Origin: Desulfuromonas sp. TF
GTDB taxonomy: Bacteria; Desulfobacterota; Desulfuromonadia; Desulfuromonadales; ATBO01
Direction: 5' to 3'
DNA: 38,085 nt
NCBI RefSeq assembly: GCF_000472285.1
Contig: NZ_KI421422.1
Coordinates: 12,951-51,035, forward strand
Part shown: in pieces, positions 1 to 38,085 of the stretch
How positions within the stretch are numbered: the stretch's first letter is position 1
How the letters are laid out: the number at the start of each line of letters is the position of its first letter
Position numbers and translations under genes: made by a program
Notes under the pieces: model-generated
Database searches by the model: none
What the model was told of the DNA's origin: nothing
Seen by the model: only the letters and a program-made list of their open reading frames with translations

Positions 1-682
1 CGACCCACCCCTCCAGCACGGAGAGGTCTTTGAGCAGCTCCGGGCTCTCTCCCGTATGGACCACGTGGCCGCGGTCCAGGACGACGGTTCGATGCGTCAG
101 GCTGAGGGCCTGCTCCACGCGCTGCTCGACCAGGATCAGGGATTGTCCTTGATTCCGCACCATGTCGTCGATGGCCGCACAGAGCTCTTCGACAATGACC
201 GGCGCCAGCCCCTCCAGCGGCTCATCGAGCAGGAGCAGCTGCGGGTTGAGCATCAGCGCCCGTCCGATCGACAGCATCTGCTGCTCGCCTCCGGAGAGTT
301 GATTGCCGAAGTATTTGCGGCGGGCCTGCAGGCGCGGAAACAGCGCGTAGATCCGGGCCAGGTCCCACTTGCCGGGAAGCGAGGGGACCGTCAGGTTCTC
401 CTCGACCGTCAGCGAGGGGAAGACTTCCCGCTCCTGGGGGACCCATCCGAGCCCGGCCCTGGCGCGGCCGTGGGCGGGCACTCTCTTCAGGTCCTGCCCG
501 CGCCAGAGGACGGCTCCCCGGTGGAGCCGGGTATGCCCCATGATCGTCAGCAGCAGGGTGCTTTTGCCGACCCCGTTTCTTCCCAGCAGGGCAAGGCTTT
601 CACCTTCCTGCATGGACAGGGAGCAGTCATCCAGGACAGTCGCCTCGCCGTAGCCGGCCGATACTCCTTCAACCCTCAGCAT
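1..682 (-). CDS. livF: Branched-chain amino acid ABC transporter ATPase LivF (3' end cut by window)
   Basis: ATP-binding subunit of a LivFGHM-type importer for branched-chain amino acids or similar substrates, acting on the cytoplasmic face of the membrane. The visible 227 codons start MLRVEGVSAGYGEA and carry Walker A (GRNGVGKST), the signature LSGGEQQ, and Walker B LLLLDEP. The protein reads to the window edge at ...LEGWVG, so only the last few residues of a normal 230-240 residue LivF are missing. The ATG at 680-682 lies one base after the livG stop codon, so the two are translationally linked. The substrate-binding LivJ/K protein is not in the window, so substrate specificity cannot be judged. 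Confidence 0.93.
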   Translation of the reverse strand, partial: MLRVEGVSAGYGEATVLDDCSLSMQEGESLALLGRNGVGKSTLLLTIMGHTRLHRGAVLWRGQDLKRVPAHGRARAGLGWVPQEREVFPSLTVEENLTVPSLPGKWDLARIYALFPRLQARRKYFGNQLSGGEQQMLSIGRALMLNPQLLLLDEPLEGLAPVIVEELCAAIDDMVRNQGQSLILVEQRVEQALSLTHRTVVLDRGHVVHTGESPELLKDLSVLEGWV

Positions 683-683
683 C

Positions 684-1442
684 TCAGTGCCCTTTTCCCA
701 GGTAAACCTCGCGCACGCGCGGATCGACGGCGATTTCGGAAGGCAGCCCGGTCACCAGCTCCTCCCCGTTGACCAGCACCGTGATCCGGTCGGCAAAATT
801 GAAGACCAGGTTCATGTCATGTTCGATCAGCAGAATGCTGATGTCTTTCGGCAGCTGCGCCAGCACGGCGAACAGCTCGTCGCTTTCCCCTTCCGGGACT
901 CCGGCCGCCGGTTCGTCCAGCAGAAGCATCTTCGGCCGAGCCACCAGCGCCAGCGCCATTTCAAGCAGGCGCTGTTTGCCGTAGGCCAGCTTGTGGGTAA
1001 CGACAAAACAATCCCGGGCCAGGTTCAGCTGTTCCAGCAGGGCGTACGCTTCGTCTATTTCGGAGATCCGCCGCGACAGCCTGGTAAAGCGCCGCTTCAG
1101 GAGGCTCATCTGCCGATGCTTGCGGACACAGATCGCGTTGGTGACGGACTCCAGGGGCGTCAGATGGGGAAAGAGGGTGTTGATCTGGAACGTCCGCGAC
1201 AGGCCGCGCCGGACGCGCTCGTCGGGGGGCAGGTGCGTGATGTTGGCCCCGCCGAGCCAGATGGAGCCTTCGGAGGGGCGCAGGACTCCGGTGATCTGAT
1301 TGATCAGGGTGGTTTTGCCGGCGCCGTTCGGTCCGATCAGCGCATGACGGGCGCCCGGGGCGATGGAGAGGTTCACCCCCTTGGTGACCATCAGACCGCC
1401 GAAAGACTTCCACAGGCCCCGCGTTTCTAGAACAGCACTCAT
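684..1442 (-). CDS. livG: Branched-chain amino acid ABC transporter ATPase LivG
   Basis: Second ATPase of the LivFGHM importer, 252 residues, the normal LivG length. Walker A is GPNGAGKTT near residue 38, followed by the LivG-type insert. The signature region is degenerate (LAYGKQRLLEMALAL, the usual LivG form) and Walker B is MLLLDEPAAG. It ends with the typical LivG tail DPRVREVYLG. Its ATG overlaps the livM stop codon by four bases (ATGA, 1439-1442) and its own stop nearly touches livF, as expected in one operon. LivG pairs with LivF as a heterodimer under the LivH/LivM membrane subunits. Confidence 0.94.
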   Translation of the reverse strand: MSAVLETRGLWKSFGGLMVTKGVNLSIAPGARHALIGPNGAGKTTLINQITGVLRPSEGSIWLGGANITHLPPDERVRRGLSRTFQINTLFPHLTPLESVTNAICVRKHRQMSLLKRRFTRLSRRISEIDEAYALLEQLNLARDCFVVTHKLAYGKQRLLEMALALVARPKMLLLDEPAAGVPEGESDELFAVLAQLPKDISILLIEHDMNLVFNFADRITVLVNGEELVTGLPSEIAVDPRVREVYLGKGH

Positions 1443-2461
1443 GCGTTATCCTTCTTGCGGCGCCGTCCAGGCAGCTGCGCCAATCTGCCCAGGCCGCCGA
1501 GAATGCCGCCCCGCAGATAGAGCGTCATCACGACCAGCAGCAGGCCGAGCCAGAAGTTCCAGTATTGCGGATTGATGTTGGAGAGCCGGTCCTGGACCAG
1601 CATGAACACGGCGGCCCCGACAAAACCGCCGTACATCGTCGCGGTGCCGCCGATGATCAGCATGATCAGCAGTTCCGCCGAACGCTCGAAGCTCAGGACA
1701 TCGAGGCTGACGAACTGGGTCGACTGGGTCAGCAGTGCCCCTGCGAAACCGGCGAGCACCGCCGAATAGGTGTAGATATTGGTCAGGATGGCCTTGACGG
1801 GGATGCCGATGGCGAGGGCCCGGGTCGAGTTGTCGCGGAAGCTGCGCAGGGCGAGCCCGTAAGGGGAATGCATCATGCTGCGGGTCACGGCAAAGAGGAC
1901 AAAGCTCACGCCGAGCACGTAGAGGTAAGACGTCCTGCCGTAGAGATCGAAGGAGAAGGCGCCGAACAGCTTGTCGATTTCAACCCCCTGCAGGCCGTCG
2001 ACGCCGCCGGTGAAGTCGGAGGCGCTGTTGGCGATCTCGTAGAGCAGCAGGCCGATCCCCAGGGTGATCATCAGTCGCGTCAGGTCGCCGCCCCGCAGCA
2101 GCAGAAAGCTGCTGAGATAACCGGCCGCCCCGGCGACCAGGCCGGCCGCCAGCAACCCGCTCAGCGGCTCCTGCCAGCCGTGGGTGGCCAGCAGGCCTGC
2201 CGTATAGGCGCCCAGGCCGAAGAAGGCGGCATGCCCCAGCGTCACGATGCCGCCGAAGCCCAGGATCAGATCGAGGGACAGGGCGAACAAGCCGGTGATC
2301 AGGATCTGGGAGGCGAACACCAGCTTGGTCGGAAAAACGAAAAACAGGCACAGCAGTGCGATCCAGAACAGGATCTCCGCCGGCTTCCAACGGTCGCGGT
2401 CCTGCATGGACTTGAGATAGCCCGTTTCGCGGTTCGATGTATCCCTCGGGGACGTATTCAT
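1439..2461 (-). CDS. livM: Branched-chain amino acid ABC transporter permease LivM
   Basis: Membrane subunit of the importer, about 340 residues with eight or more hydrophobic segments. LivM-type landmarks include SLDLILGFGGIVTLGHAAFFG and, near the C-terminus, LIMLIIGGTATMYGG, the ABC-transporter contact loop. I chose the ATG at 2459-2461 (MNTSPRDTS). An in-frame TTG five codons upstream and an ATG at 2405-2407 (MQDRDRW) are alternatives. The long polar N-terminus before the first membrane helix (KPAEILFWIALLCLFF) makes the later start possible. It is separated from livH by about 140 bases that contain repeat-like sequence. Confidence 0.92.
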   Translation of the reverse strand: MNTSPRDTSNRETGYLKSMQDRDRWKPAEILFWIALLCLFFVFPTKLVFASQILITGLFALSLDLILGFGGIVTLGHAAFFGLGAYTAGLLATHGWQEPLSGLLAAGLVAGAAGYLSSFLLLRGGDLTRLMITLGIGLLLYEIANSASDFTGGVDGLQGVEIDKLFGAFSFDLYGRTSYLYVLGVSFVLFAVTRSMMHSPYGLALRSFRDNSTRALAIGIPVKAILTNIYTYSAVLAGFAGALLTQSTQFVSLDVLSFERSAELLIMLIIGGTATMYGGFVGAAVFMLVQDRLSNINPQYWNFWLGLLLVVMTLYLRGGILGGLGRLAQLPGRRRKKDNA

Positions 2462-2514
2462 TTGATGCCTTCGCAATGACTCAGAGGATGGCTAAGCAAA
2501 AAGTTCGTGTGGTT

Positions 2515-2598
2515 TTTCTGGGGCGAAGGCATACATCAGGTATCGAGGTCCTGAAAAAAACGCCGTAACGCCGCAGGGCGGACTTTTTGCGACGCCAT
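2515..2598. repeat. Putative intergenic repeat element between livH and livM
   Basis: This non-coding stretch has GC-rich inverted segments around AACGCCGCAGGGCGG followed by CTTTTTGCGACGCCATCA. The gap before etfB (30255-30400) carries a similar core, AACGCCGCAGATGGGCGTTTTTC. The two look like members of a dispersed intergenic repeat family that I associate with Desulfuromonadales genomes; that family link is from memory, and only the two-copy resemblance is seen here. Confidence 0.35.
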
Positions 2599-2601
2599 CA
2601 T

Positions 2602-3471
2602 TCATTTGGTCTTCCTCCGTCCCAGCAGCCCTTGAGGAAAGAGCAGCAGCAGCAGGATCATCGTCGCATAGATGACGAAGGCGCCGATCTGCGGAACATA
2701 GTATTTTCCGGTAATGTCCACGACGCCGAGCAGCAGCGAGGCCAGCAGGGTCCCGAGCACCGAACCGGGCCCTCCGACGACCACGACCAGCAGAAAGTAG
2801 ACGAGATACTTGAACCCGAACTGCGGGTCCAGGCCGATGACCTTGATGCCGACGGCCCCGCCCAGGGCGGCCAGGCCGCTGCCGACGGCGAAGGTGATCT
2901 GGAAAACACGGTCCACCCGGATCCCCATCGCCGCGGCCGTCCTCTGGTTGTCGACGGAGGCCCGGATTTTAGCTCCGAAGCGGGTGCGCACCAGGCCGAA
3001 CAGCAGGGCGAGGGTGATTGAAATCCCGACTCCCATCAGAAACAGGCTGTAGCGCGACATGTCGAGGCCGCCCAGGGAGATCTGTCCGGCAAGCGCTGCC
3101 GGAATATCCACCGGCTGCGGATTCGGACCCCACTGGAAATGGGCTCCGGCGGTGGCAATGAAAATGATCCCGACCGTAAGCAGCACCTGGTCGAGCGGAG
3201 TGCTTTTATAGAGGGGGCGATAGAGCAGGCGCTCCAGGGGCAGGCTGGCGGCGGCCCCCGCGATGAAAACGATCGGCAGGGCCTCGATGAACCCGATGCC
3301 GGCCTGCCCCATCAGGTCCACCAGCAGGTAGCCCCCCGCCATGGCGAAGACGCCGTGGGCCAGGTTGTTGAATCCCATCAGGCCCAAGGTAATGGAGAGT
3401 CCGACGGAGATGATGAACAGCAGCATCCCGAGGGCCAGGCCGTCGAAGAGGATTCCGATAAAATTCAGCAT
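2602..3471 (-). CDS. livH: Branched-chain amino acid ABC transporter permease LivH
   Basis: Second membrane subunit of the importer, 289 residues, all hydrophobic helices. It begins MLNFIGILFDGLALGMLLFIISVGLS with the LivH-type LGLMGFNNLAHG segment and ends in a run of leucines followed by PQGLLGRRKTK. The ATG at 3469-3471 is preceded by AAGG about eight bases upstream; a TTG two codons earlier is less likely. This is the first gene of the liv operon, and the AT-rich region upstream (3472-3797) probably holds its promoter. Confidence 0.93.
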   Translation of the reverse strand: MLNFIGILFDGLALGMLLFIISVGLSITLGLMGFNNLAHGVFAMAGGYLLVDLMGQAGIGFIEALPIVFIAGAAASLPLERLLYRPLYKSTPLDQVLLTVGIIFIATAGAHFQWGPNPQPVDIPAALAGQISLGGLDMSRYSLFLMGVGISITLALLFGLVRTRFGAKIRASVDNQRTAAAMGIRVDRVFQITFAVGSGLAALGGAVGIKVIGLDPQFGFKYLVYFLLVVVVGGPGSVLGTLLASLLLGVVDITGKYYVPQIGAFVIYATMILLLLLFPQGLLGRRKTK

Positions 3472-3689
3472 AGGCAACCTTACTCCAGGGGCAAGCGGGG
3501 GGGCGCCTTTAGCGACGCTCAGACGAAACAGTGTTTTATGAAATCACGGGTCAGCTTTCATGTCAACAGGACAAATGCCGAATTCTCGAAAATGACATTT
3601 TCAGCCCGAGGTGCCTTTTTAAAAGGTTCCGGCACATGCCGGCAAGCACCAACGGTTGCCATATTGATTAGACTGTCGCATTCCATAAT

Positions 3690-3740
3690 GAATTCTCTTT
3701 TGAATTCAACCTTGAATTCAATTTTGTATAACATTGTTAT
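3690..3740. promoter_or_regulatory. Phased GAATTC direct repeats plus palindrome upstream of livH
   Basis: The 326 bases between livH and the degP terminator contain no convincing gene but are conspicuously AT-rich. GAATTC occurs three times at exact 12-base spacing (3690, 3702, 3714), each followed by a T-rich half (consensus GAATTCNNNYTT). Directly beside them is the perfect palindrome ATAACA-T-TGTTAT (3728-3740). Spacing slightly above one helical turn and an adjoining palindrome suggest a regulator-binding region for the liv operon. The regulator is unknown. Confidence 0.4.
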
Positions 3741-3797
3741 GTTTGTCAATTTCTTTTATCCCTGATTTGCGGAATTTTCGCTCATTGCGTTCAGAAA

Positions 3798-3832
3798 GCC
3801 AAAGCCCCCGCTGTATGAGCGGGGGCTTTGGC
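3798..3832 (-). terminator. Rho-independent-type hairpin after degP
   Basis: A perfect 15-base inverted repeat (GCCAAAGCCCCCGCT / AGCGGGGGCTTTGGC) with a 5-base loop lies 20 bases past the degP stop codon. On the minus strand it is followed by TTTCTGAA, a short U-rich tract. It is nearly symmetric and may also stop transcripts arriving from the other side. Confidence 0.8.
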
Positions 3833-3852
3833 AGCTCATGCGGCCGAGGATC

Positions 3853-5316
3853 TCAGCCTTCACTCTTCAATGTCAAGTAGCGGGTCGACTCGCCGTGTCT
3901 GATCAGCAGCAGGTAGGTTTTCCCTTTGGCCGCCATGAGTATCCGGTGCGCCTCGTCGGGATCAGACACCTCCTGGCGATCAATTTCCTGAATCAGATCT
4001 CCCCGTTCAATGCCGGCATCGGCAGCCGGGGAATTCGGCGCGACGGCGGCGATCAGAACCCCTTTCTCCCCCTGGTAGCCGAGCCGCTCTGCCAGCTCGG
4101 GGGTCAGCGCCTGCAGGCCTAGACCGATCTCGGGCAGCTTGCCGGGTTTGGTCGCGGGCCCGCTCTCGCCTTCGAGCTTTCCGACGACGGCTGTCAGATG
4201 CTTCTCCTTGCCATCGCGCAGGACCGTCAAGACAACCTCGGTGCCGGGAGGGGTGAGGGCGATCCGGTTGCGGAGCTCGGCGGCGCCACTGACTTTTTCG
4301 CCGTCGACCCTGCGGATGACGTCCCCGCGCTGGAGTTCCGCCTTTTCGGCCGACGAGCCTTCCATCACCTCGGACACCAGAATCCCCTGCGTGTCCTTCA
4401 GGCCGAAGGATTCGGCCAGATCCGTGGTCAGATCCTGGATATAGGCTCCGAGTCGGCCGCGGGTCACCTCTCCGTGCTCTATCAGCTGGTCCCGGATCTG
4501 CCTGGCCATGTTGACCGGAATGGCGAAGCCGATCCCTATGTAACCGCCGCTACGGCTGAAAATGGCGGTATTGATTCCGACCACCTCGCCATCCAGGTCG
4601 ACCAGCGGGCCGCCCGAATTGCCGGGGTTGATGGCGGCATCGGTCTGAATGAAGTTTTCGTAGTCGTTCAGGCCGATGCCGTTTCGCCCCTTGGCGCTGA
4701 CGATGCCGGCGGTGAGGGTATGGGAGAGTCCGAAGGGGTTGCCGACGGCCAGTACCCAATCTCCAACCTCGAGCCGGTCGGAGTCGCCGAGATCCAGGAA
4801 AGGAAGATCGCTTTTATCGATCTTGATCACCGCCAGGTCGCTGGGAGGGTCGGCGCCGACGACTTTGGCGGTGTATTCGCGACCGTCCTGCGTCTTGACC
4901 CGCACCTTGTCGGCTTTATCGACCACATGGTTGTTGGTCAGGATATAGCCGTCGGGAGAAATGATGAATCCCGACCCTTGGCCGACTGAACGGCGCTTTG
5001 ACGGCGCCTGGCGCGGCCGCTGAGACCGGGGCGGCTCGCCGAAGAAATGACGGAAGAATTCATCGCCAAAAGGGCTGCCGGAAGGGGAGAAGTACTGGGC
5101 CGGATCCTGAGCGGCAACCTCCTGTTCCACCTGGATGAAGACCACCGCCGGGGAGACCTTCTTTGCCACGCCGCGGAATGCCTGGCCGCTCTGGCGCAGA
5201 CTCTCCAGCCCCTCTTCCCGAGCGATTGCCGGCGTCGCCGAAAAGAGGAAACCGAGACCGATGGCGATCAGCAGAGCGAACCCGGCTGCCGTGAACCGTT
5301 GAGATCTTTTTCTCAT
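3853..5316 (-). CDS. degP: Periplasmic serine protease DegP/HtrA (Do family)
   Basis: Envelope protease/chaperone that degrades misfolded periplasmic proteins. The 487-residue protein starts with a basic then hydrophobic signal peptide ending in SATPAIA (about residue 31). The trypsin-like domain shows the full catalytic triad: His130 (TNNHVV), Asp160 (SDLAVIKI) and Ser234 (NPGNSGGPL). Two PDZ domains follow, roughly 270-365 and 395-480, so it is DegP/DegQ-like rather than single-PDZ DegS. Its ATG overlaps the stop codon of the upstream receiver gene (ATGA at 5313-5316), with AAGGAG just ahead, so both are made from one transcript. The sigma-54 promoter at 5789-5806 places it under control of the neighbouring two-component system. 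Confidence 0.95.
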   Translation of the reverse strand: MRKRSQRFTAAGFALLIAIGLGFLFSATPAIAREEGLESLRQSGQAFRGVAKKVSPAVVFIQVEQEVAAQDPAQYFSPSGSPFGDEFFRHFFGEPPRSQRPRQAPSKRRSVGQGSGFIISPDGYILTNNHVVDKADKVRVKTQDGREYTAKVVGADPPSDLAVIKIDKSDLPFLDLGDSDRLEVGDWVLAVGNPFGLSHTLTAGIVSAKGRNGIGLNDYENFIQTDAAINPGNSGGPLVDLDGEVVGINTAIFSRSGGYIGIGFAIPVNMARQIRDQLIEHGEVTRGRLGAYIQDLTTDLAESFGLKDTQGILVSEVMEGSSAEKAELQRGDVIRRVDGEKVSGAAELRNRIALTPPGTEVVLTVLRDGKEKHLTAVVGKLEGESGPATKPGKLPEIGLGLQALTPELAERLGYQGEKGVLIAAVAPNSPAADAGIERGDLIQEIDRQEVSDPDEAHRILMAAKGKTYLLLIRHGESTRYLTLKSEG

Positions 5317-5753
5317 GACATTCTCCTTGGTTTGTTAACTTTCCTTCTGCCCAATGGGCACAAAACGCTGACAAGAGCGATGAGTTGGTCGAGGTCGAAA
5401 GGCTTGTCGATCGTCAAAGCGGCTCCCAGCTTCCTGGCCGCCGCATGGGTAGAGGCATCGCCGAAGGCGGTCATGCAGACAAAGGGGGGACGCCGGGGCA
5501 GGTCGTGCAGGGCTTCGAGAACTTCCAGGCCGGTCAGGGCCGGCATGCGCAGGTCGGTCAATACAAGATCGAACCGTTCGCCTCCCGCTTCCGGATGGGG
5601 CTCCAGGCGTTCCAGCAATTCCAGTCCGTTGCCGCAACTGGTGACACTGTATCCTGCACGAAACAGGGAGAAGGCGAGCAGTTCCCGCAGGTCATGATCG
5701 TCTTCGGCGAGCAGAATCCTTGGGTTGGGATTTTCAAGGTCTTTCTCTCTCAT
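5313..5753 (-). CDS. Single-domain response regulator (receiver only) coupled to degP
   Basis: A 146-residue stand-alone CheY-like receiver with no output domain. Acidic pocket residues are in AEDDHD (about 17-21), the phospho-acceptor is Asp67 (LTDLRM), the conserved Thr95 is in MTAF and Lys117 in DKPF. The frame extends upstream to 5876, but I chose the ATG at 5751-5753: it has GGAGG seven bases ahead, and the longer frame would run through the -24/-12 promoter at 5789-5806. It overlaps degP by four bases. A receiver with no output may tune the neighbouring kinase or another partner; no partner is proven here. Confidence 0.9.
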   Translation of the reverse strand: MREKDLENPNPRILLAEDDHDLRELLAFSLFRAGYSVTSCGNGLELLERLEPHPEAGGERFDLVLTDLRMPALTGLEVLEALHDLPRRPPFVCMTAFGDASTHAAARKLGAALTIDKPFDLDQLIALVSVLCPLGRRKVNKPRRMS

Positions 5754-5788
5754 CCGGGCGCCTCCGATAAAGGGTTCCTGACAAGTAA

Positions 5789-5806
5789 GGCAACCCTTGT
5801 GCCAAG
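5789..5806 (-). promoter_or_regulatory. Sigma-54 (-24/-12) promoter of the receiver-degP operon
   Basis: The minus strand reads CTTGGCACAAGGGTTGCC. This matches the sigma-54 consensus YTGGCAC-N5-TTGCW with GG and GC separated by exactly ten bases. Transcription would begin about 12 bases past the GC, near 5778, leaving a short leader before the ATG at 5753. The activator gene directly upstream encodes a sigma-54 enhancer-binding protein. Confidence 0.8.
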
Positions 5807-5850
5807 ACAAAATCCTCTTCAAAAACGGTGAGTTGAGATGAATGGTGGTT

Positions 5851-5884
5851 GGGGCATCATGCCCCCGAGGGGTCAAAATGCCCC
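5851..5884. promoter_or_regulatory. Tandem GC-rich palindromes: candidate enhancer sites
   Basis: Two related inverted repeats lie just upstream of the sigma-54 promoter: GGGGCATCATGCCCC (5851-5865, perfect) and GGGGTCAAAATGCCCC (5869-5884). Tandem dyads 70-110 bases upstream of a -24/-12 promoter are the usual binding sites of NtrC-family activators, so these are probable sites for the activator encoded at 6004-7371. This is inference from position and symmetry. Confidence 0.6.
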
Positions 5885-6003
5885 GGACGAGAGGCGGGAG
5901 TTCACGAAGGCCGTCACCTTGAGACAGAGGCGTGAAGGAGCGGAAGGGATTCGAGCTTTCGACGGGGCGGAGAAGGATTGAGCGGGGAAAAGGGGAAAAG
6001 TCT

Positions 6004-7371
6004 TTAGTCCTCTTTCAACTTGCGGTAGAGGGTCTTGCGATCCACCCCCAGAATGCGCGCCGCCAGGGTCCGGTTGCCCCCGACCTGGTCGAGGACTTTG
6101 TCGATGTAGCGGCGCTCCATCTCGGCCAGCGGGAGGAGCGAGAGCGCATCGACGGTCCCGCTCGGGTAGGGGATCTCCCCGCTTGATTCCTGCAAATGTT
6201 CGGGCAGGTCTTCGACGGTGATGCGGTCGTGGAGGGTGAGGGCCAGGGCCCTCTCAATGACGTTGCGCAGTTCGCGTACGTTTCCCGGCCAGCGATAGGC
6301 GAGCAGACGGGCTGCGGCCGGCTCAGCCAGGCCGCTGACCGATTTGCCGAACCGGCCGGCGAGCTCGGTGATAAAGCCCTGGGCCAGCAGCAGAATGTCG
6401 TTGCCCCGGGCGCGCAGCGGCGGCAGCTCGATCTGGATGACATTGAGGCGGTAGTAGAGATCGCTCCGGAAGCTTCCCTCCTTGACGGCTTCGGCCAGGT
6501 CGCGATGGCTGGCGGCCACGATCCGGACGTCGCAGTCGATTTCCTGCCCTCCCCCCAGAGGTCGGACCTTGCGCTCCTCCAGCACTCGCAACAGTTTCGG
6601 CTGCAGGGACAATGTGAGTTCGCCGATCTCGTCGAGGAAAAGGGTGCCGCCCGAGGCCTCGGCAAAGAGGCCGCGGCGGTTTTCCCGGGCATCGGTGAAG
6701 GCGCCGCGCACATGGCCGAACAGTTCGCTCTCCAGCAGGCTCTCCGGCAGTGCGGCGCAGTTGATGGCGACGAAGGGGCCCTTTCGGCGCCGGCTCTGGC
6801 GGTGCAGGGCCCGGGCGACCAGCTCCTTTCCGGTGCCGCTTTCACCGCTGATCAGAATGGAGGTGTCCAGATCGGCAATGCGGCTGATCTGTTCCCTGAC
6901 CTTTTGCAGCACCGGGCTGTCGCCGGTCAATTCGCCCTGGGGCCGGCTGAGCCGAACCTGATCCTTGAGAAGCCGGATTTTTTCCTGCAGCTGCCGATGT
7001 TGCAGGGCCCGCTCCAGGGAGAAGCCGAGCAGGTCGAAATCGACCGGTTTGGTGACGAAGTCGTAGGCGCCGGCCCGCAGGGCCGCGATGGCGGTTTCCA
7101 GGGAACCGAAAGCGGTCATGATCACCACCGGCAGGTCCGGGCGATTGGCGCGCAGCTCGGCGCATAAGTCGATGCCGCTCGGTCCCGGCATGTTGAGATC
7201 GGTCAGAACCACGTCGATCTCTTCCCGGTGGAGAATTTCCCCTGCAGCCCGGGCGCTGCGGGCGCTCCGGACCCGATGACCGCGCCGGGCCAGGGTCTCC
7301 TCGAGCAGTTCGCACAGGGCCTGATCGTCATCGACGATCAGGATGCGGCCCGTCGGTCGGATATCGTTCAT
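6004..7371 (-). CDS. Sigma-54-dependent response regulator (NtrC/ZraR type)
   Basis: Two-component activator of sigma-54 RNA polymerase, 455 residues. The receiver domain covers 1-120 (VDDD acidic cluster near 13-16, phospho-acceptor Asp58 in LTDLNMPG, Lys108 in TKPV). The AAA+ domain has Walker A GESGTGKE (176-183), Walker B near GGTLFLDEIGEL, and a C-terminal Fis-type helix-turn-helix (LAARILGVDRKTLYRKL). The sigma-54 contact loop reads GAFTDA (223-228) instead of the canonical GAFTGA. The start at 7369-7371 (MNDIRPTGR) has GGAG ahead and overlaps the kinase stop by four bases. Probable target: the receiver-degP operon next door, which has a matching promoter and palindromes. Confidence 0.93.
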   Translation of the reverse strand: MNDIRPTGRILIVDDDQALCELLEETLARRGHRVRSARSARAAGEILHREEIDVVLTDLNMPGPSGIDLCAELRANRPDLPVVIMTAFGSLETAIAALRAGAYDFVTKPVDFDLLGFSLERALQHRQLQEKIRLLKDQVRLSRPQGELTGDSPVLQKVREQISRIADLDTSILISGESGTGKELVARALHRQSRRRKGPFVAINCAALPESLLESELFGHVRGAFTDARENRRGLFAEASGGTLFLDEIGELTLSLQPKLLRVLEERKVRPLGGGQEIDCDVRIVAASHRDLAEAVKEGSFRSDLYYRLNVIQIELPPLRARGNDILLLAQGFITELAGRFGKSVSGLAEPAAARLLAYRWPGNVRELRNVIERALALTLHDRITVEDLPEHLQESSGEIPYPSGTVDALSLLPLAEMERRYIDKVLDQVGGNRTLAARILGVDRKTLYRKLKED

Positions 7372-8846
7372 CCTTTTTCTCCACGGGTCGCTTGGGGCAG
7401 AAAGACACTGAAGCAACTCCCCTCACTGGGGGTGCTGGCGACCTCGATCCATCCGCCATGCTCCTCGGCGATCCCGTAAGCGATGGAGAGACCGAGGCCG
7501 GTTCCCCGGCCGACATCCTTGGTGGTGTAAAAGGGATCGAAGATATGGGACAGGTTCTCCGGAGCAATCCCCACTCCCTGGTCTTCGACCCGGATACAGC
7601 ACCAGGAGCCGTTCTCCGCCGCCCTCCCCTCCGGCGGAGAGGAGGCGCAATCCTTTTTCAATTGCAGGGACAATCGCCCTCCCTCGGGCATGGACTGGAT
7701 GCCATTCATGGCCAGGTTGAGCAGCACCTGCTGGAGCTGACCGGGATCGGCGTTGACGGTCAGAGACCCCTCTTCGGCCTCCCAGTGCAGATCGATCCCC
7801 TGATTGCGGGCAGTCGGTGCAAGGAGGTCGAGCGTCCCCTTGATCAGTCCGCTCAGCTCAACCGGCTGCTTGCGCGCCTGGCCGCGGCGGGCGAAGTCGA
7901 GAAGCTGGCGCATGATGGCAGTCATCCGCTCGGCTTGTTCGCCGATAATCCGGGCTGAACGCGCCGTCTCTTCCGGTGAGAGGTCCTGCCCGGCAATCAG
8001 TTTGGCCCGGCCGGAAATGACGTTGAGAGGGGTTCCGAGTTCGTGTGCCATGCCGGCCGAAAGACGCCCGACCGTGGCTAGGCGCTCGGTATGGCGCAGC
8101 TTTTCCAGCGCCTGGATCTTGGCATGATTGGCCGCCTGCTCCGCTTCCCGAGCTTCGGCCAACTGGCTGCGCATGCGATCGATAGTGCCGGCCAGGATGG
8201 CCAGCTCATCCCGTCCCGATACGGTAACGGCGGTGGAAAAGTCGCCGGCGCCGATCCGTTCCGCCTGTTCGGTCAGCTTCCGGACAGGACGGTTTATCCA
8301 GAAGCTTCCGAGGACCGTCATCAGCAACAGACCTGAGCCGATGGTGGCCACCATCAGCAGCGCCGAGCGACGCAGGCTCTCCCGGACATAGCCGTGCAGT
8401 TCGTCGAGTGATTCACTGACCTCGATGGCGCCGGGCCTCCCCCCGGCGGTCATGACGGGAAGGTAGGTCACCAAAAAGTCATGACCTTCCTTCGACTCGG
8501 CCAGTAGCGAGAAAGTCTCTCCCTTTTGCAGCGGGGAGAGTTCATCCCTGGAAAAGCGGGGGAGATAGCGGGGTGCGGCTTGCCCCTCGAGCCAGACCCA
8601 GCGAACCTTGAGGGGGCCGCTGACCAGGTTGGAGTTTTCCAGAAAACCGATGGCCGCCTGCTCTCCCCCAATCCGCCATATTTCCGTCAGCATGACCCTG
8701 AGGCTCTCTCCCAGGTGACGCGCTTCGCGGCTCAGTCTTTCCTTCAACTGGGCTCTTTCGCGTTGGATGGAAAGATAGCTGTTTAGAGAGAACAGGAGCG
8801 CCACCCCGAGCAGAATGGCTATCGTTATTTTGAGGGTCAGCCGCAT
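7368..8846 (-). CDS. Membrane sensor histidine kinase, partner of the adjacent sigma-54 activator
   Basis: A 492-residue class I sensor kinase. TM1 is near residues 5-24 and TM2 near 161-183, bounding a periplasmic sensor of about 135 residues. A HAMP linker (RPVRKLTEQAERIGAGDF) follows, then the HisKA helix with His268 (GMAHELGTPLN) and an HATPase domain with N box, DQGVGI and GRGTGLGLSI boxes. GTPL at the H-box resembles ZraS/AtoS-type kinases that pair with sigma-54 activators. It precedes the activator gene with an ATGA overlap, so they form a cognate pair. The arrangement resembles ZraSR-like envelope sensing, but the signal cannot be read from sequence. Confidence 0.93.
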   Translation of the reverse strand: MRLTLKITIAILLGVALLFSLNSYLSIQRERAQLKERLSREARHLGESLRVMLTEIWRIGGEQAAIGFLENSNLVSGPLKVRWVWLEGQAAPRYLPRFSRDELSPLQKGETFSLLAESKEGHDFLVTYLPVMTAGGRPGAIEVSESLDELHGYVRESLRRSALLMVATIGSGLLLMTVLGSFWINRPVRKLTEQAERIGAGDFSTAVTVSGRDELAILAGTIDRMRSQLAEAREAEQAANHAKIQALEKLRHTERLATVGRLSAGMAHELGTPLNVISGRAKLIAGQDLSPEETARSARIIGEQAERMTAIMRQLLDFARRGQARKQPVELSGLIKGTLDLLAPTARNQGIDLHWEAEEGSLTVNADPGQLQQVLLNLAMNGIQSMPEGGRLSLQLKKDCASSPPEGRAAENGSWCCIRVEDQGVGIAPENLSHIFDPFYTTKDVGRGTGLGLSIAYGIAEEHGGWIEVASTPSEGSCFSVFLPQATRGEKG

Positions 8847-9603
8847 CGATCGTTTTCTTTGGGAGGACAGGCAATCCGACGGTCATTGAAGGTCTCTATC
8901 CTGCTACTTTGGGGAGGGGGTTGTCAAGGTAAGGATAGGCGAAGGAGGAAGAGGTGAGCCGGGATGGATCCCGGCCATCTTAAATGGGCGAGCCGCCGAC
9001 TCGGCATCGGTGCCATCCAATAAGGTGCGCAGCTAGAGGCGAGGTCCCTGTACGTGGAGAGGGAAATCGACACTTGGATGTCCGATAAATCCTTAAAACA
9101 TGTGGTAGCCCCCTGTGTCAGCATAGTTGTCGCCTCTAACTGAACTCAACTCGATTGGGGGCAGTCAGGAGGCGCATGTATTCCAAAGCATTCAGGGCCT
9201 TGATGGTCAAAAATAGGGTATCGAATCACCGACCCCGCAGCGGTAATGAGAGTGCCATTTCCAGTTTTTTTATTTTTTGATATTGCTTCAATGGCAGTTG
9301 CGAAAAGTGATGCAGAATAGCTCATTTTCAGCCCCCGTGTTAACTGCATCATCTTTGGCAAGGACTTGCCCAAGCTGTGGTTCTTTGTGCTCCTTTGGAG
9401 TTTACCCCTTCTTCTGAACTGCGCAATAAAAGCACCGGAATGATCCAGATGGCCGAGCTTTCAGTACGACGCTCTGCCAAAGAGGCCAGAGCGGTTCAGA
9501 ATGTCGGCGATCCGTAAATCATCCTGCTTTGTTGATTGACCCATAAGGCCTTGGGAGTATCCATTCTTTCATCCCCTGACCTGCGAAAAGGGGTCCCACA
9601 AGA
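8847..9603. other. Gene-poor interval with no convincing gene
   Basis: About 750 bases between the sensor kinase start and the MaoC-like gene. Short open frames exist on the minus strand (for example 9146-9373, 75 codons) but none has recognisable domains, a good ribosome site or codon use like its neighbours. A small dyad (CCGGGATGGATCCCGG, near 8959) is present. The kinase promoter must lie near 8850-8950, but I could not assign it. The rest may be decayed sequence. Confidence 0.4.
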
Positions 9604-10068
9604 TCATATCCTTGCCGGCGTGCGTCGACGGTAATGCTGCCGGCCCGTCATGGAGCATACGACTTCATTCTTCTGGTTGAGCACGTCCCAGCGGAATTTA
9701 ACTGTGCCGCGGGTCTGATCCTTCTGCGATGGAGTCTGGTCGAGCACTATCGAATGCAGCCGAAGCGCATCGCCGGGTCTGACCGGCTTGAACCAACGCA
9801 ACTCATCGAGCCCTGGCGATCCGATGCACGAGGTTTGGAGTAGGTAGCCGTCACACATGAGCCGCATCGCCACGCTGCAAGTCTGCCAGCCGCTGGCGAT
9901 AAGACCGCCAAAAGGTGAGGATTTCGCTGCCTCTTCGTCGGTATGGTAAGCCTGTGGATCGTATTCGCGCGCGAACGTGATGATCTCGTCCGATGTGATC
10001 ACTCTCGGCTGCGACTCGTGCTGCCAGCCCGGCGTGAAATCTTCCCAATAATATTTAATCTGTGTCAT
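9604..10068 (-). CDS. MaoC-like (R)-hydratase family protein
   Basis: A 154-residue hot-dog-fold protein of the MaoC dehydratase family, which hydrates or dehydrates enoyl-CoA-type substrates. Visible landmarks: YWEDFTPGW at the N-terminus, the ITFAREYDPQAYHTDEEAA segment with the Asp and His of the hydratase motif (D-x(4)-H), the SPFGGLIASGWQT stretch and LRWFKPVRPGD. All match stand-alone MaoC proteins of 140-160 residues. The ATG at 10066-10068 has only a weak GGGAT ribosome site. Neighbours give no pathway context, so the substrate is unknown. Confidence 0.85.
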   Translation of the reverse strand: MTQIKYYWEDFTPGWQHESQPRVITSDEIITFAREYDPQAYHTDEEAAKSSPFGGLIASGWQTCSVAMRLMCDGYLLQTSCIGSPGLDELRWFKPVRPGDALRLHSIVLDQTPSQKDQTRGTVKFRWDVLNQKNEVVCSMTGRQHYRRRTPARI

Positions 10069-10184
10069 CAGTATGCATCCCTAAAGTGCGAATCACGTCC
10101 ACTCGCCGAACATTACCGCATCAGCAGGTCATCGGTTTATCGGCTCTATGCGGAAAACTGCCAAAAGAATCCGTAGGCATTCAG

Positions 10185-10222
10185 AAAAAGAATGGCCACC
10201 CCGGAGAAGCCGAGGTGGCCAT
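10185..10222 (-). terminator. Terminator of the toxin-antitoxin transcript
   Basis: Inverted repeat ATGGCCACC / GGTGGCCAT with a 13-base loop, starting 11 bases past the toxin stop. On the minus strand it is followed by TTCTTTTTCTG, a classic U-rich tail. Confidence 0.75.
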
Positions 10223-10233
10223 CTGTGATAACT

Positions 10234-10500
10234 TCAGTCGTAGATATTTTTCCGGTGACCTACTTCAACTACCAAGATCGTGAGGACCTGATCTTCCAAG
10301 TGGCAAATGGCCCTGTAATCCCCGATGCGGTACCGCCAAAAGCCAGCCCTGTCTCCAACCAGAGGTTTGCCGAACTGCCTGGGGTTTTCGGTCCCCTCAA
10401 GCCTCTCCCTGAAGTATTTCAGTATGCGCCGGCGAGGCTCATGGTCCAGCCGACGCAAATCATCCAGAGCTTGCTCCTGGATTTCAACTGTCCAGGCCAT
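10234..10500 (-). CDS. RelE/ParE-family toxin
   Basis: An 88-residue toxin of the RelE/ParE superfamily. The sequence MAWTVEIQEQALDDLRRLD, then RRRILKYFRERL, GKPLVGDRAGFWRYRIGDYRAICHLED and a C-terminal VVEVGHRKNIYD follow the family pattern, including the basic WRYRIGDYR strand and the terminal HR-x-IY motif. Those features favour the mRNA-cleaving RelE branch, though ParE gyrase poisons cannot be excluded. It overlaps the antitoxin gene by 17 bases in the usual antitoxin-first order and is followed by its own terminator. Confidence 0.9.
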   Translation of the reverse strand: MAWTVEIQEQALDDLRRLDHEPRRRILKYFRERLEGTENPRQFGKPLVGDRAGFWRYRIGDYRAICHLEDQVLTILVVEVGHRKNIYD

Positions 10501-10696
10501 TCAACTCCTTTTCCGCCTCCTCCAGGCTCAGACGGCGGCCGCCGGCTTCCAGCCGCGCCAGCCCTAGCAGGTAGTCTTCCCGATCCTCCAGAAACTCCTG
10601 GAGGGCTTGTCGCACGTAAAAAGACTTGCTCCTGCCCGTCTTCTGGGCGAGCCTCTCCAATCTTGCCTCGATCTCTTTATCTCGCAATCCGATCAT
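10484..10696 (-). CDS. Ribbon-helix-helix antitoxin (RelB/DinJ type)
   Basis: A 70-residue antitoxin. The N-terminal half (MIGLRDKEIEARLERLAQKTGRSKSFYVRQALQEFLE) is a standard ribbon-helix-helix DNA-binding domain; the C-terminal acidic helix (LEEAEKELNGLDS) would cover the toxin. It precedes and overlaps the toxin gene, and a palindrome lies 34 bases upstream, as expected for autorepression by the antitoxin or complex. Confidence 0.88.
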   Translation of the reverse strand: MIGLRDKEIEARLERLAQKTGRSKSFYVRQALQEFLEDREDYLLGLARLEAGGRRLSLEEAEKELNGLDS

Positions 10697-10729
10697 TTTC
10701 TTCCTCCGGGGCGACCCCTTACTGTTAAC

Positions 10730-10749
10730 GTGTTTAACATTTTAAACAC
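10730..10749. promoter_or_regulatory. Palindromic operator upstream of the toxin-antitoxin pair
   Basis: GTGTTTA-ACATTT-TAAACAC forms a perfect seven-base inverted repeat just ahead of the antitoxin gene, with a second TGTTAA-type half-site beside it. Placement fits an autoregulatory operator for the ribbon-helix-helix antitoxin. Confidence 0.65.
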
Positions 10750-10977
10750 ACATGGGAGGTGCGCGTCAAGCCTGGAGCAACAGCTTGGAGCAATCCTCCG
10801 ATAAGGGATTAAATCGGCCTTTTCGAGTGTCCAAAAAAACTCGCCATTGTAGGATTGCCAAAATGTGTCTTGTGGGGAGTGACATATGAGATTATTAGAC
10901 ATTGTGGTCTTTGCTGAACTCAACCAAATCTTACAGTGGGTGTAAGATTGAGTCTGAGCTACTACATCTAAGGAAAA

Positions 10978-11286
10978 TCATACCGGCTTTGATACCATTT
11001 CCCACAGGGTGATCTCGATGGGTTCGGAGCAGAGCTCCCCCGCCTTTGCCTTCAATTCCTTCAGGTATGGCATCTCAAGGTGAACCTCAAGGTCCTTCTT
11101 GCTCCTCCAGTTTTCATAGAGGACCAATTTCCCCTTGTCATCGGCAAGCTGGTGCAGGTCATAGTTGATGCATCCAGCCTCTGCCCGGGTCGGTGCCACA
11201 CACGCCATAATCGCTTGTTTTAATTGCTCTTCCATACCCTCTTTTGCTTTGAATCGTGCAAGAACTGTGACCTTCCTTTCTGCCAT
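10978..11286 (-). CDS. ABM-domain putative quinol monooxygenase
   Basis: A 102-residue dimeric ferredoxin-like-fold protein of the antibiotic biosynthesis monooxygenase (ABM/YgiN) family. Landmarks are TVLARFKAKEGMEEQLKQAI at the N-terminus, RAEAGCINYDLHQLADD, LVLYENWRSKKDLEVHLEMPYLK and the final EITLWEMVSKP strand. The ATG at 11284-11286 has GGGGGCGG five bases ahead; the in-frame extension upstream is unlikely. It is a single-gene unit between the toxin-antitoxin pair and the lipoprotein. Many family members have no known physiological substrate. Confidence 0.87.
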   Translation of the reverse strand: MAERKVTVLARFKAKEGMEEQLKQAIMACVAPTRAEAGCINYDLHQLADDKGKLVLYENWRSKKDLEVHLEMPYLKELKAKAGELCSEPIEITLWEMVSKPV

Positions 11287-11390
11287 ATCCGCCCCCTTTC
11301 TATTGGGTCTCAACCAGTTATTCAGAACTCAAAAAATCGTGACTTATATGAAAAGAAGGAGGGCGACTCCTTGGCCACCTCCTTGCTTAT

Positions 11391-11900
11391 TCAAGGGTTG
11401 CTTACAATTAAAACATCACTTCCTCGATAGCCCATGCCGTCGTCAGCATCCGCCACAATTTGATTGGTACCGACCACTAGAGGGACAGATACCGACCATC
11501 GATAGGAGCTTTCGCTCGGAGCTTTCTGGTCGGCGTAGATGAGCGCAAAGATAGTTTCACCAGTCGTCTGATTGGTCACAATGACATCGACCCTGGCACT
11601 GTATCTGGTGTAGTAGCATTCTGGGCTGTAAGGGTATTCGAGACAGGCAAATCCGCAAAAACAACCTGTTTCGCCCTTGATTTTCCCGTAAGGGGACTCC
11701 AAAGCGTAACCACCGACGACCAACACCTCTGCGTGGCTTGGCAAAGTCAGTGAGTCAGAATCACTCGGGTCATCAATGGCCATCTCGAGCGTGTCGATAA
11801 TGACCTCGTCCTCTCCTCCATCACCGCCACCGCCACCGCCACAAGCGTATACAGACAATATCAGTGCTAATAATGTTGAAGCTAAAATTACCTTTTTCAT
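11391..11900 (-). CDS. Small lipoprotein under a GEMM-I riboswitch
   Basis: A 169-residue exported lipoprotein of unknown function. The signal peptide MKKVILASTLLALILSVYAC ends in a lipobox with Cys20, followed by a glycine run and an acidic patch (GGGGGGDGGEDE) typical of a flexible tether. The mature part has four closely placed cysteines (CFCGFAC...EC) and a C-terminal beta-rich region (VDVIVTNQTTGETIFALIY; VPLVVGTNQIVADADD) resembling an Ig-like or adhesin-type fold. The ATG has GGAGG ahead. The leader carries a cyclic-dinucleotide aptamer and a terminator, so expression is probably tied to the surface-attachment messenger, consistent with an adhesion or matrix role (inference). Confidence 0.85.
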   Translation of the reverse strand: MKKVILASTLLALILSVYACGGGGGGDGGEDEVIIDTLEMAIDDPSDSDSLTLPSHAEVLVVGGYALESPYGKIKGETGCFCGFACLEYPYSPECYYTRYSARVDVIVTNQTTGETIFALIYADQKAPSESSYRWSVSVPLVVGTNQIVADADDGMGYRGSDVLIVSNP

Positions 11901-11930
11901 GGCAACCTCCTGGACCCATTGATATTTTTC

Positions 11931-11975
11931 AAAAAAAAACGGGCACACCAAGAGGACTAAACCCTTGACGGCCCG
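11931..11975 (-). terminator. Riboswitch-controlled terminator ahead of the lipoprotein gene
   Basis: On the minus strand, CGGGC (11971-11975) pairs with GCCCG (11940-11944), with an inner CAAG/CTTG stem, followed by nine uridines (11931-11939). The left arm and GGGTTTAG segment belong to the 3' side of the aptamer, so terminator and folded aptamer are mutually exclusive. That predicts ligand binding prevents termination (an ON switch). Confidence 0.7.
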
Positions 11976-12053
11976 GTAGACTTTGACGAAAAACGAGCCA
12001 AAGGCCCACGGCTTTCCGTCCTGCCTTTTCAGGCAGTTTAGCTTTTCATGGTT
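11955..12053 (-). promoter_or_regulatory. GEMM-I (c-di-GMP-I class) riboswitch aptamer upstream of the lipoprotein gene
   Basis: The minus strand reads GCTAAACTGCC, a GAAA-type tetraloop, then GGCAGGACGGAAAGCC, followed by GGGCCT and, further on, CTACCGGGCCGTC. This is the GEMM-I architecture (family core GCAAACC...GAAA...GGGACGCAAAGCC...). Relative to the Vibrio Vc2 aptamer, the ligand-specifying position 20 is G, predicting c-di-GMP rather than cGAMP. The G21-C46 type pair appears swapped (C with G in GACGGAAAGCC), a compensatory change also present in Geobacter GEMM-Ib RNAs. P1 forms from AACC and GGTT. Confidence 0.82.
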
Positions 12054-12060
12054 ATTAAAA

Positions 12061-12073
12061 ATCTTATACCATA
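12061..12073 (-). promoter_or_regulatory. Probable extended -10 promoter of the riboswitch-lipoprotein transcript
   Basis: The minus strand reads ATGGTATAAGAT, giving TGG-TATAAG, an extended -10 element, in an AT-rich stretch directly ahead of the aptamer. Transcription would begin near 12056, at the 5' edge of the aptamer. No good -35 box is evident at normal spacing. Confidence 0.45.
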
Positions 12074-12229
12074 AAAATTATCAGTTTTTTCTTACAACTC
12101 TTGAGTTTCAGGAAGAAGTGGTGAAGGTCTAGATGAAAACATCTGAATATTCCGAAAAGTTCTACTCCTGAGTTTCATATTTGAAAAATAGCGGCCAGTA
12201 GGCATTTCCTGAAAAGTCTGACCTGCGAA

Positions 12230-12327
12230 AAAGGGCCACCTCATCCTGTGGATGAAAATGGCCCTTTCTTCATGTCTGAAAAGTCCCGGCACCAAGACCG
12301 CCGAAAAACTGTGCTGGCACCGGTGAC
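12230..12327 (-). repeat. Repeat copy A: terminator hairpin plus conserved segment after the GGDEF-EAL gene
   Basis: Contains inverted repeat AAGGGCCA / TGGCCCTT (12231-12267) next to a conserved segment (12273-12327) with GAAAAGTC, CGCCGAAAA and GTGCTGGCACCGGTGA. Copy B at 16046-16140 shares the same order and most bases. Both copies lie just past the stop codon of a minus-strand signalling gene and just before a GEMM-I leader. The hairpin followed by TTTTTCGC on the minus strand can act as a terminator. Confidence 0.65.
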
Positions 12328-12475
12328 TTCTGGGAATTGGTGGCAGAAAGCTTCTTACCGGAAATCAAACGCAGAACTGGCAGTTAGCCATTCTTCTCCG
12401 TTGGATTTTGTGACCCTCTCAATCGATATTTTGGCGTGAACTCACTTCCCGGAGGCACCCATACCTAGTCAAAGG

Positions 12476-15400
12476 CTACGACGCCTCATGTAGCAGATTG
12501 GTGAACTCCTCGGCCGGCAGGGGCTTGCTGAAAAGGTACCCCTGATAGGTGTCGCATCCGCAACCGGCGAGAAAGTTGAGTTGCTCGCAAGTCTCAACCC
12601 CTTCGGCGACAGCAGTCAAACCCAAGTTATGCGCAATGGCAATGACGCTGGTGACGACGGAGGCGCCACTTGGATCGGTGGCCACGTCCCGGATGAAGGA
12701 GCGATCGATCTTGAGACTGTCGACCGGGAATCGGCGCAGATAGTTGAGGCTCGAGTAACCGGTACCGAAGTCGTCAAGACTAAGGCTCACGCCCAGCTCC
12801 TTGAGGGTGTGCATGGTCCGCTCCGCTTCGGTGGGATCATCCATGACCATGCTCTCGGTCAGTTCCAGTTCCAGCAGGCGCGGGTCCAGTCCGGCGTTGC
12901 GCAGAATCTCCTCAACGAGCTGCGGCAGGTCCCCTTTGCGGAACTGCCGTGCGGAGAGGTTGACGGCGACGCTCAGCACTGGCAGACCCTCGTCCTGCCA
13001 GGCCCTGGTCTGCCTACACGCTTCCTCCAGGACCCAGGTTCCGAGCGGTACGATCAACCCAGTCTCTTCTGCCAGAGGAATGAAGTCGGCCGGCGAAATC
13101 ATCCCCCGGAGCGGATGGCGCCAGCGCACCAGGGCCTCGCAGCCGATGACGCGGCCGCTGAACAGGTCGACCTTTGGTTGGTAGTGCAGACAGAATTCCT
13201 CGCGTTCAAGAGCCTGGCGCAAGGCGCCTTCGAGTTCCAGTGTTTCAAGAATTCGTTGGTTCATCTCCGGGGAATAAAAAGCGAAGTTGCTGCTGTCATT
13301 TTTTTTGGCCCGATACATGGCCAGGTCGGCGTTGCGGATCAGGGTGGGCCCATCGACGCTGTCTTTAGGGTAGAGACTGACGCCGAGACTGGCGGTGATG
13401 GTGATCTCCCGATCACAGATCTGGTAGGGCAAGGACAGGTGGTCGAGAATTTTTCTCGCCACCAGACCCACGTCTTCGGCCTCAGCGACCTCCGCCAGCA
13501 GGACGACAAATTCGTCCCCGCCCAGTCGAGCCACGGTGTCGGCATTGCGAACTTTTTGCTGCAGGCGCTGCGCCACAGCGTACAGCAACTGGTCGCCGAA
13601 GGCATGGCCGAGGCTGTCGTTGATCACTTTGAAGCGGTCGAGGTCGAGCAGCAGCACCGCCACGATCCGCCCGGAACGATGTGCATAATGGAGCGACTGG
13701 TCCAGGCGATCCTGCAGCAGAGCCCGATTGGCCAGCCCGGTTAACGCATCGTGGGTGCCCAGATGCTGGAGTTGCTCTTCGTAACGTTTTTGCTCGGTGA
13801 TGTCTTCGCCGATGCTCGCGGTTCCGATCACATCCCCAGAGGCTGAACACAGCACCGAGTTATTCCAGTGAATAAGCCGCCGCTCACCGGAACGGGTAAG
13901 GATCTCGTTCTCATGATGCCTCGTGTCCGGCATGTTATTGAGCACCTTTGCGAAAATATCTTTCAGCTCGACGTTCTCCGGCGGGATGAAGAGATCAAAC
14001 CAGTTCGAACCGAGAATCTCCTCGCGCCGCCAGCCTGTCAGTCGCAACAGGTAATCATTGCAGAAGGTAACCCGCGCGTCCCGATCGAGCGTCATGGAAA
14101 TCAAATCGACGTTGCTGAGCATGTCGCTGTAGCGCCGCTCACTTTCTCGCAGCGTATCCTCTGCTCGTTTTCGGTAGGTGATGTCCATGACCATCGCCAG
14201 GGTGCCAACGTAGCAACTTGTCTCGTCGATGAGGGGGTTGGTTGCCAGCAAAACCCATAGGTCGGAGCCGTTCTTGCGCCGGAACCGGAAATCGGTTTGT
14301 TCGCTGATCCCCTCTCGCCGGTGCATCATGTGATCTTCTGCCAGCGCACAACTAGCGTCGTCCATGAAATCGAAGACGGGTCGCCCTACCATCTCTTCTG
14401 TTCCATAACCGAGCATTTCAGCCATTTTCTGGTTCACAAAAGAGGTGATGTTTGCAGCATCAAGAACCCATATGCCTTCTTGTGCCGTCTCGACGATCTG
14501 CCGGTAGCGTGCCTCACTGGCGGCGAGTTCAGCAGTGCGAGCCGCTACGAGCACCTCAAGTTTGTCCTTATGCTGGCGCAACAGCTCTTCACTCGCATGC
14601 AGGCGACGGTAAAAATACCCTTCTCGGATTGAAAGGAGCATCCCCGTAGCCGCCAGCAGCAAAATGGTCACTCCCACTCCCCAGACCAACGGGCGATGGC
14701 GCAGGTAGCCCGCAAGTTCGTCGGTTGAAGGCCCAAAAGTCAGCAAGGTCCACTCAGCAACAGGGACGCTTTCCGTCCAGACTTCGAACTCTCTCCCCGC
14801 TAGGCGCAGAGTGGAACTTCTCGGTAGTCTGGTTTCATTAACCTTTAAATTCGACAATTCCTCAATTCTCGCTCCGGATGTTAAAGGGCTCTCCGGATTG
14901 GCGAAGATGACGGTTCCGCTGCGATCGACGACGGCAATGCTGAAATCGTGTGGCAGAGTCGTAGCAGACCATACCTGCGCGAGTTCGGCAAGCTCAATAC
15001 TTAATCCCACTAAACCTTTGAAGCGCTCATGGCTATCCTGTAGGGGAACCACTAAGCCGGTTACAACTTGTCCACTAATAGGACCCAAGTGAGGGTCCAT
15101 GACGTAGCGGGGCGCTCCGGAGGCCAAGGCTTTAAAGAACGGTAATGCCGATGCAGTCGGGGGATCATTCGGCCAGAATGGGCGGCTAGAAGCTAGGAAT
15201 CGGCCATCGGCGCTGGTCGCCGCAAAGTTCACAATCTGAGGAAATTGTCCCACAAGACGAGCGAGGAAGGCGCTGCAACCGTCCCCACCGTCGAGGCGCA
15301 TGCAATCGGTTTCGGCAATGGCGCGCAGGAGGGATTCGTAATGATCGAAGTACGCCTCTGTCGATTGTCGAACATGCTCGGCGTGATGGGCCAAGGCATT

Positions 15401-15601
15401 GCGTTCCGCACGCTTCCACTCGGCATGGTCGTGGGCCACGAGTCCGCAGGCTAGCAGCAAAATCAGCACGATGGTGCCAATCAGCGCAACACGAGTCAGG
15501 CCATGCCGCCGGGGGACTTCAGGTGCACATTCATCAATATTCTCCCCGGCGTTTTTCACGGGAGTAGACCTATTCTTGATGTGTTGTGGGTCACGCGTCA
15601 T
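12476..15601 (-). CDS. Membrane GGDEF-EAL protein (c-di-GMP synthase/phosphodiesterase) with sensor and two PAS domains
   Basis: A 1041-residue c-di-GMP turnover protein. TM1 at about 38-56 and TM2 at about 306-324 flank an extracytoplasmic Cache-like sensor. PAS domains lie at roughly 360-480 and 485-605, GGDEF at about 615-780 and EAL at about 790-1035. The cyclase signature GGDEF (694-698) is intact, with an inhibitory-site RxxD (685-688). The EAL domain keeps EAL (822-824) and the NLS, ELTES, DDFGTG, KIDRSF and AEGVET elements, so both activities are possible. The ATG at 15599-15601 has GGGGAG six bases ahead; an in-frame ATG at 15637 lacks one. Its leader holds a GEMM-I aptamer, suggesting feedback by its own product or substrate. 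Confidence 0.94.
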
Positions 15602-15782
15602 ATTTACTCCCCTGGGGGGTGCCGGTTGGTTGAGCATTTAATCTTCGGAACGATCCTGTCGATCGTCAAGCGCGAGGCGTTTACAACCAAAGACAATGCT
15701 TCCAGTAATTGGTAGTATCCCGGAACAACTGGGAGGTCAATGAACTGGCGTCAGGCATTTGAAAGCCGCAGGAGGGGCTGAT

Positions 15783-15836
15783 TCAAGAGAAAAACAAAAA
15801 GCCCGCCGTTCTTCCGAAGACGAGCCATAGGCTTCC
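15783..15836 (-). terminator. Probable expression-platform terminator of the GGDEF-EAL riboswitch
   Basis: On the minus strand, a GC-rich imperfect hairpin built from GGAAGCC...TCTTCGGAAGA...GGCGGGC ends in TTTTTGTTTTTC. It sits 10-60 bases past the aptamer and more than 150 bases before the start codon. Its exact pairing is not unique by eye. Confidence 0.5.
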
Positions 15837-15845
15837 GGGGGGGGA

Positions 15846-15948
15846 ACCTTCTTCGGCAACCCGGCTATCCGTGCCAACCAATCAGGAGGTGGCCGAGGAC
15901 CCGTGGCTTTGCGTCCCCGGATTGCTCCGGGTTTGCCTTTTCATCTAT
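15846..15948 (-). promoter_or_regulatory. GEMM-I (c-di-GMP-I) riboswitch aptamer upstream of the GGDEF-EAL gene
   Basis: The minus strand reads AAAAGGCAAACC, stem CGGA-GCAA-TCCG with a GNRA tetraloop, GGGGACGCAAAGCC, ACGGGTCCT, and 3' AGCCGGGTTGCCGA. Every core block of the classical c-di-GMP-I consensus is present. Position 20 is G (c-di-GMP type), and the G21-C46 pair is the canonical one, unlike the lipoprotein aptamer. It lies in the leader of a c-di-GMP enzyme gene, so the messenger can control its own turnover. Confidence 0.9.
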
Positions 15949-15960
15949 GTACAGGAAAAA

Positions 15961-16020
15961 TATAGTATTTATATTATCAAAGCAAAGGAAAATTCTCCTT
16001 TTAAAGTTTTTAATACTATA
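15961..16020. promoter_or_regulatory. AT-rich region with long-range inverted repeat upstream of the aptamer
   Basis: TATAGTATT (15961-15969) and AATACTATA (16012-16020) form a perfect nine-base inverted repeat, with a smaller AAGGA/TCCTT dyad between them. The block lies between the kinase terminator and the aptamer, where the promoter of the GGDEF-EAL gene should be. TTGCTT and TATATT boxes can be drawn but with poor spacing, so the promoter is not fixed. Confidence 0.4.
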
Positions 16021-16045
16021 ATGGCCCACATTTCCTCATAACGAT

Positions 16046-16140
16046 AAAGGGCCATCCAATCCGAGGATTAGAATGGCCCTTTTTCTGTGTCCGAAAAGTC
16101 GCGGCCGAGATCGCCGGAAACAGTGCTGGCACCGGTGATA
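16046..16140 (-). repeat. Repeat copy B: terminator hairpin plus conserved segment after the hybrid kinase
   Basis: Contains inverted repeat AAAGGGCCAT / ATGGCCCTTT (16046-16083) and a segment matching copy A (12230-12327), including CCGAAAAGTC, CGCCGGAAA and GTGCTGGCACCGGTGA. It begins about 30 bases past the kinase stop codon. The hairpin serves as a likely terminator for the kinase transcript. Confidence 0.65.
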
Positions 16141-16168
16141 CCTGAGACGGTGCGGTCGCCTCGGCCAT

Positions 16169-18205
16169 TTATTCAAGGCAATCGCCGATAGCCGAATACA
16201 GATCGCTCATCTGGACGGGCTTGGTTAATACCCTGTCCATTCCCGCCTTCAGACAGTCCTCCATAATTTCGCGCCGGGCATGAGCGGTCAGCCCGATAAT
16301 GCAGGCGCGCTTGTTACGATCAGCCTCCCTTTCGCGGATAGTCCGGGTCGCCTCCAAACCGTTCATCTCCGGCATCTGCAAATCCATGAGGACAAGCTCG
16401 AAATTCCCGCTCTCCCATTTCTCGACGGCATCCCATCCGGTTTCAGCAGTTACCGCTTGCCAGCCGCGCTGGGCCAGCATCAGGGTGATCACATCCCGGA
16501 TCAGCGGGTCATCTTCGGCCAGCAGAATGCGGGCGTCGAATATTTCTTTCCCGGGTTCCTTCGAGGGGGCGACGATCGTTGTCTCAGGTTGTTTCTCGGC
16601 ACTTTTCAAGGGAATAGTGAAGGTGAAGACGCTTCCTTTTCCTTCCCGGCTCCGGACAGAAATATCTCCTCCCATCAGGTGGACCAAACCCTTGGAGATC
16701 GCAAGGCCCAGACCGGTACCCCCGAATTTCCGGGTTAAGGAACTGTCCACCTGTGTGAAACTCTGGAAGAGCAGATGACGTTTCTCCCTGGGGATGCCGA
16801 TACCGGTATCGGCCACAGAAAACTCAAGGAATTCCCCACGGGGCTGCACCCGGACACGGATTTTTCCCTCGTGGGTGAATTTGACTGCATTGCCGATCAG
16901 GTTAGTCAAAACCTGCCCAAGACGATTTGGGTCGCCGATTGCGAGATCGGGCACTGCCGGGGATACCTCCGATTTGAGGCTGATGTTTTTCTCCCGGGCG
17001 GCCAGAGCAAACATGCCGATCGCCTCGTCCACGCATGCCCGAAGATCAAAAGGTTCTGCCTCGATATCCACCTTCTGGGCCTCGATACGAGAGAAATCGA
17101 GGATGTCATCGATCAGGGAACGCAGGCGCTTGGCTGACTGCTCCGCCATCCCCAAGAGGTGCCGGCGCTCGGGACTTCGGTCGATCTGCATAAGATGCTC
17201 GATGGCCGCCATGAAGACCGTCATCGGCGTGCGAATCTCATGGCTCATGTTTGCTAAAAACTCGCTCTTGGAGCGGCTGGCCTTTTCGGCAGCGGATATG
17301 GCTTCCTTGAGTTCCTCCTCCGATCTCTTGCGCTCGGTGATATTTTCGATGACAGCGATCTGGTAGTCGGGCCGGCCCTCGGCATCGCGTACGAGAGACA
17401 GAGTCAGGCGCGCCCAGACATGGTGCCCTTGCTTATGAATGAAACGTTTCTCCACCGTGTAGCTGTTCAGTTCACCGGCGGCCATCCGGCGAAACGGGAT
17501 GAGATCGAGGTCCACGTCTTCCGGGTGTGTGATCTGTGGCCAAGGCGTAGCGCGCATCTCTTCGGGGGGATATCCGAGCATGCGGCAAAAGGCATCGTTG
17601 ACATCGATCCATCGTGCGTCGGCAAAACTGACCCGGCCCATGCCGATTGCTGCTTGCTCAAAGACTGCACGAAATTTTTCTTCACTCTCACGCCGTTGTT
17701 CTTCCGCAAACTTGCGGTCGATGATGCCTTCGGCAAGGCGCGATTCGTACTCCACACGAAGGGTAATGTCGTTGACGAGGGCCAGAACGATGACTCCGTT
17801 AACGGTGTCGAGATAGGTCAGGCTGATTTCCACGGGAAACTCGCTGCCGTCCTTGCGGAGGCCGGTTAGGTCAAGGAGTTCCCCCATCCGCCTGACCTTG
17901 GGCTCTTCGAAGTAATGCGCCTGATGCCCCTTATGGACCTGGCGGAAACGTTCAGGGATAAGCAGGGAATGAGGCTTGCCAATCAACTCTTCTCTCGAAT
18001 GGCCGAACATTTTCTCGGCAGATTTGTTGACCTGCAAAATGGTCCCTGAGCTGTCGATGACGACGACCCCCTCGGCGAGCGACTCCAGAAGTGTGCGCAC
18101 CGTGAGATCTTCCTGGAAAAGTCCGGCAGCAAAGGCGACCTGTCGCTGGACTCTCAATTCCTGCTCCAGACGTATTTTTTCCTGCTCAATATCAGATGCG
18201 GGCAT
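16169..18205 (-). CDS. Cytoplasmic hybrid histidine kinase with two PAS domains and a receiver
   Basis: About 678 residues with no membrane segment. A short coiled-coil N-terminus leads to two PAS domains (around 25-150 and 170-290), each followed by linker text typical of PAC (PEFPVEISLTYL; YQIAVIENITERKRSEEE). The HisKA motif is FLANMSHEIRTPMT, the HATPase shows NLIGNAVKFTHEG, DTGIGIP and GTGLGLAISKG, and a C-terminal receiver ends the protein (AEDD; LMDLQMPEMNG phospho-acceptor; TKPV). I chose the ATG at 18203-18205 (MPASDIEQEK) because AGGA lies about eight bases ahead. The frame is open to 18262 with further ATGs at 18221-18223 and 18260-18262 that lack ribosome sites. No output regulator is adjacent. 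Confidence 0.9.
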   Translation of the reverse strand: MPASDIEQEKIRLEQELRVQRQVAFAAGLFQEDLTVRTLLESLAEGVVVIDSSGTILQVNKSAEKMFGHSREELIGKPHSLLIPERFRQVHKGHQAHYFEEPKVRRMGELLDLTGLRKDGSEFPVEISLTYLDTVNGVIVLALVNDITLRVEYESRLAEGIIDRKFAEEQRRESEEKFRAVFEQAAIGMGRVSFADARWIDVNDAFCRMLGYPPEEMRATPWPQITHPEDVDLDLIPFRRMAAGELNSYTVEKRFIHKQGHHVWARLTLSLVRDAEGRPDYQIAVIENITERKRSEEELKEAISAAEKASRSKSEFLANMSHEIRTPMTVFMAAIEHLMQIDRSPERRHLLGMAEQSAKRLRSLIDDILDFSRIEAQKVDIEAEPFDLRACVDEAIGMFALAAREKNISLKSEVSPAVPDLAIGDPNRLGQVLTNLIGNAVKFTHEGKIRVRVQPRGEFLEFSVADTGIGIPREKRHLLFQSFTQVDSSLTRKFGGTGLGLAISKGLVHLMGGDISVRSREGKGSVFTFTIPLKSAEKQPETTIVAPSKEPGKEIFDARILLAEDDPLIRDVITLMLAQRGWQAVTAETGWDAVEKWESGNFELVLMDLQMPEMNGLEATRTIREREADRNKRACIIGLTAHARREIMEDCLKAGMDRVLTKPVQMSDLYSAIGDCLE

Positions 18206-18280
18206 GGGTTTCCTATTGGTCATTCGTAAGTTGACAATGGGCTTCCGAGGTATCGGCAGCATCGGAAGTCTTTATTCATT

Positions 18281-20451
18281 TTAGCCCAGTGTGAAGCAGA
18301 ATGTCGCCCCTTTGTCCGGCTCTCCCTCGGCCCACACCCTGCCGCCGTGGCGATGGATGATCCGCTCCACCGTGGCCAGGCCGATGCCGAAGCCCGTGAA
18401 TCCCGGGTGCCGGGGAGGCGCACGAAGGGAACGAAGAGCTTCTCCGCCTCTTCCATGGCGAAGCCCGCCCCGTTGTCGCGGACGAAACAGGCCGGCTCGC
18501 CGTCCCTATCAGTCATCCCGAACTCGATGACCGCCTCCTCTCGCATGGCGGTGTACTTCCAGGCGTTGCCGAGGATTGTCCAGGACCACTCCTAGCAGAT
18601 TCGCATCCCCGTCTACGAATATCCCCTCGGCGATCCTGAACTCCACCCGGCGACCCGGATCGGCGAGTTGCAGCTCCGCAGCCGTCGCCTGGGCCACGGC
18701 GGAAAGATCGACTGTCCCCCGATGCAGCTCGGCGCGTGCTAGGCTGGAGAAATTGAGCAGGGCGTTGATGAGCCGGTTCATGCGCAGTGTGCCGTCGTAG
18801 ATCTCCTGGAGGTAGCCCATGCACTGCTCGTCGAGCTTTCCGCTGCACAGCTCCCTGAGCACCTGGCTGTAGCCGCTGACGACGGTCAAAGGCTTGCGCA
18901 GATCGTGGGCGATGGTGTAGTTGAACGCCTCCAGTTCCCGGTTGGCGCTCTCCAGATCGGCGTTCAGCCTCTTGATCTCCTCTTCCGCCCGCCTGCGGTC
19001 GGTGATGTCGCGCAGCGTGACGACGGCGAGAATCGCCTCACCCGACCTGTCCCTCACAGGCGTGCCGTTGAAGCTGGCGATCCATGTTTTCCCCGTCTTT
19101 CTGTGCCGGAGGCGCATCTCGCAGTCGGTAAACTTTGCACTTCGGAGTACCCGGGCCAGCGGCCACTGCTCGATCGACACCACCCGTCCATCGAGTTCGG
19201 ACAGTTCGAAATCCTCCTGGAATCGGTGCAGGTGCCGCCGAACCTGATCGAGTCTTTCGAAACCGTGCATGTCCAGCGCCGCCTGGTTCATGGTCATCAC
19301 GTTCCCATTGAGGTCGGATATCACGACCCCCTCGACGATATTGTTCAGCACGGCGTCGAGTTGCACCAGCAGCCGTTGCTTTTCCTCCAGCGCTGCCTGT
19401 CGCTCACGGTAGATACGGGAGGCCTGCCGTTTCTCAATGTACAGAAGGATGGCTCCGGACGTCACGAGCAGCGAGGCGACGAGCGCCCCGAGGAGGACGG
19501 AATCCTGAAGAAGATCGCCCAGTGCCTCCCGCCGGTCGACCTTGGCCACCAGCGCCCACGTTGACCCCGGGACGGGACGGTAGGCGGAGAAGACCGGCTC
19601 TCCCCGGTAGTCCAGCCCCTCCATGGTCCCGGAGAGCCCCTTGGCGGCATGGGTGGCCGGCAGCATGGTTTCGGCGAGTGGGCGGCGCAGCGTGAACGCC
19701 GTCCCCTTGCGGTGCCGCGGCTCGTTCAGAAAGAGGACTTCGTCCCCTTCCTTCTGCACGAGCAGGGTTTCCGCCGTTTCACTGGGAGTCGGCCAGAGCT
19801 GGATGAAGGGATAGAGGAACTCCTCCGGATCTATCTTGAGGACAAAAAGCCGAGCGGCTCGCTGCCGGGGCGGTCCGGGTCGGCCACGGCTGTGTAGAGG
19901 CTCAGCATAACCTCGCCGTCTCTGCCGGCGCGATGGAAGTCGAAGAAGAGGGGACCGCTTCTCGGCGGCGCCCCGAGGACCTGTTCGAGAACGTGGGGAT
20001 CGAGAGGGCCGGAATCGGGCACCGACGCCCGCACTGCTCCCGTACGGTCGAGAAGAAGGACGTTCTGGTACCCGTAGTCTTCCCGGAAGCCGTCCATCCA
20101 CGCCTCGATCTGTCTGCCCAGCCGGGTGTCCTCCGGTCCGGCGAGATAGTCTCTCAGCGCCCGCGCCGTGAAGGGATTGCGCGAGAGAGTGCGGGCGTTG
20201 TTGAGGTGCTGGCTTCGCCATGTCGCGATCTCCCGCACCTTCAGTTCGGCGATGCCGGAGAGCTGGTCCAGAGCCCTCTCTGCCAGGCTCTGCTCCCGCT
20301 GCAGGTAGAAATGCGCCCCCGTCGCCGCGATCCCCCTCGCCACAAGGACAAAGATCGCGAGCAGGAGCAGGCGGATATCGACTGGTCTTTCTCTGTTCAC
20401 ATGTAGTTCCTGCTCACGGCGCTTCCTCTTGGTCGGGTCGGAGTCGGGCAT
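18281..20451 (-). pseudogene. Sensor histidine kinase disrupted by three single-base frameshifts
   Basis: The remnant reads as one phytochrome-like PAS histidine kinase across three frames. The N-terminal part (from ATG 20451) has a membrane anchor and sensor to about 19850, where TTTTTG ends it at ...GFLSSR; the next frame continues FVLKIDPEEFLYPFI, so one base is lost or gained in the T run. That frame carries TM2, a PAS domain and HisKA (TIAHDLRKPLTVVSGYSQ) until about 18575, where an extra C in AATCCTCGG breaks ...VVLDN from GNAWKYTAMREE. A third shift near 18400 separates VRLPGTR from [20 protein letters not shown]. The restored end is FCFTLG then TAA (18281-18283). Sequencing error is possible, but neighbouring genes are intact. 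Confidence 0.8.
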
Positions 20452-20802
20452 GAGGCCTCCGCTGATTCGATTACCGCATGGAGCTGCAGACCGCAGAGGT
20501 CATGGTAGCCTCAGTTTGCCGGATGCTTGGGTGGTCCGGGGCGCTGCCTAAACCCCTAAAAAACAAAAAACCGCAGGTCGGCTAAAATGCCGGACATGCG
20601 GTCTGTTATCCTGCGCATATTCGTCGATGCTCGCAAGACCCTTGAATCACTTCAGCCCTCCAACAAATCCATCAAAATAAAACTACCTCAGATGTAGACC
20701 TTTCGCCATCATCGGTCAACGGGTCGACAATCTGATAAATTGTCCCGCCTAGCCCACGATGCAACATTGGGGCTAAAAGGATTCATTTTCACGAGCCCTG
20801 AT
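20452..20802 (-). terminator. Intergenic region with a strong terminator hairpin (20557-20602)
   Basis: No gene seen in these 350 bases. ACCGCA-GGTCGGC / GCCGGAC-ATGCGGT makes a strong stem at 20570-20602, and the minus strand continues TTTTTTGTTTTTTAGG, a typical rho-independent terminator for transcripts arriving from the Vgb-like gene about 200 bases upstream. The rest, including an AT-rich part at 20660-20760, shows nothing recognisable. Confidence 0.7.
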
Positions 20803-21804
20803 TTATCTCACTCTCGCCCTGCCGATGGTGTTGGCATCGGTCCCGAACCAGAAACTGTTCGTGGGCTTATGGAACATCATGTTTCGCACCACCCCGCCGC
20901 CGCTTTCAATTGGCACGGCCGTGGTGAACGTTTCGGTTTTCGGGTCGAACCCGACAAAGCGGTTCGGCTTCAATCCCGTCTCGACAAACCAGAGCCTGCC
21001 TAGGGCATCGGCGCCCATGGCATACGGTCCCGATGCCCGACCGCCAGGCGTCGGCCATTCTTCGACGGCTCCAGTTCCAGGGTTGTAACGGCCGAGATAG
21101 CCCTGGGCAAAGTCAACGTACCAGACCATGCCGTCAGGGGTTATAGCCAGGCGGCGCGGGCGGGACTCGCTGCGAGGCAGACGGATTTCCTTCACTCTCC
21201 CAGTTGACGGATCGAGGGTTCCCAGAGCGTTCGTGCCGAACAGCGTGAACCAGGGCAGGTCCCGGGAGTCGACGGCCAGGCCGTAAGGCCGTGAACTGGA
21301 ACTTTCCAGGTCGTAGAGTGTGATCTTCCGCGTATCACGCTTCAGAAACCCCACCTGGTTTCCGTGCTGCACGGTGAACCAGATATTGCCTTCCCTGGTG
21401 AAGGCCATGGTATGCGGATCTCGATACCCATCGCCGGGAAGTTCGAAGATTTTCCGATTGCCAGTCTTCGGATCGATCAGCCCGATGTGCCGGACCCGGT
21501 TGCCGGCGTACCAGGCTCCGGCTTCGTCCACAACGACCGTATGCGGGCCCGCCCCGTCTTCAAGATCGTACCGTTTGAACTCCCCGGATTTCGGGTCGAA
21601 CGTGGCGACATAATCCCCTGCCTGCCCCACAAACCAGACCTTGTCTTGCGGGCCATACCAGGGATCTCGCGGGCGGGTATTTTCCCATGGCACCATCCAC
21701 TCGGTGATCTCTACGGTCGGACCGGCAGCCATAGCGGTCAGTGCAGGAAAAGGGAACAGTGCAGATTCCACCCATAGCGCCAGGACAACCAGGACACGGT
21801 ACAT
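20803..21804 (-). CDS. Secreted Vgb-like (streptogramin lyase family) beta-propeller protein
   Basis: A 333-residue exported protein with a signal peptide ending near ALTAMA (about residue 26). The mature part is a seven-bladed propeller of the virginiamycin B lyase family: repeats of roughly 40 residues such as GPHTVVVDEAGAWYAGN, DPHTMAFTREGNIWFTVQHGN, RPYGLAVDSRDLPWFTLFGTN and SGPYAMGADALGRLWFVETG. Family members of this kind in environmental bacteria are usually annotated as lyases but are often periplasmic proteins of unknown substrate, so antibiotic lyase activity is not implied. The ATG has AAGGAG ahead. It is a single-gene unit with a downstream terminator. Confidence 0.88.
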   Translation of the reverse strand: MYRVLVVLALWVESALFPFPALTAMAAGPTVEITEWMVPWENTRPRDPWYGPQDKVWFVGQAGDYVATFDPKSGEFKRYDLEDGAGPHTVVVDEAGAWYAGNRVRHIGLIDPKTGNRKIFELPGDGYRDPHTMAFTREGNIWFTVQHGNQVGFLKRDTRKITLYDLESSSSRPYGLAVDSRDLPWFTLFGTNALGTLDPSTGRVKEIRLPRSESRPRRLAITPDGMVWYVDFAQGYLGRYNPGTGAVEEWPTPGGRASGPYAMGADALGRLWFVETGLKPNRFVGFDPKTETFTTAVPIESGGGVVRNMMFHKPTNSFWFGTDANTIGRARVR

Positions 21805-22452
21805 GGATTGCTCCTTTCATTTACCCGGTGGAAGCACTATTGCTGCCCAGATCCGCGCAAGTTTCCTTCCTCCAATTTTAACAAGGCGGACAATCGGGTG
21901 CAATTTGCCGCCCGGGGCCCGGGCCGTTCGGGGGCTCGAAGGGCCGGCCGGCTGAATCGGCCCGCGACAGGGAATGGTTAAAGGAACGCATGAAGCAACT
22001 CGTTAGCAAATTATGACTCTTGTCCTTTTCTAAGGACGGCCTTGTTTAAAGCAAGAAGGCCGTCCCATACCGGGTCAATGGGGGGCATTTTGTCAACGGC
22101 CAGATAAAAAAAAACCCTGGAGATCAGGAGGGTACGTCCCCAGGGCAAAAAGGAAGCTGCGTCCAGCTTCCTGTAAATATTTATGTTATTTTACAATAGT
22201 TTGCAGTTGAAGTCAAAATGGGCGCTGCCTCTCTGGGCGCTACCTCTCCCCCAATGCTTTTCTAGAGGACGAACCCATTATTGCTTGTTGGCTGGTCATA
22301 TTGCATGGTAAATTCACCACACCAAGGGCCGGGGAGGGTCTGGTTTCTTGGCAGGACAAAAGGGGCGACCGGGCAGTAGTGACGACTGCAGCTCGGTCGC
22401 CCTCATTCTTCAATAACCCTCAAGCAAACTCTCAAGTTTCCTGAGACATACG
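21805..22452. other. Long intergenic region rich in hairpins, no gene seen
   Basis: No coding sequence is supported. Four dyads are visible: GGACGGCCTT / AAGGCCGTCC (22034-22065), CCCTGG / CCAGGG (22115-22145), AGGAAGCTG / CAGCTTCCT (22151-22172, followed on the minus strand by TTTTTG), and GGGCGACCG / CGGTCGCCC with an inner GCAGT/ACTGC stem (22363-22402, followed on the minus strand by CCTTTTGTCC). The last two look like minus-strand terminators. Between them could lie a small RNA, but nothing identifies one. The promoter of the Vgb-like gene must be just above 21804. Confidence 0.5.
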
Positions 22453-22480
22453 AAAACGCCCGACCTGGTTTCAGGCGGGC
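22453..22480 (-). terminator. Probable terminator of the AOR operon
   Basis: GCCCGACCTG / CAGGCGGGC forms a stem with one bulged base about 100 bases past the radical SAM gene, followed on the minus strand by TTTTCG. A second hairpin at 22363-22402 may back it up. Confidence 0.6.
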
Positions 22481-22581
22481 CTTATTTTGTCTCAGATATC
22501 CTTATGATTCAGCACAGAGGTATTCTTTAAGGACAACGCCAAAGTGACTTAGAATTTCATCGGGCCGATTCAATCCCCGGC

Positions 22582-23697
22582 TCACTCCGCCTCTTCCCCA
22601 TGCGGCCTCCAGCCAAACACGGCCTTCCTAAGCTCGCACCGATCCTCCGGAGAACTCAGATCCCCATGGACGAGGAGGGCCCGGGCCGGACATCCTCCGC
22701 CGCAGTGCCCTTTCGCCGGGCACCCCCGGCAGGTCTCGATCGTTTCGGCCCGGTGGCGGCAGGCTTCGAGCAGCCCGCTCCAGAGAGGAACGGCTTTGGC
22801 GATCGTCTCGGACAGGGGCCGCTCGAATGCTCCAGGGGCGGCGAAGGCTTCCGAGTGCAGCAGGGCGCAGGGAAAGAGCCGGCCGTCGGCGGTGAGATAG
22901 AGGGTTTCGACGAAGGAACAGCAGCCCGATGTCCCCTGATCGCGGCCGAGCCACCATTCGATGGCGGAGAACCTGCCCAGCTTGTCGTACAGCTTCCGGA
23001 ATTCCGCATCGTGCCGGTAACGGTCGAGCAGATCGGTGTACTGGGAGGGGAGCGGCGGCTGGAAGGGGGAACCGGAGGCCCGGCCGTGGGAAACCAGGGT
23101 CGAACCGACGACCTCCTTCACCCCGAACCAGTCCGCCAGATAGAGCAGGCCGGGAATCTCCGCCATGTTGTGGCGCATCTCGGTGAAGTTGATCGTGATC
23201 TTGCGGCCGAAGCCGCTTTCGACCAGGCAGTCCAGTCCGGCCAGGGCCGCCGCGAAGGCGCCTTCTCCGCGGATTTCGTCATGGGTTGCCGGCGTTCCCC
23301 CTTCCAGACTGATCTGGAAGGAGAGCCCCTCGAAACGCAGGGAACGCAGGGCGTCGGCATCGCGGTGGGTCAGAAGGGTGGCGTTGGTCTGCAGACGAAG
23401 GGAGCGGAGCGACGGCTGGCGGCAGAGGTCGGAGACGAGATCGAACCAGTCGGGTCGGGTGAGGGGCTCGCCGCCGGTCAGACAGATCTCCTCACCTCCC
23501 AGGGCCAGAAACTCTTCGACCACTCTGCGGACCTCGGCGACAGGCACATGCCCGGGACGGGGACTCTCAACCAGGCAGTGGGCGCAGTGCAGGTTGCAGT
23601 CCCCGGAGATCGCCAGGAAAAGGGTCTTCGGGAGCTTGAGGCCGGCCCTTCGGAGTGTCTCGACGGCCGACCTCTCTGCTTCGGGTCGAATCGGCAT
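22582..23697 (-). CDS. SPASM-domain radical SAM protein of the tungsten-enzyme cluster
   Basis: A 371-residue radical SAM enzyme. The CxxxCxxC cluster motif is Cys34-Cys38-Cys41 (GDCNLHCAHC), followed by GGEPL. The C-terminal SPASM region has a cysteine-rich pattern (GCCSF, GRLFPCALL, CRGCPAKGHCGGGCPA, DRCEL) for auxiliary Fe-S clusters. Radical SAM/SPASM proteins of this type are known next to AOR-family tungsten enzymes and have been proposed as maturases; that is the most likely role here. It is the last gene of the AOR cluster, 37 bases after the E1-like gene. SPASM proteins normally modify a peptide or protein, and the substrate (AOR itself or a small neighbour) is not shown by sequence. 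Confidence 0.85.
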   Translation of the reverse strand: MPIRPEAERSAVETLRRAGLKLPKTLFLAISGDCNLHCAHCLVESPRPGHVPVAEVRRVVEEFLALGGEEICLTGGEPLTRPDWFDLVSDLCRQPSLRSLRLQTNATLLTHRDADALRSLRFEGLSFQISLEGGTPATHDEIRGEGAFAAALAGLDCLVESGFGRKITINFTEMRHNMAEIPGLLYLADWFGVKEVVGSTLVSHGRASGSPFQPPLPSQYTDLLDRYRHDAEFRKLYDKLGRFSAIEWWLGRDQGTSGCCSFVETLYLTADGRLFPCALLHSEAFAAPGAFERPLSETIAKAVPLWSGLLEACRHRAETIETCRGCPAKGHCGGGCPARALLVHGDLSSPEDRCELRKAVFGWRPHGEEAE

Positions 23698-23734
23698 CGG
23701 TGCGGCCTCGAGTCTGGAGCAGGTCAGGAAAAGA

Positions 23735-24547
23735 TCAAAAGGTGACTTCCTCGATCTCCATATCGTGGAGGTTGATGGAAAGCTTGCGGTTGCGCAGGAG
23801 CGTTCCTTCGCCGAGGAGCACCTTGCAGGCTTCGGCAGCCTCCAGGCTGGCGACCACCGCCGGTGTGAAGGAGGGATTGCCGAGCTTCTGCTCGATCCCC
23901 TTCCCTCCCTTGAAGTGACGGTAGATCTTCGCGACGCTGTCCTCGCCGGGATAGACGGTGGTGATGTGTCCGTACCATCCGGCGATGGCCCCGTGAACCA
24001 GGGGAATCTTCAGGCGGTCGCAGACCTCGGCCAGCTCCAGGCGCACCGGAATGCTGTCCACGGCATCGATGACCACGTCCATGCCGTCGAAGAGATTCGC
24101 GCCGTTCTCGCGGCTGAACGCCTCCCGGACGGGCAACAGCCGAACCGCCGGGTTGATCTGGCGGATTCGCGCCTCGGCCGCATCGACCTTCGCCTGGCCC
24201 AGGTTCTCGACCGAAGAGAGAAGCTGCCTGTTGAGATTGTGCTCCTCAAAGACGTCGGGATCGATCGCCGTGATGCGCCCCACCCCTAGCCGGGCCAGCT
24301 CTTCGAGGATATATCCCCCCAAGCCACCGCACCCGACCACCGCCGCCTTGCTTCGAAAGAGTTTCAGCTGCTGGGGGAGGGAAATCATGTGCCGGTTGCG
24401 CTGATAGCGGGCCGGGAGGTATCCGGCCTCAAGGGCCGCCTCTTCGACGGCGGGGCAGGACAGGTCGAAGCGCGCCATCGCCTCCGCCTGCCGGAGCCAG
24501 GGCAACAGGTCGCCGTCCGCGTGCTCGGCCAGAAATTCTCTCACCAT
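23735..24547 (-). CDS. ThiF/MoeB-family E1-like adenylating enzyme (AorE-like)
   Basis: A 270-residue E1-like enzyme that would adenylate the C-terminal glycine of the MoaD-like protein. The nucleotide site is visible: VGCGGLGG (71-78), the acidic end of strand two (AIDPD, 94-98), NLNRQ (104-108) and DAVDS. It lacks the two CxxC zinc motifs and the catalytic cysteine loop of MoeB and ThiF. The N-terminal 55 residues are an extra helical segment. The ATG at 24545-24547 has GGAGGG upstream and lies four bases past the MoaD-like stop. By comparison with the aorDE pair known beside tungsten AOR in Aromatoleum, its role is probably in making the tungsten-pterin cofactor. Confidence 0.87.
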   Translation of the reverse strand: MVREFLAEHADGDLLPWLRQAEAMARFDLSCPAVEEAALEAGYLPARYQRNRHMISLPQQLKLFRSKAAVVGCGGLGGYILEELARLGVGRITAIDPDVFEEHNLNRQLLSSVENLGQAKVDAAEARIRQINPAVRLLPVREAFSRENGANLFDGMDVVIDAVDSIPVRLELAEVCDRLKIPLVHGAIAGWYGHITTVYPGEDSVAKIYRHFKGGKGIEQKLGNPSFTPAVVASLEAAEACKVLLGEGTLLRNRKLSINLHDMEIEEVTF

Positions 24548-24551
24548 CGCT

Positions 24552-24776
24552 TCACCCTCCTCCCAGCAGGGGGAAAATGGCCAGGGTTTCGCCGTCGGCC
24601 ATAATCCGTTCCAGATCGACATGCCGGCTATTGACCAGGAGAATGCCGAGTTCCGACTCCGGGATCTCCAGCTCCCGCACGATCTGCCGCACCGTCGTCC
24701 CTTCGGGGTATTCCCGGTTTTCGAGGGTGAATCGGCCGGTGCGGAAAGTGGCAAAGAGCTTGACGGTAATCTCCAT
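24552..24776 (-). CDS. MoaD/ThiS-like sulfur carrier (AorD-like)
   Basis: A 74-residue ubiquitin-fold protein. It begins MEITVKLFATFR, contains EGTTVRQIVREL, LLVNSRHVDLERIMADGETLAIFP and ends LLGGG, with the terminal di-glycine needed for adenylation and thiocarboxylation (one extra glycine is present). It sits three bases after the preceding gene and four before the E1-like gene, an obvious carrier/activator pair. A dedicated copy beside AOR suggests sulfur delivery to the tungsten-pterin dithiolene rather than general molybdopterin synthesis. Confidence 0.9.
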   Translation of the reverse strand: MEITVKLFATFRTGRFTLENREYPEGTTVRQIVRELEIPESELGILLVNSRHVDLERIMADGETLAIFPLLGGG

Positions 24777-24779
24777 GAT

Positions 24780-25415
24780 TTACTCCTCGAATAGGACGCG
24801 CAGAGCGACGGATTCATCGGCCGGGGCGCTCCGGAGTGATTCCTCGAGAAGCCCCGGGTCGGCGGTGCGCCCCTCCAGCAGGATTGAACGGCACCCTTCC
24901 CAGAACCCCTGCGGCTGGGCGGCCAGGAACTCCGCGAGATCCGGGGCGGGAAGCCGTATCCCCCTGGCCAGGAAACCGGGTCCGAGTTCGGCCATCAGCA
25001 GGTTGAACAGCTTGACTCTGATCTCGCCGTTTCCCTGCGCGCCGTCACCGGCGAAGTCATGGTGGGTGATGTCGCTGCGCATGGCGGAGTAGTAGCCGCC
25101 GCACCGCATGGTCGCCCCGACCAGTCCGGGCATGGCGGCCGAAAGCGCCAGGGTGGCCCCGGCGGCGATCCGGCTCGATGCGGGATCGTCGATGGCCCTG
25201 GAATTGAGAAATATGGTGGTGATCCGGCCGCTCAGGTAGTCGGGCCGGATTCCGAACTGTTCGCAGAGGAGTTCCCGGATGCTGAACCCGACCCGCGCCC
25301 GGATGGTGAATCCCTGCTGCAACAGAGGGAAAAACCACCGAATTGGATCCGGATCTCCCGGACGCCGGGGCGCGAATACGAGGTTGATACTTGTGCTGCG
25401 GTTCTCTTTAACCAT
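24780..25415 (-). CDS. Uncharacterised AOR-cluster protein with an internal beta-grasp (MoaD-like) segment
   Basis: A 211-residue protein I do not recognise as a named family. Residues 43-100 resemble the neighbouring MoaD-like protein: GFSIRELLCEQFGI matches GTTVRQIVRELEI, and IFLNSRAIDDPASSRIAAG followed by ATLALSAAMPGLVG matches LLVNSRHVDLERIMADG and ETLAIFPLLGGG. Here the fold is embedded, with no free C-terminal glycines; after it come TMRCGGYYSAMR and a helical C-terminal domain (130-211). It lies between the zinc-ribbon protein and the MoaD-like gene, three bases from the latter. A scaffold, cofactor-binding or insertion role in AOR maturation is a guess from position. Confidence 0.75.
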   Translation of the reverse strand: MVKENRSTSINLVFAPRRPGDPDPIRWFFPLLQQGFTIRARVGFSIRELLCEQFGIRPDYLSGRITTIFLNSRAIDDPASSRIAAGATLALSAAMPGLVGATMRCGGYYSAMRSDITHHDFAGDGAQGNGEIRVKLFNLLMAELGPGFLARGIRLPAPDLAEFLAAQPQGFWEGCRSILLEGRTADPGLLEESLRSAPADESVALRVLFEE

Positions 25416-25426
25416 GAGCTCAGGAA

Positions 25427-25654
25427 TTATCCTTCGATGGGATCACCGGCCAGGTGGCTCAGGTTGCACCCGCGGCAGGTTCCGTAGCGCGCCGGCAGTT
25501 GGACGATATTGACGGTGCAGCATTGGGGGCAGAGCCAGGAGGCATACCCGTCAACCTCCCGTCCGGCGAGCTCGCCGAACAGCCATCGATAATAGGCTTT
25601 CCAGTCATATTCCGGAGTCTGTCCGGCTTTTTCCACCAGCTGTTCCAGCAGCAA
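25427..25654 (-). CDS. Small zinc-ribbon protein in the AOR operon
   Basis: A 75-residue protein with a TTG start (25652-25654) preceded by AGGAGG five bases ahead. The N-terminal half is helical and acidic (LLEQLVEKAGQTPEYDWKAYYRWLFGELAG). The C-terminal half has CPQCC and CRGC pairs, a rubredoxin-like or zinc-ribbon knuckle that could hold Zn or one iron. It lies 111 bases after AOR and 11 before the 211-residue gene, so it belongs to the operon. It could be an electron carrier or an assembly factor. I do not recognise a named family. Confidence 0.7.
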   Translation of the reverse strand: MLLEQLVEKAGQTPEYDWKAYYRWLFGELAGREVDGYASWLCPQCCTVNIVQLPARYGTCRGCNLSHLAGDPIEG

Positions 25655-25765
25655 GAGTCCTCCTGGAGGGGGAACGATAACATGTGTTCGACAACTATAA
25701 CATTCTCATGATTCCAATGGAAGATCGCGGGGGCGGATTCAAACCCGCCCCCGCGCGGGTCTGCT

Positions 25766-27502
25766 TTACCAGTTGAACACTTCGTCCAGCTCCTCGTCCT
25801 TCATGGAGAATACCTGGTTGTGGGGCGCGATCGGGTCGGTATAGAAGAAGCGCGGCAGCCGGTCGTCCTCCTTGGAAAAACCGGCGCGCTTGTTGAAGTC
25901 GCGTTCGGCGGAGAGGACCTTCTTGCCGAGATCCACCACGCCGTCGGCCGTAAGCTCGGTGCCGTAGAAGGCGTTGAGCATGTCGAGCAGCGCCTGGAAG
26001 GTCTCGGGCTGGTCCATGATCGCGAAGGCGATGAACAGGCACATGCCGGTGGAGTCGATGGCCGCCGTGGCGATCTGCAGGTTGCGGGAAAGCTCCACCT
26101 GCCCCTCGGTCTTCAGCGGATCGACGTCGCCGCCGACCTTGAGGATGTTGGTGGCGATGGCGTAGCCGGCCGTGTGGTCGGCGCCCATGGTGGTGGTGGC
26201 GTAGGTCACGCCGATCCCCTGGATGGGACGCGGATCGTAGGCCGGAATGGCCTGGTTCTTGACCACCGGCACCTTCTCGACGCCGAACACCTTGCCGGTG
26301 ATCCCCGCGCCGCAGCCAAGGATGCGTCCCAGAGGCGTCCCCTTGCCGACCTCTTCCATCAGCCGGATGGCGCCTTCCTTGTCGCCGAACTCGATCAGCC
26401 CGGCATCCATGGCGACGCCGATGGTGGCGCCCATTTCGATGGTGTCGAGACCGATGTTGTCGTCCATGAAGTCGAGCTTGGCGACGGTGTCGAGGTCGTC
26501 GATGCCGCAGTTGCCGCCGTGGGCCCAGACCGTCTCGTATTCCGGCTGCTTGGTGAGGTAATGGCCGTCCTTGTCGTTGTAGATACCCGAACACTGGATG
26601 ACGCAGCCGCGGTGGCAGCCGTGGGTGGCGGTCCCGCCGCGCTTGATCTCCAGCTCGGCCAGGGCTTCGCCGCTGAGCTTGGCACCGGTGGGGAAGACCC
26701 CGGTTTTGAAGTTGTAAGTCGGATAGCCGCCGGCCTCGTTAAGGACGTTGGTCAGCACGTTGGTGCCGTACGCGGGCAGCCCCTCGCCGGTGACCGGATG
26801 CTTGCGCAGACCCTCGACGAACTTGCGGTTGGCGTCTCGGTACTTCTCAGGGTCCTTCGGGGCGCGATGCTTCATGCCGGCATCGTCGAGGATGATCGCC
26901 TTGACCTTTTTCGAGCCCATGACCGCGCCGACGCCGCCGCGGCCGCAGTGCCGGGTGGGACGCAGTTCCGGGTCGGTGCAGGCGATGGAAGAGCCCAACA
27001 GCAGCCGCTCGCCGGCCGAGCCGATGGACATGTAGGCGACTTTGTCGCCGTACTGCTCGCGCAGTTTGGCAACCGTCGGGTAGTTGTCGAGCAGCTTCAG
27101 GCTGTTGTCGACTTCGACCTTCACCCCGTCCTTGTTGACGATGATCTTGTAGAGGTCGTCCCCTTCCGGCTTGCCTTCCAGAATGATGGCGGCATAGCCG
27201 ATCCGGGCCAGCACCTGGGCAGCCTGGCCTCCGGCATTGGATTCCTTGATGGTGCCGGTCAGCGGGCTCTTGCAGCCGACCGAAAGGCGGCCCGTCATGG
27301 CTCCGGTGCTGCCGCTGAGCATCCCGGGAGCGATCACCAGCTTATTTTCGGCGCCGAGGGGATGGCACAGGGGATGGACTTCCTTGTTGATGATCAATGA
27401 GGTCGTGGCACGGCCGCCCAGACCGGCATATTCGCCGACCGGCTCCGTGGTAATCTTCGGACCGCCCTTGGCCCCCATGTCGATTCTGACTATCTTGTCC
27501 AT
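25766..27502 (-). CDS. aor: Aldehyde:ferredoxin oxidoreductase family (tungsten-pterin) enzyme
   Basis: A 578-residue AOR-family enzyme that oxidises aldehydes to acids (or reduces acids) using a tungsten-bispterin and one [4Fe-4S] cluster. Domain 1 motifs appear early (GLGGRATTSLI; MLSGSTGAMTGRLSVG). The pterin motifs are D348NIGLD and D483STGMC, and Cys488 is the expected fourth cluster ligand. The other ligands are Cys296, Cys300 and Cys304 (GCHRGCVIQC), spaced CxxxCxxxC, whereas the archaeal AOR has CxxCxxxC. The ATG at 27500-27502 has AGGAAA ahead; an upstream extension is unlikely. It is the first gene of a cofactor-assembly operon, preceded by a sigma-54 promoter matching that of the mycofactocin operon. 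BamB-type benzoyl-CoA reductase is the main alternative but the neighbours do not fit. Confidence 0.93.
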   Translation of the reverse strand: MDKIVRIDMGAKGGPKITTEPVGEYAGLGGRATTSLIINKEVHPLCHPLGAENKLVIAPGMLSGSTGAMTGRLSVGCKSPLTGTIKESNAGGQAAQVLARIGYAAIILEGKPEGDDLYKIIVNKDGVKVEVDNSLKLLDNYPTVAKLREQYGDKVAYMSIGSAGERLLLGSSIACTDPELRPTRHCGRGGVGAVMGSKKVKAIILDDAGMKHRAPKDPEKYRDANRKFVEGLRKHPVTGEGLPAYGTNVLTNVLNEAGGYPTYNFKTGVFPTGAKLSGEALAELEIKRGGTATHGCHRGCVIQCSGIYNDKDGHYLTKQPEYETVWAHGGNCGIDDLDTVAKLDFMDDNIGLDTIEMGATIGVAMDAGLIEFGDKEGAIRLMEEVGKGTPLGRILGCGAGITGKVFGVEKVPVVKNQAIPAYDPRPIQGIGVTYATTTMGADHTAGYAIATNILKVGGDVDPLKTEGQVELSRNLQIATAAIDSTGMCLFIAFAIMDQPETFQALLDMLNAFYGTELTADGVVDLGKKVLSAERDFNKRAGFSKEDDRLPRFFYTDPIAPHNQVFSMKDEELDEVFNW

Positions 27503-27684
27503 TTCCAAATTTCCTTTCTTGCCACTGTTTACGACTTCTCCTTTCCACCAGGGAGGCAAAGCCGTTTCCGGCCCTACCCTTAGGCCTTTCGCCTTGGGAA
27601 TTCACCTTTAGGCAACCAGGCTCGGAGATAACGAATATCGTTCAGGCACCGGTCGAAGCGGCCGTACAGTAGTGCAACCGGATG
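27503..27684 (-). promoter_or_regulatory. Long leader of AOR with stable hairpins; candidate structured RNA
   Basis: About 180 bases lie between the predicted start of transcription and the AOR ATG. The minus strand has GCCG-GAAA-CGGC, a perfect GNRA-tetraloop hairpin (27561-27572), flanked by AAGGCGAAAGGCC and CTTTGCCTCCCTGG. A complete gene is not seen. GCCTCC-type sequences next to molybdenum and tungsten genes recall Moco-RNA leaders, but I cannot confirm a match from memory, so this remains a candidate. Confidence 0.35.
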
Positions 27685-27694
27685 AGCTTTTTTG

Positions 27695-27712
27695 ATGCAA
27701 TGTGGATGCCAC
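27695..27712 (-). promoter_or_regulatory. Sigma-54 (-24/-12) promoter of the AOR operon
   Basis: The minus strand reads GTGGCATCCACATTGCAT: TGGCAT-N5-TTGCA with GG and GC ten bases apart. The only deviation from the consensus core TGGCAC is its last base. The promoter of the mycofactocin operon (36516-36533) has the same TGGCATCC and TTGCAT blocks. The start point would fall near 27684. Confidence 0.75.
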
Positions 27713-27912
27713 ATAACAGAACATCGGTTTACAAATTTATATCTCGCACTATCAGGGTGTTGCATCAGTATATCAAAGATTCAACAGGTTAATCACAAAC
27801 ACTGTTCACTTATATCGATGGGGAATTTCGAAACACTTCCCGCGAAAAGGGGAGCTCCCGTCATTCGGCAGGGTGGGGATATTTACCCCTGTGGTGATTT
27901 TTTCCCTATCCA

Positions 27913-29340
27913 TCAGACAACGGCCGGAGAGATGCGCATGCGGTAGCTGGCGAAGCTTCCTTGTCGGATGCAGCCCCAGAGTACCCCGCCGCCGTAGGCC
28001 AGTTGCTCCAGAAGATAGTAGAAAAAGAAGAAGGGAACCAGGAGCTTGGGCCTGCGCACGTGGTAGTCGACGCCGCCGACCCAGAGGAAGACAGCCGCCG
28101 CCGGAATCCCCAGGGAGGGGAACAGGGCAATCATAAGCGAAAGAGGGAGCAGGTAATATCGCAGGAGATGATATCCCGCGTAATAGGCCAGGCTCGCCGC
28201 CGCCCGGCCCCTGGCCAGAAGAACCTCCCCATAGGACAGGGGGATGCCCTGGCGGGCGATCCGTCGATGCGCCAGGGCCGCATCGCTCAGCAGCAGGGCC
28301 ACGGCCGCGGCGAGGGGAAGGCCGTTCAACAGTACGATACCCGATGCCAGCAGACCCACGATGAGGGCGAGAACGGGAGGAAAGACCATCTTCTTCTGGC
28401 GAAGCGGGTGCAGATTCTGCAGCATCCCTTCCGAAGTCCCGTACTCGAAGCGCCGCTTCATGAAAGCCTTCAGCCGGCTGCGGTGCTCATGCCAGACCCG
28501 CCCCCGCGGAAGATAGACGATCCGGCCTCCGGCATCGCGCATCCGCCAGGTCAGGTCGACGTCCTCCCCGACCCTGAGTTCCTGCCGGAAGCCGCCGAGG
28601 GAGGCAAAGGCACTGCGCCGCACCAGCAGGTTGCAGCTCGGCAGATAAAAGGTATCCTCCCCGGCATCGCCTGAGCGCTCCCTGCCGCCGAGGTTCAGGC
28701 TCGACATGACCGCCTCGTAGCGGTCGAGAGGAGAGGCGCTGTGCAGACCGTCCACCCAGCCGCCCACGGCGCTGACCTGCTCGTCCTCGAAGGCGCCGAT
28801 CAGCTCTGTCAGCCACTCGGGTGAGGCCGTGCAGTCGGAATCGATAAAGGCCAGGATTTCCCCGGAGGCAAATCCTGCGCCGGTGTTGCGCGCCGCCGCA
28901 GGCCCCCTTCCCACTCCCCCCGAGGTGACCAGGAGGGCGCCGAACTCCCGGGCCACGCCCGGAGTCCCGTCGCTGCTGCCGTCGTCGACGACGATGACCT
29001 CGAGCCTGTCCTCCGGATACTTCAACCGGACCAGGGACTGCAGGCAATTCCTCAATTCCCCGGCGCGGTCCTTCACCGGGATGACGACGCTCACCGAAGG
29101 GTAGGTTGCCGCCTCTCTTTCGGCAGGCAGGTCCTTTTCGACGAACCCTTTTTTGGCCAAGGCTTCGAGAGCCTTCGCTTCGGCTTCCGAGGCGGGGGAA
29201 GCCCCTTCCGACGCCATGCGCCGTACCAGGGCCAGCAGCGACGGGTTCAACCGTACCGTGCGCAGCGGCCTGGAGCTCAGCAGGAACCCGCCCTGCTCAT
29301 TTTCCCTGATGCTGACGCCTTCCCTGATCCGGTAAATCAT
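27913..29340 (-). CDS. mftF: Mycofactocin glycosyltransferase MftF
   Basis: A 475-residue membrane glycosyltransferase family 2 enzyme that, in mycobacteria, adds an oligoglucan to premycofactocin. Residues 1-80 are a PqqD-like domain (MIYRIREGVSIRENEQGGFLLSS...RTVRLNPSL), an MftF hallmark. The GT2 domain follows: SVVIPVKDRAGELRNCL, VIVVDDGSSDGTP, AARNTGAGFASGEILAFID and DSDCT (the DxD-type metal site), then VGEDVDLTWRMRDAG and a C-terminal set of three or four membrane helices. It overlaps etfB by four bases (ATGA). It is the last gene of the mft operon. Its stop is followed by a gene-free gap of 410 bases that holds the AOR promoter and leader. Confidence 0.93.
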   Translation of the reverse strand: MIYRIREGVSIRENEQGGFLLSSRPLRTVRLNPSLLALVRRMASEGASPASEAEAKALEALAKKGFVEKDLPAEREAATYPSVSVVIPVKDRAGELRNCLQSLVRLKYPEDRLEVIVVDDGSSDGTPGVAREFGALLVTSGGVGRGPAAARNTGAGFASGEILAFIDSDCTASPEWLTELIGAFEDEQVSAVGGWVDGLHSASPLDRYEAVMSSLNLGGRERSGDAGEDTFYLPSCNLLVRRSAFASLGGFRQELRVGEDVDLTWRMRDAGGRIVYLPRGRVWHEHRSRLKAFMKRRFEYGTSEGMLQNLHPLRQKKMVFPPVLALIVGLLASGIVLLNGLPLAAAVALLLSDAALAHRRIARQGIPLSYGEVLLARGRAAASLAYYAGYHLLRYYLLPLSLMIALFPSLGIPAAAVFLWVGGVDYHVRRPKLLVPFFFFYYLLEQLAYGGGVLWGCIRQGSFASYRMRISPAVV

Positions 29341-30233
29341 CCGCCGCTCCCGCCGATCAGCCCTTCGGCCTTGAAGATGTCGAGCAGCTTATCGGCCGCC
29401 TTCTCGGCGGATACCGAATGGACCTTGCCTTCCCTTGGCTTGATGCCTCCGGAGAGAAGGGCCAGGATCCGCTCGAAGGCGGGCAGTTCGGCATCGGGGG
29501 TGACCACCCGCCGGGGATTGGGCCGGGGGAAGAGGCATTTTTCCTTCCCCAGAACGGACCCGGCGGCTCCCAGCTCCCGTGGTGAAAGACCGAGTTCGGC
29601 GATGCCCCAGGATTCAATCGATGCTCCGATCGACCTCATCAGGGCGTCCTGTCCCGGATAACGCGGATCGCAGCACCCGTTTTCGAAGAAAACCGCGCAG
29701 GGCATCTCCGCCCGCACCCGCTGCCGGGCGCCGCGATCGCTCTTGCGCAGGACCTCCACCTCGTTCCCTTCCCTTTCCAGAGCGACGGCCCCTTTGACAT
29801 AGGGAAGGTCGAGATTGGCCGCCGCCAGCGCGGGCGCCGGATCGTCGCCGCGATCGAGGAGAGCCTCTCCTGCAAAGATGAGAGCGGGGCGCAGAATCCG
29901 GATAATGCGCTGCACCACCCGCGCGGTGGCAACGTCGTCGCCTCCTTCGAAGGAGGGATTCCACACCCGCACGGCGCGTTCCGCGCCCATGGCGAGTGCC
30001 AGACGCAGATGGTCGGCAAGCCTCTCGGGACCGACGGCAACGGCCGTCACCCTTCCGCCGGCCGATTCGGCCAGGACGAGGGCCTGCTCCAGGGCGCAGA
30101 GATCCGCCGGGTTGGCGAGGCGCCGCAGCCCCCGGTCGCGAATCCCGTACCCGTCGGCCGTCAGCCTCGCCGGCGGCCGGGGATCGCAGGTTTCGCGCAG
30201 AAGAACCAGAATATCGAGAGTGTTATCAGCCAT
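29337..30233 (-). CDS. etfB: Electron transfer flavoprotein beta subunit, mycofactocin-associated
   Basis: A 298-residue ETF beta/FixA-like protein. The N-terminal LDILVLLRETCDPRPPARL, the NPADLCALEQALVLAE segment (usual NPYDEIALEEALR), VTAVAVGPERL and LIFAGEALLDRGDDPAPALAAANLDLPY follow the ETF-beta fold and contact the AMP or FAD site. It is longer than most EtfB (about 260) with a divergent C-terminal extension ending GGSGG. AGAGGAA precedes its ATG. A repeat-like gap of 170 bases separates it from fixX, unlike the four-base overlaps elsewhere in the operon. It would pair with the ETF alpha encoded three genes upstream. Confidence 0.88.
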   Translation of the reverse strand: MADNTLDILVLLRETCDPRPPARLTADGYGIRDRGLRRLANPADLCALEQALVLAESAGGRVTAVAVGPERLADHLRLALAMGAERAVRVWNPSFEGGDDVATARVVQRIIRILRPALIFAGEALLDRGDDPAPALAAANLDLPYVKGAVALEREGNEVEVLRKSDRGARQRVRAEMPCAVFFENGCCDPRYPGQDALMRSIGASIESWGIAELGLSPRELGAAGSVLGKEKCLFPRPNPRRVVTPDAELPAFERILALLSGGIKPREGKVHSVSAEKAADKLLDIFKAEGLIGGSGG

Positions 30234-30254
30234 GGAAATTCCTCTTTCGATTGC

Positions 30255-30400
30255 GGGACTTGTAAAAACTCGGGTTTTTCAGGCTGATCAAAAATGTCCA
30301 GATGCAAGGCGCCTGAAATCCTGAGGAATAAGGCGTACCTGGAAGGTACGTCGTTGACGAAGGATGAGGGAAACGCCGCAGATGGGCGTTTTTCATCAGC
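30255..30400. repeat. Intergenic repeat element inside the mft operon
   Basis: A non-coding 145-base insert between fixX and etfB. It contains CCTGAAATCCTGAGGAATA, the dyad GGTACGTC/GACGAAG around GTACCTGGAAGGTAC, and an end block AAACGCCGCAGATGGGCGTT that resembles 2550-2590 between livH and livM. It looks like a dispersed intergenic repeat of the kind I associate with Geobacter and Desulfuromonas. It may fold as RNA and dampen downstream etfB-mftF expression. Confidence 0.5.
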
Positions 30401-30403
30401 CTC

Positions 30404-30688
30404 CTACGTCATCCGGTATGAGACCCCGAATCCGCCCCGGGGGTAGCGCCAGCGGGTAAAGGCATCCCTGGCGCAGACCACGTAGCAGGTGCCGCATTCG
30501 AGACAGCCGTCATGGACAAAGGTCATCTTCCCGTCCTCTTCCGACCAGGTGTAACAGCGCGCCGGACAGGCGTTGACACAGGCTCTCTGGTCGCACTTCT
30601 TGCAAATCTCGGTGTCGAGGACGATGTGCGGTTCGCGGTCGACGTTAAAGCTGGTGGTGTCGAAAATTTCATCGGGATTGATGTTCAT
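30404..30688 (-). CDS. fixX: FixX-like ferredoxin
   Basis: A 94-residue ferredoxin-like protein of the FixX/ETF-QO type. Two cysteine groups are present: CKKCDQRACVNACP and CLECGTCYVVC, enough for two [4Fe-4S] clusters; GCLECGTC is the hallmark of FixX and of ETF:quinone oxidoreductase C-termini. The chosen ATG at 30686-30688 overlaps the fixC stop (ATGA) and has GGAG ahead; an in-frame ATG four codons upstream is possible. FixX passes electrons between FixC and the quinone side of the complex. Confidence 0.92.
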   Translation of the reverse strand: MNINPDEIFDTTSFNVDREPHIVLDTEICKKCDQRACVNACPARCYTWSEEDGKMTFVHDGCLECGTCYVVCARDAFTRWRYPRGGFGVSYRMT

Positions 30689-31983
30689 AGTGCTCTCCAT
30701 CCGGAATAGACATCGGCCAGCAGGTTCTTCAGGCCGACTTTTTCCCTGGCGGCCCGCAGCAGCACCTTGGTCATGGTGTCCTTGGGAGCGCCGTCGATGC
30801 GGTAAATCTCGTCCATGAGGCCGCAGACCATCTCTGGATACTGGGAATAGATGCGGTCGTTGTGCAGCATCCCGGGGGTGCGGCGGTAGAGCTTGAGGTC
30901 CTTCAGAACGTAGCTCTCTTCGAGCATCCGCCGGTAAACGGCCAGCCCGGCCCTGGAGAAGTCTTTTTTGGCGTGCGCCTCGACGGCGGCTTTGCCGGCC
31001 AGCACCCCCGACTGGGTCGCCAGGTTGATTCCCTCAAGGTTCAGGCCGGTGACGATGCACATGGCCGCGGCATCTCCGGCCACCAGGATGCCGTCGCCGA
31101 CGATTTCCGGCATCATCTCGTAGCCTCCTTCGGGGACCAGATGGGCCGAATATTCGAGCAGCCGGCCGCCCCGGAGCATCTTGGCCATCTGCGGCTGCTT
31201 CATGAATGCGTTGAGGAGATCGTAGGGGGTCTTGCCGCTCTGGCTGAGGCTGCTCAGATGCAGCACCAGGCCGATCGACAGGGAGTCGTAGTTGGTGTAC
31301 AGATAGCCGCCGCCGCGCACCCCCTCCGTGCAGCCCACGATCTCGTTGGAGGCCCCCTGGTCGCGCACCAGTCCGAAGCGGTCGTCGATCACCTCCTTGG
31401 GCAGGTCGACCATCGCCTTCACCCCGACCGCCTGATGGGACGGATCGAACTTGGGACGGCGCAGGCCCGCCTTCTTGGCGGTGAAGGAGAGGACCCCGTC
31501 GGCGGCGATCACCACCGGGGCTCTCAGCTCGGCGCCGTCACGCAGCATGGTGACCCCGACCACCTTCCCTTTTTCGATGACCACGTCGTCGACGGTGGAG
31601 CGGGTCAGCAGGGTCGCGCCGGCTTTCACGGCCTCTTCCGCCAGCCAGCGGTCGAAGCGGGGACGGTAGATGGTGTAGCCGTTGTAGGGGGGGCGATCCG
31701 AGGCTTCGGTGTCGAAATTGACGTTGAAGCTCGACTCGCCGGTCATGAAGGTCAGGGATTTCTTGACGATATGGCGCTCCAGGGGGGCCTGGTTCCAGAA
31801 GTCGGGAAAGGCCTCCTCCAGCGCCGTCAGGCGGTGCAGGACCCCGCCGAACATGTTCTTTTCGCCGGGGAAATCGCCCCGCTCCAGCAGCGCGACTTTG
31901 AGCCCGGCCCTTGCCATGGTCAGGGCGGCCGACGATCCGGCCGGCCCCGCGCCGACTACGATGGCGTCAAATGATTGTTTCAT
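30685..31983 (-). CDS. fixC: FixC-like flavoprotein (ETF:quinone oxidoreductase type)
   Basis: A 432-residue FAD protein of the geranylgeranyl reductase/FixC/ETF-QO group. The dinucleotide motif VVGAGPAGSSAALTMARAGLKVALLERG is at 10-37, followed by KNMFGGVLHR. Later are VIAADGVLS and GDGILVAGDAAAMCIVTGLNLEGINLA (the second FAD contact), and a C-terminal segment near the membrane-docking region of ETF-QO. Together with FixX and the two ETF subunits this makes a complete FixABCX-like electron transfer set inside a mycofactocin operon. ATGA overlaps link it to etfA before and fixX after. Electrons would flow from ETF to menaquinone, or by bifurcation; sequence alone does not decide. Confidence 0.93.
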   Translation of the reverse strand: MKQSFDAIVVGAGPAGSSAALTMARAGLKVALLERGDFPGEKNMFGGVLHRLTALEEAFPDFWNQAPLERHIVKKSLTFMTGESSFNVNFDTEASDRPPYNGYTIYRPRFDRWLAEEAVKAGATLLTRSTVDDVVIEKGKVVGVTMLRDGAELRAPVVIAADGVLSFTAKKAGLRRPKFDPSHQAVGVKAMVDLPKEVIDDRFGLVRDQGASNEIVGCTEGVRGGGYLYTNYDSLSIGLVLHLSSLSQSGKTPYDLLNAFMKQPQMAKMLRGGRLLEYSAHLVPEGGYEMMPEIVGDGILVAGDAAAMCIVTGLNLEGINLATQSGVLAGKAAVEAHAKKDFSRAGLAVYRRMLEESYVLKDLKLYRRTPGMLHNDRIYSQYPEMVCGLMDEIYRIDGAPKDTMTKVLLRAAREKVGLKNLLADVYSGWRAL

Positions 31984-33002
31984 GCGGCACCTCCCACGGC
32001 TGATTTGACCCGCTCGACGAGCAGGGGCAGGACGTGCCGCAGATCGGCGACAAACGCCTCGTCGGAATTGGGAAAGATCGGCGCCTTGGGGTCGAGGTTG
32101 ACCGCGACGATTCTCTTCGAATCCTTGATTCCTCCCAGGTGGTGCATGGAGCCCGAGATCCCCAGGGCCAAGTAGAAACGGGGAGCCACCGTCTTGCCGG
32201 TCTGCCCGACCATCCTCTCGAATCCGGCGAAGCCCAGGTCGTAAACCGGCCGGGTCACGCCGAGCGAGGCATTGAGCAGACGGGTCAGCTCCCGGACCTG
32301 TTCGAAAGTTTCCTTGTCGCAGCCGAGTCCGACACTGACCATGACCTCAGCCTCCGATACATCGACGGTCTGGGGATCGGGGGGAATGCGTTCGAGGATG
32401 CGGCTCGCCCCGGCGGCTACCGGAGCCGAAGGGCGCCACCATGCAACCTGGGCTTCGCCGCGCCGCATAGCGGGAAGCACCACCGCACTCAACACCAGCG
32501 GGCTCATGGTTAGAACCAGCGGAGACGTTCCGTCCCACACTTTCGTCTCCGCCACCTGCTCGCCGAGAACCCTCCGGCTCATCTTCAGGCCGGCCTCGTG
32601 CTCTTCGTAAGAGATCGCTTCGGTAAAAAGGGCGGCTTTCAGCTGCGAAGTCACAAGCGGCGCCAGGGTTCCCCCCAGATCATTGTGGGGAAGGAGCACC
32701 AGCGTGGCGCCGAGTTCCGATGACGCCTGGGCCAGGAGTCTGCCCTGGGCTTCCAGGCTGTCGGCGACCCCGGGGGCGCTCTCGATCAGCGTAACTTTTT
32801 GGACGCCATAGGGAGCCATTTCTTCAATGGTCTCACTTCCGGCGCCGGCAAAGCTGATCGCCGACCAGCCGCAGCCGAGCCTCCCAGCCAGCCGGGAAGC
32901 TTCCGACAGGACGCCCCTGGCGGTTTCGTCGATCTCTCCGCAGGAGAGATCGACGAAGACCAGGACCTCCCCGGGGAGGAGGGTGGAAATCCTCTCTGTC
33001 AT
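31980..33002 (-). CDS. etfA: Electron transfer flavoprotein alpha subunit, mycofactocin-associated
   Basis: A 340-residue ETF alpha/FixB-like protein. The N-terminal half follows the alpha-subunit adenosine fold (LPGEVLVFVDLSCGEIDETARGVLSEASRLAG; ATLVLLPHND). The C-terminal FAD domain is clear: MVGQTGKTVAPRFYLALGISGSMHHLGGIKDSKRIVAVNLDPKAPIFPNSD, matching the canonical GQTGKxVxPxLYxAxGISGAxQHxxGxxxSxxIxAxNxDxxAPIF. Its ATG shares bases with the OYE stop codon (TGATG at 33000-33004). ETF alpha binds the redox-active FAD. Its association with mft genes points to mycofactocin-derived electrons as the source. Confidence 0.94.
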   Translation of the reverse strand: MTERISTLLPGEVLVFVDLSCGEIDETARGVLSEASRLAGRLGCGWSAISFAGAGSETIEEMAPYGVQKVTLIESAPGVADSLEAQGRLLAQASSELGATLVLLPHNDLGGTLAPLVTSQLKAALFTEAISYEEHEAGLKMSRRVLGEQVAETKVWDGTSPLVLTMSPLVLSAVVLPAMRRGEAQVAWWRPSAPVAAGASRILERIPPDPQTVDVSEAEVMVSVGLGCDKETFEQVRELTRLLNASLGVTRPVYDLGFAGFERMVGQTGKTVAPRFYLALGISGSMHHLGGIKDSKRIVAVNLDPKAPIFPNSDEAFVADLRHVLPLLVERVKSAVGGAA

Positions 33003-34963
33003 CAGATCTCCCTCCCGATCTTGTGTCCTTCCCAGATGGCCATGTCAACCTTGCGCGGAGCCACGCAGTCGCCGATGCGATGGAGTTCCTTCACCTTCCC
33101 CTTGAGCGCGAAATAGAGTTCGTCATCGACCGCCTGTCCCATGGCCAGAACCACGGTATCGTAGCCGCCCCATTCGTCCCACTCGTTGGAGTAGACGTTG
33201 AAGCCCTTGATCGTCTTGGCGCCGGCCTCGCCGCCCACCTCCATCACCGCGATGTCCGGAGTGAAGGAAACCCCCTTCTTCAACAGCCGCTGGCGGGTCA
33301 GATAGAGATCCTGGGTTGGGCCGAGTTCGGCGCCTATGAACAGACTGGAGCAGATGATGTGCACCTGTTTTCCCTGGGTGGCGAGGTACTCGGCAGTGGC
33401 GGTGGCCCGGTGGTGTCCGTCGTAATCGATCAGGCAGACCTTCTCGCCGACCTCGACCTTCTGCTCGAGAACTTCCCATACGTTGCATACCCCGGGGCCG
33501 TCGGCGCCGCCGACCGGGTGCGGCTTGGGCCGGCTGCCGGTGGCGATGATGACCGCATCGGGATCGGCCTGAAGGATCATCTCCGGGTTCGCCTCGACCT
33601 CGAGCCGGACCGTGACCCCGGCCTTTTCGACCTGGTCCTTCTCATTGCGGATGATCACGCCGAACTCATCGCGGCCGGTTCCCTTCATCCCCGTGCGCAC
33701 CTGGCCGCCGAGGGTGTCGTTGCGGTCGAGCAGGGTGACGTCGTGGCCACGCCGGCCGGCCATCTTGGCCGCCCACATGCCGGCCGGGCCGCCGCCTACC
33801 ACCGTCACCTTCTTCTTCACCGGGGCCGGTTTGAGGGTCCCCTCCCCCCACTTCTTCTCATAGCCGATGGGCGGATTCTGCACGCAGCCGATGGTCTTGT
33901 TCATGCCGATGCGGCCGATGCACCCCTGGTTGCAGGCGATGCAGTAGCGGATGTCTTCGAGCCGCCCTTCCTCGGCCTTCTTCGGCAGGTAGGGGTCGCA
34001 GATCAGGGCGCGGCACATGCCGATCATGTCCGCCTGGCCGGCGGCGAGAACCTTCTCCGCCATCACCGGATCGTTGATGCGGCCGGTGCAGAAGACCGGC
34101 AGCTTGATCTTTTCGCGCACCCCCGCTGCGAGCGGAATGGTATAGCCCAGCGGGGTGTGCATCGATCCTTCGACCAGGTAGAGGTTGTAGAAAGTGGCGA
34201 TGGAGAGGTCCATGAAGTCGATCAGCCCCGAGGCCTCGAAAAGAGCGCAGATCTCCTGGACCTGGGCGAGGTCGAGGCCGCCGGGAATCATTTCGTCGGC
34301 GCACATGCGGATGCCGAGGGTGAAGTCGTCGCCAACCGCCTTGCGCACCGCGGAGATGAACATCAGAGGCGCCCGCATGCGGTTCTCCAGGCTGCCGCCG
34401 AATTCGTCCGTGCGGTGGTTGGTCAGCGGCGAGAGGAACTGACGGGCCAGGCTCGAGTGGCCGAACTGCAGCTCCACCCCGTCGAAGCCCCCCTGTCGGA
34501 CATGCTCGGCGCTGAGGGCGAAGTAGCGGGCGACCTCCTCGATATCCTCGGCCTCCATCTCCTTGGGGGTCTCGCGGAACAGCACGTCGGGGACCGGCGA
34601 AGGGGCCCAGACCGGCAGCCGCGAGAGACTGCCGTCCCCCTGCTGGCCGTTGTGGTTGAGCTGGGCGAAAATCTTGGAATCGAACTGGTGAACGTAGTCG
34701 GTGACCTTCCTGAACCCGGGAACGACCTCGGCATGATAGACGTCGATCAGCTTCTCGTAGGCCATGTCGGTGGGATGGACCGTCAGCTCCTCGGTGATGA
34801 TGAGGCCGGCGCCCCCCTTGGCCCGCTCCCCCCAGTAGTACATCTGGCGTTCGCTGGGCAGGTTTTTCTCCGCCAGGTTGGTCAGGTGCGGCTGGAAGGA
34901 GATGCGGTTCTTCACTTCCACTTTGCCGAGTTTCATGGGCGAGAACAGATTCGGGAACATCAT
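33002..34963 (-). CDS. OYE/FadH-type flavin-[4Fe-4S] oxidoreductase of the mycofactocin system
   Basis: A 653-residue enzyme of the 2,4-dienoyl-CoA reductase (FadH)/Old Yellow Enzyme group. The N-terminal TIM barrel (about 1-340) has LFSPMKLGKVEVKNRI, GGAGLIITEE, AQLNHNGQQGD and an FMN-site GRINDP. A [4Fe-4S] motif CIACNQGC...GCVQNP follows (about 352-376), then an FAD/NAD(P) domain with VVGGGPAGMWAAKMAGRRGHDVTLLDR. Such oxidoreductases are known as mycofactocin-associated families; their substrate is not established. The ATG at 34961-34963 has AGGAG ahead; the frame extends upstream through a REP-like repeat that should not be coding. It may replace MftD/MftG as the redox partner that hands electrons to ETF (inference). 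Confidence 0.93.
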   Translation of the reverse strand: MMFPNLFSPMKLGKVEVKNRISFQPHLTNLAEKNLPSERQMYYWGERAKGGAGLIITEELTVHPTDMAYEKLIDVYHAEVVPGFRKVTDYVHQFDSKIFAQLNHNGQQGDGSLSRLPVWAPSPVPDVLFRETPKEMEAEDIEEVARYFALSAEHVRQGGFDGVELQFGHSSLARQFLSPLTNHRTDEFGGSLENRMRAPLMFISAVRKAVGDDFTLGIRMCADEMIPGGLDLAQVQEICALFEASGLIDFMDLSIATFYNLYLVEGSMHTPLGYTIPLAAGVREKIKLPVFCTGRINDPVMAEKVLAAGQADMIGMCRALICDPYLPKKAEEGRLEDIRYCIACNQGCIGRIGMNKTIGCVQNPPIGYEKKWGEGTLKPAPVKKKVTVVGGGPAGMWAAKMAGRRGHDVTLLDRNDTLGGQVRTGMKGTGRDEFGVIIRNEKDQVEKAGVTVRLEVEANPEMILQADPDAVIIATGSRPKPHPVGGADGPGVCNVWEVLEQKVEVGEKVCLIDYDGHHRATATAEYLATQGKQVHIICSSLFIGAELGPTQDLYLTRQRLLKKGVSFTPDIAVMEVGGEAGAKTIKGFNVYSNEWDEWGGYDTVVLAMGQAVDDELYFALKGKVKELHRIGDCVAPRKVDMAIWEGHKIGREI

Positions 34964-34991
34964 GGCTGGATCTCCTGGTTTCCTATTATTT

Positions 34992-35025
34992 CCCTCTCCC
35001 CGAGGGAGAGGGTCAGGGTGAGGGG
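34992..35025. repeat. REP-like palindrome between mftC and the OYE gene
   Basis: CCCTCTCCC-CGA-GGGAGAGGG is a perfect nine-base inverted repeat, followed by TCAGGGTGAGGGG. This is the widespread bacterial REP-type sequence often seen as isolated copies between genes. Here it sits inside an operon in the 76-base gap and could stabilise mRNA or act as an attenuator. Confidence 0.7.
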
Positions 35026-35039
35026 GTTCAATCCGATTT

Positions 35040-36083
35040 TCAAGCGGCGGCGGCCTTCTGCTTCTCATCGGCGATCGAGGTCACGCAGCGCTCCAGGCAC
35101 TCGGGATCGCCGCCGTTGATGTCGTTCTTCAGATGATAGGCGACCGCCGGACAGCCGCCGTGGCACTGGTCGAAGCGCCGGCACTCCTCGCAGGAATGGA
35201 TGCGCAGATCCCGGAAAGAGGCATAGATTTCCGAGTCGTCCCAGATCTCCTGGAAGGTCGACTCGCGCAGGGAGCCCGCCTTGAATCGCTCGGTCTGCAG
35301 AAAGGCGCAGGGATACATGTTGCCTGTCGGGCCGACACAGCAGGTCAGCTTGGCCGCGCCGCACAGGTTGAGACCCAGTCCCTGTCGTTCCTGGGAGGTC
35401 AGCGAAAAGAAACTGTCGCCGGTGCGCACTTCGCCGCTGTCCGCTAGCCAGTCGGAAAAAGCCAGCAACTGGGACGGGGACGGTCGAAGCTCCTCCCAGT
35501 TGTCAGCACCGCGCCCCGAGGGACGGAAGCGGCTGACCCGCAGCGAGACGCCGAGGTCCTTGGCGAGCTGGTGCAGGGCCGGGATCTCGGCTGCGTTCTG
35601 CGCGGTCAAGACCGTGTTGATACTTGTTGGGATGCGGGATTCGGCCAGCAGCCTGACCGCGGCGATCGCCGCATCGTAGACGCCCGCCCCGCGGATGGCG
35701 TCGCAGGTCTCGCGCGTTGCACCATCCATGCTGACCTGGATCGCCACCAACCGGCTCACGGCAAGGCGCTCGACCCGCGCGGCATCAAGCAGGGTGCCGT
35801 TGGTCGAAATGCAGGTCATGATTCCCCGGGCGTGGCAGGCATCGAGAATCTGCTCGAAATCGGGACGCATAAACGGTTCGCCGCCGCCGAAATTGATCTG
35901 GAAGACCTTGGCGGTATCGAGCTGTTCGACCAGGTCGAGGGCTTCGGCCGTGGTCATTTCGTCCTCGGCCGGCGCGCCCGAAGCCGACAGACAGTGGCTG
36001 CAGCTCAGGTTGCAGGCCAGCGAGACCTCCCAGGTCAGGTTGACCGGCGAGCGCAATCCCTGTTCAACAAATCGGTTGCTCAC
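35040..36083 (-). CDS. mftC: Mycofactocin radical SAM maturase MftC
   Basis: A 347-residue radical SAM/SPASM enzyme that oxidatively decarboxylates the C-terminal tyrosine of MftA and crosslinks it to the adjacent valine. The SAM cluster motif is Cys24-Cys28-Cys31 (ACNLSCSHC), then GGGEPF. The SPASM part has CGAAKLTCCVG, NMYPCAFL, CEECRRFDQCHGGCP and CLERC. I chose the GTG start at 36083 (VSNRFVEQG), preceded by GGGGG; a TTG six codons upstream is the alternative. It overlaps mftB by 20 bases. The identity rests on cysteine pattern, the neighbouring MftB and the MftA peptide ending GVY. Confidence 0.95.
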   Translation of the reverse strand: MSNRFVEQGLRSPVNLTWEVSLACNLSCSHCLSASGAPAEDEMTTAEALDLVEQLDTAKVFQINFGGGEPFMRPDFEQILDACHARGIMTCISTNGTLLDAARVERLAVSRLVAIQVSMDGATRETCDAIRGAGVYDAAIAAVRLLAESRIPTSINTVLTAQNAAEIPALHQLAKDLGVSLRVSRFRPSGRGADNWEELRPSPSQLLAFSDWLADSGEVRTGDSFFSLTSQERQGLGLNLCGAAKLTCCVGPTGNMYPCAFLQTERFKAGSLRESTFQEIWDDSEIYASFRDLRIHSCEECRRFDQCHGGCPAVAYHLKNDINGGDPECLERCVTSIADEKQKAAAA

Positions 36084-36321
36084 GGAGGAACCCCCTTTCA
36101 AGCAGTTGCGCGATGAATTTCTGCAGAACCTTCTCCTCCGCTCCCGTCAAACCGGCCGGAAGCTCCTCCTTGCCCCGGACGTCGCTGAAGAAGTCCGAAG
36201 CAAGCAGGTTTCCGGTCTGGGCGAAGAGAAGACGCGGCCCCCTGGAATCGTAAAAAAGGAGGCCGAACCTCTCCTGCCGCACGCGGCAGGCCGGATGCAG
36301 CCTTATGCCTGCCGCAGCCAT
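36064..36321 (-). CDS. mftB: Mycofactocin peptide chaperone MftB
   Basis: An 85-residue PqqD-like (RRE-type) chaperone that binds the MftA precursor and presents it to MftC. It starts MAAAGIRLHPACRVRQERFGLLFYDSRGPRLLFAQTGN, matching the MftB pattern (xPxxxVRxExFGxLFYdxxxxRLxFxxS). The ATG at 36319-36321 is one base past the mftA stop (TGAGATG), with GGAG inside the end of mftA as the ribosome site, so translation is coupled. It overlaps mftC. Confidence 0.93.
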   Translation of the reverse strand: MAAAGIRLHPACRVRQERFGLLFYDSRGPRLLFAQTGNLLASDFFSDVRGKEELPAGLTGAEEKVLQKFIAQLLERGFLREQPIC

Positions 36322-36322
36322 C

Positions 36323-36442
36323 TCAGTACACTCCGCAGATGCCGTCGATCGCGAGCTCTTCAACCTGGATGTCTTCCAGGATACGGGGCTCTTCGTTGCA
36401 CGTCTCGTTCGTCTGCTTTTCGTTTTCCATTTTCGTTTCCAT
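36323..36442 (-). CDS. mftA: Mycofactocin precursor peptide MftA
   Basis: A 39-residue peptide, too short for usual gene finders. It is strongly acidic (12 Asp/Glu) and ends ...VEELAIDGICGVY; the IDGxCGVY tail is the hallmark of mycofactocin precursors, where the Val-Tyr dipeptide becomes the cofactor core. The ATG at 36440-36442 has AGGAG seven bases upstream; the second ATG (36428-36430) would give 35 residues. It is the first gene of the operon, directly ahead of mftB. The N-terminal half is the leader recognised by MftB. No protease gene of the MftE type is in the window, so release of the modified dipeptide must rely on a gene elsewhere. Confidence 0.95.
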   Translation of the reverse strand: METKMENEKQTNETCNEEPRILEDIQVEELAIDGICGVY

Positions 36443-36515
36443 CTCTGTCTCCTCTTTTTATTTAGAATGTCTTTATCGGCGCAAACCCGCGCTGCGCCTT
36501 TGTTTCTCTTATACT

Positions 36516-36533
36516 ATGCAACCCGGATGCCAA
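36516..36533 (-). promoter_or_regulatory. Sigma-54 (-24/-12) promoter of the mycofactocin operon
   Basis: The minus strand reads TTGGCATCCGGGTTGCAT, with GG and GC exactly ten bases apart and only one deviation in the core (TGGCAT for TGGCAC). Transcription would begin near 36504, about 60 bases ahead of mftA. The leader holds a GGCGCA/TGCGCC hairpin (36478-36498). A perfect palindrome ATATT-G-AATAT (36552-36562) lies just upstream. Control by an enhancer-binding protein is implied; no candidate activator gene is adjacent. Confidence 0.78.
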
Positions 36534-36562
36534 TAGATAAAACAATGATTTATATTGAATAT

Positions 36563-36927
36563 TAGCCAAAGCGAGCGGAATTAAAATTCAAAGGAGTGGG
36601 GAGAAATGGGGCATTCCTGACGGAAAGAGGCAGGCCGCACCGTGACCGAGTTGGGGATATTCTCCACAGAAGGTATTTTGTCTACAGTTATTCAAACCGA
36701 TGTTTTGATTTGGTCCTGAAAAAGACCGAGAGACATCAGAGTCACAGAGAAAATCTTTATTTTAATCCTAAACCCGGTGTCCTCGTGCCTCCGTAATTGA
36801 GGCTTCGATTCTACGAAATCATTACTGTTTTGGTATAGTTTCAGAAAAGACCAAATAGTCGGCAGACCGAATATCCTGAGTCTCGTTGGATTTTCAGCAA
36901 GGCCGAGAACCGTTACAAGGAACCTTC
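36563..36927. other. Divergent intergenic region between mftA and the Nudix gene
   Basis: No gene is seen. On the minus strand, TTTTCTCTGTGACTCTGATG (36760-36735 area) resembles a common dispersed bacterial repeat (CTCTGTGACTCTGTG type), here degenerate. Upstream activator sites for the mft promoter should lie in the AT-rich part 36540-36600. The Nudix promoter must lie at 36800-36900 but is not assigned. Confidence 0.4.
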
Positions 36928-37428
36928 ATGGGAACCAGACACTCTCACTGTTCTTTCTGCGGAACAGGATTTCCCGATCCGGAAAACTGGCCGAGGCGTT
37001 GCGGCGGATGCGGCCACACGACCTACCTCAACCCTCTTCCGGTGGTGGTGGTGCTTCTGCCGGTGGGAGAGGGTCTCGTTGTCATCCGCAGGAATATCGA
37101 ACCGCAGAAGGGCACCCTCACCCTTCCGGGAGGGTACATCGACATCGGCGAGACGTGGCAGGAGGGGGCGCGGCGAGAGTTGCTGGAGGAGACGGGGATC
37201 GACATAGGCGGCAGCATAATCAGCCTCTATGACGTGCGGAACGGCCTGGATAACACCCTGGTGATCTTTGGGCTGGCCGAGCGGCAGCCCGGCGAGGTCC
37301 TGAAGCCGTTCAGCTCCAAGGAGACGCAGGAAGTCGCCCTGATCGAAGGCCCGACGGAACTGGGGTTTCCTCTCCATACGGCGGTGGTGGCGAGGTATTT
37401 TTCTGAGATTGTGCGGGACGATGGATGA
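36928..37428 (+). CDS. Nudix hydrolase with N-terminal zinc ribbon (NudC-like)
   Basis: A 166-residue Nudix protein. Residues 6-30 form a zinc ribbon (CSFCGTGF...RRCGGCGH). The Nudix box is complete: GYIDIGE-TWQEGAR-REL-LEETGI, matching GX5EX7REUXEEXGU with all catalytic glutamates. The ribbon plus box resembles ADP-ribose or NAD pyrophosphatases of the NudC/YfcD group. The ATG at 36928 has AAGGA seven bases ahead; a TTG 14 codons earlier would extend it. It is the only clear plus-strand gene in the window. Its last 47 bases are duplicated exactly at the window end. Confidence 0.92.
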   Translation: MGTRHSHCSFCGTGFPDPENWPRRCGGCGHTTYLNPLPVVVVLLPVGEGLVVIRRNIEPQKGTLTLPGGYIDIGETWQEGARRELLEETGIDIGGSIISLYDVRNGLDNTLVIFGLAERQPGEVLKPFSSKETQEVALIEGPTELGFPLHTAVVARYFSEIVRDDG

Positions 37429-37459
37429 GGGACGAACCTTGCCTTTGTCTTTACCCGTC
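37382..37459. repeat. 78-base direct repeat, copy 1 (spans the Nudix stop)
   Basis: Bases 37382-37459 are identical to 38008-38085, a spacing of 626 bases. The copy covers the last 47 bases of the Nudix gene and the last 9 codons of the kinase on the other strand. Identity ends at a G/A mismatch on the left and at the window edge on the right. Confidence 0.97.
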
Positions 37460-38085
37460 CCGGGTTCCTCGTCCCGCGTCCCGGATCTCCGCCACCGGCA
37501 GCAGCACGGTGAACTGCGATCCCTCGCCCACCCGGCTTTCCAGCCGGATTTCCCCCCCGTGTCGTTTGACGATATTGTAAGACAGGGCAAGGCCCAAACC
37601 CACCCCCTTGCCGACTTCCTTGGTCGTGAAGAACGGCTCCCATATCCGGTCGAGGATATTCTGAGCCATGCCGCAGCCGCTGTCGCGGATCACGACAGAT
37701 ATCGTGGCCTCATCGATCCTATCCGTGGTCACTTCCACCCTGCCCGGACCATTGATGGCCTGATGGGCGTTGACGAGCAGGTTCATGCAGACCTGGCGCA
37801 GTCCTGAGGGATCTCCGAGGACCCGGGGAAGGTCTTGTCTAAGGTTGGCATCGACCTGAATCCGCCGGTAGCTTGACTGGTATCTCAGGAGCTCCAGAAT
37901 CTCCTGCAGGACCATATTCATATCCACCTTGACAGCCGATCCGTCCGATTTTCGACCGAAGCTGAGCAGGTTGTCGATAATTGCCTTGCAGCGATAGGAC
38001 TCCCGGACGGTGGTGGCGAGGTATTTTTCTGAGATTGTGCGGGACGATGGATGAGGGACGAACCTTGCCTTTGTCTTTACCCGTC
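37451..38085 (-). CDS. Histidine kinase C-terminal part (5' region lost at the repeat)
   Basis: The C-terminal half of an NtrB-like kinase. The dimerisation helix remnant reads TTVRESYRCKAIIDNLLSFGRK (37930-38010). Then come the HATPase landmarks: DPSGLRQVCMNLLVNAHQAI (N box), VIRDSGCGM (G1), FTTKEVGKGVGLGLALSYNIV (G2). It ends LPVAEIRDAGRGTRDG, with a low-complexity tail. The catalytic His and everything upstream are missing: at 38008 the sequence switches to an exact copy of the Nudix 3' end, in which the frame stays open only by chance. So the gene is either split by a duplication or joined wrongly in assembly. Confidence 0.75.
   Translation of the reverse strand, partial: RVKTKARFVPHPSSRTISEKYLATTVRESYRCKAIIDNLLSFGRKSDGSAVKVDMNMVLQEILELLRYQSSYRRIQVDANLRQDLPRVLGDPSGLRQVCMNLLVNAHQAINGPGRVEVTTDRIDEATISVVIRDSGCGMAQNILDRIWEPFFTTKEVGKGVGLGLALSYNIVKRHGGEIRLESRVGEGSQFTVLLPVAEIRDAGRGTRDG
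38008..38085. repeat. 78-base direct repeat, copy 2 (window end)
   Basis: Exact copy of 37382-37459, reaching the final base of the window. It replaces the expected 5' part of the kinase gene. Its true length cannot be known because the window ends inside it. Confidence 0.97.

Follow-up and report, generated by a model that had tools for sequence, protein, structure and literature searches.

The window analysed here is a stretch of 38,085 bp of Desulfuromonas sp. TF (contig NZ_KI421422.1, positions 12,951 to 51,035), whose genome comprises 4.40 Mb on 17 contigs. The minus strand encoded, from 36442 to 36323, a protein of 39 aa, METKMENEKQTNETCNEEPRILEDIQVEELAIDGICGVY; the same interval read on the plus strand was not the gene. 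An earlier note on this DNA had proposed here, with no strand stated, a 39-codon precursor of mycofactocin (MftA). This was confirmed, as the product passed the curated MftA model TIGR03969 (E 2.4e-11, Table 1), which the note had named for comparison, the variant-type precursor model NF040489 (46.8 bits, cut-off 30) and Pfam PF23709 (27.2 bits, cut-off 27). Its C-terminus was IDGICGVY, as claimed, which agrees with the pattern xDGxCGVY (last four residues invariant), and the gene adjoined mftB and mftC, as MftA membership requires. A good ribosome-binding site (AGGAG, 6 nt ahead of the ATG) and a TGA stop followed by one base and then the mftB ATG were also present as described. Cysteines occurred at residues 15 and 36, one of them being the second cysteine reported for the leader, and acidic residues numbered 11 instead of the 12 claimed. 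A promoter and terminator scan 5′ of mftA detected nothing clearly exceeding shuffled sequences.

Table 1. Features of the mycofactocin locus and its flanks (window coordinates; scores in bits)
Feature	Position	Strand	Evidence
NUDIX hydrolase, divergent neighbour of mftA	36886..37428	+	weak Nudix-family matches, all under cut-off
Ribosome-binding site AGGAG, 6 nt ahead of mftA ATG	36449..36453	-	sequence
mftA, mycofactocin precursor, 39 aa; final two codons give the Val-Tyr core	36323..36442	-	TIGR03969 43.2 bits, cut-off 25; DGICGVY in 44/44 complete copies
mftB, peptide chaperone	36064..36321	-	TIGR03967 62.2 bits, cut-off 33
mftC, radical SAM/SPASM maturase; start codon uncertain, overlap with mftB end	35040..36101	-	TIGR03962 350 bits, cut-off 265
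OYE2, mycofactocin-system FadH/OYE oxidoreductase	33002..35068	-	TIGR03997 979 bits, cut-off 793
EtfA-like electron transfer flavoprotein subunit	31980..33002	-	Pfam ETF and ETF_alpha; NF038209 130 bits, under cut-off 240
FixC-like quinone oxidoreductase	30685..31983	-	FixC of 7koe 286.5 bits; PRK10015 393 bits, under cut-off 466
FixX-like ferredoxin	30404..30700	-	PRK15449 73.9 bits, under cut-off 166
EtfB-like subunit	29337..30233	-	TIGR04503 91 bits, under cut-off 200
mftF, mycofactocin glycosyltransferase	27913..29340	-	TIGR03965 378 bits, cut-off 280
AOR-family aldehyde ferredoxin oxidoreductase	25766..27559	-	AFOR_N and AFOR_C
Conserved 211-aa protein, beside AOR in many relatives	24780..25415	-	no Pfam match; position conserved
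MoaD-like protein, 74 aa	24552..24776	-	TIGR01687 23.8 bits, under cut-off 49.5
ThiF/MoeB-like protein	23735..24817	-	Pfam ThiF 177 bits
Second radical SAM protein, not MftC	22582..23697	-	Radical_SAM 77 bits; TIGR03962 99 bits, cut-off 265

MftB, MftC and MftF, with MftA the universal mycofactocin markers of Haft 2011, all scored over their cut-offs (62, 350 and 378 bits), and MftC contained a CX3CX2C motif at residue 30 along with cysteine motifs of the SPASM type. The family match of OYE2 began at residue 40, so its true start is probably internal. Homologues of EtfA, EtfB, FixC and FixX occurred together (a FixABCX/EtfABCX set), the individual PRK models staying under their cut-offs, and the FixC-like protein was closest to FixC of structure 7koe. 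Since the two flavoprotein subunits missed the cut-offs of NF038209 and TIGR04503 (130 and 91 bits), they are called ETF-like and were not filed under the mycofactocin-associated ETF. The order mftA-B-C-OYE2-etfA-fixC-fixX-etfB-mftF was kept in the loci of relatives as far as their contigs reached, with the exceptions of L109, L112 (the same as L041) and L121.

Other genes surrounded this operon. The ORF cluster of the divergent NUDIX gene was found in 37 of 61 clustered sequences (some duplicates, some too short to reach the gene), and in L109 the NUDIX gene sat between mftD and mftA. The segment from AOR to the second radical SAM gene (22582-27559), including the conserved, MoaD-like and ThiF-like proteins, was found close to the mft locus of many relatives. 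AOR was rejected as a mycofactocin-specific partner, because homologues of 76 to 88% identity were present in G004, G024, G036, G027 and G056, genomes without MftC over cut-off. Past the window end, 5′ of the mft operon and on the same strand (L177:2970-6471), genes encoded a VWA protein, an ATPase of the MoxR type and an iron-containing alcohol dehydrogenase. Among the 23 named loci exceeding 20.5 kb, homologues of these were present in 11, 9 and 11, respectively; a role in mycofactocin-linked alcohol oxidation is possible. This VWA/MoxR pair showed no homology at 1e-8 to the VWA/ATPase pair of the haloarchaeal clusters. An exact 78-bp direct repeat was seen at 37382-37459 and 38008-38085, the second copy ending at the window end. 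A run of 10 N (L177:1537-1546) started where this copy ended, and a histidine kinase gene was broken there; the repeat looks like a scaffold-gap artefact. Near the mycofactocin loci of some relatives there were ORFs (L157:14649-15929, L160:6764-7963 and L171:8612-9445) which, judging by eye, we take to resemble LarA, LarC and LarE of the lactate-racemase system.

Scanning of the named genomes with MftC yielded 54 loci, reduced to 53 when L132 (28% identity) was dropped; the nearest MftC by identity (87%) was from a Geobacter genome, which marks the bacterium of the window as Geobacter-like. mftA was complete in 43 of the 53 loci and cut at contig ends in the other ten (L090, L107, L116, L118, L125, L126 and L128-L131), and with the window copy 44 copies were compared. 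All 44 ended in DGICGVY (IDGICGVY in 43, FDGICGVY in L097). The Val codon was GTG in 18, GTT in 15 and GTC in 11, and the stop codon TGA in 19, TAA in 17 and TAG in 8. Invariant tails with drifting synonymous codons indicated that the core peptide is under strong selection at the protein level. The earlier note would have had its claim fall if relatives keeping mftBC had lost the GVY tail; none of the 44 copies had lost it. The leader cysteine on which that note laid stress was not required: residue -25 was Cys in 28 of the 44 copies, and four had no leader Cys in their last 39 residues. It was therefore rejected as a functional mark.

In a phylum sample of 395 genomes, MftF was over cut-off in 19, of which 15 were new to the survey; these were thus picked by MftF, not by MftC. 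A search for CG-[VIALM]-[YFWH] tails in stretches of the 15 genomes gave 12 tails in 11 genomes, 11 of them ending in GVY, and none in the stretches of the other four, the pattern missing tails of other kinds. A variant core was found in L160, the second mycofactocin cluster of G124, where an MftA (11895-12011) ended in VDGICGIY, that is, with an Ile-Tyr core (NF040489, 58.7 bits). That gene adjoined an AOR homologue, and no OYE2 match was present in the L160 stretch read. The window MftA also passes NF040489, with a higher score than for TIGR03969, yet it carries the ordinary Val-Tyr core. Because the strongest NF040489 match seen, that of L160, ends in GIY and the window protein in GVY, the variant label does not fit, and a variant core was rejected.

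The mycobacterial mftABCDEF cluster has MftA, MftB, MftC and MftF in common with the window cluster, which differs by the OYE2-EtfA-FixC-FixX-EtfB block between mftC and mftF and by the absence from the genome, by curated model, of MftD and MftE. MftD (TIGR03966) gave no match at 1e-3 in the genome of Desulfuromonas sp. TF; as a control, three of six plasmid records passed this model at 697 to 715 bits. Elsewhere, MftD was over cut-off in 4 of the 31 members of one set and in 5 of 56 genomes or records of another. OYE2 (TIGR03997) passed its cut-off in 11 genomes of the 58 searched, the present one included; all 11 belonged to the 12 in which MftC passed as well, and none of the other 46 had OYE2 over cut-off. 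The twelfth MftC genome, G037, had no OYE2 over cut-off and carried an MftD of 650 bits on its mycofactocin contig. OYE2 also passed in 44 of 56 further genomes or records, the genome handles of which covered 35 of the 53 named loci.

After removal of duplicates with identical contigs and coordinates (G066=G049, G067=G037 and G102=G065), 65 units (mycofactocin-type genomes or plasmid records) were assigned by hand to classes from the OYE2, MftD and MftC search results: 52 had OYE2 only, five MftD only, one both and seven neither at cut-off, chromosomal genes of the strains known by plasmid records, which are not whole genomes, lying outside these counts. The MftD-only units were G037, G464 and plasmid records of Thermomicrobium, Mycolicibacterium chubuense and Streptomyces NBC_00080. 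MftD and OYE2 thus largely excluded each other across the 65 units (Fisher p 5e-4, rising to 0.035 when plasmid records are left out and 59 genomes remain, relatedness being ignored in both). The sole unit with both, G046, contained OYE2 and two MftD copies; this assembly had 7% contamination, and its MftD stretches, as read, carried no other mft genes. Of the units with neither, G353 and G472 held broken or truncated pieces of OYE2, the mft contigs of G218 and G244 were fragments, two haloarchaeal records had OYE2-like genes (625 and 630 bits), and neither OYE2 nor MftD was present in the G058 assembly.

On an MftC tree of 72 rows (INDEPENDENCE), MftD-type L112 was sister to OYE2-type L115 with support of 100/100, and MftD-type L109 stood apart from this pair, in the same clade at an unresolved fork. 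Thus MftD was likely swapped in on at least two separate occasions within this order, unless whole-locus transfer is the explanation. In L109, mftD lay just beyond the NUDIX gene that diverges from mftA, and the OYE2-ETF block was missing between mftC and mftF. Among the actinobacterial rows, OYE2-type L155 was nested with MftD-types.

OYE2 outside anaerobes was seen on one Streptomyces plasmid, and OYE2-like genes on two haloarchaeal plasmids. The plasmid cluster of Streptomyces sp. NBC_00564 shared OYE2, ETF/FixCX and MftABC with the window, with no MftD on the record; unlike the window, it had MftE (301.5 bits), a second OYE and an actinobacterial gene order. Those of Haloterrigena and Halolamina shared an OYE2-like gene, ETF subunits, an FAD oxidoreductase and a ferredoxin beside mftA, mftB2, mftC and a glycosyltransferase, again with no MftD on the record; they differed in a creatininase/MftE gene beside mftA, in OYE2-like scores under the cut-off and in mycofactocin-coupled SDRs. 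The Saccharopolyspora clusters described in 2024 (PMC11162802) likewise combine OYE2 with MftABC; they are reported there to lack mftD and to carry TIGR03997 of 'unknown function', and S. erythraea to make a mycofactocin. A literature search, with many journals outside its coverage, found no published statement of OYE2-MftD exclusion, which appears unreported beyond this Saccharopolyspora note.

In M. smegmatis, deletion of mftD is reported to abolish mycofactocin (PMC7491314), and the MftD step has been called aerobic (PMC8406134), so a bacterium without MftD would need another enzyme. Oxygen alone does not explain the choice between OYE2 and MftD, given the Streptomyces and haloarchaeal plasmid genes and the report that mftD is induced and needed in hypoxia (PMC8406134).

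Gene identity and context were seen directly; the chemistry of the pathway is inferred from characterised mycobacterial homologues, described for MftB, MftC and MftF glycosylation in PMC7491314 and PMC11778925. By analogy with these, MftB would present the MftA precursor, and MftC would decarboxylate and cross-link its C-terminal Val-Tyr. The core would then be released, here probably by an unlinked peptidase, and oxidised to the alpha-keto lactam, after which MftF would glycosylate it. The oxidation, the re-oxidation of the reduced cofactor, or both, would probably be the work of OYE2, with EtfAB and FixC-FixX carrying the electrons on to the quinone pool.

By its co-occurrence OYE2 was the best candidate for the MftD step, and it may take this step, although we rate the chance at a little under even. 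In full, OYE2, EtfAB and FixC-FixX could form an oxygen-independent pre-mycofactocin synthase, deaminating AHDP oxidatively in place of the aerobic MftD and passing the electrons to quinone. The step would thus have two interchangeable versions, swapped at least twice within one order, and a Geobacter-like finish would consist of OYE2 and a non-MftE peptidase. This proposal is a tentative one, to which we give slightly less than even odds.

Comparison of OYE2 with solved structures bore on this reading from both sides. Trimethylamine and histamine dehydrogenases deaminate amines, and trimethylamine dehydrogenase gives its electrons to ETF. OYE2 matched these enzymes (1djn and 3k30) over the full-length domain at 231 and 226 bits, a measure of homology alone. 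They ranked behind NCR (348 bits, three entries), by its entry name presumably 2-naphthoyl-CoA reductase, and behind 2,4-dienoyl-CoA reductase (283 bits), and membership among the amine dehydrogenases is not claimed. That these two reductases outscored the amine dehydrogenases argues against OYE2 in the role of MftD, as do G046, with both OYE2 and MftD, and the G058 assembly, with neither.

A re-oxidation role for the module was about equally likely. OYE2-EtfAB-FixCX would then serve only to re-oxidise reduced mycofactocin, as MftG does in mycobacteria, an unrecognised enzyme would carry out the MftD step, and the exclusion would reflect two ecological package deals. The module feeds a quinone oxidoreductase (FixC), and a dedicated ETF-to-quinone chain suits high-flux re-oxidation no less than it suits a step of biosynthesis. 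MftG couples mycofactocin oxidation to respiration (eLife, PMC11778925), and in Streptomyces NBC_00080, the only MftD-type locus read that had an mftG annotation, mftD and mftG occurred together with no OYE2 over cut-off on the record. However, the pattern follows MftD at the level of the locus: L109 has mftD beyond its NUDIX gene and no OYE2/ETF block. A mycofactocin producer is also known in a genus whose clusters, as described in PMC11162802, lack mftD. On balance this alternative, too, falls somewhat short of an even chance.

MftE (TIGR03964, cut-off 172) was not found over cut-off in the genome; the best match was a creatininase of 124.6 bits (G000:C2:120095-120760), on a contig other than that of the mft locus. 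None of the 58 genomes of the order, the present one included, had MftE over cut-off, and 38 gave some match. Creatininase-family matches under the cut-off came from 11 of the 12 genomes whose MftC passed and from 27 of the remaining 46; G049, which has MftC, had none. Among the 56 further genomes or records three passed, all plasmid records, and none of the 50 further mycofactocin genomes (G065=G102 counted twice) did, 23 having no match at 1e-20. Six plasmid records with mft genes served as an imperfect control: three passed (314.6, 301.5 and 175.6 bits), W04 (158.5) and W01 (136.5) stayed under the cut-off, and W02 gave no match. A linked peptidase was not recognised by eye from the first letters of the ORF clusters present in at least six loci, unlabelled gaps being read as ORF starts, without HMM.

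With neither MftE nor MftD found by curated models, release and deamination of the core were unaccounted for by known enzymes. The earlier note had seen in mftA the key to a 'defined RiPP redox-cofactor pathway'; the scores of MftB, MftC and MftF bear out the pathway, and 'defined' was an overstatement for a genome in which curated models find no MftE or MftD. The MftD and MftE families are described as common, not universal (Haft 2011, PMC3023750). M. smegmatis deleted for mftE still makes mycofactocin, for which the authors infer a background peptidase (PMC7491314), so an unlinked peptidase could suffice for release here.

Alternatively, the generic creatininase of this genome could be a diverged MftE, leaving the pathway complete save MftD. 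Its score of 124.6 bits to TIGR03964 speaks for this, and the cut-off is not absolute, since the Halolamina gene beside mftA reached only 159 and is likewise under 172. Against it stand the spread of the family through genomes without MftC, its absence from G049, the lack of any passing score among the 50 mycofactocin genomes and the position on a different contig; a generic creatininase as MftE was thus disfavoured, and we consider this reading unlikely. More doubtful still, the core might not be released as AHDP, the product keeping extra leader residues as a larger peptide conjugate. Such a product would fit the passing of MftE in plasmid records only (0/58 and 0/50 genomes) and the glycyl-AHDP species reported to build up in the mftE deletion strain of M. 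smegmatis (PMC7491314); the background peptidase inferred by the same authors and the retention of MftF as a normal family member make it improbable. That mftA, short as it is, is a chance ORF can be dismissed in view of the curated HMM matches, the position and spacing and, already decisive by itself, the conservation in 44 of 44 copies with synonymous drift.

We put at about 0.93 the probability that 36323-36442 encodes MftA and that MftABCF constitutes a mycofactocin pathway. Nothing essential sets this gene apart from known MftA: it resembles the TIGR03969 family (PMC3023750) in the IDGxCGVY tail, the short acidic leader and the place immediately ahead of mftB and mftC. Published reports of mycofactocin in Geobacter go back to 2011, when the system was listed for Geobacter uraniireducens and Geobacter sp. 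M18 (Haft 2011, PMC3023750), and a genome note on Geobacter pickeringii places the pathway beside methanol-oxidation genes (PMC4358379).

The gene thus confirms mycofactocin coding in a Geobacter-like bacterium, which is useful for annotation and not new. The locus makes testable how this group, presumably anaerobic by kinship, finishes the cofactor without MftD, whose step has been called aerobic. Should OYE2 replace MftD, real clusters would escape genome-mining rules built on MftD, a miss of the kind described in PMC11162802, and TIGR03997 would gain a specific reaction.
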